A stretch of DNA of 64,000 nucleotides from Methylobacter sp. (GTDB taxonomy: Bacteria > Pseudomonadota > Gammaproteobacteria > Methylococcales > Methylomonadaceae), in the NCBI GenBank assembly GCA_030679035.1, contig JAUXTH010000151.1, positions 1-64,000 of the forward strand, read 5' to 3'. Positions 1 to 64,000 of the stretch are shown here, one piece after another. The notes under the pieces were generated by a model. It saw only the letters and a list, made by a program, of their open reading frames with translations. It did no database searches and was not told where the DNA came from. Every line of letters begins with the position of its first letter. Within the stretch, counting starts at the first letter, position 1. Made by a program: the position numbers and the translations under genes.

Positions 1-286
1 TTCCTTCACAACTGGCGTTATGACTCGTGCGCGACTGAAGTCGCGGCTCCGTTTATGTTTTTCCCTGATTTTTAAAGCAGAACTTAAAATCACTAAGCAG
101 AAATTTGCACCATATCGCTTTATTTAAGCGCGATTGCCCTAATTCACAGGGTGCGATTAAAACACGGTTTTTAGAAAATTATCACCCACATCTATCCTTT
201 TCTCTGATTGACGGTTTTGGCAAACTTCATCGAAAAGCTAAACAAAGTTAGTGAATCCGTTAAAATTAGCGTCTGTGCGTTTATGA

Positions 287-1492
287 GTGTTAGGAAATAT
301 GCGATCAATTAACTTGTCTCTCCAGAAGGCTTTTAAGCTTTTATTTATTGTTCAATTGCTTAGCGTAAGTTTTGTTTATGCTGGGGCTAAACAGACGATC
401 AATGTTGCTTATTTGACCCAAGAGCAAAAAGCCCCACCGCCGTTGTCTAACCTGGATGCTTTTATCAAAGATAAGGGTGTTCTGGGGGCAGGGCTGGCGA
501 TTGATGATAACAACACGACCGGCCAGTTTACCGGGCAGCAGTTTGTGCTGAAAAAATTCATCGTGCCGCTGGAGGGCAATGTTGTCGATGCCTTTAATAA
601 GGATATTGGCGATCAATATCCGTATGTCGTGGTTAATTTGCCTGCCGATGCTGTCAATAAAATAGCCGATTTGCCCGGCGCGAAGCGGAAGCTGTTATTT
701 GATGTGGCGACAGTTGATGATGCGTTACGCAATGAGCAATGCCGCAATAACGTGTTGCATATTTTGCCGAATAGGGCGATGCGTGCCGATGCGTTGGCGC
801 AATACATGATGAAAAAACGCTGGAACAAGTGGTTTTTAGTCATCGGCGCTACCGAGGAAGATCGTTTATTTGCCGATGCGATCAGACGGGCGGCTAAACG
901 CTTCGGCATGAAAATAGTCGAGGAAAAAACCTGGGAGCACACTTACGATGCGCGGCGCACGGCCCAATCGGATGTGGCGGTGTTTACCCAGGTCGACGAT
1001 TATGACGTATTGGTTGTTGCCGATGAGCAAGGCCAGTTTGGCGAATATCTGGAATACAGAACCTGGAATGCAAGGCCGGTGATTGGTACTCAGGGACTGG
1101 TTGCTACGGCATGGCATCGAACTCATGAACAATGGGGCGCGGTGCAGATTCAAAACCGCTTTAAAGAGCAAGCGGGGCGCTGGATGGAAGAGCAGGATTA
1201 CGCCGCCTATCTGGCGGTCAGAGCCATCGGCGAGGCGGCCACCCGTACCAAATCCAACGACGTAAACCAGCTTAAGGATTATATGTTGAGTGATGCGTTT
1301 GCGTTGCAGGGTTATAAAGGCAATCCGTTGTCGTTCCGGTCCTGGGACGGGCAGTTGCGGCAGCCTGTGTTGCTGGCGGCACCCAGATCATTGGTTGCCG
1401 TAGCGCCGATTGAAGGCTTTTTGCATCCCAAAACCGAACTCGATACCTTGGGTTATGATCAACCTGAATCGACCTGTAAATGGAGTAAGTAA
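287..1492 (+). CDS. ABC transporter substrate-binding protein of the PQQ-dependent alcohol dehydrogenase-associated system
   Basis: 401-aa ORF with signal peptide; periplasmic binding protein-like sequence; first gene of an operon with a YVTN beta-propeller, ABC ATPase and permease. Confidence 0.8.
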   Translation: MLGNMRSINLSLQKAFKLLFIVQLLSVSFVYAGAKQTINVAYLTQEQKAPPPLSNLDAFIKDKGVLGAGLAIDDNNTTGQFTGQQFVLKKFIVPLEGNVVDAFNKDIGDQYPYVVVNLPADAVNKIADLPGAKRKLLFDVATVDDALRNEQCRNNVLHILPNRAMRADALAQYMMKKRWNKWFLVIGATEEDRLFADAIRRAAKRFGMKIVEEKTWEHTYDARRTAQSDVAVFTQVDDYDVLVVADEQGQFGEYLEYRTWNARPVIGTQGLVATAWHRTHEQWGAVQIQNRFKEQAGRWMEEQDYAAYLAVRAIGEAATRTKSNDVNQLKDYMLSDAFALQGYKGNPLSFRSWDGQLRQPVLLAAPRSLVAVAPIEGFLHPKTELDTLGYDQPESTCKWSK

Positions 1493-1494
1493 TC

Positions 1495-2532
1495 ATGAAA
1501 AATGTATTTGTATCAAGGAATGCTTGTGGGGGCGACTTTAGTCACCCTTTAGCGCAATGGGCGACTAAAGTCGCCCCCACAGCCGTTTTTGCCATTTTAT
1601 CGATTGCATTAGTTGCAAATGCGCAAGCAGAAACGGTGTTCGTCACCTTGGAAAAAGACAATGCACTGGCGGTTGTCGATCCGATTGCCGGTAAGTTGAT
1701 CAGAACGGTGGAAATCGGCCAGCGCCCGCGAGGCATCATCATCAGCCCCGATAATAAGTTTTTGTACGTGGCGGTCAGCGATGACGACACCATCAAGATT
1801 ATCGACGCCGAGACGCTCAAGGAAACCGGAAGATTGCCGTCCGGCGAAGACCCTGAGACCTTCGCGTTAAATCCTGCGGGCGACCGGCTTTATGTGTCCA
1901 ACGAAGATGATAGCCTGGTAACCGTCATCGACATTAAACATAAAAAAGCCGTTAAACAGATTAAGGTTGGCGTGGAGCCTGAGGGCATCACCGTGAGCCC
2001 CGATAATCTTTGGGTAGCCAGTGCTTCCGAAACGACCAATATGGTGCATTGGATCGATACCAAAACCAATGCGATTGTCGAAAATACGCTGGTTGATCCG
2101 CGCCCTCGCGCGCTGGGTTTTACCGCCGACAGCCGGCAGTTGTGGGTCACCTCGGAAATGGCCGGAACCTTGATGATTCTGGACGTAAAAACCAAGCAGC
2201 TCGTTAAAACCATCAAGTTTGATGTACAAGGCGTGACGGCCGATAAAATCCAGCCGGTCGGCGTGGTTATCGATAAAGATAGGAAGCGCGGCTATGTGGC
2301 CTTGGGGCCGGCAAACCGTGTCGCAGTGATTAACGCCCAGACCTTTGAAGTGGAGAAATATCTGTTGGTCGGTCAGCGGGTTTGGAATCTGGCGTTTTCG
2401 CCGGATCAAAAACGGCTTTACACCACTAACGGCACCAGCAACGATATTTCGCTGATCGATCTTGAGGCTCAGACAGTGACCAAATCGGTCGGTGTGGGTA
2501 CTTACCCGTGGGGAGTTGCAGTAAAACCATGA
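1495..2532 (+). CDS. YVTN-family beta-propeller protein (PQQ-associated), with a palindromic repeat inside the signal peptide coding region
   Basis: Repeated YV(A/S)…D..V.VID propeller motifs; start overlaps the previous stop. Confidence 0.85.
   Translation: MKNVFVSRNACGGDFSHPLAQWATKVAPTAVFAILSIALVANAQAETVFVTLEKDNALAVVDPIAGKLIRTVEIGQRPRGIIISPDNKFLYVAVSDDDTIKIIDAETLKETGRLPSGEDPETFALNPAGDRLYVSNEDDSLVTVIDIKHKKAVKQIKVGVEPEGITVSPDNLWVASASETTNMVHWIDTKTNAIVENTLVDPRPRALGFTADSRQLWVTSEMAGTLMILDVKTKQLVKTIKFDVQGVTADKIQPVGVVIDKDRKRGYVALGPANRVAVINAQTFEVEKYLLVGQRVWNLAFSPDQKRLYTTNGTSNDISLIDLEAQTVTKSVGVGTYPWGVAVKP
1525..1581. repeat. Palindromic repeat element inside a coding sequence
   Basis: GTGGGGGCGACTTTAGTC (1526-1543) and GACTAAAGTCGCCCCCAC (1563-1580), perfect 18-bp arms; related copy at 4109-4185. 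Confidence 0.9.
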
Positions 2533-3266
2533 ACTCGTCCATAGCGTTATCCGTCGAAGATTTAAGTTTTTCCTACGGCGGTAAAAAAGCACTGACCCAG
2601 GTCAATTTCAAGATTAAGCCGGGCGAATGCACGGTTTTATTAGGCCCTAACGGGGCGGGGAAGAGCACTTTGTTTTCCCTGATTACCCGGTTGTATGACA
2701 CCCGCGACGGGCGTATCGAGCTGTGCGGCTTTGATATTAAGCGGCAAACGCTGTTAGCGTTGGCAAAACTGGGCGTGGTTTTTCAGCAGACTACCCTGGA
2801 TATGGATTTGTCGGTCATGCAAAACCTGCGCTATCACACCTCTTTGCATGGCATGGGGCGAAAACAAGCCGAGCAAAGAATTCAGCAGGAGCTGGAACGC
2901 TTGAATATGTATGATCGGCGCTTTGAGAAGGTGCGCCAGCTCAATGGCGGTCACAGGCGGCGCGTGGAGATTGCCAGGGCGTTATTGCATAAACCGTCGG
3001 TGCTGGTGCTGGATGAGCCTACCGTCGGTTTGGATGTGCCCAGTCGGCTGTCTATCGTCGAATATGTGCATCAATTAGCCGTCGAGGAAAATTTGGCGGT
3101 GTTATGGGCCAGTCATTTGATTGACGAGATTTATCCGGGCGATCATTTAATCGTGCTTCATAAAGGGCAGGTTAAAGCCAACGGAACGGTTGATGACGTG
3201 CTTAATATAACCAACACGCCAACGATTAAAGATGCTTTTTATAGTTTGACGCAAGGAGAGCAATGA
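2529..3266 (+). CDS. ABC transporter ATP-binding protein (PQQ-ADH-associated)
   Basis: Walker A GPNGAGKST, Walker B VLVLDEPTVGLD; ATG at 2529 overlaps the previous gene. Confidence 0.9.
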   Translation: MNSSIALSVEDLSFSYGGKKALTQVNFKIKPGECTVLLGPNGAGKSTLFSLITRLYDTRDGRIELCGFDIKRQTLLALAKLGVVFQQTTLDMDLSVMQNLRYHTSLHGMGRKQAEQRIQQELERLNMYDRRFEKVRQLNGGHRRRVEIARALLHKPSVLVLDEPTVGLDVPSRLSIVEYVHQLAVEENLAVLWASHLIDEIYPGDHLIVLHKGQVKANGTVDDVLNITNTPTIKDAFYSLTQGEQ

Positions 3267-4069
3267 TGAGGCTGCTACATTACTGGCGCGCCATGTGGGG
3301 CATCATCTGGCGTGAATTATGGCGTTTTGTGACCCAGCGCGAGCGGTTTATTTCCGCTTTGGTCAGGCCTTTGGTCTGGTTGTTTGTCTTTGCGGCCGGA
3401 TTCAGGGCCGCCTTAGGGCTTGCGATCACCCCGCCTTACGAAACCTATATTCTTTACGAGGTTTACATTACTCCTGGCCTGATCGGCATGATCCAGCTGT
3501 TTAACGGCATGCAGAGTTCATTGTCGATGGTTTACGACCGGGAAATGGGCAGTATGCGTATCCTGATGGTTTGCCCGTTGCCGCGCTGGTTTTTATTACT
3601 CAGTAAGCTGATGGCCGGTACCGGCGTATCCATTTTACAAGCGTATGTGTTTTTAGCGATTGCCTGGTTTTATGACATCCAGGCGCCGTGGCAAGGCTAT
3701 TTGTGGATATTGCCGGCGCTGTTATTGTCGGGGTTAATGCTGGGCGCGTTGGGCTTGTTGCTGTCATCTTTTATAAAACAACTGGAAAATTTTGCCGGGG
3801 TGATGAACTTTGTGATTTTCCCGATGTTTTTTATGTCAACCGCATTGTATCCTTTATGGAAAATAAAGGAGTCCAGTGCGCTGCTTTATAATCTGGCGCA
3901 ATACAATCCGTTTTCCCAGGCTGTAGAGATGATCCGTTTCGCGCTGTACGGGCAGTTCAATAGTATGGCGTTTATTTATACGCTGGTTGCCTTTGTCGTA
4001 TTCATGGCGGCGGCAATCATTGGCTATAATCCATCAAAAGGGATGATGACGAGAAAAGGCGGGGCTTGA
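3263..4069 (+). CDS. ABC-2 type transporter permease
   Basis: Multi-TM protein overlapping the ATPase gene. Confidence 0.85.
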   Translation: MMRLLHYWRAMWGIIWRELWRFVTQRERFISALVRPLVWLFVFAAGFRAALGLAITPPYETYILYEVYITPGLIGMIQLFNGMQSSLSMVYDREMGSMRILMVCPLPRWFLLLSKLMAGTGVSILQAYVFLAIAWFYDIQAPWQGYLWILPALLLSGLMLGALGLLLSSFIKQLENFAGVMNFVIFPMFFMSTALYPLWKIKESSALLYNLAQYNPFSQAVEMIRFALYGQFNSMAFIYTLVAFVVFMAAAIIGYNPSKGMMTRKGGA

Positions 4070-4108
4070 TGCCTCAAACAATGGATCGTGATACTGTTGG
4101 CAATTGTA

Positions 4109-4185
4109 TGTGGGGGGCGTTAGCCGCCCTTTAACGCAATGGGCGACTACAAAAAGTAGGCGCATTAGGCGAAGTCGCTCCACCC
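4109..4185. repeat. Degenerate second copy of the same repeat family
   Basis: Shares CCCTTTA(A/G)CGCAATGGGCGACTA core with 1525-1581; GGCGAAGTCGCTCCACC end. Confidence 0.75.
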
Positions 4186-4208
4186 TAAAATATATATTCG
4201 GTGAATAT

Positions 4209-5795
4209 GTGAAGAACTCTTTTTTTCTGGTTATTCCAACGCAACAAAAAAATCCCCAGCGCCTGAAAGAATTTGAAGCTAAGGCGCTGCAACACTGGAT
4301 TACTGAACTACCTACGGCTAATCCCGGCTTAGCCACGCGCCTGCTGCACGATTTGCTTATCGATTTTAATGCCATCGAAATGAAGGCCCAGTTAAGGCTG
4401 GATGCACTGGAGCTTTTAAGCCCCAGTGTTCATGACATTGAAGATTATCTTCGATCCAGGTTGATAAAAGCAGGCTTCCCAAAAGAAGATAATGACAAGA
4501 AAATTTTGAGTGTATTGATTTCAATCGAAAAGGAATTCACTATCGGCTATTGGATGGTGCTTAAGGAGCTAACCAAGCGTGATGTCAGCTGGTTTCAAGG
4601 GAAGAATACGGCATTAACGATTCAGCGCTGCATTAAAGGGCTGGGCAATATTATTGTCAGCCATTTCATTATGGGCATGCCGATACCTGACTGGGTATGG
4701 ATAGATTTACATTCACTTTACGGCCTGAGCGTAAAAATAAAAAACAGCACGACCAAGGTTAGCAACGAGACAAGTCAGTCCAATAAAGCCAGTACACCCG
4801 AAGACTGCTATCGCCAGATCCTCTTGCTCAGCCTTGCTGACCCGACCGGCTTAATGCAAAAGGAAATTTTGTTGGCTTATGGCTTTATAGAAACGATAGG
4901 TGCGTTGGTTGAACTAAAAAAAGAGCCGGTGAAGGATCAGCAAATACAGTGCATCGTCTTAACGGACGAGGACAAAGCGCCGCATTACCAGTATGAAGCC
5001 AGCGCTAAAAACGATTCAGCCATGCTGTATCTGGACTTTAGCAAATTGTTCAAGGCGTTTAAGCAGAAAGGAAAATTGATTAACGCGGCGGAGGCAAGGT
5101 TCAGCTCGATGCATGTGTTGAACAATAACATCGAAAAACCCTCAGCGGAACTGCTCGATTATCTTGAACAACGGTGGATGGGTGTTGATTTGCAGGGCAT
5201 ACCCTTTTTTAGCGACAGATCGGATCGATACATTGCCGTGGGCCTTGAGTCCACTCATGAGCTGCAAAATGCGCTGGAACCCGTCGGCGGAAAAGATCTG
5301 GAGTTTCTCGTTCAATCGGCGTCTGACCGATTATTGTCCGGCGTATTTACAAAAACGGGCGTCCTGTCGGTAGGAAGCCTGGTCAGCTTCAGAAAAGCCG
5401 ATAGTCCCGAGCATAAGCGCTCGTTAGGAATAGTCAACAAGGTCGTTGTCGATAAGCAAAGCGGCAGAATTAACTTTGGTATGCAGTTATTGGCTCATCA
5501 ATCCATTGCCGTCACCTATGTTCAATTGGACGAAGCGGGGAAAGATGTTCCGCAAAAAGGCCTGTTTTACAACGCGAAGGAACTGGAAGATGAAAAAAGC
5601 TACATTATTACCGACACTTTTATGCTGAAAGATAGCGATATTATTCGGATATTTTTGAGCAATGAAGACTTTCCTGTTGTATTGAGCAACCGGAAGAACG
5701 TCGGCTTGGGGTACTGGCAGTTTGAATGCCGACGAGTGGCGGAAAAGGGCAAGGCGGTGGCAGCACAGGCTAAAAAAGGCTATGATTTCATTTAA
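4209..5795 (+). CDS. Hypothetical protein, possibly with a C-terminal PilZ-like domain
   Basis: Long ORF; GTG at 4209 (VKNSFFLVIPTQQ) preferred because the annotated 4104 start lies inside a repeat element. Confidence 0.5.
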   Translation: MKNSFFLVIPTQQKNPQRLKEFEAKALQHWITELPTANPGLATRLLHDLLIDFNAIEMKAQLRLDALELLSPSVHDIEDYLRSRLIKAGFPKEDNDKKILSVLISIEKEFTIGYWMVLKELTKRDVSWFQGKNTALTIQRCIKGLGNIIVSHFIMGMPIPDWVWIDLHSLYGLSVKIKNSTTKVSNETSQSNKASTPEDCYRQILLLSLADPTGLMQKEILLAYGFIETIGALVELKKEPVKDQQIQCIVLTDEDKAPHYQYEASAKNDSAMLYLDFSKLFKAFKQKGKLINAAEARFSSMHVLNNNIEKPSAELLDYLEQRWMGVDLQGIPFFSDRSDRYIAVGLESTHELQNALEPVGGKDLEFLVQSASDRLLSGVFTKTGVLSVGSLVSFRKADSPEHKRSLGIVNKVVVDKQSGRINFGMQLLAHQSIAVTYVQLDEAGKDVPQKGLFYNAKELEDEKSYIITDTFMLKDSDIIRIFLSNEDFPVVLSNRKNVGLGYWQFECRRVAEKGKAVAAQAKKGYDFI

Positions 5796-6044
5796 ATAAC
5801 GCATGCTATTGAATTATATAGCCATATGCATATAGCACTTGAAAAGTTTTTTTATCGTGGTAAGTTGGCGTGTCAAGTTGATTGGTGGCGATGAATTGTC
5901 GACTTTTTAGTGGGCATCTGAATAAAATTGAAGGTACGGGCTCATAGAGAGGGTGTTTGTGTATATGAGTTACCGGAGGAATCAGGTAATATGCTTTGAG
6001 CAAAAACCTGAATATAAAAAAAATTACAATTGTGAGGATAAGAA

Positions 6045-6530
6045 ATGAGTAATGAAGAAAACGCTAAAAAATCTGTAGATGCAGCTAAAGAAACGGCCGG
6101 TAAGCTGTTTTCAATGATGATGGACTTAAAAGAAAAAAGCCCCAAAGTATTTTTTGGCGCTATTGGCGGCATCGTTGTCCTGCTGCTTATCATCATGATG
6201 AGCGGCGGTGATTCAGGTGTTCTTCCCAAGACTTCGACCAAAAGTCTCGTTTCTGGGCAACGGTATGTTTTGAAAAACCCCAATACTTACGAAATCGAAT
6301 CGCCTATCCAATTGGTTGCAGTGCCTGGGGCGATAGCGGCATTTGACGACAGTGAAGATGCAGAGAAAGGCAAGGTTGAGTCTTGCCGACGTATCGCTCA
6401 GGGAACGCCGGTAACTGCCGTAGACTTCCAAGATTTTGCCGGCAAGAAAAATGCATTTGTCAAAGTTCAAATTGAAGAAGGCGAATGCAAAGGCAGTTCA
6501 GGTTGGGTTTTGGCAATTGATGTTCAATAA
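6045..6530 (+). CDS. Hypothetical single-pass membrane protein
   Basis: 161-aa ORF with upstream AGGAT-type RBS and one hydrophobic segment (FFGAIGGIVVLLLIIMM). Confidence 0.65.
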   Translation: MSNEENAKKSVDAAKETAGKLFSMMMDLKEKSPKVFFGAIGGIVVLLLIIMMSGGDSGVLPKTSTKSLVSGQRYVLKNPNTYEIESPIQLVAVPGAIAAFDDSEDAEKGKVESCRRIAQGTPVTAVDFQDFAGKKNAFVKVQIEEGECKGSSGWVLAIDVQ

Positions 6531-6579
6531 TGATTGACAAGGTTCCAAAAGAATTTATAATAGCTGAATAAATTGAAGC

Positions 6580-6654
6580 GCGGGAATAGCTCAGTGGTAG
6601 AGCACAACCTTGCCAAGGTTGGGGTCGCGAGTTCGAATCTCGTTTCCCGCTCCA
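6580..6654 (+). tRNA. tRNA-Gly(GCC)
   Basis: GCGGGAATAGCTCAG…CTTGCCAAG…GTTCGAATC…CCCGCTCCA; cloverleaf and encoded CCA readable by eye. Confidence 0.97.
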
Positions 6655-6662
6655 ATTAATTT

Positions 6663-6693
6663 AAAAAAAGCCGCGAAATATCGCGGCTTTTTT
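6663..6693 (+). terminator. Rho-independent terminator between the two tRNA genes
   Basis: AAAAGCCGCGA-AATA-TCGCGGCTTTTTT hairpin with T run. Confidence 0.75.
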
Positions 6694-6706
6694 ATTTCTC
6701 TTTTAT

Positions 6707-6780
6707 GGCTGCGTAGCAAAATGGTTATGCAGTGGCCTGCAAAGCCATCTACGGCGGTTCGATTCCGCCCGCAGCCTCCA
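6707..6780 (+). tRNA. tRNA-Cys(GCA)
   Basis: GGCTGCGTAGCAAAATGGTTATGCAGTGGCCTGCAAAGCC…GGTTCGATTCCGCCCGCAGCCTCCA. Confidence 0.96.
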
Positions 6781-6798
6781 TAGAAGTTAATAAAAATC

Positions 6799-6824
6799 AA
6801 CCGCTTATCATGGCGGTTTTTTTT
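6799..6824 (+). terminator. Terminator downstream of tRNA-Cys
   Basis: AACCGC-TTATCATG-GCGGTTTTTTTT. Confidence 0.65.
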
Positions 6825-6940
6825 CGCCTGAAATAAATAGCTTGCAATAATAGACATAAATGAGCTAAAAATACCCCAAAAATACCGAAAGAAGTGGTTA
6901 AAACCACTCCGAGACATCTTGGCAGGGGGCTTACGCGAGA

Positions 6941-8026
6941 ATGGCAACAATACGGCAACGCTCGGCAGGTAGCTGGGAAATTATTATCAGGCGCAAAGGT
7001 ATTCTGCCTAAGCCGCATTATGCCAGCGCTGAGACAGAAGATGAAGCGCGGGCTTATGCAGTCGGCGTGGAGCGATTGCTTGATCAAGGTATTTTGCCGG
7101 TGGAGTTGCAGGACTCTGCCCCGCCAGCGGTGCCGACGGTCGATGTGTGGGCTAGGCAATACCTGGTTCAGGTGTCAATATCTGAGTCTGACCGGCTACT
7201 GCTTAATGCTATGCTGCCCAAACTTACCACATTTAAAACGGCACAAATTAACATTGCCTGGGCGCAAGCCTGGGTTTCTGAGATGAAGCAAAAAGATCGG
7301 TTGTCGCCCAGCTCTATACGACACAAAGTCGGCGCGGTTGCTCGGCTATTGGATTGGTGTTTGCGAAATGAGTGGCTTGGAGCAAATCCGCTGCGGATGC
7401 TGTCTAAGCGTTATGCTAGTTACACTGCATCGGATGGCGATAAAAAAACCGATACTGAGCGCGACCGGCGGTTGTTGCCTGGGGAGCATGAAAAGATTAT
7501 CTGGGTTTTGGACGGGAATTTTCCTAAAGGGGTTCAGCGCGGCATAACGATGAATGACCGGTTGGCATGGCATTTGCTGTTTACGCTGGCCGTTGAGACT
7601 GCAATGCGGCTTCGGGAAATGTACACGTTATCAATCGATCAGGTTGATCTGGATAAAAAAACGATCTTCCTGGATAAAACAAAAAACGGCTCTAAACGAC
7701 AGGTGCCACTATCGTCTGTGGCGTTGGCTGCGCTGGAGGCATGGAAGCCGAAAGGTGATTTAATTTTTCCGTTTTGGGATGGACAGCATGAATCGTTGCG
7801 CAAGACGACGATGAAATTAAGCCGGAAGTGGACGACGATTGCGCGGCTGGCCGGGTGCGATGATCTGCATTTCCACGATCTGAGGCATGAGGCGGTTTGT
7901 CGTCTTTATGAGCGCACCCGGATGACGGATTTGCAGATTGCAAAAACAAGCGGTCACAAGGACTTGCGGTCGCTGTCGCGCTATGCCAATTTGCGCGGCA
8001 GCGACCTGTCCGAAATGTTGTGGTAA
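6941..8026 (+). CDS. Site-specific tyrosine recombinase/integrase
   Basis: C-terminal TAMRLREM…, HDLRHEAVCRLYE, KTSGHKDLRSLSRYAN catalytic motifs; directly downstream of tRNA-Cys. Confidence 0.9.
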   Translation: MATIRQRSAGSWEIIIRRKGILPKPHYASAETEDEARAYAVGVERLLDQGILPVELQDSAPPAVPTVDVWARQYLVQVSISESDRLLLNAMLPKLTTFKTAQINIAWAQAWVSEMKQKDRLSPSSIRHKVGAVARLLDWCLRNEWLGANPLRMLSKRYASYTASDGDKKTDTERDRRLLPGEHEKIIWVLDGNFPKGVQRGITMNDRLAWHLLFTLAVETAMRLREMYTLSIDQVDLDKKTIFLDKTKNGSKRQVPLSSVALAALEAWKPKGDLIFPFWDGQHESLRKTTMKLSRKWTTIARLAGCDDLHFHDLRHEAVCRLYERTRMTDLQIAKTSGHKDLRSLSRYANLRGSDLSEMLW

Positions 8027-8027
8027 A

Positions 8028-8384
8028 TCACTGGTACGCGGCTAGATTAACTCTATTTTTTGACGGCCTTCCACGTTTTAACGGCTCTGCCGGTGTAATT
8101 ACTTGCGCCTCTTTTTTTGCTGCGTGTTGTTCTTGTTGAAATTTGCGTGCTTGCTGTTCGCGCCTGCTGCGTTCGCGCAGGTGGTCGATCAGGTCTTGCC
8201 GAACAAAGCGCCAGTCATCACCCATTTTGGTGCCGGGTATTTCGCCGCTGTTGGCCATGCCCCGGATGTAGGGCGTGGAGACGCGGAACATTTCAGCTGC
8301 TTCAGCAGCGGTTAGTATCTCGTTCATGGGTTTAACTCTGATAATATTCGGCTCATGGTGTCGATTTTCCCCCTCGTTTTTCAT
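8028..8384 (-). CDS. Small helix-turn-helix DNA-binding (excisionase-family) protein
   Basis: LTAAEAAEMFRVSTPYIRGMANSGEIPGTKMGDDWRFVRQDLIDHL motif; ORF probably starts at the internal MNEIL. Confidence 0.7.
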   Translation of the reverse strand: MKNEGENRHHEPNIIRVKPMNEILTAAEAAEMFRVSTPYIRGMANSGEIPGTKMGDDWRFVRQDLIDHLRERSRREQQARKFQQEQHAAKKEAQVITPAEPLKRGRPSKNRVNLAAYQ

Positions 8385-8642
8385 TATCGGTAATTACAGC
8401 CAATTATTTTAGAACTTCCTTAATCATTTCAACCTAGTCGTCAAGTTCATTACGCGTCCTTTTGAACCCATCCAAGAAGTGTCTTGCCTCGGCGGATGCT
8501 TTAACATGTGGCAATGCCTTCATACTATGAACTCCAAACGACGGTTTCTCTCTATTGTTGATAGTTGGTTTAAAGAATGTCGACATTGTTATCGTTGGTA
8601 TTAGTTTTGCTTGTGGTTATGCCCATGGCCGCATTGATAGCG

Positions 8643-8774
8643 TCAATCGTTGTATAGATCTCCGTTTTGCCATATAAAAAACCGGACACCGTTTTTTATA
8701 AAGTATTTTTCGATGTCGCTGAGCCAGTCATAGCCAGTGGCTTTAAGTTTTTCATAAGTTACCAGTCGTGCCAT
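8643..8774 (-). CDS. Small ORF downstream of flhC-like gene (MARLVTYEKLKATGYDWLSDIEKYFIKNGVRFFIWQNGDLYND), possibly frameshifted
   Basis: Manual minus-strand translation; sensible protein sequence, with a possible continuation in another frame (TTIDAINAAMGITTSKT…). Confidence 0.35.
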   Translation of the reverse strand: MARLVTYEKLKATGYDWLSDIEKYFIKNGVRFFIWQNGDLYND

Positions 8775-8788
8775 CCCAAAAAAAACTA

Positions 8789-9256
8789 TTAAGTACGGCA
8801 AACACTGCACACATTATGCTGCAGTTCATTATTTGTTAATTTCGCACTACGACAGTGTCCACAACGCACTAATTTAACGACACCGATTTCTAACCACGTT
8901 GAAATTACCCAGGCATCCGAGAAATCAAGCAGTGGATCGGTATTTGATACGGAATTGATATACGAACGGTAACGCCGATATCCATTAATCACGCGTCTTG
9001 CACAATGCTGACGGTTTTCAAGTCGAAAAAAAACAGCGCAGAGCGTAGATTCCTTAAGTTTCGAGAAACTTTTACACATAAATAGAGGTGACGTTCTCAT
9101 CGAACCGCTTGATGGGGAACGTTGATGCATGTCCACAAACGCCTTGCGAAGAATTGCTGGTGACAACCCCGTTTCCTTCGCTACGATGGATATCCGTGCA
9201 TCAAGAGACAGTAGCTCCACTGCCAAGGCATGTCGATTAAGCGTATCCAGACTCAT
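8789..9256 (-). CDS. FlhC-family transcriptional activator (SetC-like), copy 2
   Basis: Resembles FlhC: ELLSLDARISIVAKETGLSPAILRKAF, YRRYRSY, C-terminal CGHC…CSVC zinc ligands. Confidence 0.8.
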   Translation of the reverse strand: MSLDTLNRHALAVELLSLDARISIVAKETGLSPAILRKAFVDMHQRSPSSGSMRTSPLFMCKSFSKLKESTLCAVFFRLENRQHCARRVINGYRRYRSYINSVSNTDPLLDFSDAWVISTWLEIGVVKLVRCGHCRSAKLTNNELQHNVCSVCRT

Positions 9257-9845
9257 AGAAATCCTCTAAATTGCCAACAACATTCAAAAAGACATCAATC
9301 TCAGATGCATCGAGTGCAGCTAATCTTGCTGCAAATTCAGGCGAAAACCTGGGCTCAAAACAGATAACACCGGCATTGGCGATCCGGCGAATCAGCTCAA
9401 TGTCCATATTTGAAAGGGACTTTGCCATGCTGCTATTGATGCCAAAAATGGCTTGTGCCGCCGATGTATCAAGTCTTGACAGCTCCCGGGCCTTGATTAG
9501 CAACTCAAGGGTTAGGTCCGATATGTCACCGCAGGATCTTGTCTGACGCGCGGAAAGTTTGTCTAAATAATCACTTGATTGATCACAGGCGGCTCGATAT
9601 GAAATGAGGTGCTCATCTTTGAGATTGATTAATCTCAGCTTATTATTTAGGGCATGACTGCCGAACTCGATGACAATGGGAAAAATAAAATCCTGAAAAA
9701 AAAGTGGCGATACATTTGAAACGCCATCAAAGTCAACTAAACATTTATCTCCTGAATTAATCAGTTTTTCTGTAATGATTTTGGAAAGCCGGGTGCCTTG
9801 ATTATTCAAGATGTCACTCTTGAAAAGTTCTTTTAACGAAATCAT
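9237..9845 (-). CDS. Fusion: N-terminal STAS-like (DUF4325-type) domain + C-terminal FlhD-like domain
   Basis: N-term KCLVDFDGVSNVSPLFFQDFIFP resembles STAS-like DUF4325; C-term LLIKARELSRLDTSAAQAIFGINSSMAKSLSNMDIELIRRIANAGVICFEPRF resembles FlhD (LLLAQRL…[40 protein letters not shown]); overlaps the FlhC gene. Confidence 0.7.
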   Translation of the reverse strand: MISLKELFKSDILNNQGTRLSKIITEKLINSGDKCLVDFDGVSNVSPLFFQDFIFPIVIEFGSHALNNKLRLINLKDEHLISYRAACDQSSDYLDKLSARQTRSCGDISDLTLELLIKARELSRLDTSAAQAIFGINSSMAKSLSNMDIELIRRIANAGVICFEPRFSPEFAARLAALDASEIDVFLNVVGNLEDFYESGYA

Positions 9846-10480
9846 AAGTCATCCTTGCTCAAGGTAGTTTCGATGTGTGGCTTTTTCTTTCTTTTCATCC
9901 CGTGCATCCGTGGCCGCAATCGCAATTGCTTCCATTTTTGTCGGCCTATAGAGTCGGTAGTAGCGTCACATAGCGGGCAGAACTTGTATGGGTCTGGAAA
10001 TTCTCTGATAGCGACATACGATGAATGACATCGACTGCACGTCATTCCACAGAGGTATGACATACTAATTTGCTGGCTTATATGCCAAGCTCTATTGATG
10101 TTTAAGATTTTTGGTTTGTCCATCAATGTCTGTTCGTAAATGCTGTAGGCAGCCAGATAGATTTCCCCTTTGCTCGTTGATGTGATCGAGGTATTTTGGG
10201 AAAGTTTCTGAAAAACATTGAAATAAATGGAGGCGTGCAGGCAGTTCTCGGGTGACTTGGAAATCCAGTCCGGATCGTAGGGTAGTAAACCGGCATTAGG
10301 CCCATGACCATGAATTTCTTTATGAAACTGGAGCGCTGATGCCTTGGAGATTTGGCATACCGCTCTGACTATAGAGGGACGACCTCCTTTTTCTATAATG
10401 CCTTTAGCCAGATCTAATTTTCTTTGTAGTCCCAAAATGTCGCTCTCTTTTGGTGTTAGTCGCAGATGTGATTCCGTCAT
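9842..10480 (-). CDS. FlhC-family transcriptional activator, copy 1
   Basis: FlhC-like layout with CSRCHSSYVAIREFPDPYKFCPLC zinc motif; 4-nt overlap with the STAS-FlhD fusion. Confidence 0.8.
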   Translation of the reverse strand: MTESHLRLTPKESDILGLQRKLDLAKGIIEKGGRPSIVRAVCQISKASALQFHKEIHGHGPNAGLLPYDPDWISKSPENCLHASIYFNVFQKLSQNTSITSTSKGEIYLAAYSIYEQTLMDKPKILNINRAWHISQQISMSYLCGMTCSRCHSSYVAIREFPDPYKFCPLCDATTDSIGRQKWKQLRLRPRMHGMKRKKKPHIETTLSKDDL

Positions 10481-10495
10481 CTTGCCAAGCTCCCT

Positions 10496-10768
10496 TTAGG
10501 CATATGCCGTCACCGGCAATAAAGCGGCAAGAATGTTGGGTGGAGTGGTTGTTGGTGTCGCTGTGACCGGTAATATCGTAAATACAGCTCTACCGCACTC
10601 CGCCAGTTCCTTTAGTTCTTCAAGCGACATGCATGACATTCTCTGGATTTCCACAGCATTCAGATTGAATTTCCAAATAGCATCCATAGGATGATGCCGA
10701 GCACACTCACGAACCACCATCAAAAACTGGAAGTTGAGATTTTTTAGGTCGTCGTTAACAAGATTCAT
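10496..10768 (-). CDS. FlhD-like small protein
   Basis: NLNFQFLMVVRECARHHPMDAIWKFNLNAVEIQRMSCMSLEELKELAECGRAVFTI has FlhD-like layout; immediately upstream of flhC-like gene. Confidence 0.6.
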   Translation of the reverse strand: MNLVNDDLKNLNFQFLMVVRECARHHPMDAIWKFNLNAVEIQRMSCMSLEELKELAECGRAVFTILPVTATPTTTPPNILAALLPVTAYA

Positions 10769-11015
10769 ACTGATTTATATCTAGGTATTGGGGTGGTTGA
10801 ATTTTGAATGGGATTAAATAAAAGTCATAGCTCGAAAGATTACAAAAAAACGAACATACCTGCGCAACCCTTGCTCTGCATGGCTTGTAAATTACTCACA
10901 AGAGTATTTTACGGATAACAAAAATAACGCAAGGGGGTAAACGGGCGAAAAACGATATTTTTTTGAGGTTTTTAGAAAAAATTTAAGGACTAAACCTGGG
11001 TCTGCGTTTCGAAAT

Positions 11016-11056
11016 CAAAAGAGGCCGAAAAACCGCGTCTTTCACCCCGATGTAAA
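11016..11056 (+). promoter_or_regulatory. Conserved tra-operon upstream motif, copy 1
   Basis: CAAAAGAGGCCGAAAAACCGCGTCTTTCACCCCGATGTAAA; 36/40 identical to copy 2 upstream of slt-traLEKBV. Confidence 0.75.
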
Positions 11057-11109
11057 AGATTTTTTTCTTGTAAGATTTTCATCACGCCGTCAACCGCGAG
11101 GAAAAATTT

Positions 11110-11175
11110 ATGAGAAAAGTAGTTGCCATTTGTTTATGCGCAGCATTTGCCGCACAAATCCCATCTTCAAAATAA
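11110..11175 (+). CDS. Possible 21-aa leader/secreted micropeptide MRKVVAICLCAAFAAQIPSSK
   Basis: Short ATG…TAA ORF between the regulatory motif and terD; positively charged n-region plus hydrophobic core. Confidence 0.3.
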   Translation: MRKVVAICLCAAFAAQIPSSK

Positions 11176-11202
11176 TTCATAACCACATAACGGAAAAAAA
11201 CC

Positions 11203-11778
11203 ATGGCAATACTATTGATTAAAGGCGGTAACATCAGCCTGACTAAAACCGATCCATTCTTAAAAAACATCATTGTTGGGCTGGGATGGGATGTTAGAGA
11301 AACCGACAGCGAAAGCTTCGATCTCGACACATCCATATTGATGATCCAATCGGACGGAAAAGCGCGATCAGACCGTGATTTCATTTACTACCATCAAAAG
11401 GATTCTGCTTGTGGCGCCGTGCATCATACCGGTGACAACAGAACCGGAGCGGGGGATGGTGACGACGAGTCGATTCATGTGTTTCTCGACAGAGTGCCGG
11501 CAGAAATCCACAAGCTGATTGTTTGTGTGTCTATTTACGAAGCCGACAAAAAGAAACAAAACTTCGGTCAAGTCTTGAGTGCCTTTATACGACTGGTTAA
11601 TAAAGAGACTCAGCAAGAGGTCACACGGTATGACCTGAGCGAAAATGCCTCCATGCATACAGCCATGATATTCGGTGAGATCTACCGTTATGACGGCGAG
11701 TGGAAATTTAAAGCGGTAGGACAAGGTTTTCAAGGCGGCCTTGCAGAATTAGTCAGACTGCACGGTATCAATGCATGA
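11203..11778 (+). CDS. terD: TerD-family protein
   Basis: Typical GLGWDVRETDSESFDLDTSILMI…, HHTGDNRTGAGDGDDESIHVFLDRVP motifs. Confidence 0.9.
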   Translation: MAILLIKGGNISLTKTDPFLKNIIVGLGWDVRETDSESFDLDTSILMIQSDGKARSDRDFIYYHQKDSACGAVHHTGDNRTGAGDGDDESIHVFLDRVPAEIHKLIVCVSIYEADKKKQNFGQVLSAFIRLVNKETQQEVTRYDLSENASMHTAMIFGEIYRYDGEWKFKAVGQGFQGGLAELVRLHGINA

Positions 11779-12077
11779 ATTCATTAACACCTCTCAAACT
11801 AATTTTAGTTTTGTTCGCCTGTGGCCTCAGTGGCGCTTTAGGCGGTTATTACGCAGCCTCTTTTTCGCCAATCCCCGCACAAATCGCTGTGGTGGATGTT
11901 AGCGCTTTGGTTATGAAAGCCGTCGAAAAAAATGCAACCCAGACGGAAGATGATGCCAAGGCATTAACTGCACGAGTCAAGGCAACGACCGATAAATTGG
12001 TTCAACGGGGCATTGTCGTACTGGATGCCCAATCCGTTCTTAATGCACCTGAGGAAGCTTATGTCAGCATTGAATGA
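11775..12077 (+). CDS. trbI: F-type conjugative transfer protein TrbI
   Basis: Small inner-membrane protein with IAVVDVSALV…; position before the S26 peptidase and TrbC/TraW. Confidence 0.75.
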   Translation: MNSLTPLKLILVLFACGLSGALGGYYAASFSPIPAQIAVVDVSALVMKAVEKNATQTEDDAKALTARVKATTDKLVQRGIVVLDAQSVLNAPEEAYVSIE

Positions 12078-12618
12078 CCATCAATTTTTAACGTTTGATC
12101 TTTTTATTGAAAGAAGCAAATCCTTTAGCCCTATTCTGGTTAAACATCTCAAGTCCCATGCTATTACCTGGGCGCTACTGGCTTCACTTTACGGAGTTGT
12201 TCACGCCAATTACCGGCTGGCTATCAATCAAACACCAAGCCTCCCTTACACACTGTTTCTGATTTGTCTCAATGACACCGTGGAAACAGGCGGATTCATA
12301 GCGTTCAAATGGCACAATGGCGCTCCCTATCCAGAGGGATACACGTTCACAAAGCGACTACTCGCAGGCCCAGGCGATGTTGTGACCAAAAAGGGGCGTG
12401 ACTTTGTGGTGGGCGAACGAACGCTAGTGGGAAAGGACGTCGGGTTAAGCCTGAAAAAACTATTCCCAAACGATGAGCTGCGGGAAGGCAAGAACACCCT
12501 TCAGCTCAATAAATACTTTGTCGCCGGCGACCATGAATACAGCCTGGATTCGCGTTACAACCTACTCGGGTTGGTGGATAAAAAAGATGTCATTGGCCGT
12601 GCGTACCCGATTTTCTAG
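12061..12618 (+). CDS. S26-family signal peptidase of the conjugation system (TraF/TrhF-like)
   Basis: S26-like LLAGPGDVV, YFVAGDHEYSLDSRYNLLGLV; start set to MSALNDH at 12061. Confidence 0.8.
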   Translation: MSALNDHQFLTFDLFIERSKSFSPILVKHLKSHAITWALLASLYGVVHANYRLAINQTPSLPYTLFLICLNDTVETGGFIAFKWHNGAPYPEGYTFTKRLLAGPGDVVTKKGRDFVVGERTLVGKDVGLSLKKLFPNDELREGKNTLQLNKYFVAGDHEYSLDSRYNLLGLVDKKDVIGRAYPIF

Positions 12619-13765
12619 TCGCCTCTTCGCAGTATTGATACTGCACCTGTCGTCCTCAATCGCAAGTGCGGGCGAGGACGATTTTTTTATCAAAGAGATC
12701 ATGAAAGAACAGCAACCGAACATGAATCGTCAGCTACCGGATTGGCTCAAAACCAAACCGGCGACACTCAGCCCTGTTTTTGAGCAATTATTGAAAGAGG
12801 GGAATAACGGTCCTCACGTCAATGCAAACGATGCAGACATGGAAAAATTACGCAGCTCGGAAAAACCGATACAAGGGCGATGGATATTTGTGTCAATGAG
12901 TATGCCGGCGCAGGAACTTAAAGCCGCTGCAGAAGAAGCTTCGGCTACAAAGTCCTCGCTGGTGTTCCGTGGCGTAGAAAAGGGGAACGATACAGGCACC
13001 ATTACACGCAGGCTGTATGCAACCGTGAAAGACATTAAACCGATACCCGGCGCAGTAATAGATCCCCTATTATTCACCCGATTCAATGTGCAAGCGGTAC
13101 CGACCATGATTGAGACCAATGCTGATGGTGAAACACGCACTGCTCGCGGGTTACCCGGATTTGCATGGATGTCCAAACAGGATGCCGGTGATCTCGGTCA
13201 AAGAGGTCCGGTGTTTGATATTGCCGAACCCGACATGATTGAAGAGATGCAACGGCGCATGACCGAATTCGACTGGGAAAAAGAAAAGAAACATGCGCTC
13301 GATAATTTCTGGGCGCAGCAAAAGGACTCAGTTAATCTTCCGGTTGCCGAGAAAAACCGTGAGCGTCGTATTGATACATCGATCGTTTCAACGCAGGACA
13401 TTTTTCATCCTGACGGTAGATTAATTATTAAAAAAGGGCAGACGATTAATCCACAAGCCCTGATGCCCATGCGTCACGCCTATATTCTGTTTGACGCCAC
13501 AAACAAAAAGCAGGTTGAAATCGCAAAAAAAATCGGCGACGAAATGTTGGTAAAGCAAAAACCGGTAGTTTACTTATTTTCCAAAATGAACACCGAGAAC
13601 GGATGGGATCATTACAACCAGACGACAGCGTTGATGAACGCCCCCATTTACAAACTCAACAAAACCATCATTGAACGATTCCGGATTCAGTCGTTGCCCT
13701 CGGTTGTTGAAGGACAAGGCGATACTATCCTGGTAAGGGAAATTGACGTAAGGGTGTTGAACTGA
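12587..13765 (+). CDS. TrbC-TraW fusion (pilin assembly / pilus assembly protein)
   Basis: TrbC-like WIFVSMSMPAQELK…DPLLFTRFNVQAVPT, followed by a TraW-like domain (DIFHPDGRLIIKKGQTINPQ…); start at 12587 overlaps the upstream gene. Confidence 0.8.
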   Translation: MSLAVRTRFSSRLFAVLILHLSSSIASAGEDDFFIKEIMKEQQPNMNRQLPDWLKTKPATLSPVFEQLLKEGNNGPHVNANDADMEKLRSSEKPIQGRWIFVSMSMPAQELKAAAEEASATKSSLVFRGVEKGNDTGTITRRLYATVKDIKPIPGAVIDPLLFTRFNVQAVPTMIETNADGETRTARGLPGFAWMSKQDAGDLGQRGPVFDIAEPDMIEEMQRRMTEFDWEKEKKHALDNFWAQQKDSVNLPVAEKNRERRIDTSIVSTQDIFHPDGRLIIKKGQTINPQALMPMRHAYILFDATNKKQVEIAKKIGDEMLVKQKPVVYLFSKMNTENGWDHYNQTTALMNAPIYKLNKTIIERFRIQSLPSVVEGQGDTILVREIDVRVLN

Positions 13766-14892
13766 TGCGAATTATTTTTACCCTTATCGTGTGTGTCTCG
13801 TCCCTGGTTTTTCAAACGACGCCATTAGCGCAAGACGTCGCCACCGCTGAAACCACGCAAAATATCGACGTTACCAAACTGCTTTGCCCGGATGCCGACT
13901 TTTGGGGAAAGAAAATGCTCACCGGTGTTTGTTGGTCATGTTTGTTTCCTGTTCGCTTGATGGGGTTCACTATTTTTGATGAGGGCGACGATTTACCAGA
14001 CGGAGCTACAAAAAAAGCGTTTTGTGCATGCAGTGGTGACGAAGGGCTTCCTACGTTCGGTATAACGGGAGGTGCCTGGCTGCCGGCCAGACTGATTGAG
14101 GTTGTCAGAAAACCGTATTGCTCACCAATACTCGGCGGAACATCATTTAACAGTGGCGTCCGTTTATGGGGAGGACACAAGGAGGTAGAGGGGGATGGCA
14201 CCGACAAAACGTACTACAACTATCATTATTGGGCTTTCCCTCTGTATGCGATTTTGCAATTATTTGTTCAAAACAACTGCAACGCCGGAGGACTTCGTAA
14301 TCTGGATATGATGTACATGTCCGAATTGGATCCGACCTGGAACGTCGACGAACTTGCATTCTTCATGAATCCCGAAGCCGTTGTATTCGCCAACCCATTG
14401 GCCGTTGCCGCCTGCACTGTTGATTGTGCTACTACGACGGTTTCCATGCCCATGACATCGCTATTTTGGTGCGCAGGATGCTGGGGCAATCTGTATCCAT
14501 TTACTGGAAATATTGCATCAGACGCATCAGCGCCCCGTGATACCAGTCTTTTAACAGCAAGGGTTCTGGCCTCACTCCATCGCAAGGCCTTAGCCCACAA
14601 AACCTATGGGGATGATGCGCTGTGCGGAGGGAAGATCTACCCGATGATCCCCAAGCAGCAGTACAAGCTGAGCACCTTGTTTCCTTTAGCAGAAGCTAAT
14701 GCGGAGGAACTTGAAAGCACAGATGCCAATGGAGTGAAGCACACAAAAATCCTTGACAACTGCTGTCACTGGATAGGTGAATCGACTTTCAAATGGGGTG
14801 AACATCGCACTATCCCAGGCACGGGCGAAGACTATGTTTACCTGATCTGGCGTTACACGGAATGCTGTCTTACCGGCGATAACGATCATTAA
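13765..14892 (+). CDS. traU: Conjugal transfer protein TraU
   Basis: Cys-rich TraU pattern (LTGVCWSCLFPVRLMGF, YWAFPLYAILQLF, ELDPTWNVDELAFFMNPEAVVFANP). Confidence 0.93.
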   Translation: MRIIFTLIVCVSSLVFQTTPLAQDVATAETTQNIDVTKLLCPDADFWGKKMLTGVCWSCLFPVRLMGFTIFDEGDDLPDGATKKAFCACSGDEGLPTFGITGGAWLPARLIEVVRKPYCSPILGGTSFNSGVRLWGGHKEVEGDGTDKTYYNYHYWAFPLYAILQLFVQNNCNAGGLRNLDMMYMSELDPTWNVDELAFFMNPEAVVFANPLAVAACTVDCATTTVSMPMTSLFWCAGCWGNLYPFTGNIASDASAPRDTSLLTARVLASLHRKALAHKTYGDDALCGGKIYPMIPKQQYKLSTLFPLAEANAEELESTDANGVKHTKILDNCCHWIGESTFKWGEHRTIPGTGEDYVYLIWRYTECCLTGDNDH

Positions 14893-14912
14893 AAAGAAGT
14901 TTGAGTCCAATA

Positions 14913-17717
14913 ATGCGATTTATTACCAAACCCATTGCCTGGGCTCTGATTGTTTGTCTGACGCATAACCCGGTTGCGGCGGTTTATATGATGACGGGTC
15001 TGCTGTTCTTTAAGCCATTTCCTGCATTTGCTGACGCATTTCTTGATCAAGCCGCCGAAGGCCAAACCTTCGGTACGGGTTTAATGACGGGCTATAGTAT
15101 CCCCAGTGTAAACAGTTCGACTGGGGAGATGACGCTCACGAACGGCGCGGTTGCTGGCCAAAAAGTGCAGCAGAACGAGCTGTTTCAGGAAATACAGCCG
15201 GGTTCAATGGATGGTATTTCAGCATCCTATGGGGACGCCGCCACATTGGGTACGCAGGTAAATAACGATCTCGGATCACTCACGACCGGCACGTCGACAC
15301 ATGCCTACGCCTATCAAACCCTGATGGGCGCTAATACAGCGATGCCTAATATGTACAACGATCCAATATGGAAAACATCGGACGACATCTATAGCCTGAA
15401 ATCGCCATTAATCAATGACCTGTTTAATGGGTGTGACAAGCAAACGAGCTATTCCGATACATCCTGCCCGATCCACATGGAGGATCTGAAGACCTGCAAG
15501 AAAACATTCAAAACCGAGTCGTGCAAAGTTAATAGGGTGATTACGCCGATCCCTGATACATCAAAACCCGTGCAAAAAGTATCGGTATCCAACGCAAGCG
15601 AAGTGTTCTTCAATGACACGGCATTGCCGGATGAGATCAGCATGCAAGTCGGGAATCCATGGAATGGATGGAATCAAGGAGATGGGTGCTGGTATGAAAG
15701 TTACACACTGACAATAAATGTTGTCGACGCCAAGCGATTGATTAGCGCAAAATTGGCCCAGGTGATAGGCGACGGCGGCGCACAAGTTATTATTGACGGC
15801 ACTGTCATTTGGAACTTGGCCGGCGGCGGTTGTTTAGATATTGACCCCTGGTCGTTTTCCCCAAACATTGATATTTTGCCGTACCTAACACCTGGGCAGC
15901 ATACTATTACATTTACGATCTTTTCTGATGACGATTCAACGCCTGACGGTGGCTCTTATTTTACGATTAAGAAAAAACCGGATTTTGAAGAAAGCTTTAT
16001 TGATTATCCGGCTGGCTGTCGTGCCCGCCTCTTTGCCAACGGGCCACCAACCGGCACGACGCCGTCCTTTATTTCAAGTGGTTCGTTAAATGATCAAGCC
16101 TCAACAGATTGGTGGAAGTGTACGGATGCGGCCAATTCAAGAACATTTGGTTCTATAACGATTACGCCAGATCCATACGCGCAATATTTGCAACCGATCT
16201 TGCCAGATCCTCCGGCGTCACCGCCGGCACCCATTTGTTATGCTGCAGAAACTCGTGTCCCAGGGCATATAACGTTACCGTGCTTTACCGACAAGGACGG
16301 TTACCAGGTTTGTCCTCAGTACGATTTCAATCTGGACGAACACACAAATTGCGATGAATTAACCTCAAATCCACAGTGCGGGTACGTTGGGGAAACGTGT
16401 GCGGCTGGCGCCGTGAGTCCGGTAACCGGGGTTTGCCAGGAATTTATTGTTACCTATGACTGCGGCACCGATCGTGCGGCAAGTTGCGATCAGGTAAACG
16501 ATGGTGAAAAAACCATCTGCGATAGCGGTATTCGTTGCATGGGAGGGGAATGCATCGATCAAAAAATAGAGTCGAACAAGGATTTTATTCGGGCCGCCAC
16601 CGCATTACAAACGCTCAATCAGGCACAACAAAGCAACGGTTGCGATCCATCCACTGGCGATTGCGCTTTGTTTGCCGGCGAGCCCATGGAGTGTCAAATG
16701 GCGGATCTATCCATCTTGGGGCAGGTCGATTGTTGCAACATGCCGATCCAAGGCAGTTGGATCGATTACATGTGGTTGGCAACTAATACCTGGGAGCTGG
16801 CCGATACCTCTGTGGAAGCTTATTCCATCGCACAAAACGGAGCTGTTCTTACAGATATGGTTGGCGCATGGAATATGGTATCTAGCGGTTCCGTGCTTCA
16901 GGCGCCTATTGGCGTTATCACGGATACCTGGAGCGCCGTCACCGAGCCGTTTACATCCATGTATGATTCTGTAGCATCGATGCTTGGCGAGGAAATTGGC
17001 ACAAATTTAGGCATAGAAGCTGCAAAACAACAAGTTGTGCAGTGGATGGGGGAATGGGTTGCGTCCATATTTGGTGATGCGGCAGCATCGACATTGTTGG
17101 CAGCCACATCAACTACTGTGGGGACAGTTACGACAACCACGTATTCAATGGCCGGATCAATGCTGTCTTCAATTATCACAGTAGTCGGCATTATTTATGC
17201 GATTTATCAGATCGCAAAAATGGTTGTGCAGCTGATTTTTGCCTGCACTGAGGAAGAAGTTAAGCTAAACATGCTCAAGCAGCAACGGTTATGCACCTCG
17301 GCCAGCGAAATTGGTGACTACTGCTCATCTGAAACACTCTTTGGTTGCGTTGCCAGAAAAGAAGCGTATTGCTGTTTTAGCAGTCCATTTTCCAGGATAT
17401 TTCAACAACAAGCGAGGCCACAGCTGGGCATAACGTTCGGCGACCCTAAAGCGCCGACATGCGAAGGGCTTCCTATTAATAAAATATCCCAGTTGGATTT
17501 TGACAAAATGGATTTCAGTGAATGGATCAATATGATGAAAATTTCAAATCTATTGCCCGTCGACAGCCTGACAGCCGACTCAATGTACGATAAAGCCAAC
17601 GTTACCAAAGGCAAACTACCTAACACTCAAAATACTAACACTCAAGATCGTTTAAATACTCAAACGCAAGGCAGTGATATTGATTCTATCAGACAGCATT
17701 TCTTGGACAATCTTTAA
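14913..17717 (+). CDS. traN: Conjugal transfer mating-pair stabilisation protein TraN
   Basis: Large Cys-rich secreted protein after traU; C-terminal CTEEEVKLNMLKQQRLC…CCFSSPFSRIFQQQARPQLG. Confidence 0.93.
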   Translation: MRFITKPIAWALIVCLTHNPVAAVYMMTGLLFFKPFPAFADAFLDQAAEGQTFGTGLMTGYSIPSVNSSTGEMTLTNGAVAGQKVQQNELFQEIQPGSMDGISASYGDAATLGTQVNNDLGSLTTGTSTHAYAYQTLMGANTAMPNMYNDPIWKTSDDIYSLKSPLINDLFNGCDKQTSYSDTSCPIHMEDLKTCKKTFKTESCKVNRVITPIPDTSKPVQKVSVSNASEVFFNDTALPDEISMQVGNPWNGWNQGDGCWYESYTLTINVVDAKRLISAKLAQVIGDGGAQVIIDGTVIWNLAGGGCLDIDPWSFSPNIDILPYLTPGQHTITFTIFSDDDSTPDGGSYFTIKKKPDFEESFIDYPAGCRARLFANGPPTGTTPSFISSGSLNDQASTDWWKCTDAANSRTFGSITITPDPYAQYLQPILPDPPASPPAPICYAAETRVPGHITLPCFTDKDGYQVCPQYDFNLDEHTNCDELTSNPQCGYVGETCAAGAVSPVTGVCQEFIVTYDCGTDRAASCDQVNDGEKTICDSGIRCMGGECIDQKIESNKDFIRAATALQTLNQAQQSNGCDPSTGDCALFAGEPMECQMADLSILGQVDCCNMPIQGSWIDYMWLATNTWELADTSVEAYSIAQNGAVLTDMVGAWNMVSSGSVLQAPIGVITDTWSAVTEPFTSMYDSVASMLGEEIGTNLGIEAAKQQVVQWMGEWVASIFGDAAASTLLAATSTTVGTVTTTTYSMAGSMLSSIITVVGIIYAIYQIAKMVVQLIFACTEEEVKLNMLKQQRLCTSASEIGDYCSSETLFGCVARKEAYCCFSSPFSRIFQQQARPQLGITFGDPKAPTCEGLPINKISQLDFDKMDFSEWINMMKISNLLPVDSLTADSMYDKANVTKGKLPNTQNTNTQDRLNTQTQGSDIDSIRQHFLDNL

Positions 17718-17759
17718 CATTGATCAAAGATTAGCCATTTTAAAAGTCCGTAGTAAGGT

Positions 17760-18345
17760 TAAAAACACCGCCTTTTAGGCGGTCAGATTTATCTATGATT
17801 TTTTGACGTATGATATTGCTCTGAACTGAAAAGTAGGGGTCTTATGGATTACCGTTATGGAAGTCATACTGTTTTTAAAATTCAATATCATTTTGTGTTT
17901 GTCACAAAGTATCGATACAAGGTGTTGAAAGGTGACGTTGGTTTGAAAGTTCGTGAACTGATTAGGCCAACTTGTGAAGCCTTTGAGATAGAAATTCTGA
18001 AAGGTGTTGTCAGTCAGGATCATATCCATATTTTGGTTTCTGCGCCACCCAATCTCGCGCCGAGCGAAATCATGAGACGGATTAAAGGAAGAGGTTCGAT
18101 GAAGCTGTTCGAGAGTTTTCCAGATTTGAAAAAAACGCTACTGGGGACGTCATTTCTGGGCACGGGGTTACTTTTGCGTGACTTCTGGTGAATTGACAGA
18201 TGAAATGATAAAAAATTATCTGGGACATCATTTTGAACCCAAAGGTGATGATAATTTTAGGACAGAAACATGAACGGGTCTTATGACCCGTATCCGGACT
18301 TTAGTCCATTATACGAACCCACCAGCTTTAGCTGGTAGTTGTTCA
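17760..18345 (+). mobile_element. IS200/IS605-like element, TnpA only
   Basis: Y1-transposase ORF flanked by short hairpins (CCGCCTTTTAGGCGG on the left; ACGGGTCTTATGACCCGT, GGACTTTAGTCC and ACCAGCTTTAGCTGGT on the right); ends approximate. Confidence 0.7.
17844..18271 (+). pseudogene. tnpA: IS200/IS605 TnpA transposase, frameshifted at an A7 run
   Basis: MDYRYGSHTVFKIQYHFVFVTKYRYKVL…DHIHILVSAPP; at ttgAAAAAAAcgc the +1 frame gives KKRYWGRHFWARGYFCVTSGELTDEMIKNYLGHH…. Confidence 0.8.
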
Positions 18346-18573
18346 GTTAAACTCAGGTTGACTCAATGATTGCTGTGCGGATGTGCGTTACGGGTCATTG
18401 TCAGTCCGAGATTGAGATCAAAAACGTTATGGAAGATAACGATAGAATTCAAAGAAAGGCGGCTCACTACACCGTGAAGCGCATAGAGAAAGTGATTGGC
18501 CAGTTCTTAGTCAATTTAACGTCTGCCCAGATAAGGCAGGCGTTCAGAAGGAAATTTGACAAATTGAATACAG

Positions 18574-18600
18574 GGTTATCCACAGAAAATGTGGATAACC
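18574..18600. repeat. Perfect palindrome containing two inverted consensus DnaA boxes
   Basis: GGTTATCCACA-GAAAA-TGTGGATAACC; TTATCCACA at 18576-18584 and its complement at 18590-18598. Confidence 0.7.
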
Positions 18601-18801
18601 TGCAGGCAAATTTTAAGTTGAGTCGGTGTCTGTCAAATGGTGGTTTTGCTTGGCCATTTTGTTGAGTAAGTGGGGTTATGTTAAATTGGGGGTGATACAG
18701 CTTTAGGCAGTTAGTTGCGCAAAGTGTGAGATGGCTATTTCGTAAAAATCCGGAATAAGGCTGATCTTTTATCAACATAAATCCAGAACAGGGCGTTTAC
18801 T

Positions 18802-19236
18802 ATGCACGAAATTAGAACCGAAATTGAAATAGCAGCAACACCAGAACGCGTTTGGTCAATACTTATTGACTTCATCGCTTATCCCCAGTGGAATCCATTT
18901 ATTCGATCCATAAATGGGGTAGTAAAGACGGGTGAGCGGCTAACCGCATTCATTCAACCGACTGGCAGCAAAGGCATGACCTTTCGCCCTACCGTGCTTG
19001 TCGCGCTACCCAATCAGGAATTGCGTTGGCTCGGGCATTTCCTGCTGCCTGGAATCTTTGATGGTGAGCATTATTTTCAAATTGAACCTATCTCGCCGGG
19101 TCGAGTGCGATTTATACACGGCGAAAAATTTTCGGGTATTTTGGTCGCGCTTGCCAAGTCTAGTCTTGAGGGTGGAACAAAATCAGGACTCATGGCGATG
19201 AATCAGGCATTAAAGGTTCAAGCGGAAGCGGTGTAA
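18802..19236 (+). CDS. SRPBCC (START-like) domain protein
   Basis: EIEIAATPERVWSILIDFIAYPQWNPFI motif. Confidence 0.85.
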   Translation: MHEIRTEIEIAATPERVWSILIDFIAYPQWNPFIRSINGVVKTGERLTAFIQPTGSKGMTFRPTVLVALPNQELRWLGHFLLPGIFDGEHYFQIEPISPGRVRFIHGEKFSGILVALAKSSLEGGTKSGLMAMNQALKVQAEAV

Positions 19237-19292
19237 GTGAAAGCAAGCTAGATGTCTCCCCAGATTTGGTTATTACGCGATAAGGAAAAAAC

Positions 19293-19690
19293 ATGAAAGG
19301 TAGTTGTTTATGTGGGGCAATTGAGTATGAAATCGACAGCATTGATATGCCTATCGCTCACTGCCATTGCCGGACTTGCCAAAAAGCGCATGCGGCTCTC
19401 CGTTCGCCTCCAACGCCGGCGTAATGCGTGAGCACTTTCGCTGGGTGAAAGGTGAAGAAAAACTTTCATCCTTCGAGTCGTCTCCAGGAAAATTGCGCTA
19501 TTTCTGTTCGAAGTGCGGTTCTCATTTGGTGGCTGAGCGCGTGAACCAGCCCCACGTTATTGTTCGGGTAGCAACGCTGGATGAAAACCCGAATGTAACG
19601 CCTCAGGCGCCTATCTGGACGTCACACAATGTTCCGTGGCTCGAATACGAAGATATTCCTTCTTATCCGGAATGGCCGCCGGGGCGATAA
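19293..19690 (+). pseudogene. GFA-family protein, frameshifted
   Basis: MKGSCLCGAIEYEIDSIDMPIAHCHCRTCQKAHAA in one frame, continuing as PFASNAGVMREHFRWVKGEEKL…CSKCGSHL in another; about 2-nt CT insertion near 19398. Confidence 0.75.
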
Positions 19691-20319
19691 TGAAAGCGTA
19701 CTTTGACAGTAGTGAGTACATCGACTGGAAACATCCTTTGGTGGCTACCATGGCGGGGGCGCTTGCCGAGGATTGCCTTTCCGATGAGGCTATAGCGAAA
19801 CGTTGTTTTAAGTTCGTCCGCGATGCCATTAAACATAGCTGGGATTACCGGATGAACCCTGTCACCTGTAAAGCCTCTGAGGTATTAATTCACGGCACAG
19901 GGTACTGTTATGCCAAGAGTCATCTGTTGGCGGCGCTCCTAAGAGCCAATGCCATGCCAGCAGGGCTTTGTTATCAACGACTGATGGTCGAAACCGAAGA
20001 CCCTCCATATTGCCTACATGGACTGAATGCGGTTTACCTCAAACAATACGGCTGGTATCGCATTGATGCACGCGGCAATAAACCGGGTGTAGCCGCTGAG
20101 TTTTGCCCGCCTACAGAAAAGCTGGCTTTCCCAATTATTGACGCTTTGGAAAGGGACTTCCCGGAAATATGGACTGAGCCACTGCCACTGCCACTGGTGA
20201 TGAATGCATTGACCCAAAACAAGACAGTCGAGCAGGTCTTTGAGAACCTGCCGGATATTCAGGTTATAAAGACTTCGCCCACTTACTGCGCGCCTATTAC
20301 CTTGAGCCTTAAGGATTAA
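19690..20319 (+). CDS. Transglutaminase-like domain protein
   Basis: HGTGYCYAKSHLLAALLRA…, later His/Asp context (DARGNKPGV); ATG at 19690. Confidence 0.75.
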   Translation: MKAYFDSSEYIDWKHPLVATMAGALAEDCLSDEAIAKRCFKFVRDAIKHSWDYRMNPVTCKASEVLIHGTGYCYAKSHLLAALLRANAMPAGLCYQRLMVETEDPPYCLHGLNAVYLKQYGWYRIDARGNKPGVAAEFCPPTEKLAFPIIDALERDFPEIWTEPLPLPLVMNALTQNKTVEQVFENLPDIQVIKTSPTYCAPITLSLKD

Positions 20320-20321
20320 TC

Positions 20322-20681
20322 ATGGACAACACCTTTGCCGAACATTTTGCCAGCGACTGGATAGACTCGTGGAACAGTCATGATTTGCAGCGAATCTTGT
20401 CCCACTATGCTGACGATTTTGAAATGTCATCGCCCGTAATAACTCAGCTTGCTAGAACCCTTCGCGGTAAAGCAGCGGTTGGAGCCTATTGGGCTAAAAC
20501 TCTTTAACTCATTCCTGACTTGCGCTTCAAATTAATAACGACACTTGTTGGCGTGAACAGCGTCACTCTCTACTACCAAGGTGCGCAAGGCCATCTGGCG
20601 GCAGAAGTTTTTCATTTTAACCAAGACCAAAAAGTGACCGAAGCATTTACCCACTATTCACAATCTACGAGGCATCCATGA
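20322..20681 (+). pseudogene. SnoaL/NTF2-like protein with internal stop
   Basis: SDWIDSWNSHDLQRILSHYADDFEMSSP…AYWAKTL*LIPDLRFKLITTLVGVNSVTLYYQG; in-frame TAA at 20505-20507. Confidence 0.7.
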
Positions 20682-21001
20682 TAAAGATCAGCATCCTGTA
20701 CCCTAACAATAAAAGCTCCCGGTTCGATATGGGCTATTACATTGACACGCACATGCCTTTGTTCATTGGGCTTTTGAGCACTCATCCCGGTTTCAAGGGC
20801 GTTTCCGTCGAGCACGGACTCGGTGGCGCAATGCCGGGAACAGATGCCGCGTATATTGCCATGTGCCACTTTCTTTTTAATTCAGCTGAAGACTTCATGG
20901 CCGCTTTCACGCCGCACGCCGCAGTGCTTCAAGGTGATATGCCCAATTACACAGACATAGAGCCGATTATTCAAGTTAGCGAAGTTCTGATTTCCCAGTA
21001 A
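20678..21001 (+). CDS. EthD family protein
   Basis: MIKISILYPN…SRFDMGYYIDTHMPL motif. Confidence 0.8.
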   Translation: MIKISILYPNNKSSRFDMGYYIDTHMPLFIGLLSTHPGFKGVSVEHGLGGAMPGTDAAYIAMCHFLFNSAEDFMAAFTPHAAVLQGDMPNYTDIEPIIQVSEVLISQ

Positions 21002-21016
21002 CCATAGAGGATACCC

Positions 21017-21661
21017 ATGTACATACCTCCACAGTTTGAACAGCCCAATATTGGGGTCATGCACGAGCTGATTCGCAGTCGACCGCTTGCCACGCTGGTT
21101 ACGCTCGGATCAAATGGTCTCAACGCCAATCACATTCCGTTGCATCTTTCGCTGACACCTGAACCGTTCGGCGTTTTACGAGGTCATGTTGCTCGTTCAA
21201 ATCCAATCTGGTGCGATCTGGCACCGGATATCGAGGTGTTGGCTATATTCCACGGCCCGGACGCTTACATTAGTCCGTCTTGGTATGCAACCAAGCAGGA
21301 GGCAGGAAAGGTTGTTCCCACCTGGAATTACACTGTTGTTCATGCCTACGGTTCTTTGCGCATCATCGATGATGCTGTTTGGGTGCGTGCTCAGCTTGAG
21401 GCTCTGACAAACCATAACGAAGCCGTTTTTCCTGAGCCGTGGGCGGTGTCGGATGCTCCAGATGACTTTACCGAAAAGCTGATTGAGGCTGTTATAGGCA
21501 TTGAAATGGTTATCACCCGGCTATCCGGCAAGTGGAAAGTAAGTCAAAACCAACCGCCACAAAACCAGAATAGTGTTATACAAGGGCTGAATGCCAGCGG
21601 ACAAAGCGAGGCGGTCACAATGGCTGCACTGGTCGATTCCGGGGTAAAAAATGTACGCTGA
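21017..21661 (+). CDS. FMN-binding negative transcriptional regulator (PaiB-like)
   Basis: MYIPPQFEQPN…NHIPL, YISPSWYATKQEAGKVVPTWNYTVVHAYG. Confidence 0.88.
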   Translation: MYIPPQFEQPNIGVMHELIRSRPLATLVTLGSNGLNANHIPLHLSLTPEPFGVLRGHVARSNPIWCDLAPDIEVLAIFHGPDAYISPSWYATKQEAGKVVPTWNYTVVHAYGSLRIIDDAVWVRAQLEALTNHNEAVFPEPWAVSDAPDDFTEKLIEAVIGIEMVITRLSGKWKVSQNQPPQNQNSVIQGLNASGQSEAVTMAALVDSGVKNVR

Positions 21662-21740
21662 CATACGCTCAGTCGGAATTTAAACATCATTCCCCGTTCG
21701 TTAACATCAGTTTAGCTCACCTTATTACACAAAATAAATT

Positions 21741-21821
21741 ATGAAGCCCATATCAAATACTGCTTTTTATTGCTGCGGAGTTCGCATGCAAGACGCCGAA
21801 AACGAGAAATCTGTATGCTAG
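21741..21821 (+). pseudogene. N-terminal remnant of a SAM-dependent (LCMT-type) methyltransferase
   Basis: MKPISNTAFYCCGVRMQDAENEKSVC* resembles the conserved N-terminus; then stops. Confidence 0.4.
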
Positions 21822-22394
21822 GTGTCATTTTCAGAAATAGTTGCGACAAACCGGCGGCTTTAGAGGCTCGGTTACATCTAGAATGGTATCCTCGCTTTAC
21901 TTGGATGCCATTTTGTTTGAGTAGTGCATTATGCCTATACCGTTTAATTACAAACTCAAGCCAATTTTTAAGGAAATTAGACTTAAGGACAACCTGGAGT
22001 GATGAAAAAGCTGGCGGGGGACGTGTCCTGGTAAAGCCGCTACATTCAATCATGTGCCTGCAAGTAGTGAGCAGGCGGCGTGCGAGGCTGCGGTGTTAAA
22101 TGTGCTTTGCATAAGGCTGGAGTAATATGAGTTTATAGATTTTATTTGGTTATTGTTTTGTTGCTATGGAGAGGCATTGTAAATGTGCAAAAATGTTAAA
22201 TCGTCAACCCATTTTTTTGGCTTGCTTGGACTCGGATGTCCAAAACAAACTCCCCGAAAATGGATTTTTTGCCAAGACCGTCAGCTCTTTGCAGACAATT
22301 CTATGGTGAATTGCGGTCTTGCTTAAATTTATGTTGTAACCCAAAATAGCTAAATGGTTTTAGTAAAAAAATACACTATTATTTTGGAGAATAT

Positions 22395-23465
22395 GTGGTT
22401 CAGCTTATTGAGGGCGTGTTAAGTCAGGGGCAACGTGAAAGTCTTGAGATAGAAGATTTCATTTTTCATATTATTGATCCCGATGCCGATGAAGATAAGC
22501 GGGTGATTTTTCTTGATGAGGTGAATTTGCATGCCAAACAGCGAGAATTTTTTCTAGCCAGATTAAAAGAAATAGCTGAAGGCACACAGTATAAGTTTCT
22601 GGAAGATGCCGTCCACCTCAAAGAACCATGTGTTGAAATTGTAAGTCGGTCAGATCGATTTATAGAATTATCTAGGCACATAACACAGGATTTTTCTGGA
22701 CGGCATAAAGGCCAGATGTCGCCAGGAGTGTTTGTCATTGCCACTGTTAAATATCTTGTGGCAGCAGGCAATTGGCAGAAATTAGTTTTTCTAGTCAAAA
22801 TGGACAAGCGCCCATCTTTCTCGTATAGCTACAAAAATGAAAATGGCAGGCTTGTGGCTGCTATGTCTGAGATTGAAAATGCACTGAGTGAAGCAAAATC
22901 AGCAATTCAAAAAAGCGCTTTGATTGATGTATCAAATGTTTTTGCATGGGATGTATTGGCTTTTGATCAAATAAAAAAACCATTACTTGGTGATTACTAT
23001 AAAGGCTTCCTGGGTGTTATAGAGCGACAAGAAGATTCATACCTAACGCGAAGCGCGCATATAACGGTTAAAAAATGGGCTCGCAAACTTACTAAAGAGA
23101 AAATGCCTGAAAATGAGGATGCTTTTGGTTACAGTGGTAGAGCATTTAATTATCTCGTCGATCATGATGCATTTGATACAGATGAGTTTATTAATGCTGT
23201 AGTAAGAGACGACGATCCTGAGCGTAAGGCGATTCTGAAAAATCAGCTTAGAGAAGAACTCGCAAGTGCTGGAATTAGTGGGCAACGTTTTCGCCCTCAG
23301 CCAGGATCGATTAGCACAAAGGATAAAAAACAGGTTTATAAAACAGAAGAGGGTGTAATTATTACCTTTGAAGGGGATAAAGCGGCTGTTGGATTAACTA
23401 CCGAAAACATAGGCAATAACCGTAAACGCATTATCATCGAAACTGGAAACTTAATCATCAAATAG
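22395..23465 (+). CDS. Nucleoid-associated protein (NdpA/YejK-like)
   Basis: 37-kDa nucleoid-associated protein-like features (HITQDFSGRHKGQMSPGVFVIATVKYL, VFLVKMD); GTG start. Confidence 0.7.
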   Translation: MVQLIEGVLSQGQRESLEIEDFIFHIIDPDADEDKRVIFLDEVNLHAKQREFFLARLKEIAEGTQYKFLEDAVHLKEPCVEIVSRSDRFIELSRHITQDFSGRHKGQMSPGVFVIATVKYLVAAGNWQKLVFLVKMDKRPSFSYSYKNENGRLVAAMSEIENALSEAKSAIQKSALIDVSNVFAWDVLAFDQIKKPLLGDYYKGFLGVIERQEDSYLTRSAHITVKKWARKLTKEKMPENEDAFGYSGRAFNYLVDHDAFDTDEFINAVVRDDDPERKAILKNQLREELASAGISGQRFRPQPGSISTKDKKQVYKTEEGVIITFEGDKAAVGLTTENIGNNRKRIIIETGNLIIK

Positions 23466-23471
23466 TCAATT

Positions 23472-24917
23472 ATGTCTGAATTGATTACCAAAATTCTATA
23501 TCACCTTAATATATTAATAGAGGCTTCAACGCGAGTTGATGAGCAAAGCTATCGTATTACTATTGAAGGCAATTCATTAGATGCAGGCTTAATTAAAGTC
23601 ATAAAAAACATTATTCAATTATCAATAGAACTAGAATTGGAAAAACCAAATGTCCTTATTGATAGTGAAAACATTGATTTTCAAGAAGATGAAGAAGGTT
23701 TTTATTTAGACCAGCCGTGGAGACTGATCTTTGCTAAAACATCTATCGCTAAACAGCTTAAAGCACGGGAAAATGAATCCACTTTCCTATTTATTTCACT
23801 TAATGGCTTTCAGAAATGGCTCAAGAATGTTGATCCGTTTGTTAAAAAATCAAATTTTGACCCTGATTTTGCAGAGCCGGTAACGTTTCGAATTCAGGGG
23901 CTTAAGAATAGTTTTGGAGGGCCAATGTTGTGGGTTCTTCCAATCGGTGCTGAATCGCCAAAAATAATCCAATCAAATTTACCCGAAAGCTCTGATGTGT
24001 GTGGTTTGATTCACATCAATGCAGATAAAGCCGTCAATATTTATCCAAATGGTTTCGCTTTAACTTGGGGTAATATTGATGCGCCTGAAGCAAACCATTT
24101 ACGCTATCTAAGCGCAATGGTGCTAGCAGTATGTTTGTCTCAAGAACTAAAGTATATTGACGGCGATCTTAAAATTACACTCCGGGGTGCAAAACGAATT
24201 GTTTTGTCTTTGACAGACTCTACTGAAATACCCTCATCAACTTTTTTGGGTAGCTTGGTTGACGCTGTTCGATGGGTTTATGCCGAGAAGCCTGAAACCC
24301 GTATAAAATTGTTGATGGACAGGCTTTCAGTTGATATTCAAACGGATCAAACGTTTTTGAAGGGCATGGAATGTTTTCTAAATGATGCAATCCATCAAGC
24401 TAAAGACAGTTATGATTTTGTTATTCTTGATAGGAAAGACGCGTATTATAAGGAATTACGAGAAGTAATGAAGGATATGAAGTCGCAGGCTGATTTGTTT
24501 GCGTCCAAAATAAGGGATTTAGTCGCATCATTAACGCGTGACATTTTGGGTGTTATGTTTGCAGTTGGGTTTGCCTTTTTTGGAAAATTTGACTCAAGTA
24601 AGCTTCATGAGTTACTAACATCTACTCATTTAGCATTATTCCTCAAAGTCCTTTCAGGATATCTTGTCCTTTCTTTTATTCTGCAATTTTCAATACATTG
24701 GGCCGACGCGAGACTGTCTGAGTCAGAAAGTAAAAAATGGTTATCGGTACTTAGGAACTACACCACTAAGGCAGATAATGATGATTATTTCGTAATACCT
24801 ATGCTAAAAAGAAAATGGTCATTACGCATTGGATTAGTGGTGGCGGGACTTATTTATTTATTATCCTCATTTATTGTCTGGAATTTGCAATGCATAGTTC
24901 AAGTTCTGTTGCCTTGA
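23472..24917 (+). CDS. Hypothetical protein with C-terminal membrane domain, operonic with ndpA-like gene
   Basis: 481-aa ORF beginning 6 nt after ndpA-like stop; about three hydrophobic segments near the C-terminus. Confidence 0.65.
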   Translation: MSELITKILYHLNILIEASTRVDEQSYRITIEGNSLDAGLIKVIKNIIQLSIELELEKPNVLIDSENIDFQEDEEGFYLDQPWRLIFAKTSIAKQLKARENESTFLFISLNGFQKWLKNVDPFVKKSNFDPDFAEPVTFRIQGLKNSFGGPMLWVLPIGAESPKIIQSNLPESSDVCGLIHINADKAVNIYPNGFALTWGNIDAPEANHLRYLSAMVLAVCLSQELKYIDGDLKITLRGAKRIVLSLTDSTEIPSSTFLGSLVDAVRWVYAEKPETRIKLLMDRLSVDIQTDQTFLKGMECFLNDAIHQAKDSYDFVILDRKDAYYKELREVMKDMKSQADLFASKIRDLVASLTRDILGVMFAVGFAFFGKFDSSKLHELLTSTHLALFLKVLSGYLVLSFILQFSIHWADARLSESESKKWLSVLRNYTTKADNDDYFVIPMLKRKWSLRIGLVVAGLIYLLSSFIVWNLQCIVQVLLP

Positions 24918-25008
24918 TTTTAGTAGGTAACAACTCGTAAATGTAGCACGCGTGTCCGGCCCAGAATTTGTTTTTTGGATAAAGTTAATCTAGATCAAAA
25001 CGATACTG

Positions 25009-25146
25009 ATGGACATAACAAGCCCAGGACATCACTGGAAAATCAGATTATTTGATTTATTGAAAAGTCATTCAATCAATCAGCATGCCATGGGCTTTCC
25101 TAGCGATTGGCAACAACGTCCCATCTGGAAAGCAACATCAATATGA
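25009..25146 (+). pseudogene. C-terminal remnant of an Abi_2 (AbiD/AbiF-like) abortive infection protein
   Basis: HHWKIRLFDLLKSHSINQHAMGFPSDWQQRPIW resembles the Abi_2 C-terminal motif. Confidence 0.5.
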
Positions 25147-25347
25147 TTACTTTAGCCGAAAAAAACCACCAACCCGGCGTGGAAGCATACGAAGGGCAAC
25201 GACCAATTTGCCGGAAATCATGAGATAGACGAAAATTAAACAACTGTGCTGTAAATATTCGGGGTATGCCTCGGAATTAGAGCGTCATCCACCCCGCGAT
25301 TGTTGCACGCCGCTTGACCACTCAAGGGTAATGCTGAAGAAGGAATT

Positions 25348-25746
25348 ATGAGCAAAAAAACCCTGAGCGAATCTGATATTTGCGCCAAGTACATCACGCC
25401 AGTCGTCATTCAGGCTGGATGGAATGATGCACTCCAAATTCGTCGTGAAGTCTTTTTCACCAAAGGGCGCATCATCGTTCGTGGCAAGTTGGTCACGCGA
25501 GGCAAGGCCAAGCCAAGCGGGCTGTTACATTCTCTATTACCAGCACTTTCCGATTGCCTTGATCGAGGCCAGGGAGAACAACTACGCCGTGGGCCACGGG
25601 ATGTAGCAGGCGCTGGATTATGCCGCCACGCAAGTACGGCAGGGGAAATCTGGGCTGGGACGACTTTGAGTGGGGGAATGCTTAATGGCAAGCTGTCTGC
25701 CCTGCGTTGGGTTCTAGGCGACGATTGGGATATGTTGGACACCTGA
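25348..25746 (+). pseudogene. Type I restriction HsdR N-terminal remnant joined to another gene tail
   Basis: LSESDICAKYITPVVIQAGWNDALQIRREVFFTKGRIIVRGKLVTRGKAK; continuation ILYYQHFPIALIEARENNYAVGHGM*QALDYA lies in another frame; ends with an unrelated-looking NGKLSALRWVLGDDWDMLDT tail. Confidence 0.65.
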
Positions 25747-25777
25747 GAAAAATGACACTAACGATGAGAAATGACCA

Positions 25778-27730
25778 ATGATTCTGACAGACAATGAGAC
25801 AAGTATTGATCTGCTAAACAACGAGGCGATCGCCATAACGATTATCGACTTGCTGCGGGAGCGTCCTGATCGGCCACTGACAATCGGTGTACATGGCGAC
25901 TGGGGAGCTGGAAAGTCGAGTGTTCTGGAAATGATCGAAGCGGGCTTCGTGGACGATGACAAGGTTCTATGCCTCAAGTTCAACGGATGGCGATTTCAAG
26001 GTTTCGAGGACGCCAAGATAGCGCTGATCGAAGGTATTGTGACAGGGCTTATCGAGAACCGCCCTGCGTTGACCAAGACTGCCATCGCAGCCAAGGATAT
26101 CTTTAATCGGATCGATTGGCTGAAGGTCGCCAAAAAATCAGGTGGCTTGGCCTTGACGGCCTTTACCGGCATCCCAACAGTGGGTCAGATCGGTACCATC
26201 GTGAGTGCACTTGAGGGTGTGCTGGCTGATCCCGGACAGTTGGCGAACAACGAAACTCTTACCACCGCAATTGATGATGTCAAGTCGATCCTGAAGCCAG
26301 CTGAAACAAAGAATGTGCCGCAAGAGATCGAAGGCTTTCGCAAAGCCTTTGATCAGCTTCTAAAGGATGCTAACGTCGAGCAGTTGGTTGTTTTGATTGA
26401 TGACCTTGATCGTTGTTTGCCGGACACAGCCATCGAAACACTCGAAGCCATCAGGTTGTTTGTCTTTACCGCACGCACGGCGTTCGTTGTCGCCGCCGAT
26501 GAGGCAATGATCGAGTATGCAGTGCGTAAGCATTTCCCTGACTTGCCTGAGACGACAGGTCCACGCGACTATGCGAGGAATTACTTGGAAAAACTGATCC
26601 AGGTACCTTTCCGTATTCCGGCGTTGGGCGAAACAGAAACACGTATCTATGTGACGCTACTGTTGGTTGGTGCAGAGATTGGGGAGGACGACAACTGCTA
26701 CGCAGAACTCATCAAAGCGGCCCGGTTGAAGTTAAAGCGACCATGGGAAAGCACACCACTCGACGCCGCGACTGTCAACAATGCCCTCGGCTACAAAGCT
26801 ACTAAAGCACATAACGCCCTGATGCTCAGTGACCAGATCGGACCTATTCTCGCCAGTGGCGCAAAAGGAAATCCCCGGCAGATTAAACGTTTTCTCAACA
26901 CACTGCTGCTGCGAAAGAGTACTGCGGATGCTCGTGGCTTCGGCGAAGATATTAATCTGCCAGTGCTCGCGAAGCTAATGCTGGCTGAGCGCTTCCTGCC
27001 TAGCCTGTTCGAGCAGATTGCAACTGTGGCGGTTACTCATCCGCAAGGACACTGCTTGAACTTAGTATCTTTGGAGTATGCCAGCGCATCCGATAGCAAC
27101 GGCACCACAAGAACTGAAACCAAAGAGAAATCTTCCGACGATAAAACGTCGAAGGCAGTGGTAGCCGCAGAGAGCACCATTCTTTCCGAGTGGAAGGCAT
27201 CACAATCGATTATGGCTTGGGCACGTGTGCAGCCATCTCTTGCAGAGATCGATCTTCGTCCTTATCTGTTCGTTACTAAGGACAAGAAAGATTACTTTGG
27301 CCCTGCATCGGCACTCGGGCATCTCGCCAAGGTCGCAGAGAAGCTTTTCGAATCGAAGCTGTCCGTCCAAGCATTGGAGTCGGAATTGAAACTACTCGCG
27401 CAACCCGAGGCGGAAAGTCTCTTTGAGGCGGTGCGAACCAAGATCATGAGTGGCGATAATTTCGATACCCAACCCGTCGGGGTTGATGGACTGGCCGTAC
27501 TGGTCAAGGCACAGCCCAGCTTACAGGGCAAACTGCTGGATTTCCTCGATGCTCTGCCTGTTAGCCGATGTGGCCCCTGGGTCGTAGGCGGTTGGCATAG
27601 TGCGCTCAAGGATACCGATGCAATTGCCAGGTACGAAAAGTTGCTTGACGGCTGGTCTAAGCTCACGAACAATCAGATGCTGAAACTTGCGGCAGCGGCC
27701 GCGAGTAAGACTAAGAAGGGAGGCAGCTAG
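25778..27730 (+). CDS. qatA: QatA: KAP-family P-loop NTPase
   Basis: GVHGDWGAGKSSVLEMIEAG Walker A, VVLIDDLDRCLPD KAP signature; followed by qatB, qatC, qatD. Confidence 0.88.
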   Translation: MILTDNETSIDLLNNEAIAITIIDLLRERPDRPLTIGVHGDWGAGKSSVLEMIEAGFVDDDKVLCLKFNGWRFQGFEDAKIALIEGIVTGLIENRPALTKTAIAAKDIFNRIDWLKVAKKSGGLALTAFTGIPTVGQIGTIVSALEGVLADPGQLANNETLTTAIDDVKSILKPAETKNVPQEIEGFRKAFDQLLKDANVEQLVVLIDDLDRCLPDTAIETLEAIRLFVFTARTAFVVAADEAMIEYAVRKHFPDLPETTGPRDYARNYLEKLIQVPFRIPALGETETRIYVTLLLVGAEIGEDDNCYAELIKAARLKLKRPWESTPLDAATVNNALGYKATKAHNALMLSDQIGPILASGAKGNPRQIKRFLNTLLLRKSTADARGFGEDINLPVLAKLMLAERFLPSLFEQIATVAVTHPQGHCLNLVSLEYASASDSNGTTRTETKEKSSDDKTSKAVVAAESTILSEWKASQSIMAWARVQPSLAEIDLRPYLFVTKDKKDYFGPASALGHLAKVAEKLFESKLSVQALESELKLLAQPEAESLFEAVRTKIMSGDNFDTQPVGVDGLAVLVKAQPSLQGKLLDFLDALPVSRCGPWVVGGWHSALKDTDAIARYEKLLDGWSKLTNNQMLKLAAAAASKTKKGGS

Positions 27731-28593
27731 TGGGAACATCGACTGCATACGGTGGGCCAGGCGGAGGTACACCACTTATTCCGTCATGGCTAGAATCGGA
27801 TGGCGAGGCAGGTGAACCTGCTGGGCTCACACAGCCGGACAGCCTCCCAGACAGCGCACCACCAGCACCACCAAATCGCCCCGAGATACCTGAGCCCTCA
27901 GACCCTAATCGCTTCATGGCGCCTCGAAGTAACTTCACTCGCTTTGCTCACTCCGATGGGAGCGATAGAGCTAGCTTGGGGCGCGCGGTTTCAGGCTACG
28001 TATCTACATCATCAGGAGGCGCACGACAAGCAGCACAACGCATGGGCGCTTCTCGGGGAGCTGGAGCTCGACTTTTAGGGTTCCTTACGGATGTTCAGAT
28101 TCGTGGTGAAAGGGAAGCTCTTCGAGCGCTGAACTTAGAGGCATTGGCGGGACGTCCGATTGATGAAATATTCGTCGGTTTGGCTGACTACATCTGTCCG
28201 AATGCTGGAACCGTTGACGATGGTATCGCTAGGGAAGCGTTCGTCGAAACGATCATCGAGCTTACAACAATGGGTGTCACCGATTTGGATGCACTTACGC
28301 CTGACCAAATGCAGACGGTCTTCGAGCTGTATGCAACTCACGCTATCGAAGCGCGCTTGTGTAACGACATTGGTACCAAGCTCATCACTATGCCCGCCAA
28401 TGCGCAAGCTGCACTCCGTATCCAAGAACAGTTACGAGATTTTATTCGCAATGGCGTCAGTGATGCACTGACCGCAGCTCGCACCGAAACGCCGGTACTG
28501 ACGCAGGATCGCATCCAGGCATTTGTCGATTCGGTTTATGAACGTTCCTTTGGAATTCTCAAGGCACTTGGCGACGCGGAGGCCAACCAATGA
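27730..28593 (+). CDS. qatB: QatB
   Basis: GTG start overlapping the qatA stop; Pro-rich N-term then RQAAQRMGASRGAGARLLGFLTDVQ; position in the Qat operon. Confidence 0.8.
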   Translation: MGTSTAYGGPGGGTPLIPSWLESDGEAGEPAGLTQPDSLPDSAPPAPPNRPEIPEPSDPNRFMAPRSNFTRFAHSDGSDRASLGRAVSGYVSTSSGGARQAAQRMGASRGAGARLLGFLTDVQIRGEREALRALNLEALAGRPIDEIFVGLADYICPNAGTVDDGIAREAFVETIIELTTMGVTDLDALTPDQMQTVFELYATHAIEARLCNDIGTKLITMPANAQAALRIQEQLRDFIRNGVSDALTAARTETPVLTQDRIQAFVDSVYERSFGILKALGDAEANQ

Positions 28594-29963
28594 ATAGACA
28601 CCTCATTGTGGGCCGCTTCGGCCCCGACGATCAGATTCCCATTCCAAGCGCTACTGACGAACAGATGACACGACTGGAGCTTGTCTCTGGCAAAAAGTCG
28701 CTCGACCATGGCATTGACGAAGCCTTGACCATCCTCAAACGCTTAGGCGTTTTTCCCTCTGAAATTGGCCTTGATCTGCTTATTGTAGCCGCACATGTTC
28801 ACGCCGCCGACACGAGAATCTCGCGCATCGAACAATCGCAAGACTCATGGACACGCGAAATCAGACTTGTGGTGCCTGTCAGCGATCCTAATCATTGGAA
28901 TAATGCAGCAGGAACCCTTAAATGTATACTCGAATTTCTGACTGGAGATCGTTGGTCCGTGGGTTTTAGGTCCAGACCAGAACGATTTATCAGTATCATT
29001 ACTTCACAAACCGCATTGCTACCATCGACATTCGACGAGGTCAGCTTATTTTCGGGTGGACTGGACAGCTTGATTGGTGCCATCGACCTTCTGGAGAGCA
29101 AGCGCACACCCCTCCTAATCAGCCACGCGGGAGATAGTGCATCGAGTGATGCTCAAAACAAACTGTTCGCTAAGCTGAAAAACCATTACACCGGTTCATT
29201 GTTCGATCGACTTCGGTTACCAATGGTTTTTGCCAACGGTTTTGTGGAAGGCGTTGGCTCCGAAAACACTACCCGTGGTCGGTCATTCCTGTTCTTCGCG
29301 CTTGGCGTGTTCGCTGGCACGGGGCTTGATTCCCATTTCGTGCTACGCGTACCAGAAAACGGGCTTATCGCACTGAATGTGCCCTTGGATCCTTTGCGAC
29401 TGGGCTCCAACAGCACGAGAACCACCCACCCGTTCTACATGGCCAGATGGAACGACTTGCTCGCCGAACTGGGCATCGATGGAAGAGTTGAGAATCCGTA
29501 TTGGCACAAGACCAAAGGTGAGATGGTCGCATCATGCGCAAATAAAATACTACTTCGCTTGCTCGTTAACGACTCTCTTTCGTGCTCATCACCTGCATCG
29601 GGCCGATGGCAAGGGCAGCAAGGGCACGGAATTGAGCACTGTGGATACTGCCTTCCATGCTTGATCCGTCGCGCTTCGCTTGAAGCTGCTTGGGGGCCTG
29701 GCCACGATTCGACTGTCTACACCGTGCCTGATCTTCGAGCACATCCGCTGGACACGCACGAATCGATCGGCAAACAGGTTCGCTCGTTTCAGTTTGCGAT
29801 CGAGCGGTTGCGCAGGCGGCCAGACTTGGCAAAATTGCTCATTCACAAACCTGGGTCGCTTACTGACGAAATCCCGCACCTCGATCAATTGGCAGACGTC
29901 TATCGACGCGGACTCGACGAGGTCGCGCAGTTAATAGACGGCGTCACCACAAAGCCGACCTGA
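28590..29963 (+). CDS. qatC: QatC: QueC-like protein
   Basis: SLFSGGLDSLIGAIDLL PP-loop motif; CGYCLPCLIRRA Cys motif; overlaps qatB. Confidence 0.88.
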   Translation: MNRHLIVGRFGPDDQIPIPSATDEQMTRLELVSGKKSLDHGIDEALTILKRLGVFPSEIGLDLLIVAAHVHAADTRISRIEQSQDSWTREIRLVVPVSDPNHWNNAAGTLKCILEFLTGDRWSVGFRSRPERFISIITSQTALLPSTFDEVSLFSGGLDSLIGAIDLLESKRTPLLISHAGDSASSDAQNKLFAKLKNHYTGSLFDRLRLPMVFANGFVEGVGSENTTRGRSFLFFALGVFAGTGLDSHFVLRVPENGLIALNVPLDPLRLGSNSTRTTHPFYMARWNDLLAELGIDGRVENPYWHKTKGEMVASCANKILLRLLVNDSLSCSSPASGRWQGQQGHGIEHCGYCLPCLIRRASLEAAWGPGHDSTVYTVPDLRAHPLDTHESIGKQVRSFQFAIERLRRRPDLAKLLIHKPGSLTDEIPHLDQLADVYRRGLDEVAQLIDGVTTKPT

Positions 29964-29976
29964 TGGAGGAAGAGTC

Positions 29977-30732
29977 ATGATTACGCTTGAGGGCCTAGTC
30001 GATTTCCACTGCCACCTTGACCTCTATCCCGATCATCGAGCGGCAGTACAAGAGGCAGATGCGGCCGGTGTTTTCACACTTGCCGTGACGACTACCCCGA
30101 GAGCTTGGCCACGCAATCACGAATTCGCGCGAGCTACACGCCATGTGCGTGCGGCACTTGGGCTTCATCCCCAACTCGTTGGGGAACACGCCAGCGAGTT
30201 GGCATTATGGGACGCACACCTTGCGGAGACGCGATATATTGGCGAAGTTGGACTTGACGCGGGTCCGCGCTTCTATAAATCGTTTGACCTGCAGAAGCAG
30301 GTTTTCGAGCATATTTTGCGGCGCTGTGCGGAAGCGGGTAACAAGGTGATTTCCGTGCATAGTGTTCGGACGGCAAAGGCCGTGCTAGATCACATCGAGG
30401 CATATCTTCCCCCCGGGCAAGGGAAGATCGTGCTTCATTGGTTTACAGGAACTAAGGCTGAAGCCAAGCGCGCTATCGAGATGGGCTGCTATTTTTCCGT
30501 AAATGCCGCGATGTTTAACAGTGAACGTCATATTTCTATGGTTTCGGCGCTCCCGCTAGAAAGGCTGCTGACGGAAACGGATGGCCCCTTTACCCAAACG
30601 GGCGGGCGTCCATCAAAGCCATCCGATGTACTGGTTGTCGTTGAGGCCATAGGTCGTTTGCACGGTTTATCATCCCTTGAAGTGATAGCGAATATAAAGG
30701 CTAACCTGCGCGGGTTGCTTGAATTCACGTAG
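29977..30732 (+). CDS. qatD: QatD: TatD-family DNase
   Basis: VDFHCHLDLYPD, ALGLHPQLV, YIGEVGLDAGPRF, SVHSVRTA, LLTETDGPF TatD motifs. Confidence 0.9.
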   Translation: MITLEGLVDFHCHLDLYPDHRAAVQEADAAGVFTLAVTTTPRAWPRNHEFARATRHVRAALGLHPQLVGEHASELALWDAHLAETRYIGEVGLDAGPRFYKSFDLQKQVFEHILRRCAEAGNKVISVHSVRTAKAVLDHIEAYLPPGQGKIVLHWFTGTKAEAKRAIEMGCYFSVNAAMFNSERHISMVSALPLERLLTETDGPFTQTGGRPSKPSDVLVVVEAIGRLHGLSSLEVIANIKANLRGLLEFT

Positions 30733-30925
30733 TAAAGGGCTGAAAGCTGACTTTGCACTCATTCAATAAATCTGTCCGAATAGGCACAGGCATCAAATCC
30801 CAATCTGGTAATGCCTCTCACGCTGGCACGACTGCGGCATGGGTATTTTGTTTAAAAAACGAAAGGTTTTTAGACAAAACGCGAAGTCCATAAAATCAAT
30901 GGCCTGCGTGTCCAAAAATTTTGTC

Positions 30926-31010
30926 TAACATGAGCGCATGAAATATGGTTTGAGTTCACCGACCGCCGTAGGTATTCAGGTGCAACGATGGGTTAGGTCA
31001 GACGCCTAAC
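30926..31010 (-). other. Degenerate attC-like site downstream of GNAT cassette
   Basis: Minus strand GTTAGGC-GTCTG-ACCTAACCCATCGTTGCACC…GGTGAAC…GTTAGAC; consensus ends present but internal symmetry is weak. Confidence 0.4.
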
Positions 31011-31794
31011 GTTCGGTATGTGCAATTTGGATTCGGTCAATGTAGAAGCCGTTCCGACATTGAATGACGCCGAGTTGTTGCGCTCTCTCGTACTTCGCCT
31101 TGTCGAGAAAGAGACGCTCCCAGGCGACTTCTATTTCGACGACCATATCGCGGGCCGTTGGGTATACGCCCTCGTGGAAGAGAACTCGCTCGGCCAGATA
31201 CACGGTACCGTTTGGTGTAAGCTTTGCTGCTGGGGTAGCAGTGATGTATGGGGGTGTCGTCTCATCCCACTGACGACCGTTCGCGTAGAAGCGGATCACA
31301 ACTTTGATATCGGAGCCTACTTCAGGAAGTGCGTGCTGCTTGTGCAGTATGCGGTATGCGTAGTTCCCTCCGGCATTGTTCTCCAGGAGGTTGAACCCCA
31401 TGCGCTCCCAGAAGGGGATTGAAGATGAGGGTTTGCATTCAATGTATAGGAGGCAATGATCGCGTTTGTAGGCTAACGTGATGCACCGTTCAACCAACTT
31501 TCTGCCAATACCCCTTCTTCGGTACTCATTACGAACTTGAAGAATTCCGGGTTGGATCAGACCGCCGAGCTGGAACCCAACCGGTAGGCTACTCACGCCG
31601 TCGACATATACGAGAAGCTTATCGTCCCGATGCGCACTCTCAACGACTTGCCAGTTACAGAGGAAGTTTCCATGAACCCCTCGCTCTTCTTCATCGACAA
31701 GCCAAGCATGAACGGCCTGGATGTCGTCGTGAGACGAGCGGCGGATCGTCGATCGCTTCGTGCGCCGCGTGGGTTGAGGTAGCTCTGTGGTCAT
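31006..31794 (-). CDS. GNAT-family N-acetyltransferase (cassette gene)
   Basis: LQVRNEYRRRGIGRKLVERCITLA acetyl-CoA binding motif; IPFWERMGFNLLE. Confidence 0.8.
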   Translation of the reverse strand: MTTELPQPTRRTKRSTIRRSSHDDIQAVHAWLVDEEERGVHGNFLCNWQVVESAHRDDKLLVYVDGVSSLPVGFQLGGLIQPGILQVRNEYRRRGIGRKLVERCITLAYKRDHCLLYIECKPSSSIPFWERMGFNLLENNAGGNYAYRILHKQHALPEVGSDIKVVIRFYANGRQWDETTPPYITATPAAKLTPNGTVYLAERVLFHEGVYPTARDMVVEIEVAWERLFLDKAKYERAQQLGVIQCRNGFYIDRIQIAHTER

Positions 31795-31812
31795 GGTGTG
31801 GTGTTTTGCGAT

Positions 31813-31882
31813 GCCTAACGTTGGAGTTCAGAGGCATTGCGCGGCTTCATCGCGCAGCATCCTCTGGAACGATGGGTTGGGC
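31813..31882 (-). other. Integron attC recombination site
   Basis: Plus-strand GCCTAAC GTTGGAGTTCAGAGGCATTGCGCG…CGCGCAGCATCCTCTGGAACGATGG GTTGGGC: RYYYAAC/GTTRRRY ends with imperfect internal inverted repeats; 70 bp. Confidence 0.8.
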
Positions 31883-32524
31883 ATTGTTAGCAAAGTGAGC
31901 GAGCAGTTGGGGAAGCTGCGACATATCGTCAAATAGCACTCCGTCTCCGGCTCGGCATGACAAGGTTTCACCATTTCTCACATACTGGAACGCCTTCATT
32001 CCTGCTGCTGTAGCTGCCTCAATCCCAACTTCACTATCTTCTACAACCGCGCATTGGCAGGGCATAAAGCCCATCGCCTTTGCTGCGTATTGGAATAGAC
32101 CTGGCTCCGGCTTCCAAGAGCCAACTTCATACGAACTGAAGATGCTATCACCAAAGTAAGGTGCGAGGCCGCTAACTTGCAGCGCCTGACGGATTTTCAA
32201 AGGAGGCCCGCTTGAGGCAATACACCTGGGGAAGTTCGTGACTTCGAGCATTTCAAGAACTCCGGGCATAGGTTTCAACTCACTAGAAATGAGTTCCGCA
32301 ACACGCTGGCGATAATGTTGTTCAAACGCATCTGGCAGATTCTGGCAAAGACGGCCTTCAAGATCAGCAAGAATTGAGGCCAGCTTTTTCCCACGATACC
32401 GTTGGATCAATGACTCCACCGTATCACTTAGCTGCGGAAGTAGATCGAGAAACGCTTGGTTGCAAAGTCCCTCGCTATCTATGAGCGTACCGTCTAAATC
32501 AAAGATTACACAGATACTGGTCAT
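31847..32524 (-). CDS. HAD-superfamily hydrolase (beta-phosphoglucomutase-like)
   Basis: VIFDLDGTLIDSEGL, SSGPPLKIRQAL, SWKPEPGLFQYAAKAMG, VVEDSEVGIEAA. Confidence 0.88.
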   Translation of the reverse strand: MTSICVIFDLDGTLIDSEGLCNQAFLDLLPQLSDTVESLIQRYRGKKLASILADLEGRLCQNLPDAFEQHYRQRVAELISSELKPMPGVLEMLEVTNFPRCIASSGPPLKIRQALQVSGLAPYFGDSIFSSYEVGSWKPEPGLFQYAAKAMGFMPCQCAVVEDSEVGIEAATAAGMKAFQYVRNGETLSCRAGDGVLFDDMSQLPQLLAHFANNAQPIVPEDAAR

Positions 32525-32606
32525 TTACCGAGACGCCCAACAAATAGTTATATGGTTTCTGTATATCACTTTTTAACGAGCCATCATAACAGGATTGCCG
32601 CCTCCA

Positions 32607-33480
32607 TCAAATCCCGATCTTCTCCACCTCATCAAGCGTCATTTTGTCATGGCGGCGGTCGTAGAGCTGCGTCGTACGGGGGCTGGCGTGGTTCGCCATC
32701 ACAGCGGCTTTCTCCAGGCTGCCGCCATTCTTGAGATAGACCGTGATGCCGGTCGCTCGGAATCTGTGGTTTCCGGCCTTTGTTGCAATCCCTGCGGCGA
32801 CCATGCGGCGCTGGATCATCGCATGGGCGAGGTGGGAAGTCGTGAGCTGGTCGGTTCCGCGCACAATGGTGCGGAACAATAGCCTCTTGGGATCATCGCG
32901 AAGAGCTATGCCGTCGATATAGGTAACAAGATATTCTTCAAGATTATGGTGGCATGGCATTTCATGGCGCTTGCCGCCTTTCTCGCGCAACCGCACCCAG
33001 AGGCGGCGGTTTTGCGTGTACACGTCCTCCACCTTCATGCCCAGTGCATCGATCCGCGCGAAGGAATAGACCATCAGCGCGATCAAGGCGCTGTCGCGAA
33101 GACATGCATGTGTTGGTGTCGATACTGGCAATCAGGCGGCGGGCTTCCTCGGCATCTAATATCGGCGTTTTGCCCGTCTTCACCACATGCGACGGGCCAC
33201 GCACCGATGAGGCTGGATTGGCCGGTATGATCTGACCGGTCACCAGCCAGTCGAACAAATGGCGGATTGCCGCCAGGTGTTGCTTGACGGTCGGCGCGGA
33301 CAGTTGGCGGGTTTTGTCTTCGATCCACGCGGCAACGTCCAGCGGCTCCACGTCGATGATCGACGACACGCCAGCCGCAACCGCGCACCAATCGAGAAAT
33401 TCCGTCACGGCTCGGACATAGGCACGCCGCGTGTGCGGGTTGAGGATATTCGAAGCGAAGAACTCCAGAAAGCGAAGTTG
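32607..33480 (-). pseudogene. Tyrosine recombinase split by a frameshift
   Basis: N-term RFLEFFASNILNPHTRRAYVRAVTEFLDW…IASIDTNT in one frame; C-term LRDSALIALMVYSFARIDALGM…NHRFRATGITVYLKNGGSLEKAAVMANHASPRTTQLYDRR in another; break near 33100. Confidence 0.75.
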
Positions 33481-33540
33481 TGCTTGATCACCGGCGGCGG
33501 TGATTAGAGAGGAAAGGCAAGGGCAGGGCGATAAGTATGG

Positions 33541-33924
33541 TCATAGGTGCACCCCCGTGTGTTCCTCGATTTTCTTCTTGATCAGTCCCTTCGCCAGTGC
33601 GCCGAGCAATTCCAGGCTGAATCCGCCAGCCTTCTTTGCGCCTTCCTTCGTTTCTCGCCAAATTTCTGGATCGCGGACGGTATCGAGAAAATCGTGCCCT
33701 TGCCAACTTAGCTTGGAAATTATAGGCATTTGCATAGTAGGTTTTCCAACCACTAAGCCTGTCTCAATGAGCATGACAAGATGGTAAGTAACTTCTTCGA
33801 ACGAGCGATTGGTAATACCGAAGTCACTCGGGTCATCTGGCATTATATGTCTCATCCCGTCGAAGTTAGGGTCACTCTCAATGGCGAGCAGCAAATCCCG
33901 CACTAAATCCATATCACGCTTCAT
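33541..33924 (-). CDS. DUF2513 domain-containing protein
   Basis: MKRDMDLVRDLLLAIESDP…YHLVMLIETGLV…LSWQGHDFLDTVRDPEIW pattern. Confidence 0.8.
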   Translation of the reverse strand: MKRDMDLVRDLLLAIESDPNFDGMRHIMPDDPSDFGITNRSFEEVTYHLVMLIETGLVVGKPTMQMPIISKLSWQGHDFLDTVRDPEIWRETKEGAKKAGGFSLELLGALAKGLIKKKIEEHTGVHL

Positions 33925-34120
33925 ATTGTCTCCTCATTCCTATATGTGATAAAGGACATTATCACATATAGGGGCGACCTTCATTTCAATAGGCGATCAC
34001 GAACCACTTTTATCGATACGGGCAGATCTCAATTTTGGAAGGGGCACCATGTCTTAGCGCACCTGGCTTTCTCTCCAGCACAGGCAAGTAGTGCCAGGGA
34101 TTAAAGATGAAAAAGAAAAA

Positions 34121-34160
34121 CAAAAGAGACCGAAAAAGCGCGTCTTTCGACCCGATGTAA
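34121..34160 (+). promoter_or_regulatory. Conserved tra-operon upstream motif, copy 2
   Basis: CAAAAGAGACCGAAAAAGCGCGTCTTTCGACCCGATGTAA, ending 28 bp before the slt ATG. Confidence 0.8.
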
Positions 34161-34188
34161 TTATTTCTAACCGCTTACTATAGCAGCC

Positions 34189-34737
34189 ATGAAAATAATA
34201 CTTATGGCAAGCGTCTTGCTTTTTTCAAGCCCGACTTATTCAAACCCTATTCTGCAAAACAGTGTCTGGGGCAGCGCGGCAAGTTATGCCGGCATTAATG
34301 TTGCGACCTTATACAGTATTGCTGTCCAGGAAAGCGGAATGCGCTGGCGTGACGGCACATTTCGGCCTTGGCCGTGGACGCTGAACATCAATGAAGGGAA
34401 GAACGGTATTAAAGCCGGTTCCAGGCGATACGCTAACAAGCAAGCCGCAGAGCAGGCGCTGATGCATTTAATCAGTCAAGGCATCAGAAATGTCGATGTG
34501 GGAATTATGCAGGTTAATCTGTATTGGCATGGCGACAAGGTAGCCAATGAATTATCACTGCTCGACCCCAAAACCAATATCAACGTAGCCGCAGGCTATC
34601 TAAAAGATCTCAACACAAAAAATAACGTCAGCAAAACCGTAGCCGACTACCACGCCCCATCGAATCCGACGCGAGGTAAAGCCTATATGAATCACGTTAA
34701 ACATTACGAGAAAATTATTAATGAAAAGCTTCAATAA
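34189..34737 (+). CDS. Lytic transglycosylase (SLT domain)
   Basis: YSIAVQESGMRW…NVDVGIMQVNLYWHGDKV; signal peptide. Confidence 0.85.
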   Translation: MKIILMASVLLFSSPTYSNPILQNSVWGSAASYAGINVATLYSIAVQESGMRWRDGTFRPWPWTLNINEGKNGIKAGSRRYANKQAAEQALMHLISQGIRNVDVGIMQVNLYWHGDKVANELSLLDPKTNINVAAGYLKDLNTKNNVSKTVADYHAPSNPTRGKAYMNHVKHYEKIINEKLQ

Positions 34738-35368
34738 ACTGCCTATTGCAATTTTGGTTGGTATGGCTATTTCAGGTTGCTCGTCAACGCCGACGTGTCC
34801 TTTCGAAACATCTGGCGACAACTGCGAACGGATAACCATAGTCGCTTATTTGCCACCCGTTATAGCCGATCTGGGCTACAAGAACATTCGAGGCTCGCAA
34901 AATCAAGTAATCGTCCAGGGAGGATTTCAACACGCGCTTTCTGTTTCTGGACAAAAAAAGGCGACTGAGCAAACCGTAACTCCGCAGTTGCAGTCATTCG
35001 CTCTGGCGCCCGTTACGGACAATGCCATTCTGGAGACCAAAACAGTTTCTTTTGAGTTTGACCATGCTTCGATTCCAGCGTCCGAACTGGACAAGCTGAG
35101 TAATTTCTTGCGTCGAATTGATTCGCCCAGCCTTATGCATATTCAAGTCGAAGGTCATACTGATTCGAAAGGCTCAGCAAAGTACAACAAGAAATTATCA
35201 CACAGACGAGCCAGAGCCGTTCGCGACTATCTTATTCAACACGGAATTCAATCATCAAAAATCTCACACAAGGGTTTTGGCGAAGAATTCCCGTTAGAGG
35301 CTAACGACACTGAAGAGCATCGATCTAAAAATCGTCGCACTGAAATAATTCCACTGACAGGCAACTGA
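34721..35368 (+). CDS. OmpA-family lipoprotein
   Basis: Lipobox ISGCSS; MHIQVEGHTDSKGSAKYNKKLSHRRARAVRDYL. Confidence 0.88.
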   Translation: MKSFNKLPIAILVGMAISGCSSTPTCPFETSGDNCERITIVAYLPPVIADLGYKNIRGSQNQVIVQGGFQHALSVSGQKKATEQTVTPQLQSFALAPVTDNAILETKTVSFEFDHASIPASELDKLSNFLRRIDSPSLMHIQVEGHTDSKGSAKYNKKLSHRRARAVRDYLIQHGIQSSKISHKGFGEEFPLEANDTEEHRSKNRRTEIIPLTGN

Positions 35369-35369
35369 A

Positions 35370-35651
35370 ATGAGAGACATACCTAATTACCTTGACGACC
35401 CGCAACAAGTTCTGTTTTGGGAACTCGACGAATTCATCTTGCTCGCTATCATGTTTGGTATTGGCATTATGGTGAATTATCTCGGCATATTGCTGGTGAT
35501 TGGACTGGTTGGAATCAAGTTCTACCGCAAGATCAAAGATAGACAAGCCAATGGATTCCTGTTGCACCTACTGTATTGGCATGCAGGACTTGGTTCATCA
35601 GAAACCCCTCCGACATCAAGACCACTTGCATTTATTCGCCGATTCTTTTAG
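35370..35651 (+). CDS. traL: Conjugal transfer protein TraL
   Basis: IPNYLDDPQQVLFWELDEFILLAIMFGIGI; precedes traE. Confidence 0.9.
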   Translation: MRDIPNYLDDPQQVLFWELDEFILLAIMFGIGIMVNYLGILLVIGLVGIKFYRKIKDRQANGFLLHLLYWHAGLGSSETPPTSRPLAFIRRFF

Positions 35652-35659
35652 GACACAAC

Positions 35660-36292
35660 ATGGATTACAAAAAATTTGCCTCGACTTGGCTTAGCCTGCA
35701 GGCATCGAATCGATTCCTGAAGTTTGTTTGCATTTTCCTGATGGCGCTGAATTTATTGTCACTGATTGGCTGGCTGAAAAAGGATACCGTAGTGATTTTA
35801 ATTCCGCCCGGCCTGTCAGAAAAATCAGAGATTGCCAAAAACAAGGCGTCAGAGGGCTACAAAAAAGCCTGGGGGATGTACACAGCGACGCTGATTGGCA
35901 ACGTCACACCGGAAAACGCTGACTTCGTTCTGGAGTCGTTTAGCGGCATGTTGACCGGCGAAATCAGATCCATTGTCACCGAACAAATTACTCAAGAACT
36001 CGATACGCTGAAACAGGAAAAAGTGTCTTCAACGTTTGAAATTGTCCGTGTGACCTACGAACCAGAGACAGACAAGGTCTTTGTAACGGGACGTAACCGC
36101 ATGACTGGCGCAGGGGGTAAATCAACTCCAACCGAGCAAACTTTCGAGTTCAAGATCGACGTTAAGCAATACTCGCCGAGCATCACGCAAATGGCCTCTT
36201 ATGAAGGTATGCCCAGATTACTAGGCGTTCTGCAGAAAGAAGAAACGAAACAGAAAGCTGAAGAAGAACGTCAAAAACTGATCAAAAAATAG
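35660..36292 (+). CDS. traE: Conjugal transfer protein TraE
   Basis: ATG at 35660 (MDYKKFASTW…); TraE-like N-terminal TM; synteny LEKB. Confidence 0.9.
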   Translation: MDYKKFASTWLSLQASNRFLKFVCIFLMALNLLSLIGWLKKDTVVILIPPGLSEKSEIAKNKASEGYKKAWGMYTATLIGNVTPENADFVLESFSGMLTGEIRSIVTEQITQELDTLKQEKVSSTFEIVRVTYEPETDKVFVTGRNRMTGAGGKSTPTEQTFEFKIDVKQYSPSITQMASYEGMPRLLGVLQKEETKQKAEEERQKLIKK

Positions 36293-36301
36293 GAGTCAAC
36301 T

Positions 36302-37402
36302 ATGCGAATTAAAATATTGCTTATTTCAATAGCCTGGGCATCAACAGCCTTGGCTAACGAACTTCCACCAGAACTTTCGTTTCAGGCCGTTAGTGGTGGT
36401 GAGTTAGCGCCTTATCAGGAAGGTATTGCCGTGGATTCAGGTATGGGTGTTGGTAATCAAAACACCCATATCAAACCGAATCAAATAAGTGAACCGCTGG
36501 TTAACGGAACCACTGAAATACAAGATCAAAATCACCCATCCGCAGAGCAAGCTACGCCATCGGAACCTGCTCAAGTCTCAGAGCTCACTTCAAAACCAAA
36601 GAATAGACCCAAAATTCTTGATAAAGCACCTGAACCAAAAAAAGCGTCGGTTAAAGACTTGGCTAAAGACAAGGAAATCGATAGGGGTCTCCAGTCAGGC
36701 ATCATCATCAAACCCAATCCAGGTAGAACGGAAAGCGTTGTTATCGCCAAAGGAAAACTTAATCGTATTGTGACGCCGTATGCCGACCCGAAGGTACTGA
36801 CTGTTGATAACGTAGAAACCAAGATAGAGGGTTCGGCGGTTTATATCGCCACCGATTCCGAAACGCCGGTGAGTCTGTTTATTTCCGACACGGAAACAGA
36901 GAATACGACATCGCTTCAGTTAACGCCTCAAGAACGGTTGATGCCGGTAGAAATCAGAATTGAGCAGGATCCGAGCAAAGCGTCATCCACTGAGGCGGCA
37001 TCATCGAGAACAGATGCGTTTTTTCGTCAAGACTCACCGTATGTCACAGAAATAAAAGCCATCATGCAAAACCTGGGTAAACAACAAATACCGCAAGGAT
37101 TTACCTTGGAAGAAGTGACCAACGAGCTTCGCTCGGCAGGCGTGTGCCATTCGGCTAATTTAACCTTTACGCCCGGTCAGTTGCTTTCGGGACATGACGC
37201 CATGATCGTCATTGTGATCGCGCAAAACAATGGACCGGCAGTCAGTGTTTTTGAAGAAGCCTATTGTGCGGGTGAAAACATTATGGCCGTTGCCGCGTGG
37301 CCGAAGGTACGCCTGGAAGCGGGTGAAAAAACCGAAGTATTTATTCTGATGCGCTTGCCGGAAGGAAAAAGCGGTGAAGAAGTAAGACCCGCATTACTGT
37401 AA
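36302..37402 (+). CDS. traK: Conjugal transfer secretin TraK
   Basis: Secreted; C-terminal CHSANLTFTPGQLLSGHDAMIVIVIAQN; synteny. Confidence 0.88.
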   Translation: MRIKILLISIAWASTALANELPPELSFQAVSGGELAPYQEGIAVDSGMGVGNQNTHIKPNQISEPLVNGTTEIQDQNHPSAEQATPSEPAQVSELTSKPKNRPKILDKAPEPKKASVKDLAKDKEIDRGLQSGIIIKPNPGRTESVVIAKGKLNRIVTPYADPKVLTVDNVETKIEGSAVYIATDSETPVSLFISDTETENTTSLQLTPQERLMPVEIRIEQDPSKASSTEAASSRTDAFFRQDSPYVTEIKAIMQNLGKQQIPQGFTLEEVTNELRSAGVCHSANLTFTPGQLLSGHDAMIVIVIAQNNGPAVSVFEEAYCAGENIMAVAAWPKVRLEAGEKTEVFILMRLPEGKSGEEVRPALL

Positions 37403-37419
37403 ACAGACAGGAGTTCAAT

Positions 37420-48481: not shown

Positions 48482-48835
48482 TTAACTACGCATTCGCTCT
48501 TTTATATATTTCGCTGTCAGATAGCCCAAAATTGCCCCCCATGTCATCATAAAAATTCCGTGGAATATTATTTCCAAATTAAACCTATAAGGGTGTGCAT
48601 AGTAATCATAGATGTAATCTATTGCTACAATACAAGCTGTTATGTATACAGCGCTTTTAAATTTAACGGCATGCGCATAAAAAAAACTAACGCCTAGTAA
48701 AATAAATCCTATCAAAAACCTGATACCTGCATGGATTGACCAATGAAGATCGAGTATAGGGGTTTTTAATAACGCTATATTTAAAAAATAGAGCAAAGCA
48801 ATACCGACAATAAAAGCAAAAACGAGAATTTTCAT
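48482..48835 (-). CDS. Hypothetical small membrane protein
   Basis: Hydrophobic ORF, four predicted TM stretches. Confidence 0.55.
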   Translation of the reverse strand: MKILVFAFIVGIALLYFLNIALLKTPILDLHWSIHAGIRFLIGFILLGVSFFYAHAVKFKSAVYITACIVAIDYIYDYYAHPYRFNLEIIFHGIFMMTWGAILGYLTAKYIKERMRS

Positions 48836-48861
48836 AACATCACCTCTATACATTCAATCAT

Positions 48862-48930
48862 GCATGTTCATTAACCAGTGTAGTCGGTTTGATTTCGTAG
48901 CTTAAAAAACCGAATTTAGAATACATAAAA
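48862..48930 (-). pseudogene. Internally deleted marR remnant (MYSKFGFLSYE|IKPTTLVNEHA)
   Basis: Matches MHSKFGFLSYE… and …IKPITLV… of the marR at 44830-45255; upstream sequence also similar. Confidence 0.6.
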
Positions 48931-49001
48931 ATAAATATAATAAGCGATAGGTATAATATCAATGATTTTGTATTTTGCCTAATCAGAAGATAGCCGTAAG
49001 C

Positions 49002-49040
49002 TGCTGTTGTATGACGTTTATAAAACGTCATACAACAGCA
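49002..49040. repeat. Perfect 18-bp inverted repeat with 3-nt loop
   Basis: TGCTGTTGTATGACGTTT-ATA-AAACGTCATACAACAGCA. Confidence 0.9.
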
Positions 49041-49208
49041 ATCAGCCAAAAGCTAAAAGAGGCTATTTATTTGAAATGCGCTTGCAGGTTTTTGTCTGGG
49101 TCGTGTCGCTCTAGGTTTAAGCGGTCGAACCAAGCTGAATTTTATTCGCTATGCGATGCTGAAGCTTGCAAAGGAAATATTAGTGCAAATACGTGGCCTA
49201 TTTAAGGG

Positions 49209-50222
49209 CTACTCTTGTTGCAAATACAGCGCCGACAGATTAAGGATATAAATGATGAACATGAACAGGCTGCCCCAGCCTACCGTCTTAAACAAGCGCT
49301 GTTGCGGATTATACAGGAGCCCGACAATGGCAATGCCGGTCATCATGATGGCCGACTGGATCGTAACCAAATGCACCGGCGAGACGTTGGCAAGGAGGGG
49401 GCCTTTCAGGTAAGCCATATCGTCGATGGCGATGATGACCAGATTGAACAGGTTGCTGCCCAACAAGTCGCTGATGGCCATGTCCAACGCCCCGATTCTC
49501 AACGCCGAGATAGTGACCGCCACTTCGGGCAAGGAGGTGGCAAAAGCCACGAACACCGTACCTACGAAACTCCGTTGCCAGCCCATCGCTTCGGCCAGAT
49601 GTTCAGCCGTTACCGGAAGTCTGCTACCGGCCAAAACCACCACGACAGCGGCAAAAAAGAAGCCTGTCGCCGCCTTGGCCAAACTGATGTTCGGATAGCG
49701 ATCGACAATTTCTTCCACGACCGCCAAGCGCTGGGCTTTTTCGTAACGAAAAACCGTGCGCATCGCAAAAATGTAAAACAGCACAATAATCGGCGTGTAT
49801 AGGCCGACATGCCAAAAACTCAGATTGATGTCGTTTTGGTATAAGACGAGATTGAACGCCACGAAGCCGAGCAGCACGACCCCAAAACCGGCGGAAAGTA
49901 TATGTCCCTGGCTGATTTTGGTGTAAACCGAAGCCCCCCGATGCAGGAAATCCAGCAGCACAATCAGCAGCAAATTGAATACGCAACTGCCCAAAGCATC
50001 GCCTAACGCGATATTCGGAACATTCACATAGGTCACCGCACTGACCCCGGTGACCAGTTCGGGTAACGAGGTGACCGTGGCGAGCATGGCGATTCCGACC
50101 CAAGTTCCTCCCAACCCGGTTTTTTCAGCGATGACATCACCGTAGAGCGAGAGAAAGTAACCGGACACACCGATGACTAGAGCCAAGGTAGAAAACTCAA
50201 TAAAAATTAGCCAATGCGTCAT
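49209..50222 (-). CDS. Calcium/sodium antiporter-like CaCA family protein
   Basis: Duplicated alpha-repeats TSLPELVTGVSA…ALGDALGSCVFN and ATSLPEVAVTISALRIGALDMAISDLLGSNLFN. Confidence 0.88.
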   Translation of the reverse strand: MTHWLIFIEFSTLALVIGVSGYFLSLYGDVIAEKTGLGGTWVGIAMLATVTSLPELVTGVSAVTYVNVPNIALGDALGSCVFNLLLIVLLDFLHRGASVYTKISQGHILSAGFGVVLLGFVAFNLVLYQNDINLSFWHVGLYTPIIVLFYIFAMRTVFRYEKAQRLAVVEEIVDRYPNISLAKAATGFFFAAVVVVLAGSRLPVTAEHLAEAMGWQRSFVGTVFVAFATSLPEVAVTISALRIGALDMAISDLLGSNLFNLVIIAIDDMAYLKGPLLANVSPVHLVTIQSAIMMTGIAIVGLLYNPQQRLFKTVGWGSLFMFIIYILNLSALYLQQE

Positions 50223-50458
50223 GCGATATACTGCCTGTTAATCAAGGGAATCACCTTTCATTCAAATACTCACTAAACAGCGTGGCCGTTAAAGCATTAA
50301 GTTTAATCCCTTCTTTAGCCGCTTACATGTTAATCGTTTGATGTAGAATACTAAAATTAAAGCATTCCAACGGGCAATCTATTTTAAAGTTAGACACCGA
50401 AAAGGAGGGAGACATCCCCCGACTTAGCTTTCGAGATGATAAAAAACGGCAGACATGG

Positions 50459-51526
50459 ATGATTAACCCAAGAACTATAAAAACGACCTTATCCGGTTTT
50501 ACTTACGGCACAGCGCTACACTGCTTTATCGCCTGCATGTTTTTAATCATGCAGGCGGGCTGCTCGGAACCGACTATTCAAAAACTGGAAGGCCCGGCTC
50601 AAGGCACGACCTACCATATCAGTTACTGGTCCGAGTCACCAATGGATACTAAAGACATCAAAGCCGGTATCGAAAACGAGTTCGTAGTCATCGATAAACT
50701 GCTGTCCAATTACCGGCCAGATTCGACCATAGAAACCTTCAATAGCGTCGAGAACAGTGACAGCCAGGAAGTCGGCGGCGAAATCGTATCGTTGGTTAAA
50801 ATCGCGCAAGTTGTAAATCAGGCCAGCCGAGGTTGTTATGATTTAACCATCAAACCCTTGTTTGATTTATGGGGCTTTCGTGATGATGCGCCGACGATCC
50901 CTAATGCCCCGACCATTCTTGCCACACTGAAACAAATCGGCATGGACAAGTTGGTAATCGTGGATGACACGCATTTGCGAAAAAAACAGGCCACTCTGAG
51001 AGTCGATTTGTCGTCCATTGCCCAAGGCTATAGCGTGGAACGGATCAGCAAGGTTCTGGCGCAAAAAGGCATAACCCATTATCTGGTCGAGATTGGCGGC
51101 GAGCTGAAAACCAACGGCTATAAACCGGGAGGATGGCCTTGGCGTATCGCCGTGGAAAGGCCGTTGCCGGAAGAGCGGGTGATGCACAAGGTCATTACTA
51201 TGCCCAAGGACTCGCCGATGGCGGTGATGACTTCCGGCACTTACCGGCATTTTTTCGATGATCATGGGCAGCGTTATAGCCACATCCTTGATGCCCGCAA
51301 CGGCAGACCGGTTATTCATAACCTGGTTTCCGTTACCGTCCTACTCAGCGATCCGACGGTTGCCGATGCCTGGTCTACTGCGTTGCTGTGTCTTGGCCAA
51401 AAAGACGGCATGGCAGCTGCGAATACCGCAAAAATCCCCGCTCTGTTCATCGAACTGCAAGGCAGCGAATTGATCGAGTCCCGAAGTGATGCACTGAACA
51501 CTTTGAGCACTCTCACCATTCATTAA
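50459..51526 (+). CDS. apbE: FAD:protein FMN transferase (ApbE)
   Basis: GPAQGTTYHISY, DLSSIAQGYSVERISKVL, YLVEIGGELKTNG, YSHILDARNGRPV. Confidence 0.92.
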   Translation: MINPRTIKTTLSGFTYGTALHCFIACMFLIMQAGCSEPTIQKLEGPAQGTTYHISYWSESPMDTKDIKAGIENEFVVIDKLLSNYRPDSTIETFNSVENSDSQEVGGEIVSLVKIAQVVNQASRGCYDLTIKPLFDLWGFRDDAPTIPNAPTILATLKQIGMDKLVIVDDTHLRKKQATLRVDLSSIAQGYSVERISKVLAQKGITHYLVEIGGELKTNGYKPGGWPWRIAVERPLPEERVMHKVITMPKDSPMAVMTSGTYRHFFDDHGQRYSHILDARNGRPVIHNLVSVTVLLSDPTVADAWSTALLCLGQKDGMAAANTAKIPALFIELQGSELIESRSDALNTLSTLTIH

Positions 51527-51545
51527 TTCTTCTTTGTCAGTCAAC

Positions 51546-52022
51546 ATGCCCCTGACCATTGGCAAACTAGCCAAACAAATAGACGTAACCATTGAAGCCG
51601 CCCGCTACTATCAGCGCATTGGCTTGTTAGCAGAACCTGAAAAAACCGACTATGGTTATCGAGATCATCCATCCGACGCGGTGACTAAAATCCGATTTAT
51701 CAAACGTGCGCAACAAGCCGGTTTTACGTTAAAAGAAATCACCACATTGTTAGCGCTTAACGGCTCACATTGTGCCGATGTACGAAAACTCGCCGAACAA
51801 AAATGTCAGCAAATCGAGGAGCAAATAAAAGTGTTAATGGCTCTACGTCAGGTATTGGAAATCCTAGGCGATAGCTGTCAACAGTCGGCTTCTTCGCTGT
51901 TAGCGTACGATTTTTTCCAAATTCTGAGACTACCCCGTAAAGGCCTAACCTGCCATCTGGTGTACGTCAGTAAAGAGGCGCCAGTGGCGCACAATTGCTT
52001 CAAACAGCCGCCAGCAAACTAA
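51546..52022 (+). CDS. MerR-family regulator with 3' end replaced by a USP fragment
   Basis: MPLTIGKLAKQIDVTIEAARYYQRIGLL…; C-term becomes RKGLTCHLVYVSKEAP, matching USP YKGLTCHLVYVSKDDT. Confidence 0.7.
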   Translation: MPLTIGKLAKQIDVTIEAARYYQRIGLLAEPEKTDYGYRDHPSDAVTKIRFIKRAQQAGFTLKEITTLLALNGSHCADVRKLAEQKCQQIEEQIKVLMALRQVLEILGDSCQQSASSLLAYDFFQILRLPRKGLTCHLVYVSKEAPVAHNCFKQPPAN

Positions 52023-52130
52023 CCAACGCCGGTGGCATTGAAGTGATCACCCAACTATTACCCGGTAAACCCAATCAAGTGCTTTGTGAATATCAAGACC
52101 AACATGCGATTGATTTAACGGTGATGGGTG
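51935..52130 (+). pseudogene. Universal stress protein fragment
   Basis: GLTCHLVYVSK… then ASKLTNAGGIEVITQLLPGKPNQVLCEYQDQHAIDLTVMGG in another frame; parallels the USP at 40501-41370. Confidence 0.8.
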
Positions 52131-52516
52131 GTCTGGGCTTTAAAGCCGTAGAGGCCGGTTACAAGGTTTGTTTCAGTGCTGCACTGACCTTGATTGAAGC
52201 ACTGGAACTGGCGGAATTAAAAGGAGAGCTGAAAAAGAAGATTAATCAGCTACTGAAATTTGATCTATTAATCATCGACGAACTCGGCTACCTGCCTATG
52301 AACAAACAGGGCATGGACAACCTGTTTCAGCTGATTAATGCCATGTATGAATACCGGTCAATCATCTTGACGACTAATAAGGAATTCACCCACTGGGGAG
52401 AGTTCTTCTTTGACGGTAATGTCGCTGTACCTATCGTGGACAGAATCATCCATCATTCACACATTTTTATGCTGGGAGGGGAAAGCTATCGACTGAAATC
52501 AAAACTGAATAAGTAA
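52130..52516 (+). pseudogene. IstB-like (IS21 helper ATPase) C-terminal fragment
   Basis: GYKVCFSAALTLIEAL…KFDLLIIDELGYLPMNKQGMDNLFQLINAMYEYRSIILTTNKEFTHWGEFF…VDRIIHHSHIFMLGGESYRLK. Confidence 0.85.
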
Positions 52517-52610
52517 TTTTTCTCTGGAAAAGTGGCTCAAAAATTAATGGCCGAAAATGGCTCAATTCTGTTGGCCATTGACAGAAATAACACGCCTTTC
52601 GTTTTTTCAG

Positions 52611-52652
52611 CAAAAGAACACCTAAAAACGACCTCTTTCGAACTTACTTTAA
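52611..52652 (+). promoter_or_regulatory. Divergent copy of the tra-operon motif upstream of traA
   Basis: CAAAAGAACACCTAAAAACGACCTCTTTCGAACTTACTTTAA; shares CAAAAGA, ACC.AAAAA and TCTTTCGA with other copies. Confidence 0.5.
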
Positions 52653-52751
52653 CGCTTTTTTATTGAACAATAGACACCGTTCCGGAGCAGAACCAACGAC
52701 TCGTTAATTGCAAGTAATGAGTCAATCAAACATAATTTTGGAGTTGTTTAA

Positions 52752-53069
52752 ATGAATCAATTGAAAAGCCTATTCTTCACTGAGCGGAAAAAAGCTCTGT
52801 TAGCGTCTGCTGCTGTATGTGCGTTTGCATTCGGACCCGAAGCAGTGGCGGGTACTGGCGGTACCGAGTTCGACGACATCTATACCCTGTTGGTCGGCTG
52901 GACTCAAGGTACTTTGGGTAAAATCATTGCCCTGGGTATGTTTATGGTGGGTTTGTCTGCCGGTATCGTCAACCAATCTATCGTATCTGTAGTTATCGGT
53001 ATTGGTGGCGCTCTGGCGCTGTACTACGGCCCAACCGTTATCAACGGTGTTGTTGCCGCCCTGATTTAA
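52752..53069 (+). CDS. traA: TraA-like conjugative pilin
   Basis: Signal sequence then GTGGTEFDDIYTLLVGWTQGTLGKIIALGMFMVGLSAGI…; two hydrophobic segments. Confidence 0.8.
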   Translation: MNQLKSLFFTERKKALLASAAVCAFAFGPEAVAGTGGTEFDDIYTLLVGWTQGTLGKIIALGMFMVGLSAGIVNQSIVSVVIGIGGALALYYGPTVINGVVAALI

Positions 53070-53078
53070 CGCCAGAAT

Positions 53079-53106
53079 TATCGCCCGTTGTCGAAAGCGG
53101 GCGATA
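53079..53106 (+). terminator. Hairpin after traA
   Basis: TATCGCCCG-TTGTCGAAAG-CGGGCGATA. Confidence 0.5.
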
Positions 53107-53130
53107 GGCTCTTTTGTTAGTGAGTGTTTA

Positions 53131-53167
53131 AAAAGGCCGCCCATCAAAAATGTGCGGCCTTTTTTTA
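53131..53167 (+). terminator. Rho-independent terminator after traA
   Basis: AAAAGGCCGC…GCGGCCTTTTTTT. Confidence 0.75.
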
Positions 53168-53195
53168 AAGGATTTTTTAGAGACAAAATAATAAT

Positions 53196-53235
53196 CAAAA
53201 GAGGCAGAAAAAGCGCATCTTTCGACCCGACGTAA
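53196..53235 (+). promoter_or_regulatory. Conserved tra-operon upstream motif, copy 3
   Basis: CAAAAGAGGCAGAAAAAGCGCATCTTTCGACCCGACGTAA; 36/40 identical to copy 2. Confidence 0.8.
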
Positions 53236-53290
53236 AGAAAATCGTTTCTTTAAAATACAAGCCTGTTTTCTTAAATTCAGGAGATCCTTT

Positions 53291-55696
53291 ATGGGCGCAT
53301 TTGTCTATGAAAAACAACTCAAACGACACACGTTAAGTGAACTCGTCCCGGTAGAATCCTTTGACGAGGAAACATATTTGTTCACCATGGCCGATGGTTT
53401 TATCGGTTTTGGTTTTGTCGCCAAACCACTGCCGGGCGGTGACGAGTCAGTAACCCAGCGATTGAATGTCCTGTTCTCGTTCGATTACCCCAAAGAGAGC
53501 TTCATTCAAATCATGCTGATGGGGTCTCAGGATATTCGTCCGACACTGGACAATATTAAGCACATTCGCAACACTAAAGATGAAGCGCTGAAAGAGTCGC
53601 TGAATAATCGTCTAAAAATGCTGACAGAAGGATCAAATCAAGCGATCAGTCTGCATGCTCAATCGTATGTTCGCGAGTACAAAGTCGTTTTCACCATAAA
53701 ACTTCCTCTTGAGCAAAAAAACCAATTACCGAAACAACATGAAATTTCGGCTGCACGAGATCTTCGTTTGTCGTTTGAGCAAACCCTGAAATCCGCAGGG
53801 TTTGTCCCGCAAACAATAGATGCGGAGCTTTATTTGCGCGTGGTTGGGCAAATACTGCATTGGAGCCCTTCAGCAAATTGGCGATGCCCAGCAAAATATT
53901 ACGATGCCACAGCACCAGTCAATGAGCAATTGAGCGAATATGACGACATGATACAGACCGATGCCAACGGTGTCTGGCTTGGTGATAAAAGATTGCGGAT
54001 CCTGTCGCCAGGGCGACTACAAGGACAAATGAGCCTTCAAAATATGCGGCGCATGATTGGCGACCCATTAACCGGGGCCCGTGGAATTCACGGTAACTTT
54101 TTTATCAACCTGAATATCTTTATCCCGGATAACGCTGCCGAAAAACAGAAAGCCGACAAAGAGCGTAATGTCATCAATTACCAGGCGTTTGGGCCGATGT
54201 TGAAATTCAATCCGAAACTGATATTCAAAAAAGAAAGCACCGACCTATTGTTCAAGTCCATCAACGACGGTGACCGGATTCTCAAAATCAAGTTGTGTGT
54301 TGGATTGTTCACTGACTCACTGGATAAAAGCGAAACCCGGCTAACAGAAGCTCAAACTTATTTCAGCGAAATCGGCTGGAGCATGAAAGAAGACAAGTAC
54401 ATCACACTTCCCATGTTAGTGAATTCACTGCCACTTTGCGCCGACTTTAAAGCGGTACGATTTCTGCAGCGTTACAAACGTTGCGGTTCCAAACACGCTG
54501 TCGAATTTCTGCCCATCATTGCTGACTGGAGTGGTACCGGCACACCGCAGTTGACGTTTATTTCTCGCGGCGGCCAGATCATGAACATGGATATTTTTGA
54601 CTCTAACACAAACTACAATACGTGTATCGTAGCAGCGTCCGGATCCGGAAAATCGTTTTTGACCAACGATATTATTACCTCGTATATCAGCTCCGGAGCC
54701 AAATGCTGGGTGATTGATATTGGGCGTTCTTACGAGAAATTGACCCATGCCATTGGTGGCGACTTTGTTGAATTCGGTGAAAAGAGCCAAATTTGCCTGA
54801 ATCCGTTTCAGATTATCAAAAATTACAATGAAGAAGCCGACATGCTGGTAGGTATCATTGTGTCCATGGCCGCTATGGAAGATAAGTTGTCCGATCTTCA
54901 GCATGCCAGGTTACGCTCAATCTTGAAAGAATTATGGGATGAGTACGGCGTCGGAATGACCGTTGACCGGGTTGCTGAAAAATTACTCCAAGACCAAGAC
55001 CGCCGCGTTATTGATATGGGGCACCAGTTATTCGCATTTACCAGTACCGGTGAATACGGGCGGTTTTTTAATGGGGAAAACAACGTCAACTTCAATAATG
55101 CACTGACCTGTCTTGAGCTCGAAGAACTCAAGGGGCGCAGCCATTTACAGCAAGTCGTGCTGCTGATTCTGATTTACCAGATCCAGCAAGCTATGTATCT
55201 GGGTAATCGCGATCAGCGAAAAATCCTCATCATTGATGAAGCGTGGGATCTGCTTGCCAAAGGCAATATTGCTCGATTCATTGAAACCGGATACCGGCGC
55301 TTCCGGAAATATAACGGGGCCGCCATAACCATTACCCAGTCACTCAATGACCTGTACAGCTCGCCATCTGGCGTGGCGATCGCTGAAAACTCGGCCAATC
55401 TCTACCTGCTTTACCAAAAGCCGGAAACCATTGAGTCCATTAAGCGCCAGAACCGGTTAATGATCGGAGAGGGCGGTTTTACGTTTTTGAAATCAGTGCA
55501 TACCGTGACCGGGCAATATTCTGAAATATTCTTCGTAACCAGTTATGGCGTGGGAATCGGCCGGCTGATAGTGGATAAATACACCAAGCTACTTTACTCA
55601 ACCCATCCGGACGATATTAAAAAAATATCGGAGCGAACCCATCGCGGCATGACAACCGCGGAAGCGATCGAAGACATTCTTGTTTCAGATGACTAA
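53291..55696 (+). CDS. traC: Conjugal transfer ATPase TraC
   Basis: IVAASGSGKSFLTNDII Walker A, KILIIDEAWDLLA Walker B; full-length VirB4-like. Confidence 0.95.
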   Translation: MGAFVYEKQLKRHTLSELVPVESFDEETYLFTMADGFIGFGFVAKPLPGGDESVTQRLNVLFSFDYPKESFIQIMLMGSQDIRPTLDNIKHIRNTKDEALKESLNNRLKMLTEGSNQAISLHAQSYVREYKVVFTIKLPLEQKNQLPKQHEISAARDLRLSFEQTLKSAGFVPQTIDAELYLRVVGQILHWSPSANWRCPAKYYDATAPVNEQLSEYDDMIQTDANGVWLGDKRLRILSPGRLQGQMSLQNMRRMIGDPLTGARGIHGNFFINLNIFIPDNAAEKQKADKERNVINYQAFGPMLKFNPKLIFKKESTDLLFKSINDGDRILKIKLCVGLFTDSLDKSETRLTEAQTYFSEIGWSMKEDKYITLPMLVNSLPLCADFKAVRFLQRYKRCGSKHAVEFLPIIADWSGTGTPQLTFISRGGQIMNMDIFDSNTNYNTCIVAASGSGKSFLTNDIITSYISSGAKCWVIDIGRSYEKLTHAIGGDFVEFGEKSQICLNPFQIIKNYNEEADMLVGIIVSMAAMEDKLSDLQHARLRSILKELWDEYGVGMTVDRVAEKLLQDQDRRVIDMGHQLFAFTSTGEYGRFFNGENNVNFNNALTCLELEELKGRSHLQQVVLLILIYQIQQAMYLGNRDQRKILIIDEAWDLLAKGNIARFIETGYRRFRKYNGAAITITQSLNDLYSSPSGVAIAENSANLYLLYQKPETIESIKRQNRLMIGEGGFTFLKSVHTVTGQYSEIFFVTSYGVGIGRLIVDKYTKLLYSTHPDDIKKISERTHRGMTTAEAIEDILVSDD

Positions 55697-55732
55697 CCCC
55701 TAAACGTTAATATCACCCATTGAGGCAATACC

Positions 55733-56518
55733 ATGGCAGAAAAAACCGAACCCACTACACGAGCTACACAAGATGGCTATATGAGACGAAATTTCATCAG
55801 CGAATGCAGGGATAGTCGTATTGTCGTTGAGGCGTATTTTTCCCCCAACATACGCCGTATTTACCGTCGACATTTCGACGGGTTATCGCGTGCGGTGTAT
55901 CTACTTCGTTTTTATTCGCGCACTTCCCGTATCAATGGCGTTGAAAATTCCCTAACCAAAGACATTAGTGATCTGATGGACGAAGTGAATGAAAGCCTGC
56001 GGAAGAAAATCACTGTTGCCGAACACATTCTTGTCAATAACAACATTAAGGTAACGACATCGCAATTTGAGAAGCTCAATGTGACCATTATTGATCCATT
56101 AGCCAATCGGTTTCTGCAAACCATCAAAATGGCTCAAGATCTCGATGAAAAACTCAGCTCTCTTTGGCTTGCGTGCGTACTTGACGACGAGCAGCGCATG
56201 AAAGCCATGACGGAAATCGAAAACGAATTGCGAGGCATACAGGGCAAATCCCGGACTATTAGCTTGGGACTAAGAGATCGTGTGCGTTTACAACGATCAA
56301 CCAATGAACAAGTAATAGAAGCCGATGACAATCTGATAGCAGCGGCATCTACTGATGAAGGGGAGTTGGACGAAGAAATAGCAGAAACAAATAAAATAAT
56401 CGAGGAAACGGCTTCGACAAAAAAACCCAAAAAAACGAGTAAAGAGGTCAAAGATCAAGGCGATGTCGAAGAATCAAGCACATCCGAACTTAAAGAAAAA
56501 GAAGATGCGACTGCATGA
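55733..56518 (+). CDS. Hypothetical protein within the tra operon
   Basis: 261-aa ORF; charged coiled-coil-like C-terminus; overlaps traF start. Confidence 0.75.
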   Translation: MAEKTEPTTRATQDGYMRRNFISECRDSRIVVEAYFSPNIRRIYRRHFDGLSRAVYLLRFYSRTSRINGVENSLTKDISDLMDEVNESLRKKITVAEHILVNNNIKVTTSQFEKLNVTIIDPLANRFLQTIKMAQDLDEKLSSLWLACVLDDEQRMKAMTEIENELRGIQGKSRTISLGLRDRVRLQRSTNEQVIEADDNLIAAASTDEGELDEEIAETNKIIEETASTKKPKKTSKEVKDQGDVEESSTSELKEKEDATA

Positions 56519-57564
56519 CCAAAGCGCTCACGCCTTGCTTATTGCTAACCTTGTTATGTGGCGGCTTGGTAAACGCCGGTGAAGCAAATAAGGAAGCAAA
56601 TGGGGATGGATCGCCGTTGTTTTACGGTGTCTCAGACGGACGCGAGCAGTCGGCGTCCGTTCTGACTAAGTCACCTTTTTACGAAGACAAGGAGAGAGGC
56701 TGGTTCTGGTATGAAGATCCCGTTTTTGATGAGGAACCTGCTGAAGAAGAAGCTGCTTTGCCGCCACCACCTGTCCAGGAAAAGAAAATCGAACCGGAAC
56801 AACCAGCAAAGCCACCGGGGGCAAAACCGTTATCGGCAGAGTGGTTTCGTAAAAACATGGAAAAGTATCGTGATAAAGCGATTGATGAGCCCACACAACA
56901 GAACGTGTCGGCTTACATGTACCTGCAAAGGGTGATGCTGGATAAGGCTGAGAAGTTTAGCGAGATTTCGCAGCGAGTGGTGATGAGCGATCCCGTGCTT
57001 GACGAAAATTCAAGGCGTCCCATCGCAACATTCGGCGCCTTTGCCATGGATGATAGGGCGACCAAGGGAACTGAAAAAGCGGCTAAAAAACTTGCCGAGA
57101 ACGCGGGGCTTTGGTTTTTTTATGCCAGTACCTGTGAGTTCTGTGTAAAGGAAGTTGGTGTTTTAAAAGGCTTGATGAATGCCTACGGCTTCAAGGTTTT
57201 GCCTATTGCCCTGGATGGGCTGCCCCTGTCTGGCGGTGAATTTCCTGATTTTACGATTGATCGTGGTCAAGCAAAGAAATTGGGTGTTGAAACGACGCCC
57301 GCCCTGTTTTTAGTTAAACCAGGGCAGAACGGCGACGCCATTCAACTTGGACAGGGTTTGTTATCGGGTGACGAGATCATCAAGCGTGCCATTACCTTGG
57401 CTCACCAAAATGGCTGGCTGAATAGCGACGAGTACCAAGACACCTTAAAAGTAAAACCCATGCAAGTGGATACCGAGACCCTCCAAAACATTGACGAGAA
57501 AGTAATGGATAAGCCAAACGAACTGGTCAAAACCATTCGCAATAATCTAAGAAAACAATTTTGA
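56515..57564 (+). CDS. traF: Conjugal transfer protein TraF (thioredoxin-like)
   Basis: LWFFYASTCEFCVKEVGVLKGL; GVETTPALFLVKPG; signal peptide. Confidence 0.92.
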   Translation: MTKALTPCLLLTLLCGGLVNAGEANKEANGDGSPLFYGVSDGREQSASVLTKSPFYEDKERGWFWYEDPVFDEEPAEEEAALPPPPVQEKKIEPEQPAKPPGAKPLSAEWFRKNMEKYRDKAIDEPTQQNVSAYMYLQRVMLDKAEKFSEISQRVVMSDPVLDENSRRPIATFGAFAMDDRATKGTEKAAKKLAENAGLWFFYASTCEFCVKEVGVLKGLMNAYGFKVLPIALDGLPLSGGEFPDFTIDRGQAKKLGVETTPALFLVKPGQNGDAIQLGQGLLSGDEIIKRAITLAHQNGWLNSDEYQDTLKVKPMQVDTETLQNIDEKVMDKPNELVKTIRNNLRKQF

Positions 57565-57655
57565 GATTTTAAACTCTATGGAAATCAAAAAAAACGTATC
57601 AGATTCGAGTACTCAAAGTCCGATGTTACGAGCAGTATTCTAATGGGAATCCAAT

Positions 57656-57772
57656 ATGGACAAGGATACTTCCTGTCAAGAAATCAAGCGTCGCAAAAGT
57701 CTGTTAAAACCAGACAAGAAAAGCCTGGCAGGGATTTTTATGAGCGACGCTTTGACGGCTTCCGAGATTTAA
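57656..57772 (+). CDS. Possible 38-aa small protein between traF and traH
   Basis: ATG…TAA: MDKDTSCQEIKRRKSLLKPDKKSLAGIFMSDALTASEI. Confidence 0.4.
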   Translation: MDKDTSCQEIKRRKSLLKPDKKSLAGIFMSDALTASEI

Positions 57773-57786
57773 TGTGGATCTGAACT

Positions 57787-59157
57787 ATGCGTAATCACTC
57801 TTTGCTGTTTTTGACCTGTTTGCTGCTTTTTATTGCAGGCCCAGCAAAGTCTGGTTTGAATGATGAATTGAAAGGCATGTTTGACGACATGATTAACGTC
57901 ACTCCAGGTGGATCCTATGACACACAGCGGCGTGGAGTGATTACTGGAGGGAGTATTGTTAGTCGCAATAAAGTCGTAAATCCCAACCTGATTTCATTTG
58001 TACCGCCTGGCGTAAAGGCGGGCTGCGGAGGGATTGATTTATTTGGGGGATCGTTCTCATATATTAACGGTGCGCAATTTACTCAGCTTATGCGTAGCGT
58101 TGCGCAAGCCGCAGTGGGTTATGCCTTTCAGCTGGCCATTGAAGGTATGTGTCCAACCTGCGCCCAGGTCATGACTAAGTTACAAAAAGACATCGAGTTT
58201 ATTAACTCGTTAATGAAGAATTCGTGTGAAGCTGGAAAGCTCATTGTAGATAACACGCTACGACCTGGCCTGGAGTCGATCAATGAAACATTCAAAAGCA
58301 ATTTGTCAACGAAACTATCGACCGATACCGGTTTCGTATCGGATTGGTTTCAGGCAAAGGAAGATAAAAGTTCCTCGCCCGATAAAAAGGCAATTGATGC
58401 AGGAAGAGCCGATATGTTCACGGGCAACGTTGTGTACAAATCACTGAATAATGCGAACGCTACGGCCTGGTTTCAGCATGGTGACGAGCAGCTTAAAGGT
58501 GTGCTAATGAGTTTGACCGGAACCTATATCGCCGCAACGAAAGCGGACAATAGTGGTATCGAATATAACTTCAAGCCCAGCAAAATTGAGCCTAGGGATT
58601 TCATTGAAGGCGGAATGCTTACAATTTACACATGCGAATCAGGCGAATGTTTGCTACCGGGTGATAGCACAGAAACCATACAAGTAACTGGAATGAGAGA
58701 GCGCGTAAAAAAAATGGTTCTTGGTAGCGGTACTTGTGTAGGTTGCACAGGCGGCATTCTGAGGAAAATGCAAGAACGCGCTGGCGGGTCTGTGTTCAGT
58801 CCAGAAGAAAAGCAATTTATTGAAGCAACGTCTCCGGGCGCTTACGGTCTTTTAACAAAATTAGCGCACGAACCTGGCGCTGCCTACGTAATTGCTGAGC
58901 AATTAACTAACGTTCTTGCGATAGAACTTACCAATAAGCTTGTCGACGAAATGTATGACACGGTAAGAAATTCAATTGAGAGCAGTGGGAAAGAAATGGA
59001 CACCAAGATGCTGGCGACGATGCGAGATAGAAGAGAAAAAATCAATGAAGAGCGCCGGGTTGTTGGGCAAACGATTGCTGGCGTTTCGATTGTGCTTAGT
59101 TCGTATTCGGACATAGAAAAAGACTTGCGAAATAACGCATTTCATAAACTCCAGTAG
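57787..59157 (+). CDS. traH: Conjugal transfer protein TraH
   Basis: VNPNLISFVPPGVKAGCGGIDLFGGSFSYINGAQFTQLMRSVAQAAVGYAFQLAIEGMCPTC. Confidence 0.95.
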   Translation: MRNHSLLFLTCLLLFIAGPAKSGLNDELKGMFDDMINVTPGGSYDTQRRGVITGGSIVSRNKVVNPNLISFVPPGVKAGCGGIDLFGGSFSYINGAQFTQLMRSVAQAAVGYAFQLAIEGMCPTCAQVMTKLQKDIEFINSLMKNSCEAGKLIVDNTLRPGLESINETFKSNLSTKLSTDTGFVSDWFQAKEDKSSSPDKKAIDAGRADMFTGNVVYKSLNNANATAWFQHGDEQLKGVLMSLTGTYIAATKADNSGIEYNFKPSKIEPRDFIEGGMLTIYTCESGECLLPGDSTETIQVTGMRERVKKMVLGSGTCVGCTGGILRKMQERAGGSVFSPEEKQFIEATSPGAYGLLTKLAHEPGAAYVIAEQLTNVLAIELTNKLVDEMYDTVRNSIESSGKEMDTKMLATMRDRREKINEERRVVGQTIAGVSIVLSSYSDIEKDLRNNAFHKLQ

Positions 59158-59170
59158 TTGAGAATAGTGT

Positions 59171-62100
59171 ATGGCCTACGAAATCATAAGCATCGGTGAT
59201 GGCGAAATGCTCTATAACGCCTTCCAGGGGGTGGCGATGATATTTGGAAATAATAGTCTGAACAAACTTATCAGCGCCGGATTTGCGCTGGGGATACTGC
59301 TGATTTCGCTCCGCTACCTGACCGATCAGGAATTCCCTTTGCGATATGCTTTGGTGGGGCTGATCCTTTATTTGGTGATGTTTACTCCAAAAGATACAGT
59401 CACTATTGAAGATATTTACTCAGGACAGGTCAGAGTCGTTGCTAATGTCCCAATAGGCGTGGCAATTCCCATGTCTGTCATATCGACAATGGGTGTCAAA
59501 ATGACAGAGATGTTTGAGACCGCGTTCTCGACACCGGCAGAAGCCAACATGTTACAACACGGTTATCTGGATTCGCTCAACACGCTGATCAAACTACGCA
59601 ATATAGGGACGGGGACAGCAGGGTCGAACAATGGATTGAGTGGTGACCTCTCCAAAACCATCAATGCGTACATTGAAAACTGCGTGATGTTTGATCTGGA
59701 AATCGCAACAGGAAATCACGAGGTATCCCGAGAATCTTTGCAAAAATCCCCCGATTTGTGGGATGCCATGAGAACGACGTTTATTAACCGCGACATTATG
59801 GTCTATTTGCCGAACGCTCCCGCTGGCGAACAAAAATCATGCGAAAATGCTTATAAAGCGGTTAACGAGTATATGGCCGGTGGAGATTTTAAGGCTCAGT
59901 GGGCTAAATACATGCAAGGCGTGTTAGATATTCACGATCCAGCGGTCTCACCGGAGGATAGAATAGATGTTGCAGCACAGGCTCTAAGTTTAGCGGGTAT
60001 AGATGCGCAGACCTATATGCGCAACGCACTAATGGCCTCTTATTTAAAGGATGGCCCTGCGGCTTTCATCAAGCGGACAGGACAGGAGCAATTAAATCTG
60101 CAATGGGCCGGTGAACAGAGCATGTTCAACCAAATTGAACGACCGCTAATGGCCTTTGTTGAGATGTTTACCGTCGCTACATCACCCATCGTCGCGTTTT
60201 TGTCCACACTCGGACCTGTCGGTATGACCATGATCGTGCGTTATATCCAAATGATGATTTGGATAGCGTTATGGGGGCCGGTTATGGCGGTGTGTAATCT
60301 TTACATCACTATAGTGACATCCCGTGCAATGGATGCGATGGCTACTCAAGCCGCTGACAATGGATCGGCGCTGTCTTCGATGGTAATGCATGACAAGCTT
60401 TATCAGACGCTGGAAATCTGGTTGTCCGCAGGTGGCATGTTAGCATCAAGCGTACCGGCCTTATCACTGATGCTGGTGTACGGCGGCTCGGTTGCGGCGA
60501 CCAACCTCTCTGGCAAAATGACATCGGGGGCATCCAACAGCGTGAGTCCCGGCAGACTTGCCCCTGATCCTGTTTCAATAGATTCGTCAATGAAATTGGG
60601 TTCGATGGCTGAATATTCGCCCAACACCGGCGCCAAAAAATCGGGCATGGCCGATACCCTATTTTCGGCCTCTTCGACGTTTGGTCGTGCTTCGCAAAGC
60701 GCGACGGACTCTCTGCACAGTGCGAGCGCAACCGCTTCGCAGGCGCTCAACAGCATGACGCAGTCAACTAACCGATCTGGCTCCATGAGCAGTGATTCAA
60801 ATTCCGTGATGAGTTCACTGACAAACTCAACATCCGAATCCGACAACTGGGCGGCGTCAACGGGTAGAACCATAGGCGACAGGGTTGGGACTACACAGAA
60901 CGAAAAAGAAGCGGTGTCGGCGGCGGTCAGTGGATCTTTGGCGGCGGGGCTTTCCACAGGGAAGAGCATTAATCCTGCCACTTTGGGCGCCAGTGCCCAA
61001 GCTCAATTGCAGTCTACAACCGGTATGGACGCGGCCAAATCCAAAGAAATGTCGGATCAAGTGCAGGACACTTGGAGCAAAGGCTATGCCGGTAGTTCTC
61101 AAGTCGCGAAAATGCAACAAAGCGCTCAGCAACATTCAGATCAAACATTCTTTGGCTCAGAGGACATGAAGGCGAAAGGCGAGCAATACCTCAGCCAGTT
61201 GCAAGCCGTAGATCAAGCCAGTGAAAAATTTACTCAAACTGCATCAATGCAGGATTCAGCAGGAAAATCACTGTCGCTCCCTTATCAGGATTTGGCAACA
61301 AGGCTTAATAAATCCGGTGCGCTCCCGGATATTAACAAGGCAAATGAAGAGCTGCAAAGTAAGATGAGTGATAAAGATAAAGCGAATCTCTCTGAAAACG
61401 CGCAATACGAAATTAACCGGTCGAGCGCGAGTGGCCTCGTTGGTGGAGATCGTGATGCGCTGGCGGGATTCTTGAAGCTTAATCAGCAGGATCCTGTAAA
61501 AGCCGCAGAAATACTTAACTCGGCAATAATGCCTACCTCCAGTGGATCAGGCGCCAATATTAGCCCCACGGAATTCAAAAAAGACAGCCAATCCGTTGAC
61601 GGTATTGTCAGTAATGAAACCGCTGCCGGCTTTAGATCAAAAGCCAAAGGCGAAGACGGCGACTATGACACTGGTGGCGTTGAAGGCGGTAATGGACGCC
61701 GGTCTCCAATCAAACAGTCTGTGCCGCAAATGGCTACTCATCAAGAGTACAGTCAAAAACCATCCGCAGATCATGGCGCTCCAAAATCGTCGCAAGCGAC
61801 AGGCGGTAAACAGGTCACGCCCGCATCAACAGCCGGATCACAGCGCTCTAAAGTGGATGCCGCTCTCAAAAACGCCAATCTCGGCAATGCAGGTGAATTC
61901 AGAAGCAGCATTGAGTCTGGCGGAAAACTGGGTAGCAAAGATACATCGGGCATGATGGGTGGCGCAATGAAAAACGAAGGTCATCTCGCTTACGACAACG
62001 TCGCTAAGCCCGCAATCAGTGCCGCAACCACTGTAGCCGATTTTGCAACCAGTACTGCAAGATCAGCGTTAATTGCCTCCGACAAAGCGTTTAAACCCAT

Positions 62101-62200
62101 AGATGATGCTATAAAAAACACTTTTGGCAGCAGTGATAAACAGCCCAAGCAGCCAAGCAATCCGTATGACAACGATCTCCCTCCAACCCCAAAAAAATAA
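59171..62200 (+). CDS. traG: Conjugal transfer mating-pair stabilisation protein TraG
   Basis: N-terminal multi-TM domain beginning MAYEIISIGDGEMLYNAFQGVAMI; long Ser/Thr/Gln-rich C-terminal domain. Confidence 0.93.
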   Translation: MAYEIISIGDGEMLYNAFQGVAMIFGNNSLNKLISAGFALGILLISLRYLTDQEFPLRYALVGLILYLVMFTPKDTVTIEDIYSGQVRVVANVPIGVAIPMSVISTMGVKMTEMFETAFSTPAEANMLQHGYLDSLNTLIKLRNIGTGTAGSNNGLSGDLSKTINAYIENCVMFDLEIATGNHEVSRESLQKSPDLWDAMRTTFINRDIMVYLPNAPAGEQKSCENAYKAVNEYMAGGDFKAQWAKYMQGVLDIHDPAVSPEDRIDVAAQALSLAGIDAQTYMRNALMASYLKDGPAAFIKRTGQEQLNLQWAGEQSMFNQIERPLMAFVEMFTVATSPIVAFLSTLGPVGMTMIVRYIQMMIWIALWGPVMAVCNLYITIVTSRAMDAMATQAADNGSALSSMVMHDKLYQTLEIWLSAGGMLASSVPALSLMLVYGGSVAATNLSGKMTSGASNSVSPGRLAPDPVSIDSSMKLGSMAEYSPNTGAKKSGMADTLFSASSTFGRASQSATDSLHSASATASQALNSMTQSTNRSGSMSSDSNSVMSSLTNSTSESDNWAASTGRTIGDRVGTTQNEKEAVSAAVSGSLAAGLSTGKSINPATLGASAQAQLQSTTGMDAAKSKEMSDQVQDTWSKGYAGSSQVAKMQQSAQQHSDQTFFGSEDMKAKGEQYLSQLQAVDQASEKFTQTASMQDSAGKSLSLPYQDLATRLNKSGALPDINKANEELQSKMSDKDKANLSENAQYEINRSSASGLVGGDRDALAGFLKLNQQDPVKAAEILNSAIMPTSSGSGANISPTEFKKDSQSVDGIVSNETAAGFRSKAKGEDGDYDTGGVEGGNGRRSPIKQSVPQMATHQEYSQKPSADHGAPKSSQATGGKQVTPASTAGSQRSKVDAALKNANLGNAGEFRSSIESGGKLGSKDTSGMMGGAMKNEGHLAYDNVAKPAISAATTVADFATSTARSALIASDKAFKPIDDAIKNTFGSSDKQPKQPSNPYDNDLPPTPKK

Positions 62201-62494
62201 CTCATTAAGGTAACAGCGTGCTAAAGTCAAAAAACAAAAAAAGACACATAAGCCAAACAGCCAATTCCAGACTCAAGCCAACGAACTTGGGCAAAAACTC
62301 AATGCGCAACTTCGCCAAGCTAAAAAGGAATTTGAATTGAGGGAATTTGAAAACAAAAGCAACAATTGCCAGAATAATGTTTTTGGCGAAAACTTAAACA
62401 TTACAAAATGGTAATGTTTTGGAAGGCTTCCTGCAATGTGATCGAGGTTATCCTATTTCTGAAATCAGGCATTTCTGTCTGATATGAAAGAGGA

Positions 62495-62857
62495 TTGAAA
62501 ATGAGCAATAAACACAACAAATTTATGATGCCCCTATTGGCAACGGTTATCATGGTTAGTACGGCTGTTAACGTGGCGCAAGCAAGTGATTCGAAGGAAA
62601 AGGATGCAAAAGAGCTGCAGCTGTTTAGCCAAGCCAAAATTTCTTTATCCGAAGCGATCAAAGTAGCGGAACAAAAAGTCGGCGGTAAGGCCATGGAAGC
62701 CGAAATCGATGATGAAGCCAGCAGCGTTCAATTCGAGATAGAGGTTGTTAAAGAAGGTAAGGTGCATAACGTTCTGGTCAATGGCAATACCGGTAAGGTG
62801 CTTAAGGTTTCGCTAAGCGATGAGTCTAACGAAGGTGCTGAAAACGAGAAAGAGTAA
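62495..62857 (+). CDS. PepSY domain-containing protein
   Basis: KISLSEAIKVAEQKVGGKAMEAEIDDE…VNGNTGKVLKV. Confidence 0.85.
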   Translation: MKMSNKHNKFMMPLLATVIMVSTAVNVAQASDSKEKDAKELQLFSQAKISLSEAIKVAEQKVGGKAMEAEIDDEASSVQFEIEVVKEGKVHNVLVNGNTGKVLKVSLSDESNEGAENEKE

Positions 62858-62900
62858 GCTATTAATGCCGGGGTAACGCCCCGGCATTTTTTTTGAGGCT

Positions 62901-63578
62901 ATGAAAATATTAATGATTGAAGATGATTCTGAGACTAGAAATTATGTCTCGGCAGGTTTGAAAGAGGCCGGCCATACGGTCGATTTGGCTAAGGATGGCT
63001 ACGAAGGCTTACTCATTGCCAAAGAAGGCAATTATGACCTTCTTATTGTCGACCGTATGTTGCCCCACCTTGACGGATTGACCGTGGTAAAAACCCTGCG
63101 AAGTACGCAGTGTAATGTGCCGGTACTGTTCCTGACCACAATGTGTGGCATTGATGACCGCGTTGAAGGTTTGAATGCAGGCGCGGACGACTATCTGGTC
63201 AAGCCGTTCGCTTTCAGCGAGCTTGCCGCACGGGTTAACGCCTTGCTGCGCAGACCACGGGAAACGGCTGAACTGAAAGTCTTACAAGTCCGGGATCTTG
63301 AGATCGATCTGTTGAAAAGACTGGTTAGGCGCGATAGGCAAGTTATTGATCTTCAGCCAACAGAGTTTCGTCTGCTTGAGTATCTTGTTCGCCATGCCGG
63401 ACAGGTGGTAACGCGCACCATGCTGCTGGAAAATGTCTGGGATTTTCATTTTGACCCCCAAACCAATATTGTCGAAACCCACATCAGCCGCCTGCGCGGC
63501 AAGCTGAATGCCGGGAACAAGTCTGATCTTATCCATACAGTTCGTGGCGCAGGATATATCATCCATGAAACTACCTAG
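62901..63578 (+). CDS. OmpR-family response regulator
   Basis: MKILMIEDDSETRNYVSAGLKEAGHTVD; LIVDRMLPHLDGL; winged-helix C-terminus. Confidence 0.95.
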   Translation: MKILMIEDDSETRNYVSAGLKEAGHTVDLAKDGYEGLLIAKEGNYDLLIVDRMLPHLDGLTVVKTLRSTQCNVPVLFLTTMCGIDDRVEGLNAGADDYLVKPFAFSELAARVNALLRRPRETAELKVLQVRDLEIDLLKRLVRRDRQVIDLQPTEFRLLEYLVRHAGQVVTRTMLLENVWDFHFDPQTNIVETHISRLRGKLNAGNKSDLIHTVRGAGYIIHETT

Positions 63579-64000
63579 TATTGCCAATACCACCAGTTTT
63601 AAACTGTCAGCCTTATATTTGGGCCTATTTTTGCTTTCTTTTCTGGCCATTGGCATAACGGTTTATTTGTTGACTTACCATACACTGGAGCAACAACTTA
63701 AAAATACAATCGAGACAGAAACCATTCTGCTAAAAGCGGAATATGATTCTAGTGGGCTAGCTGAATTAAAAAAGGAGATTGGGGAAGCAGGCGTTTCGGT
63801 ATCGCACACCCTTCGGGAATATGGCGTTGTAAACCAGCAGGGCGAGTTGATAGCTGGAAATCTCAGGTATTTTAAACCGTTAGCGGGATGGCAAATTATC
63901 AGATGTGGGACTAAGTCCATTAGCTATGACGAAGAAACCCAAAACCTCTATGTTCGGGTTATCGCATTACCTAATGCCATGTGGCTGGCTGTTGGTCAGG
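63565..64000 (+). CDS. Sensor histidine kinase, N-terminal part (runs off the window)
   Basis: ORF overlapping the response regulator; N-terminal TM and periplasmic region. Confidence 0.75.
   Translation, partial: MKLPSIANTTSFKLSALYLGLFLLSFLAIGITVYLLTYHTLEQQLKNTIETETILLKAEYDSSGLAELKKEIGEAGVSVSHTLREYGVVNQQGELIAGNLRYFKPLAGWQIIRCGTKSISYDEETQNLYVRVIALPNAMWLAVGQ

Follow-up and report, generated by a model that had tools for sequence, protein, structure and literature searches.

A mobile gene pair coupling a YejK-like protein to a membrane protein in Methylobacter is very likely a divergent variant of YejK-domain defense systems

Introduction

YejK/NdpA has been counted among the nucleoid-associated proteins for a long time, with little explanation of its function. 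What, then, does a YejK-like gene do when it is found on a mobile element, directly followed by a gene for a membrane protein? Such a pair lies in a 64,000-nucleotide stretch of DNA from Methylobacter sp. (contig JAUXTH010000151.1, positions 1 to 64,000), referred to here in its entirety as the window. The original prediction took the pair for a candidate undescribed two-gene defense system, possibly one in which a DNA-binding sensor works with a membrane effector. Here we report a computational analysis of the two genes (A and B), their relatives and their surroundings.

Results

The window pair consists of two selected genes on an apparent conjugative element

The two genes and the neighbors that matter for their interpretation are listed below, with the basis of each assignment in parentheses.

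22395 to 23465, + strand: gene A, protein of predicted NA37/NdpA(YejK) fold, 356 aa (open reading frame)
23472 to 24917, + strand: gene B, 481-aa protein (open reading frame)
24519 to 24575, + strand: transmembrane (TM) segment TM1 of gene B, residues ~350-368 (Kyte-Doolittle)
24627 to 24683, + strand: TM2 of gene B, residues ~386-404 (Kyte-Doolittle)
24822 to 24878, + strand: TM3 of gene B, residues ~451-469 (Kyte-Doolittle)
25348 to 25746, + strand: N-terminal remnant of an EcoAI-type HsdR, type I restriction subunit (NCBIfam NF046051, E 1e-12)
25778 to 30732, + strand: neighboring Qat defense system, qatA-qatD (PADLOC QatA/B/C/D, E 0 to 1e-122)

Both open reading frames (ORFs) lie where they had been predicted, with gene B starting 6 nt past the stop of gene A. 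The start codon of gene A is GTG, with a purine-rich TTGGAGA stretch upstream. When the 3.4-kb stretch was shuffled 300 times under a Markov model, no ORF exceeded 185 aa, so neither gene is a chance reading frame. The closest copy of gene A is found in a Methylococcaceae MAG, and comparison with this 91%-identical copy (contig JABFSH010000026.1) gave dN/dS values of 0.030/0.310 for gene A (~0.1, first 300 codons) and 0.053/0.274 for gene B. This purifying selection on both indicates that the genes are real and selected. Their G+C content (0.395 for gene A, 0.367 for gene B) is well below that of the window (0.473) and of the adjacent Qat genes (0.53), a difference that recently acquired genes would be expected to show.

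The 91%-identical copy in a Methylococcaceae MAG (L004:5780-11676) also carries an IS21-type element with IstA/IstB-like ORFs, which is inserted near the 3' end of gene A; gene B is intact downstream.

The pair looks like cargo of an integrative conjugative element (ICE) linked to tRNA-Gly/tRNA-Cys. These tRNA genes are followed by an integrase gene (6941-8026), TraN was identified with NCBIfam at 14901-17717, and other F-type transfer genes were recognized by eye; the cargo is bordered by the tRNA genes, the integrase and an F-type transfer region split in two (window positions 6580-17717 and 36302-62200). The same element carries the Qat system, whose A-D proteins are near full length in PADLOC and complete-looking. 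The HsdR remnant spans positions 1-51 of the 768 in NF046051 and is a neighbor, not part of the pair. The surroundings described in the original prediction are mostly correct: Qat and the HsdR remnant were recovered and an Abi remnant was not found, and several of the left-hand neighbors (18802-21661), described there as decayed, are intact-looking ORFs.

Gene A is distantly related to YejK

The gene A protein of the window has no TM segments and matched nothing in Pfam, NCBIfam or PADLOC profile scans. Its relatives are more informative. Five of the six first-round alignment members of the A family scored above the Pfam cut-off of 24.6 bits for NA37 (PF04245), the best at 57 bits, and relatives matched most of the profile, with E values as low as 2.8e-15; E. 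coli YejK/NdpA belongs to this family. An AlphaFold model of gene A (pLDDT 75, pTM 0.64) matched E. coli YejK (PDB 9be2) with an E value of 4.1e-6, a probability of 1.00 and 342 aligned columns, and the structure search returned no other significant PDB match. The TM-score against 9be2 is modest (0.39-0.41), so the placement of domains within gene A is uncertain. Together, the NA37 matches and the model support the "NdpA/YejK-like" label, for a likeness that is real but distant (~15% identity), and by this modeling gene A has the YejK fold. DNA binding by the gene A product would follow from that fold, and we propose that it serves as a DNA-associated sensor or DNA-binding component.

Residues invariant among 39 A sequences include I23, H25, F52, F53, F68, F89, G111, K135, Q172, L206 and T317. 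A search of the window genome found no canonical YejK.

Gene B has a large soluble part and three C-terminal TM segments

ORF analysis and hydropathy agree with the predicted architecture of the 481-aa second protein: a soluble N-terminal part of ~340 aa is followed by a charged juxtamembrane helix and three C-terminal TM segments, the positions of which are kept in relatives. Six residues are conserved in at least 95% of 39 sequences (W268, E275, K327, K334, W423 and P443); K327 and K334 lie in the conserved charged helix just before the membrane, and W423 and P443 in a conserved loop between TM2 and TM3. By the positive-inside rule, the N-terminal part and the TM2-TM3 loop are probably cytoplasmic. 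We propose that the gene B product is a membrane effector or anchor.

Gene B had no matches in Pfam, PADLOC, NCBIfam or the PDB, and its AlphaFold model, built from a 6-sequence alignment, was poor (pLDDT 47.5). We considered a SLATT domain and rejected it: the SLATT_1 model found no match in the whole window genome, and the DUF4231 model gave only chance-level matches there, all outside gene B.

Genes A and B form an obligate pair

The claim of a two-gene unit held throughout the relatives that we tabulated, in all of which (38/38) gene B adjoins gene A on the same strand. The gap between them ranges from +55 nt down to overlaps and is mostly an overlap, with the long overlaps depending on the start codon chosen. 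The closest tabulated relatives of the window pair are L072 (63% identity for A, 46% for B) and L201 (46/36%), followed by Xanthomonas locus L005 (38/26%).

Pairing was also assessed in a Pseudomonas-like genus from both directions. Gene A matched in 32 of 400 genomes, including one with a different NA37 subtype and one weak match, and two of the 32 held only fragments of A, without B. In each of the 26 newly retrieved loci that carry a substantial A, B was adjacent (A was split in one of them and B in another), as it was in two loci found earlier (L019 and L020). Searching with gene B instead, we obtained matches in 24 of 340 genomes, every one of them (24/24) beside an A. Likewise, on plasmids or at loci of Xanthomonas, Methylocystis, Pantoea and Rhizobium and on pKAZ5, every A is directly followed by a second gene that is a relative of B; a first tblastn with gene B detected Xanthomonas only.

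The pair is sporadic and carried by many kinds of mobile element

If the pair were a core housekeeping locus, it should be general among relatives, and this was not the case. We found it in 2 of 101 relatives, in 1 of 369 genomes of the class and in 7 of 399 at the phylum level, three of these being weak matches, two of which proved YejK-like when opened. Among complete E. coli genomes, 33 of 5426 carry the pair or a close match. A housekeeping role is thus rejected by the sporadic distribution.

The elements that carry the pair are diverse. In two E. coli Rac-type loci that we inspected, the pair occupies a site in the Rac prophage with the antiterminator Q on one side and, on the other, the late operon, which is transcribed in the opposite direction; in a second E. 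coli variant, the pair directly follows the integrase at the tRNA-Leu gene leuX and is itself followed by PtuA/PtuB-like (Septu) genes. Other lambdoid prophages carry it beside a Q-like gene, and a P2-like prophage beside an integrase (gene names in both read from translations). It is also found on the Mu-like Thiobacimonas phage vB_ThpS-P1, on the IncC plasmid pKAZ5 and on plasmids of Xanthomonas, Pantoea, Methylocystis and rhizobia, symbiosis plasmids among them. Viral contigs and phage records contain few members, which marks the pair as cargo of prophages, plasmids and islands and not as a gene of lytic phages.

One such prophage also holds a PP2C-type phosphatase and a Ser/Thr kinase together near the A-B pair (L011:4702-6239), a candidate second defense cargo.

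This range of carriers bears on whether the pair might simply help its element, organizing or segregating the element's DNA at the membrane with no role against phage. NA37 proteins are indeed nucleoid-associated, and on large plasmids, several copies lie close to genes for partition or transfer. However, the pair also occurs on short islands, in prophage cargo slots and on a Mu-like phage, which share no replication or transfer genes, and it is placed beside many different defense systems. We regard an accessory nucleoid or conjugation role as very improbable.

Defense genes are common beside the pair

The pair had been placed in a defense hotspot of a mobile element, and a guilt-by-association analysis agreed: in unrelated hosts it sits in defense islands or mobile-element cargo sites, and defense genes are common among its neighbors. 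Neighbors across loci include Gabija, DRT, type I restriction-modification, Septu and Qat. HsdS and HsdR lie beside the pair in L020 (read from translations), and in Methylocystis it is near phospholipase-D-type and DUF1156 anti-phage genes.

To put this on a firmer footing, we scanned with PADLOC 149 ORFs flanking pairs of the Pseudomonas-like genus and 129 control ORFs taken at arbitrary positions of the same genomes. The flanking ORFs matched 104 models at 1e-15 or better, while the control ORFs matched 38, for the most part housekeeping paralogues (DinG, RtcR and UvrD, for example). Because the models are redundant, these are not gene counts, and match quality is the better argument: the flanking matches included, at full strength, GajA (E 0), GajB (1.6e-291) and DRT UG17 (3.4e-156), with further matches to methyl-directed restriction and SoFic. 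A Pfam scan of the flanking ORFs added NERD, HipA, GmrSD, Fic and SIR2. The pair itself belongs to no PADLOC system that we could recognize, as none of six A or six B proteins matched one at E 1.

Together, obligate pairing, sporadic mobility, defense neighbors and purifying selection make it very likely that the pair is a mobile two-gene anti-phage defense system.

Accessory NA37 genes of other subtypes also have partners

A PF04245 scan of one enterobacterial family found a single high-scoring NA37 gene in nearly every full-size genome, which we take as core yejK, and besides it about a dozen lower-scoring accessory NA37 genes. At the two core yejK loci that we inspected, no B partner was present, whereas gene A always comes with B and is both rare and mobile. 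All 11 accessory loci that we fetched (11/11) contain a partner gene. One of them, L201, is of the window type. Five others (L191-L195) encode TM partners of 388-442 aa that are mutually homologous (hhalign 97.8%). The C-terminal region of gene B did not match these partners significantly (hhalign probability 1.8%); the best alignment, likewise not significant, is in register at the juxtamembrane/TM part.

An NA37 protein with a zinc finger accompanies a TM partner at L194:3610-5975, at L195:4028-6452 and, in E. coli, at L215:7791-10181. In L195 and L215 these two genes lie in a lambdoid prophage beside the antiterminator Q, the prophage slot that the A-B pair also uses, and the subtype is found in ~106 of 5426 E. 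coli genomes.

In L197-L199, a SLATT/DUF4231 protein, an NA37 protein and a GTP-pyrophosphokinase-like protein are encoded together, an annotation taken from RefSeq in E. coli thrW integrase islands and supported by PDB matches to YwaC. In the thrW islands, the NA37 gene sits between those for the SLATT membrane protein and the enzyme. The three-gene unit occurs at L197:3767-6338, L198:3539-6106, L199:3786-6246, L214:7977-10551 (E. coli SCU-102, thrW island) and L216:7286-9806, and looks like a defense system that is not yet listed. These islands resemble the window pair in coupling NA37 to a membrane protein within an integrase island (E. coli thrW; L214, L216); they differ in having an extra nucleotide-synthetase-like enzyme, which shows no profile relation to B, and a small SLATT/DUF4231 membrane protein. 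L196 combines NA37 with the GTP-pyrophosphokinase-like enzyme, without an obvious SLATT gene.

Another NA37 subtype, at L200:2075-5131, has no TM partner; downstream of the NA37 gene, two soluble proteins of 306 and 380 aa are encoded.

Taken together, NA37 might be a general phage-sensing module in an unnamed superfamily of membrane-effector defense systems. The partner would differ by subtype: a 3-TM protein in the window type, a protein with 1-3 TM segments in a type whose NA37 may or may not carry a zinc finger, and a SLATT pore protein together with a GTP-pyrophosphokinase-like signal synthase in a third. We offer this superfamily, with its subtypes, as a tentative reading.

A YejK-domain system is active against phage in E. 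coli

DefensePredictor (DeWeirdt, Mahoney and Laub, Science 2026, PMC13092281) led to the cloning of 94 predicted units from 69 E. coli strains, and the YejK nucleoid-associated domain is among the domains newly validated there in phage defense. The main text gives the domain name, YejK, without a gene name, and TM and CC are among the abbreviations in the legend of the figure that shows the YejK system. A YejK-type domain is common to that system and gene A, and the validated system may be the E. coli version of this pair (33/5426) or the zinc-finger NA37 subtype (~106/5426). The window pair belongs to another lineage than the E. coli pair, to which it is 24% (A) and ~17-21% (B) identical. 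The original interpretation is partly supported: an NdpA-like protein with a membrane partner, an obligate unit of two genes, mobility and a place in defense hotspots were all borne out, while the word "undescribed" is weakened by what PMC13092281 reports. We consider the pair in the window to be a divergent variant of YejK-domain defense systems, the first validation of which, as far as we found, dates from 2026. Our literature search returned no other paper linking YejK or NdpA to phage defense; a V. cholerae paper that it met concerns Fis.

The same validation bears on an alternative of a different kind, in which gene A represses or neutralizes a membrane-toxic B. As a toxin-antitoxin or superinfection exclusion module, the pair would be selected for maintenance of its element or exclusion of related elements, with phage defense as a side effect. 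Such a module would fit with the coupling or overlap of the two genes and their presence on many plasmids and prophages, with the decayed A copies without B in L090 and L091 and with the HipA-type genes among the neighbors. However, gene A encodes a large protein of predicted YejK fold, unlike known antitoxins, defense genes are common beside the pair, and a YejK-domain system has phage-defense activity in E. coli (PMC13092281). These points make the toxin-antitoxin or exclusion reading improbable.

Discussion

How might the pair act? The arrangement recalls Kiwa, in which the membrane protein KwaA recruits the DNA-binding KwaB to sites of injection, where KwaB binds but does not cut (reviewed in PMC12904381). 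Like Kiwa, the pair combines a membrane protein with a soluble DNA-binding-type protein in two genes, and it is similarly sporadic, Kiwa being present in 9 of 150 genomes of the Pseudomonas-like genus. Order and size differ: KwaA has ~200 aa and comes first, whereas B has 481 aa, comes second and has only C-terminal TM segments. Homology to Kiwa was rejected using KwaA and KwaB sequences from Pseudomonas-like genomes. The A family against nine KwaB (PF16162) sequences gave an hhalign probability of 0.1% and the B family against KwaA 0.15%, both below 1%, and there was no Pfam or PADLOC match to Kiwa.

By a Kiwa-like or SNIPE-like mechanism, B would anchor A at the inner membrane, where the complex would seize entering phage DNA and block phage replication and transcription without killing the cell. 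Apart from the two-part layout shared with Kiwa (PMC12904381), this tethering would suit the nucleoid association of YejK, the long soluble part and few TM segments of B, and the lack of nuclease-family matches in either protein. On the other hand, no homology connects the pair to Kiwa, and the sister subtype with a SLATT protein and a nucleotide-synthetase-like enzyme suggests signaling to an effector instead. Tethering is thus rather unlikely, if well worth keeping in view.

SLATT proteins are predicted pore-forming effectors, and the combination of a pore effector with a nucleotide synthetase is known from CBASS-like systems. Because the SLATT subtype joins NA37 to both, we favor a mechanism in which a DNA-associated sensor (A) works with a membrane effector (B), a reading that we judge plausible, at a little short of an even chance. 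The gene A product would detect some feature of the phage, be it the DNA itself, its topology or a complex bound to phage DNA. The gene B product would be held in the inner membrane by its three C-terminal TM segments, and A on phage DNA would engage its N-terminal part. The juxtamembrane helix and TM segments of B could then perturb the membrane and stop phage production, a stop for which the infected cell would probably pay. Both the binding of A to B and the effector role of B are inferred here. Against that role, B has no homology to known effectors in Pfam, PADLOC or the PDB; a protein with so long a soluble part and three TM segments could equally be a tether or a pore, and the SLATT analogy concerns a different partner than B.

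Were the superfamily reading true, a fold known from nucleoid proteins would couple the sensing of DNA to disruption of the membrane. As PADLOC 2023 has no model for the pair, many genomes carry probable defense loci that go unannotated. Natural E. coli versions exist in the Rac prophage, at leuX and thrW and in lambdoid prophages. Mobile YejK relatives that are always coupled to a partner, mostly a membrane protein, and that reside in defense sites would give this fold a testable role.
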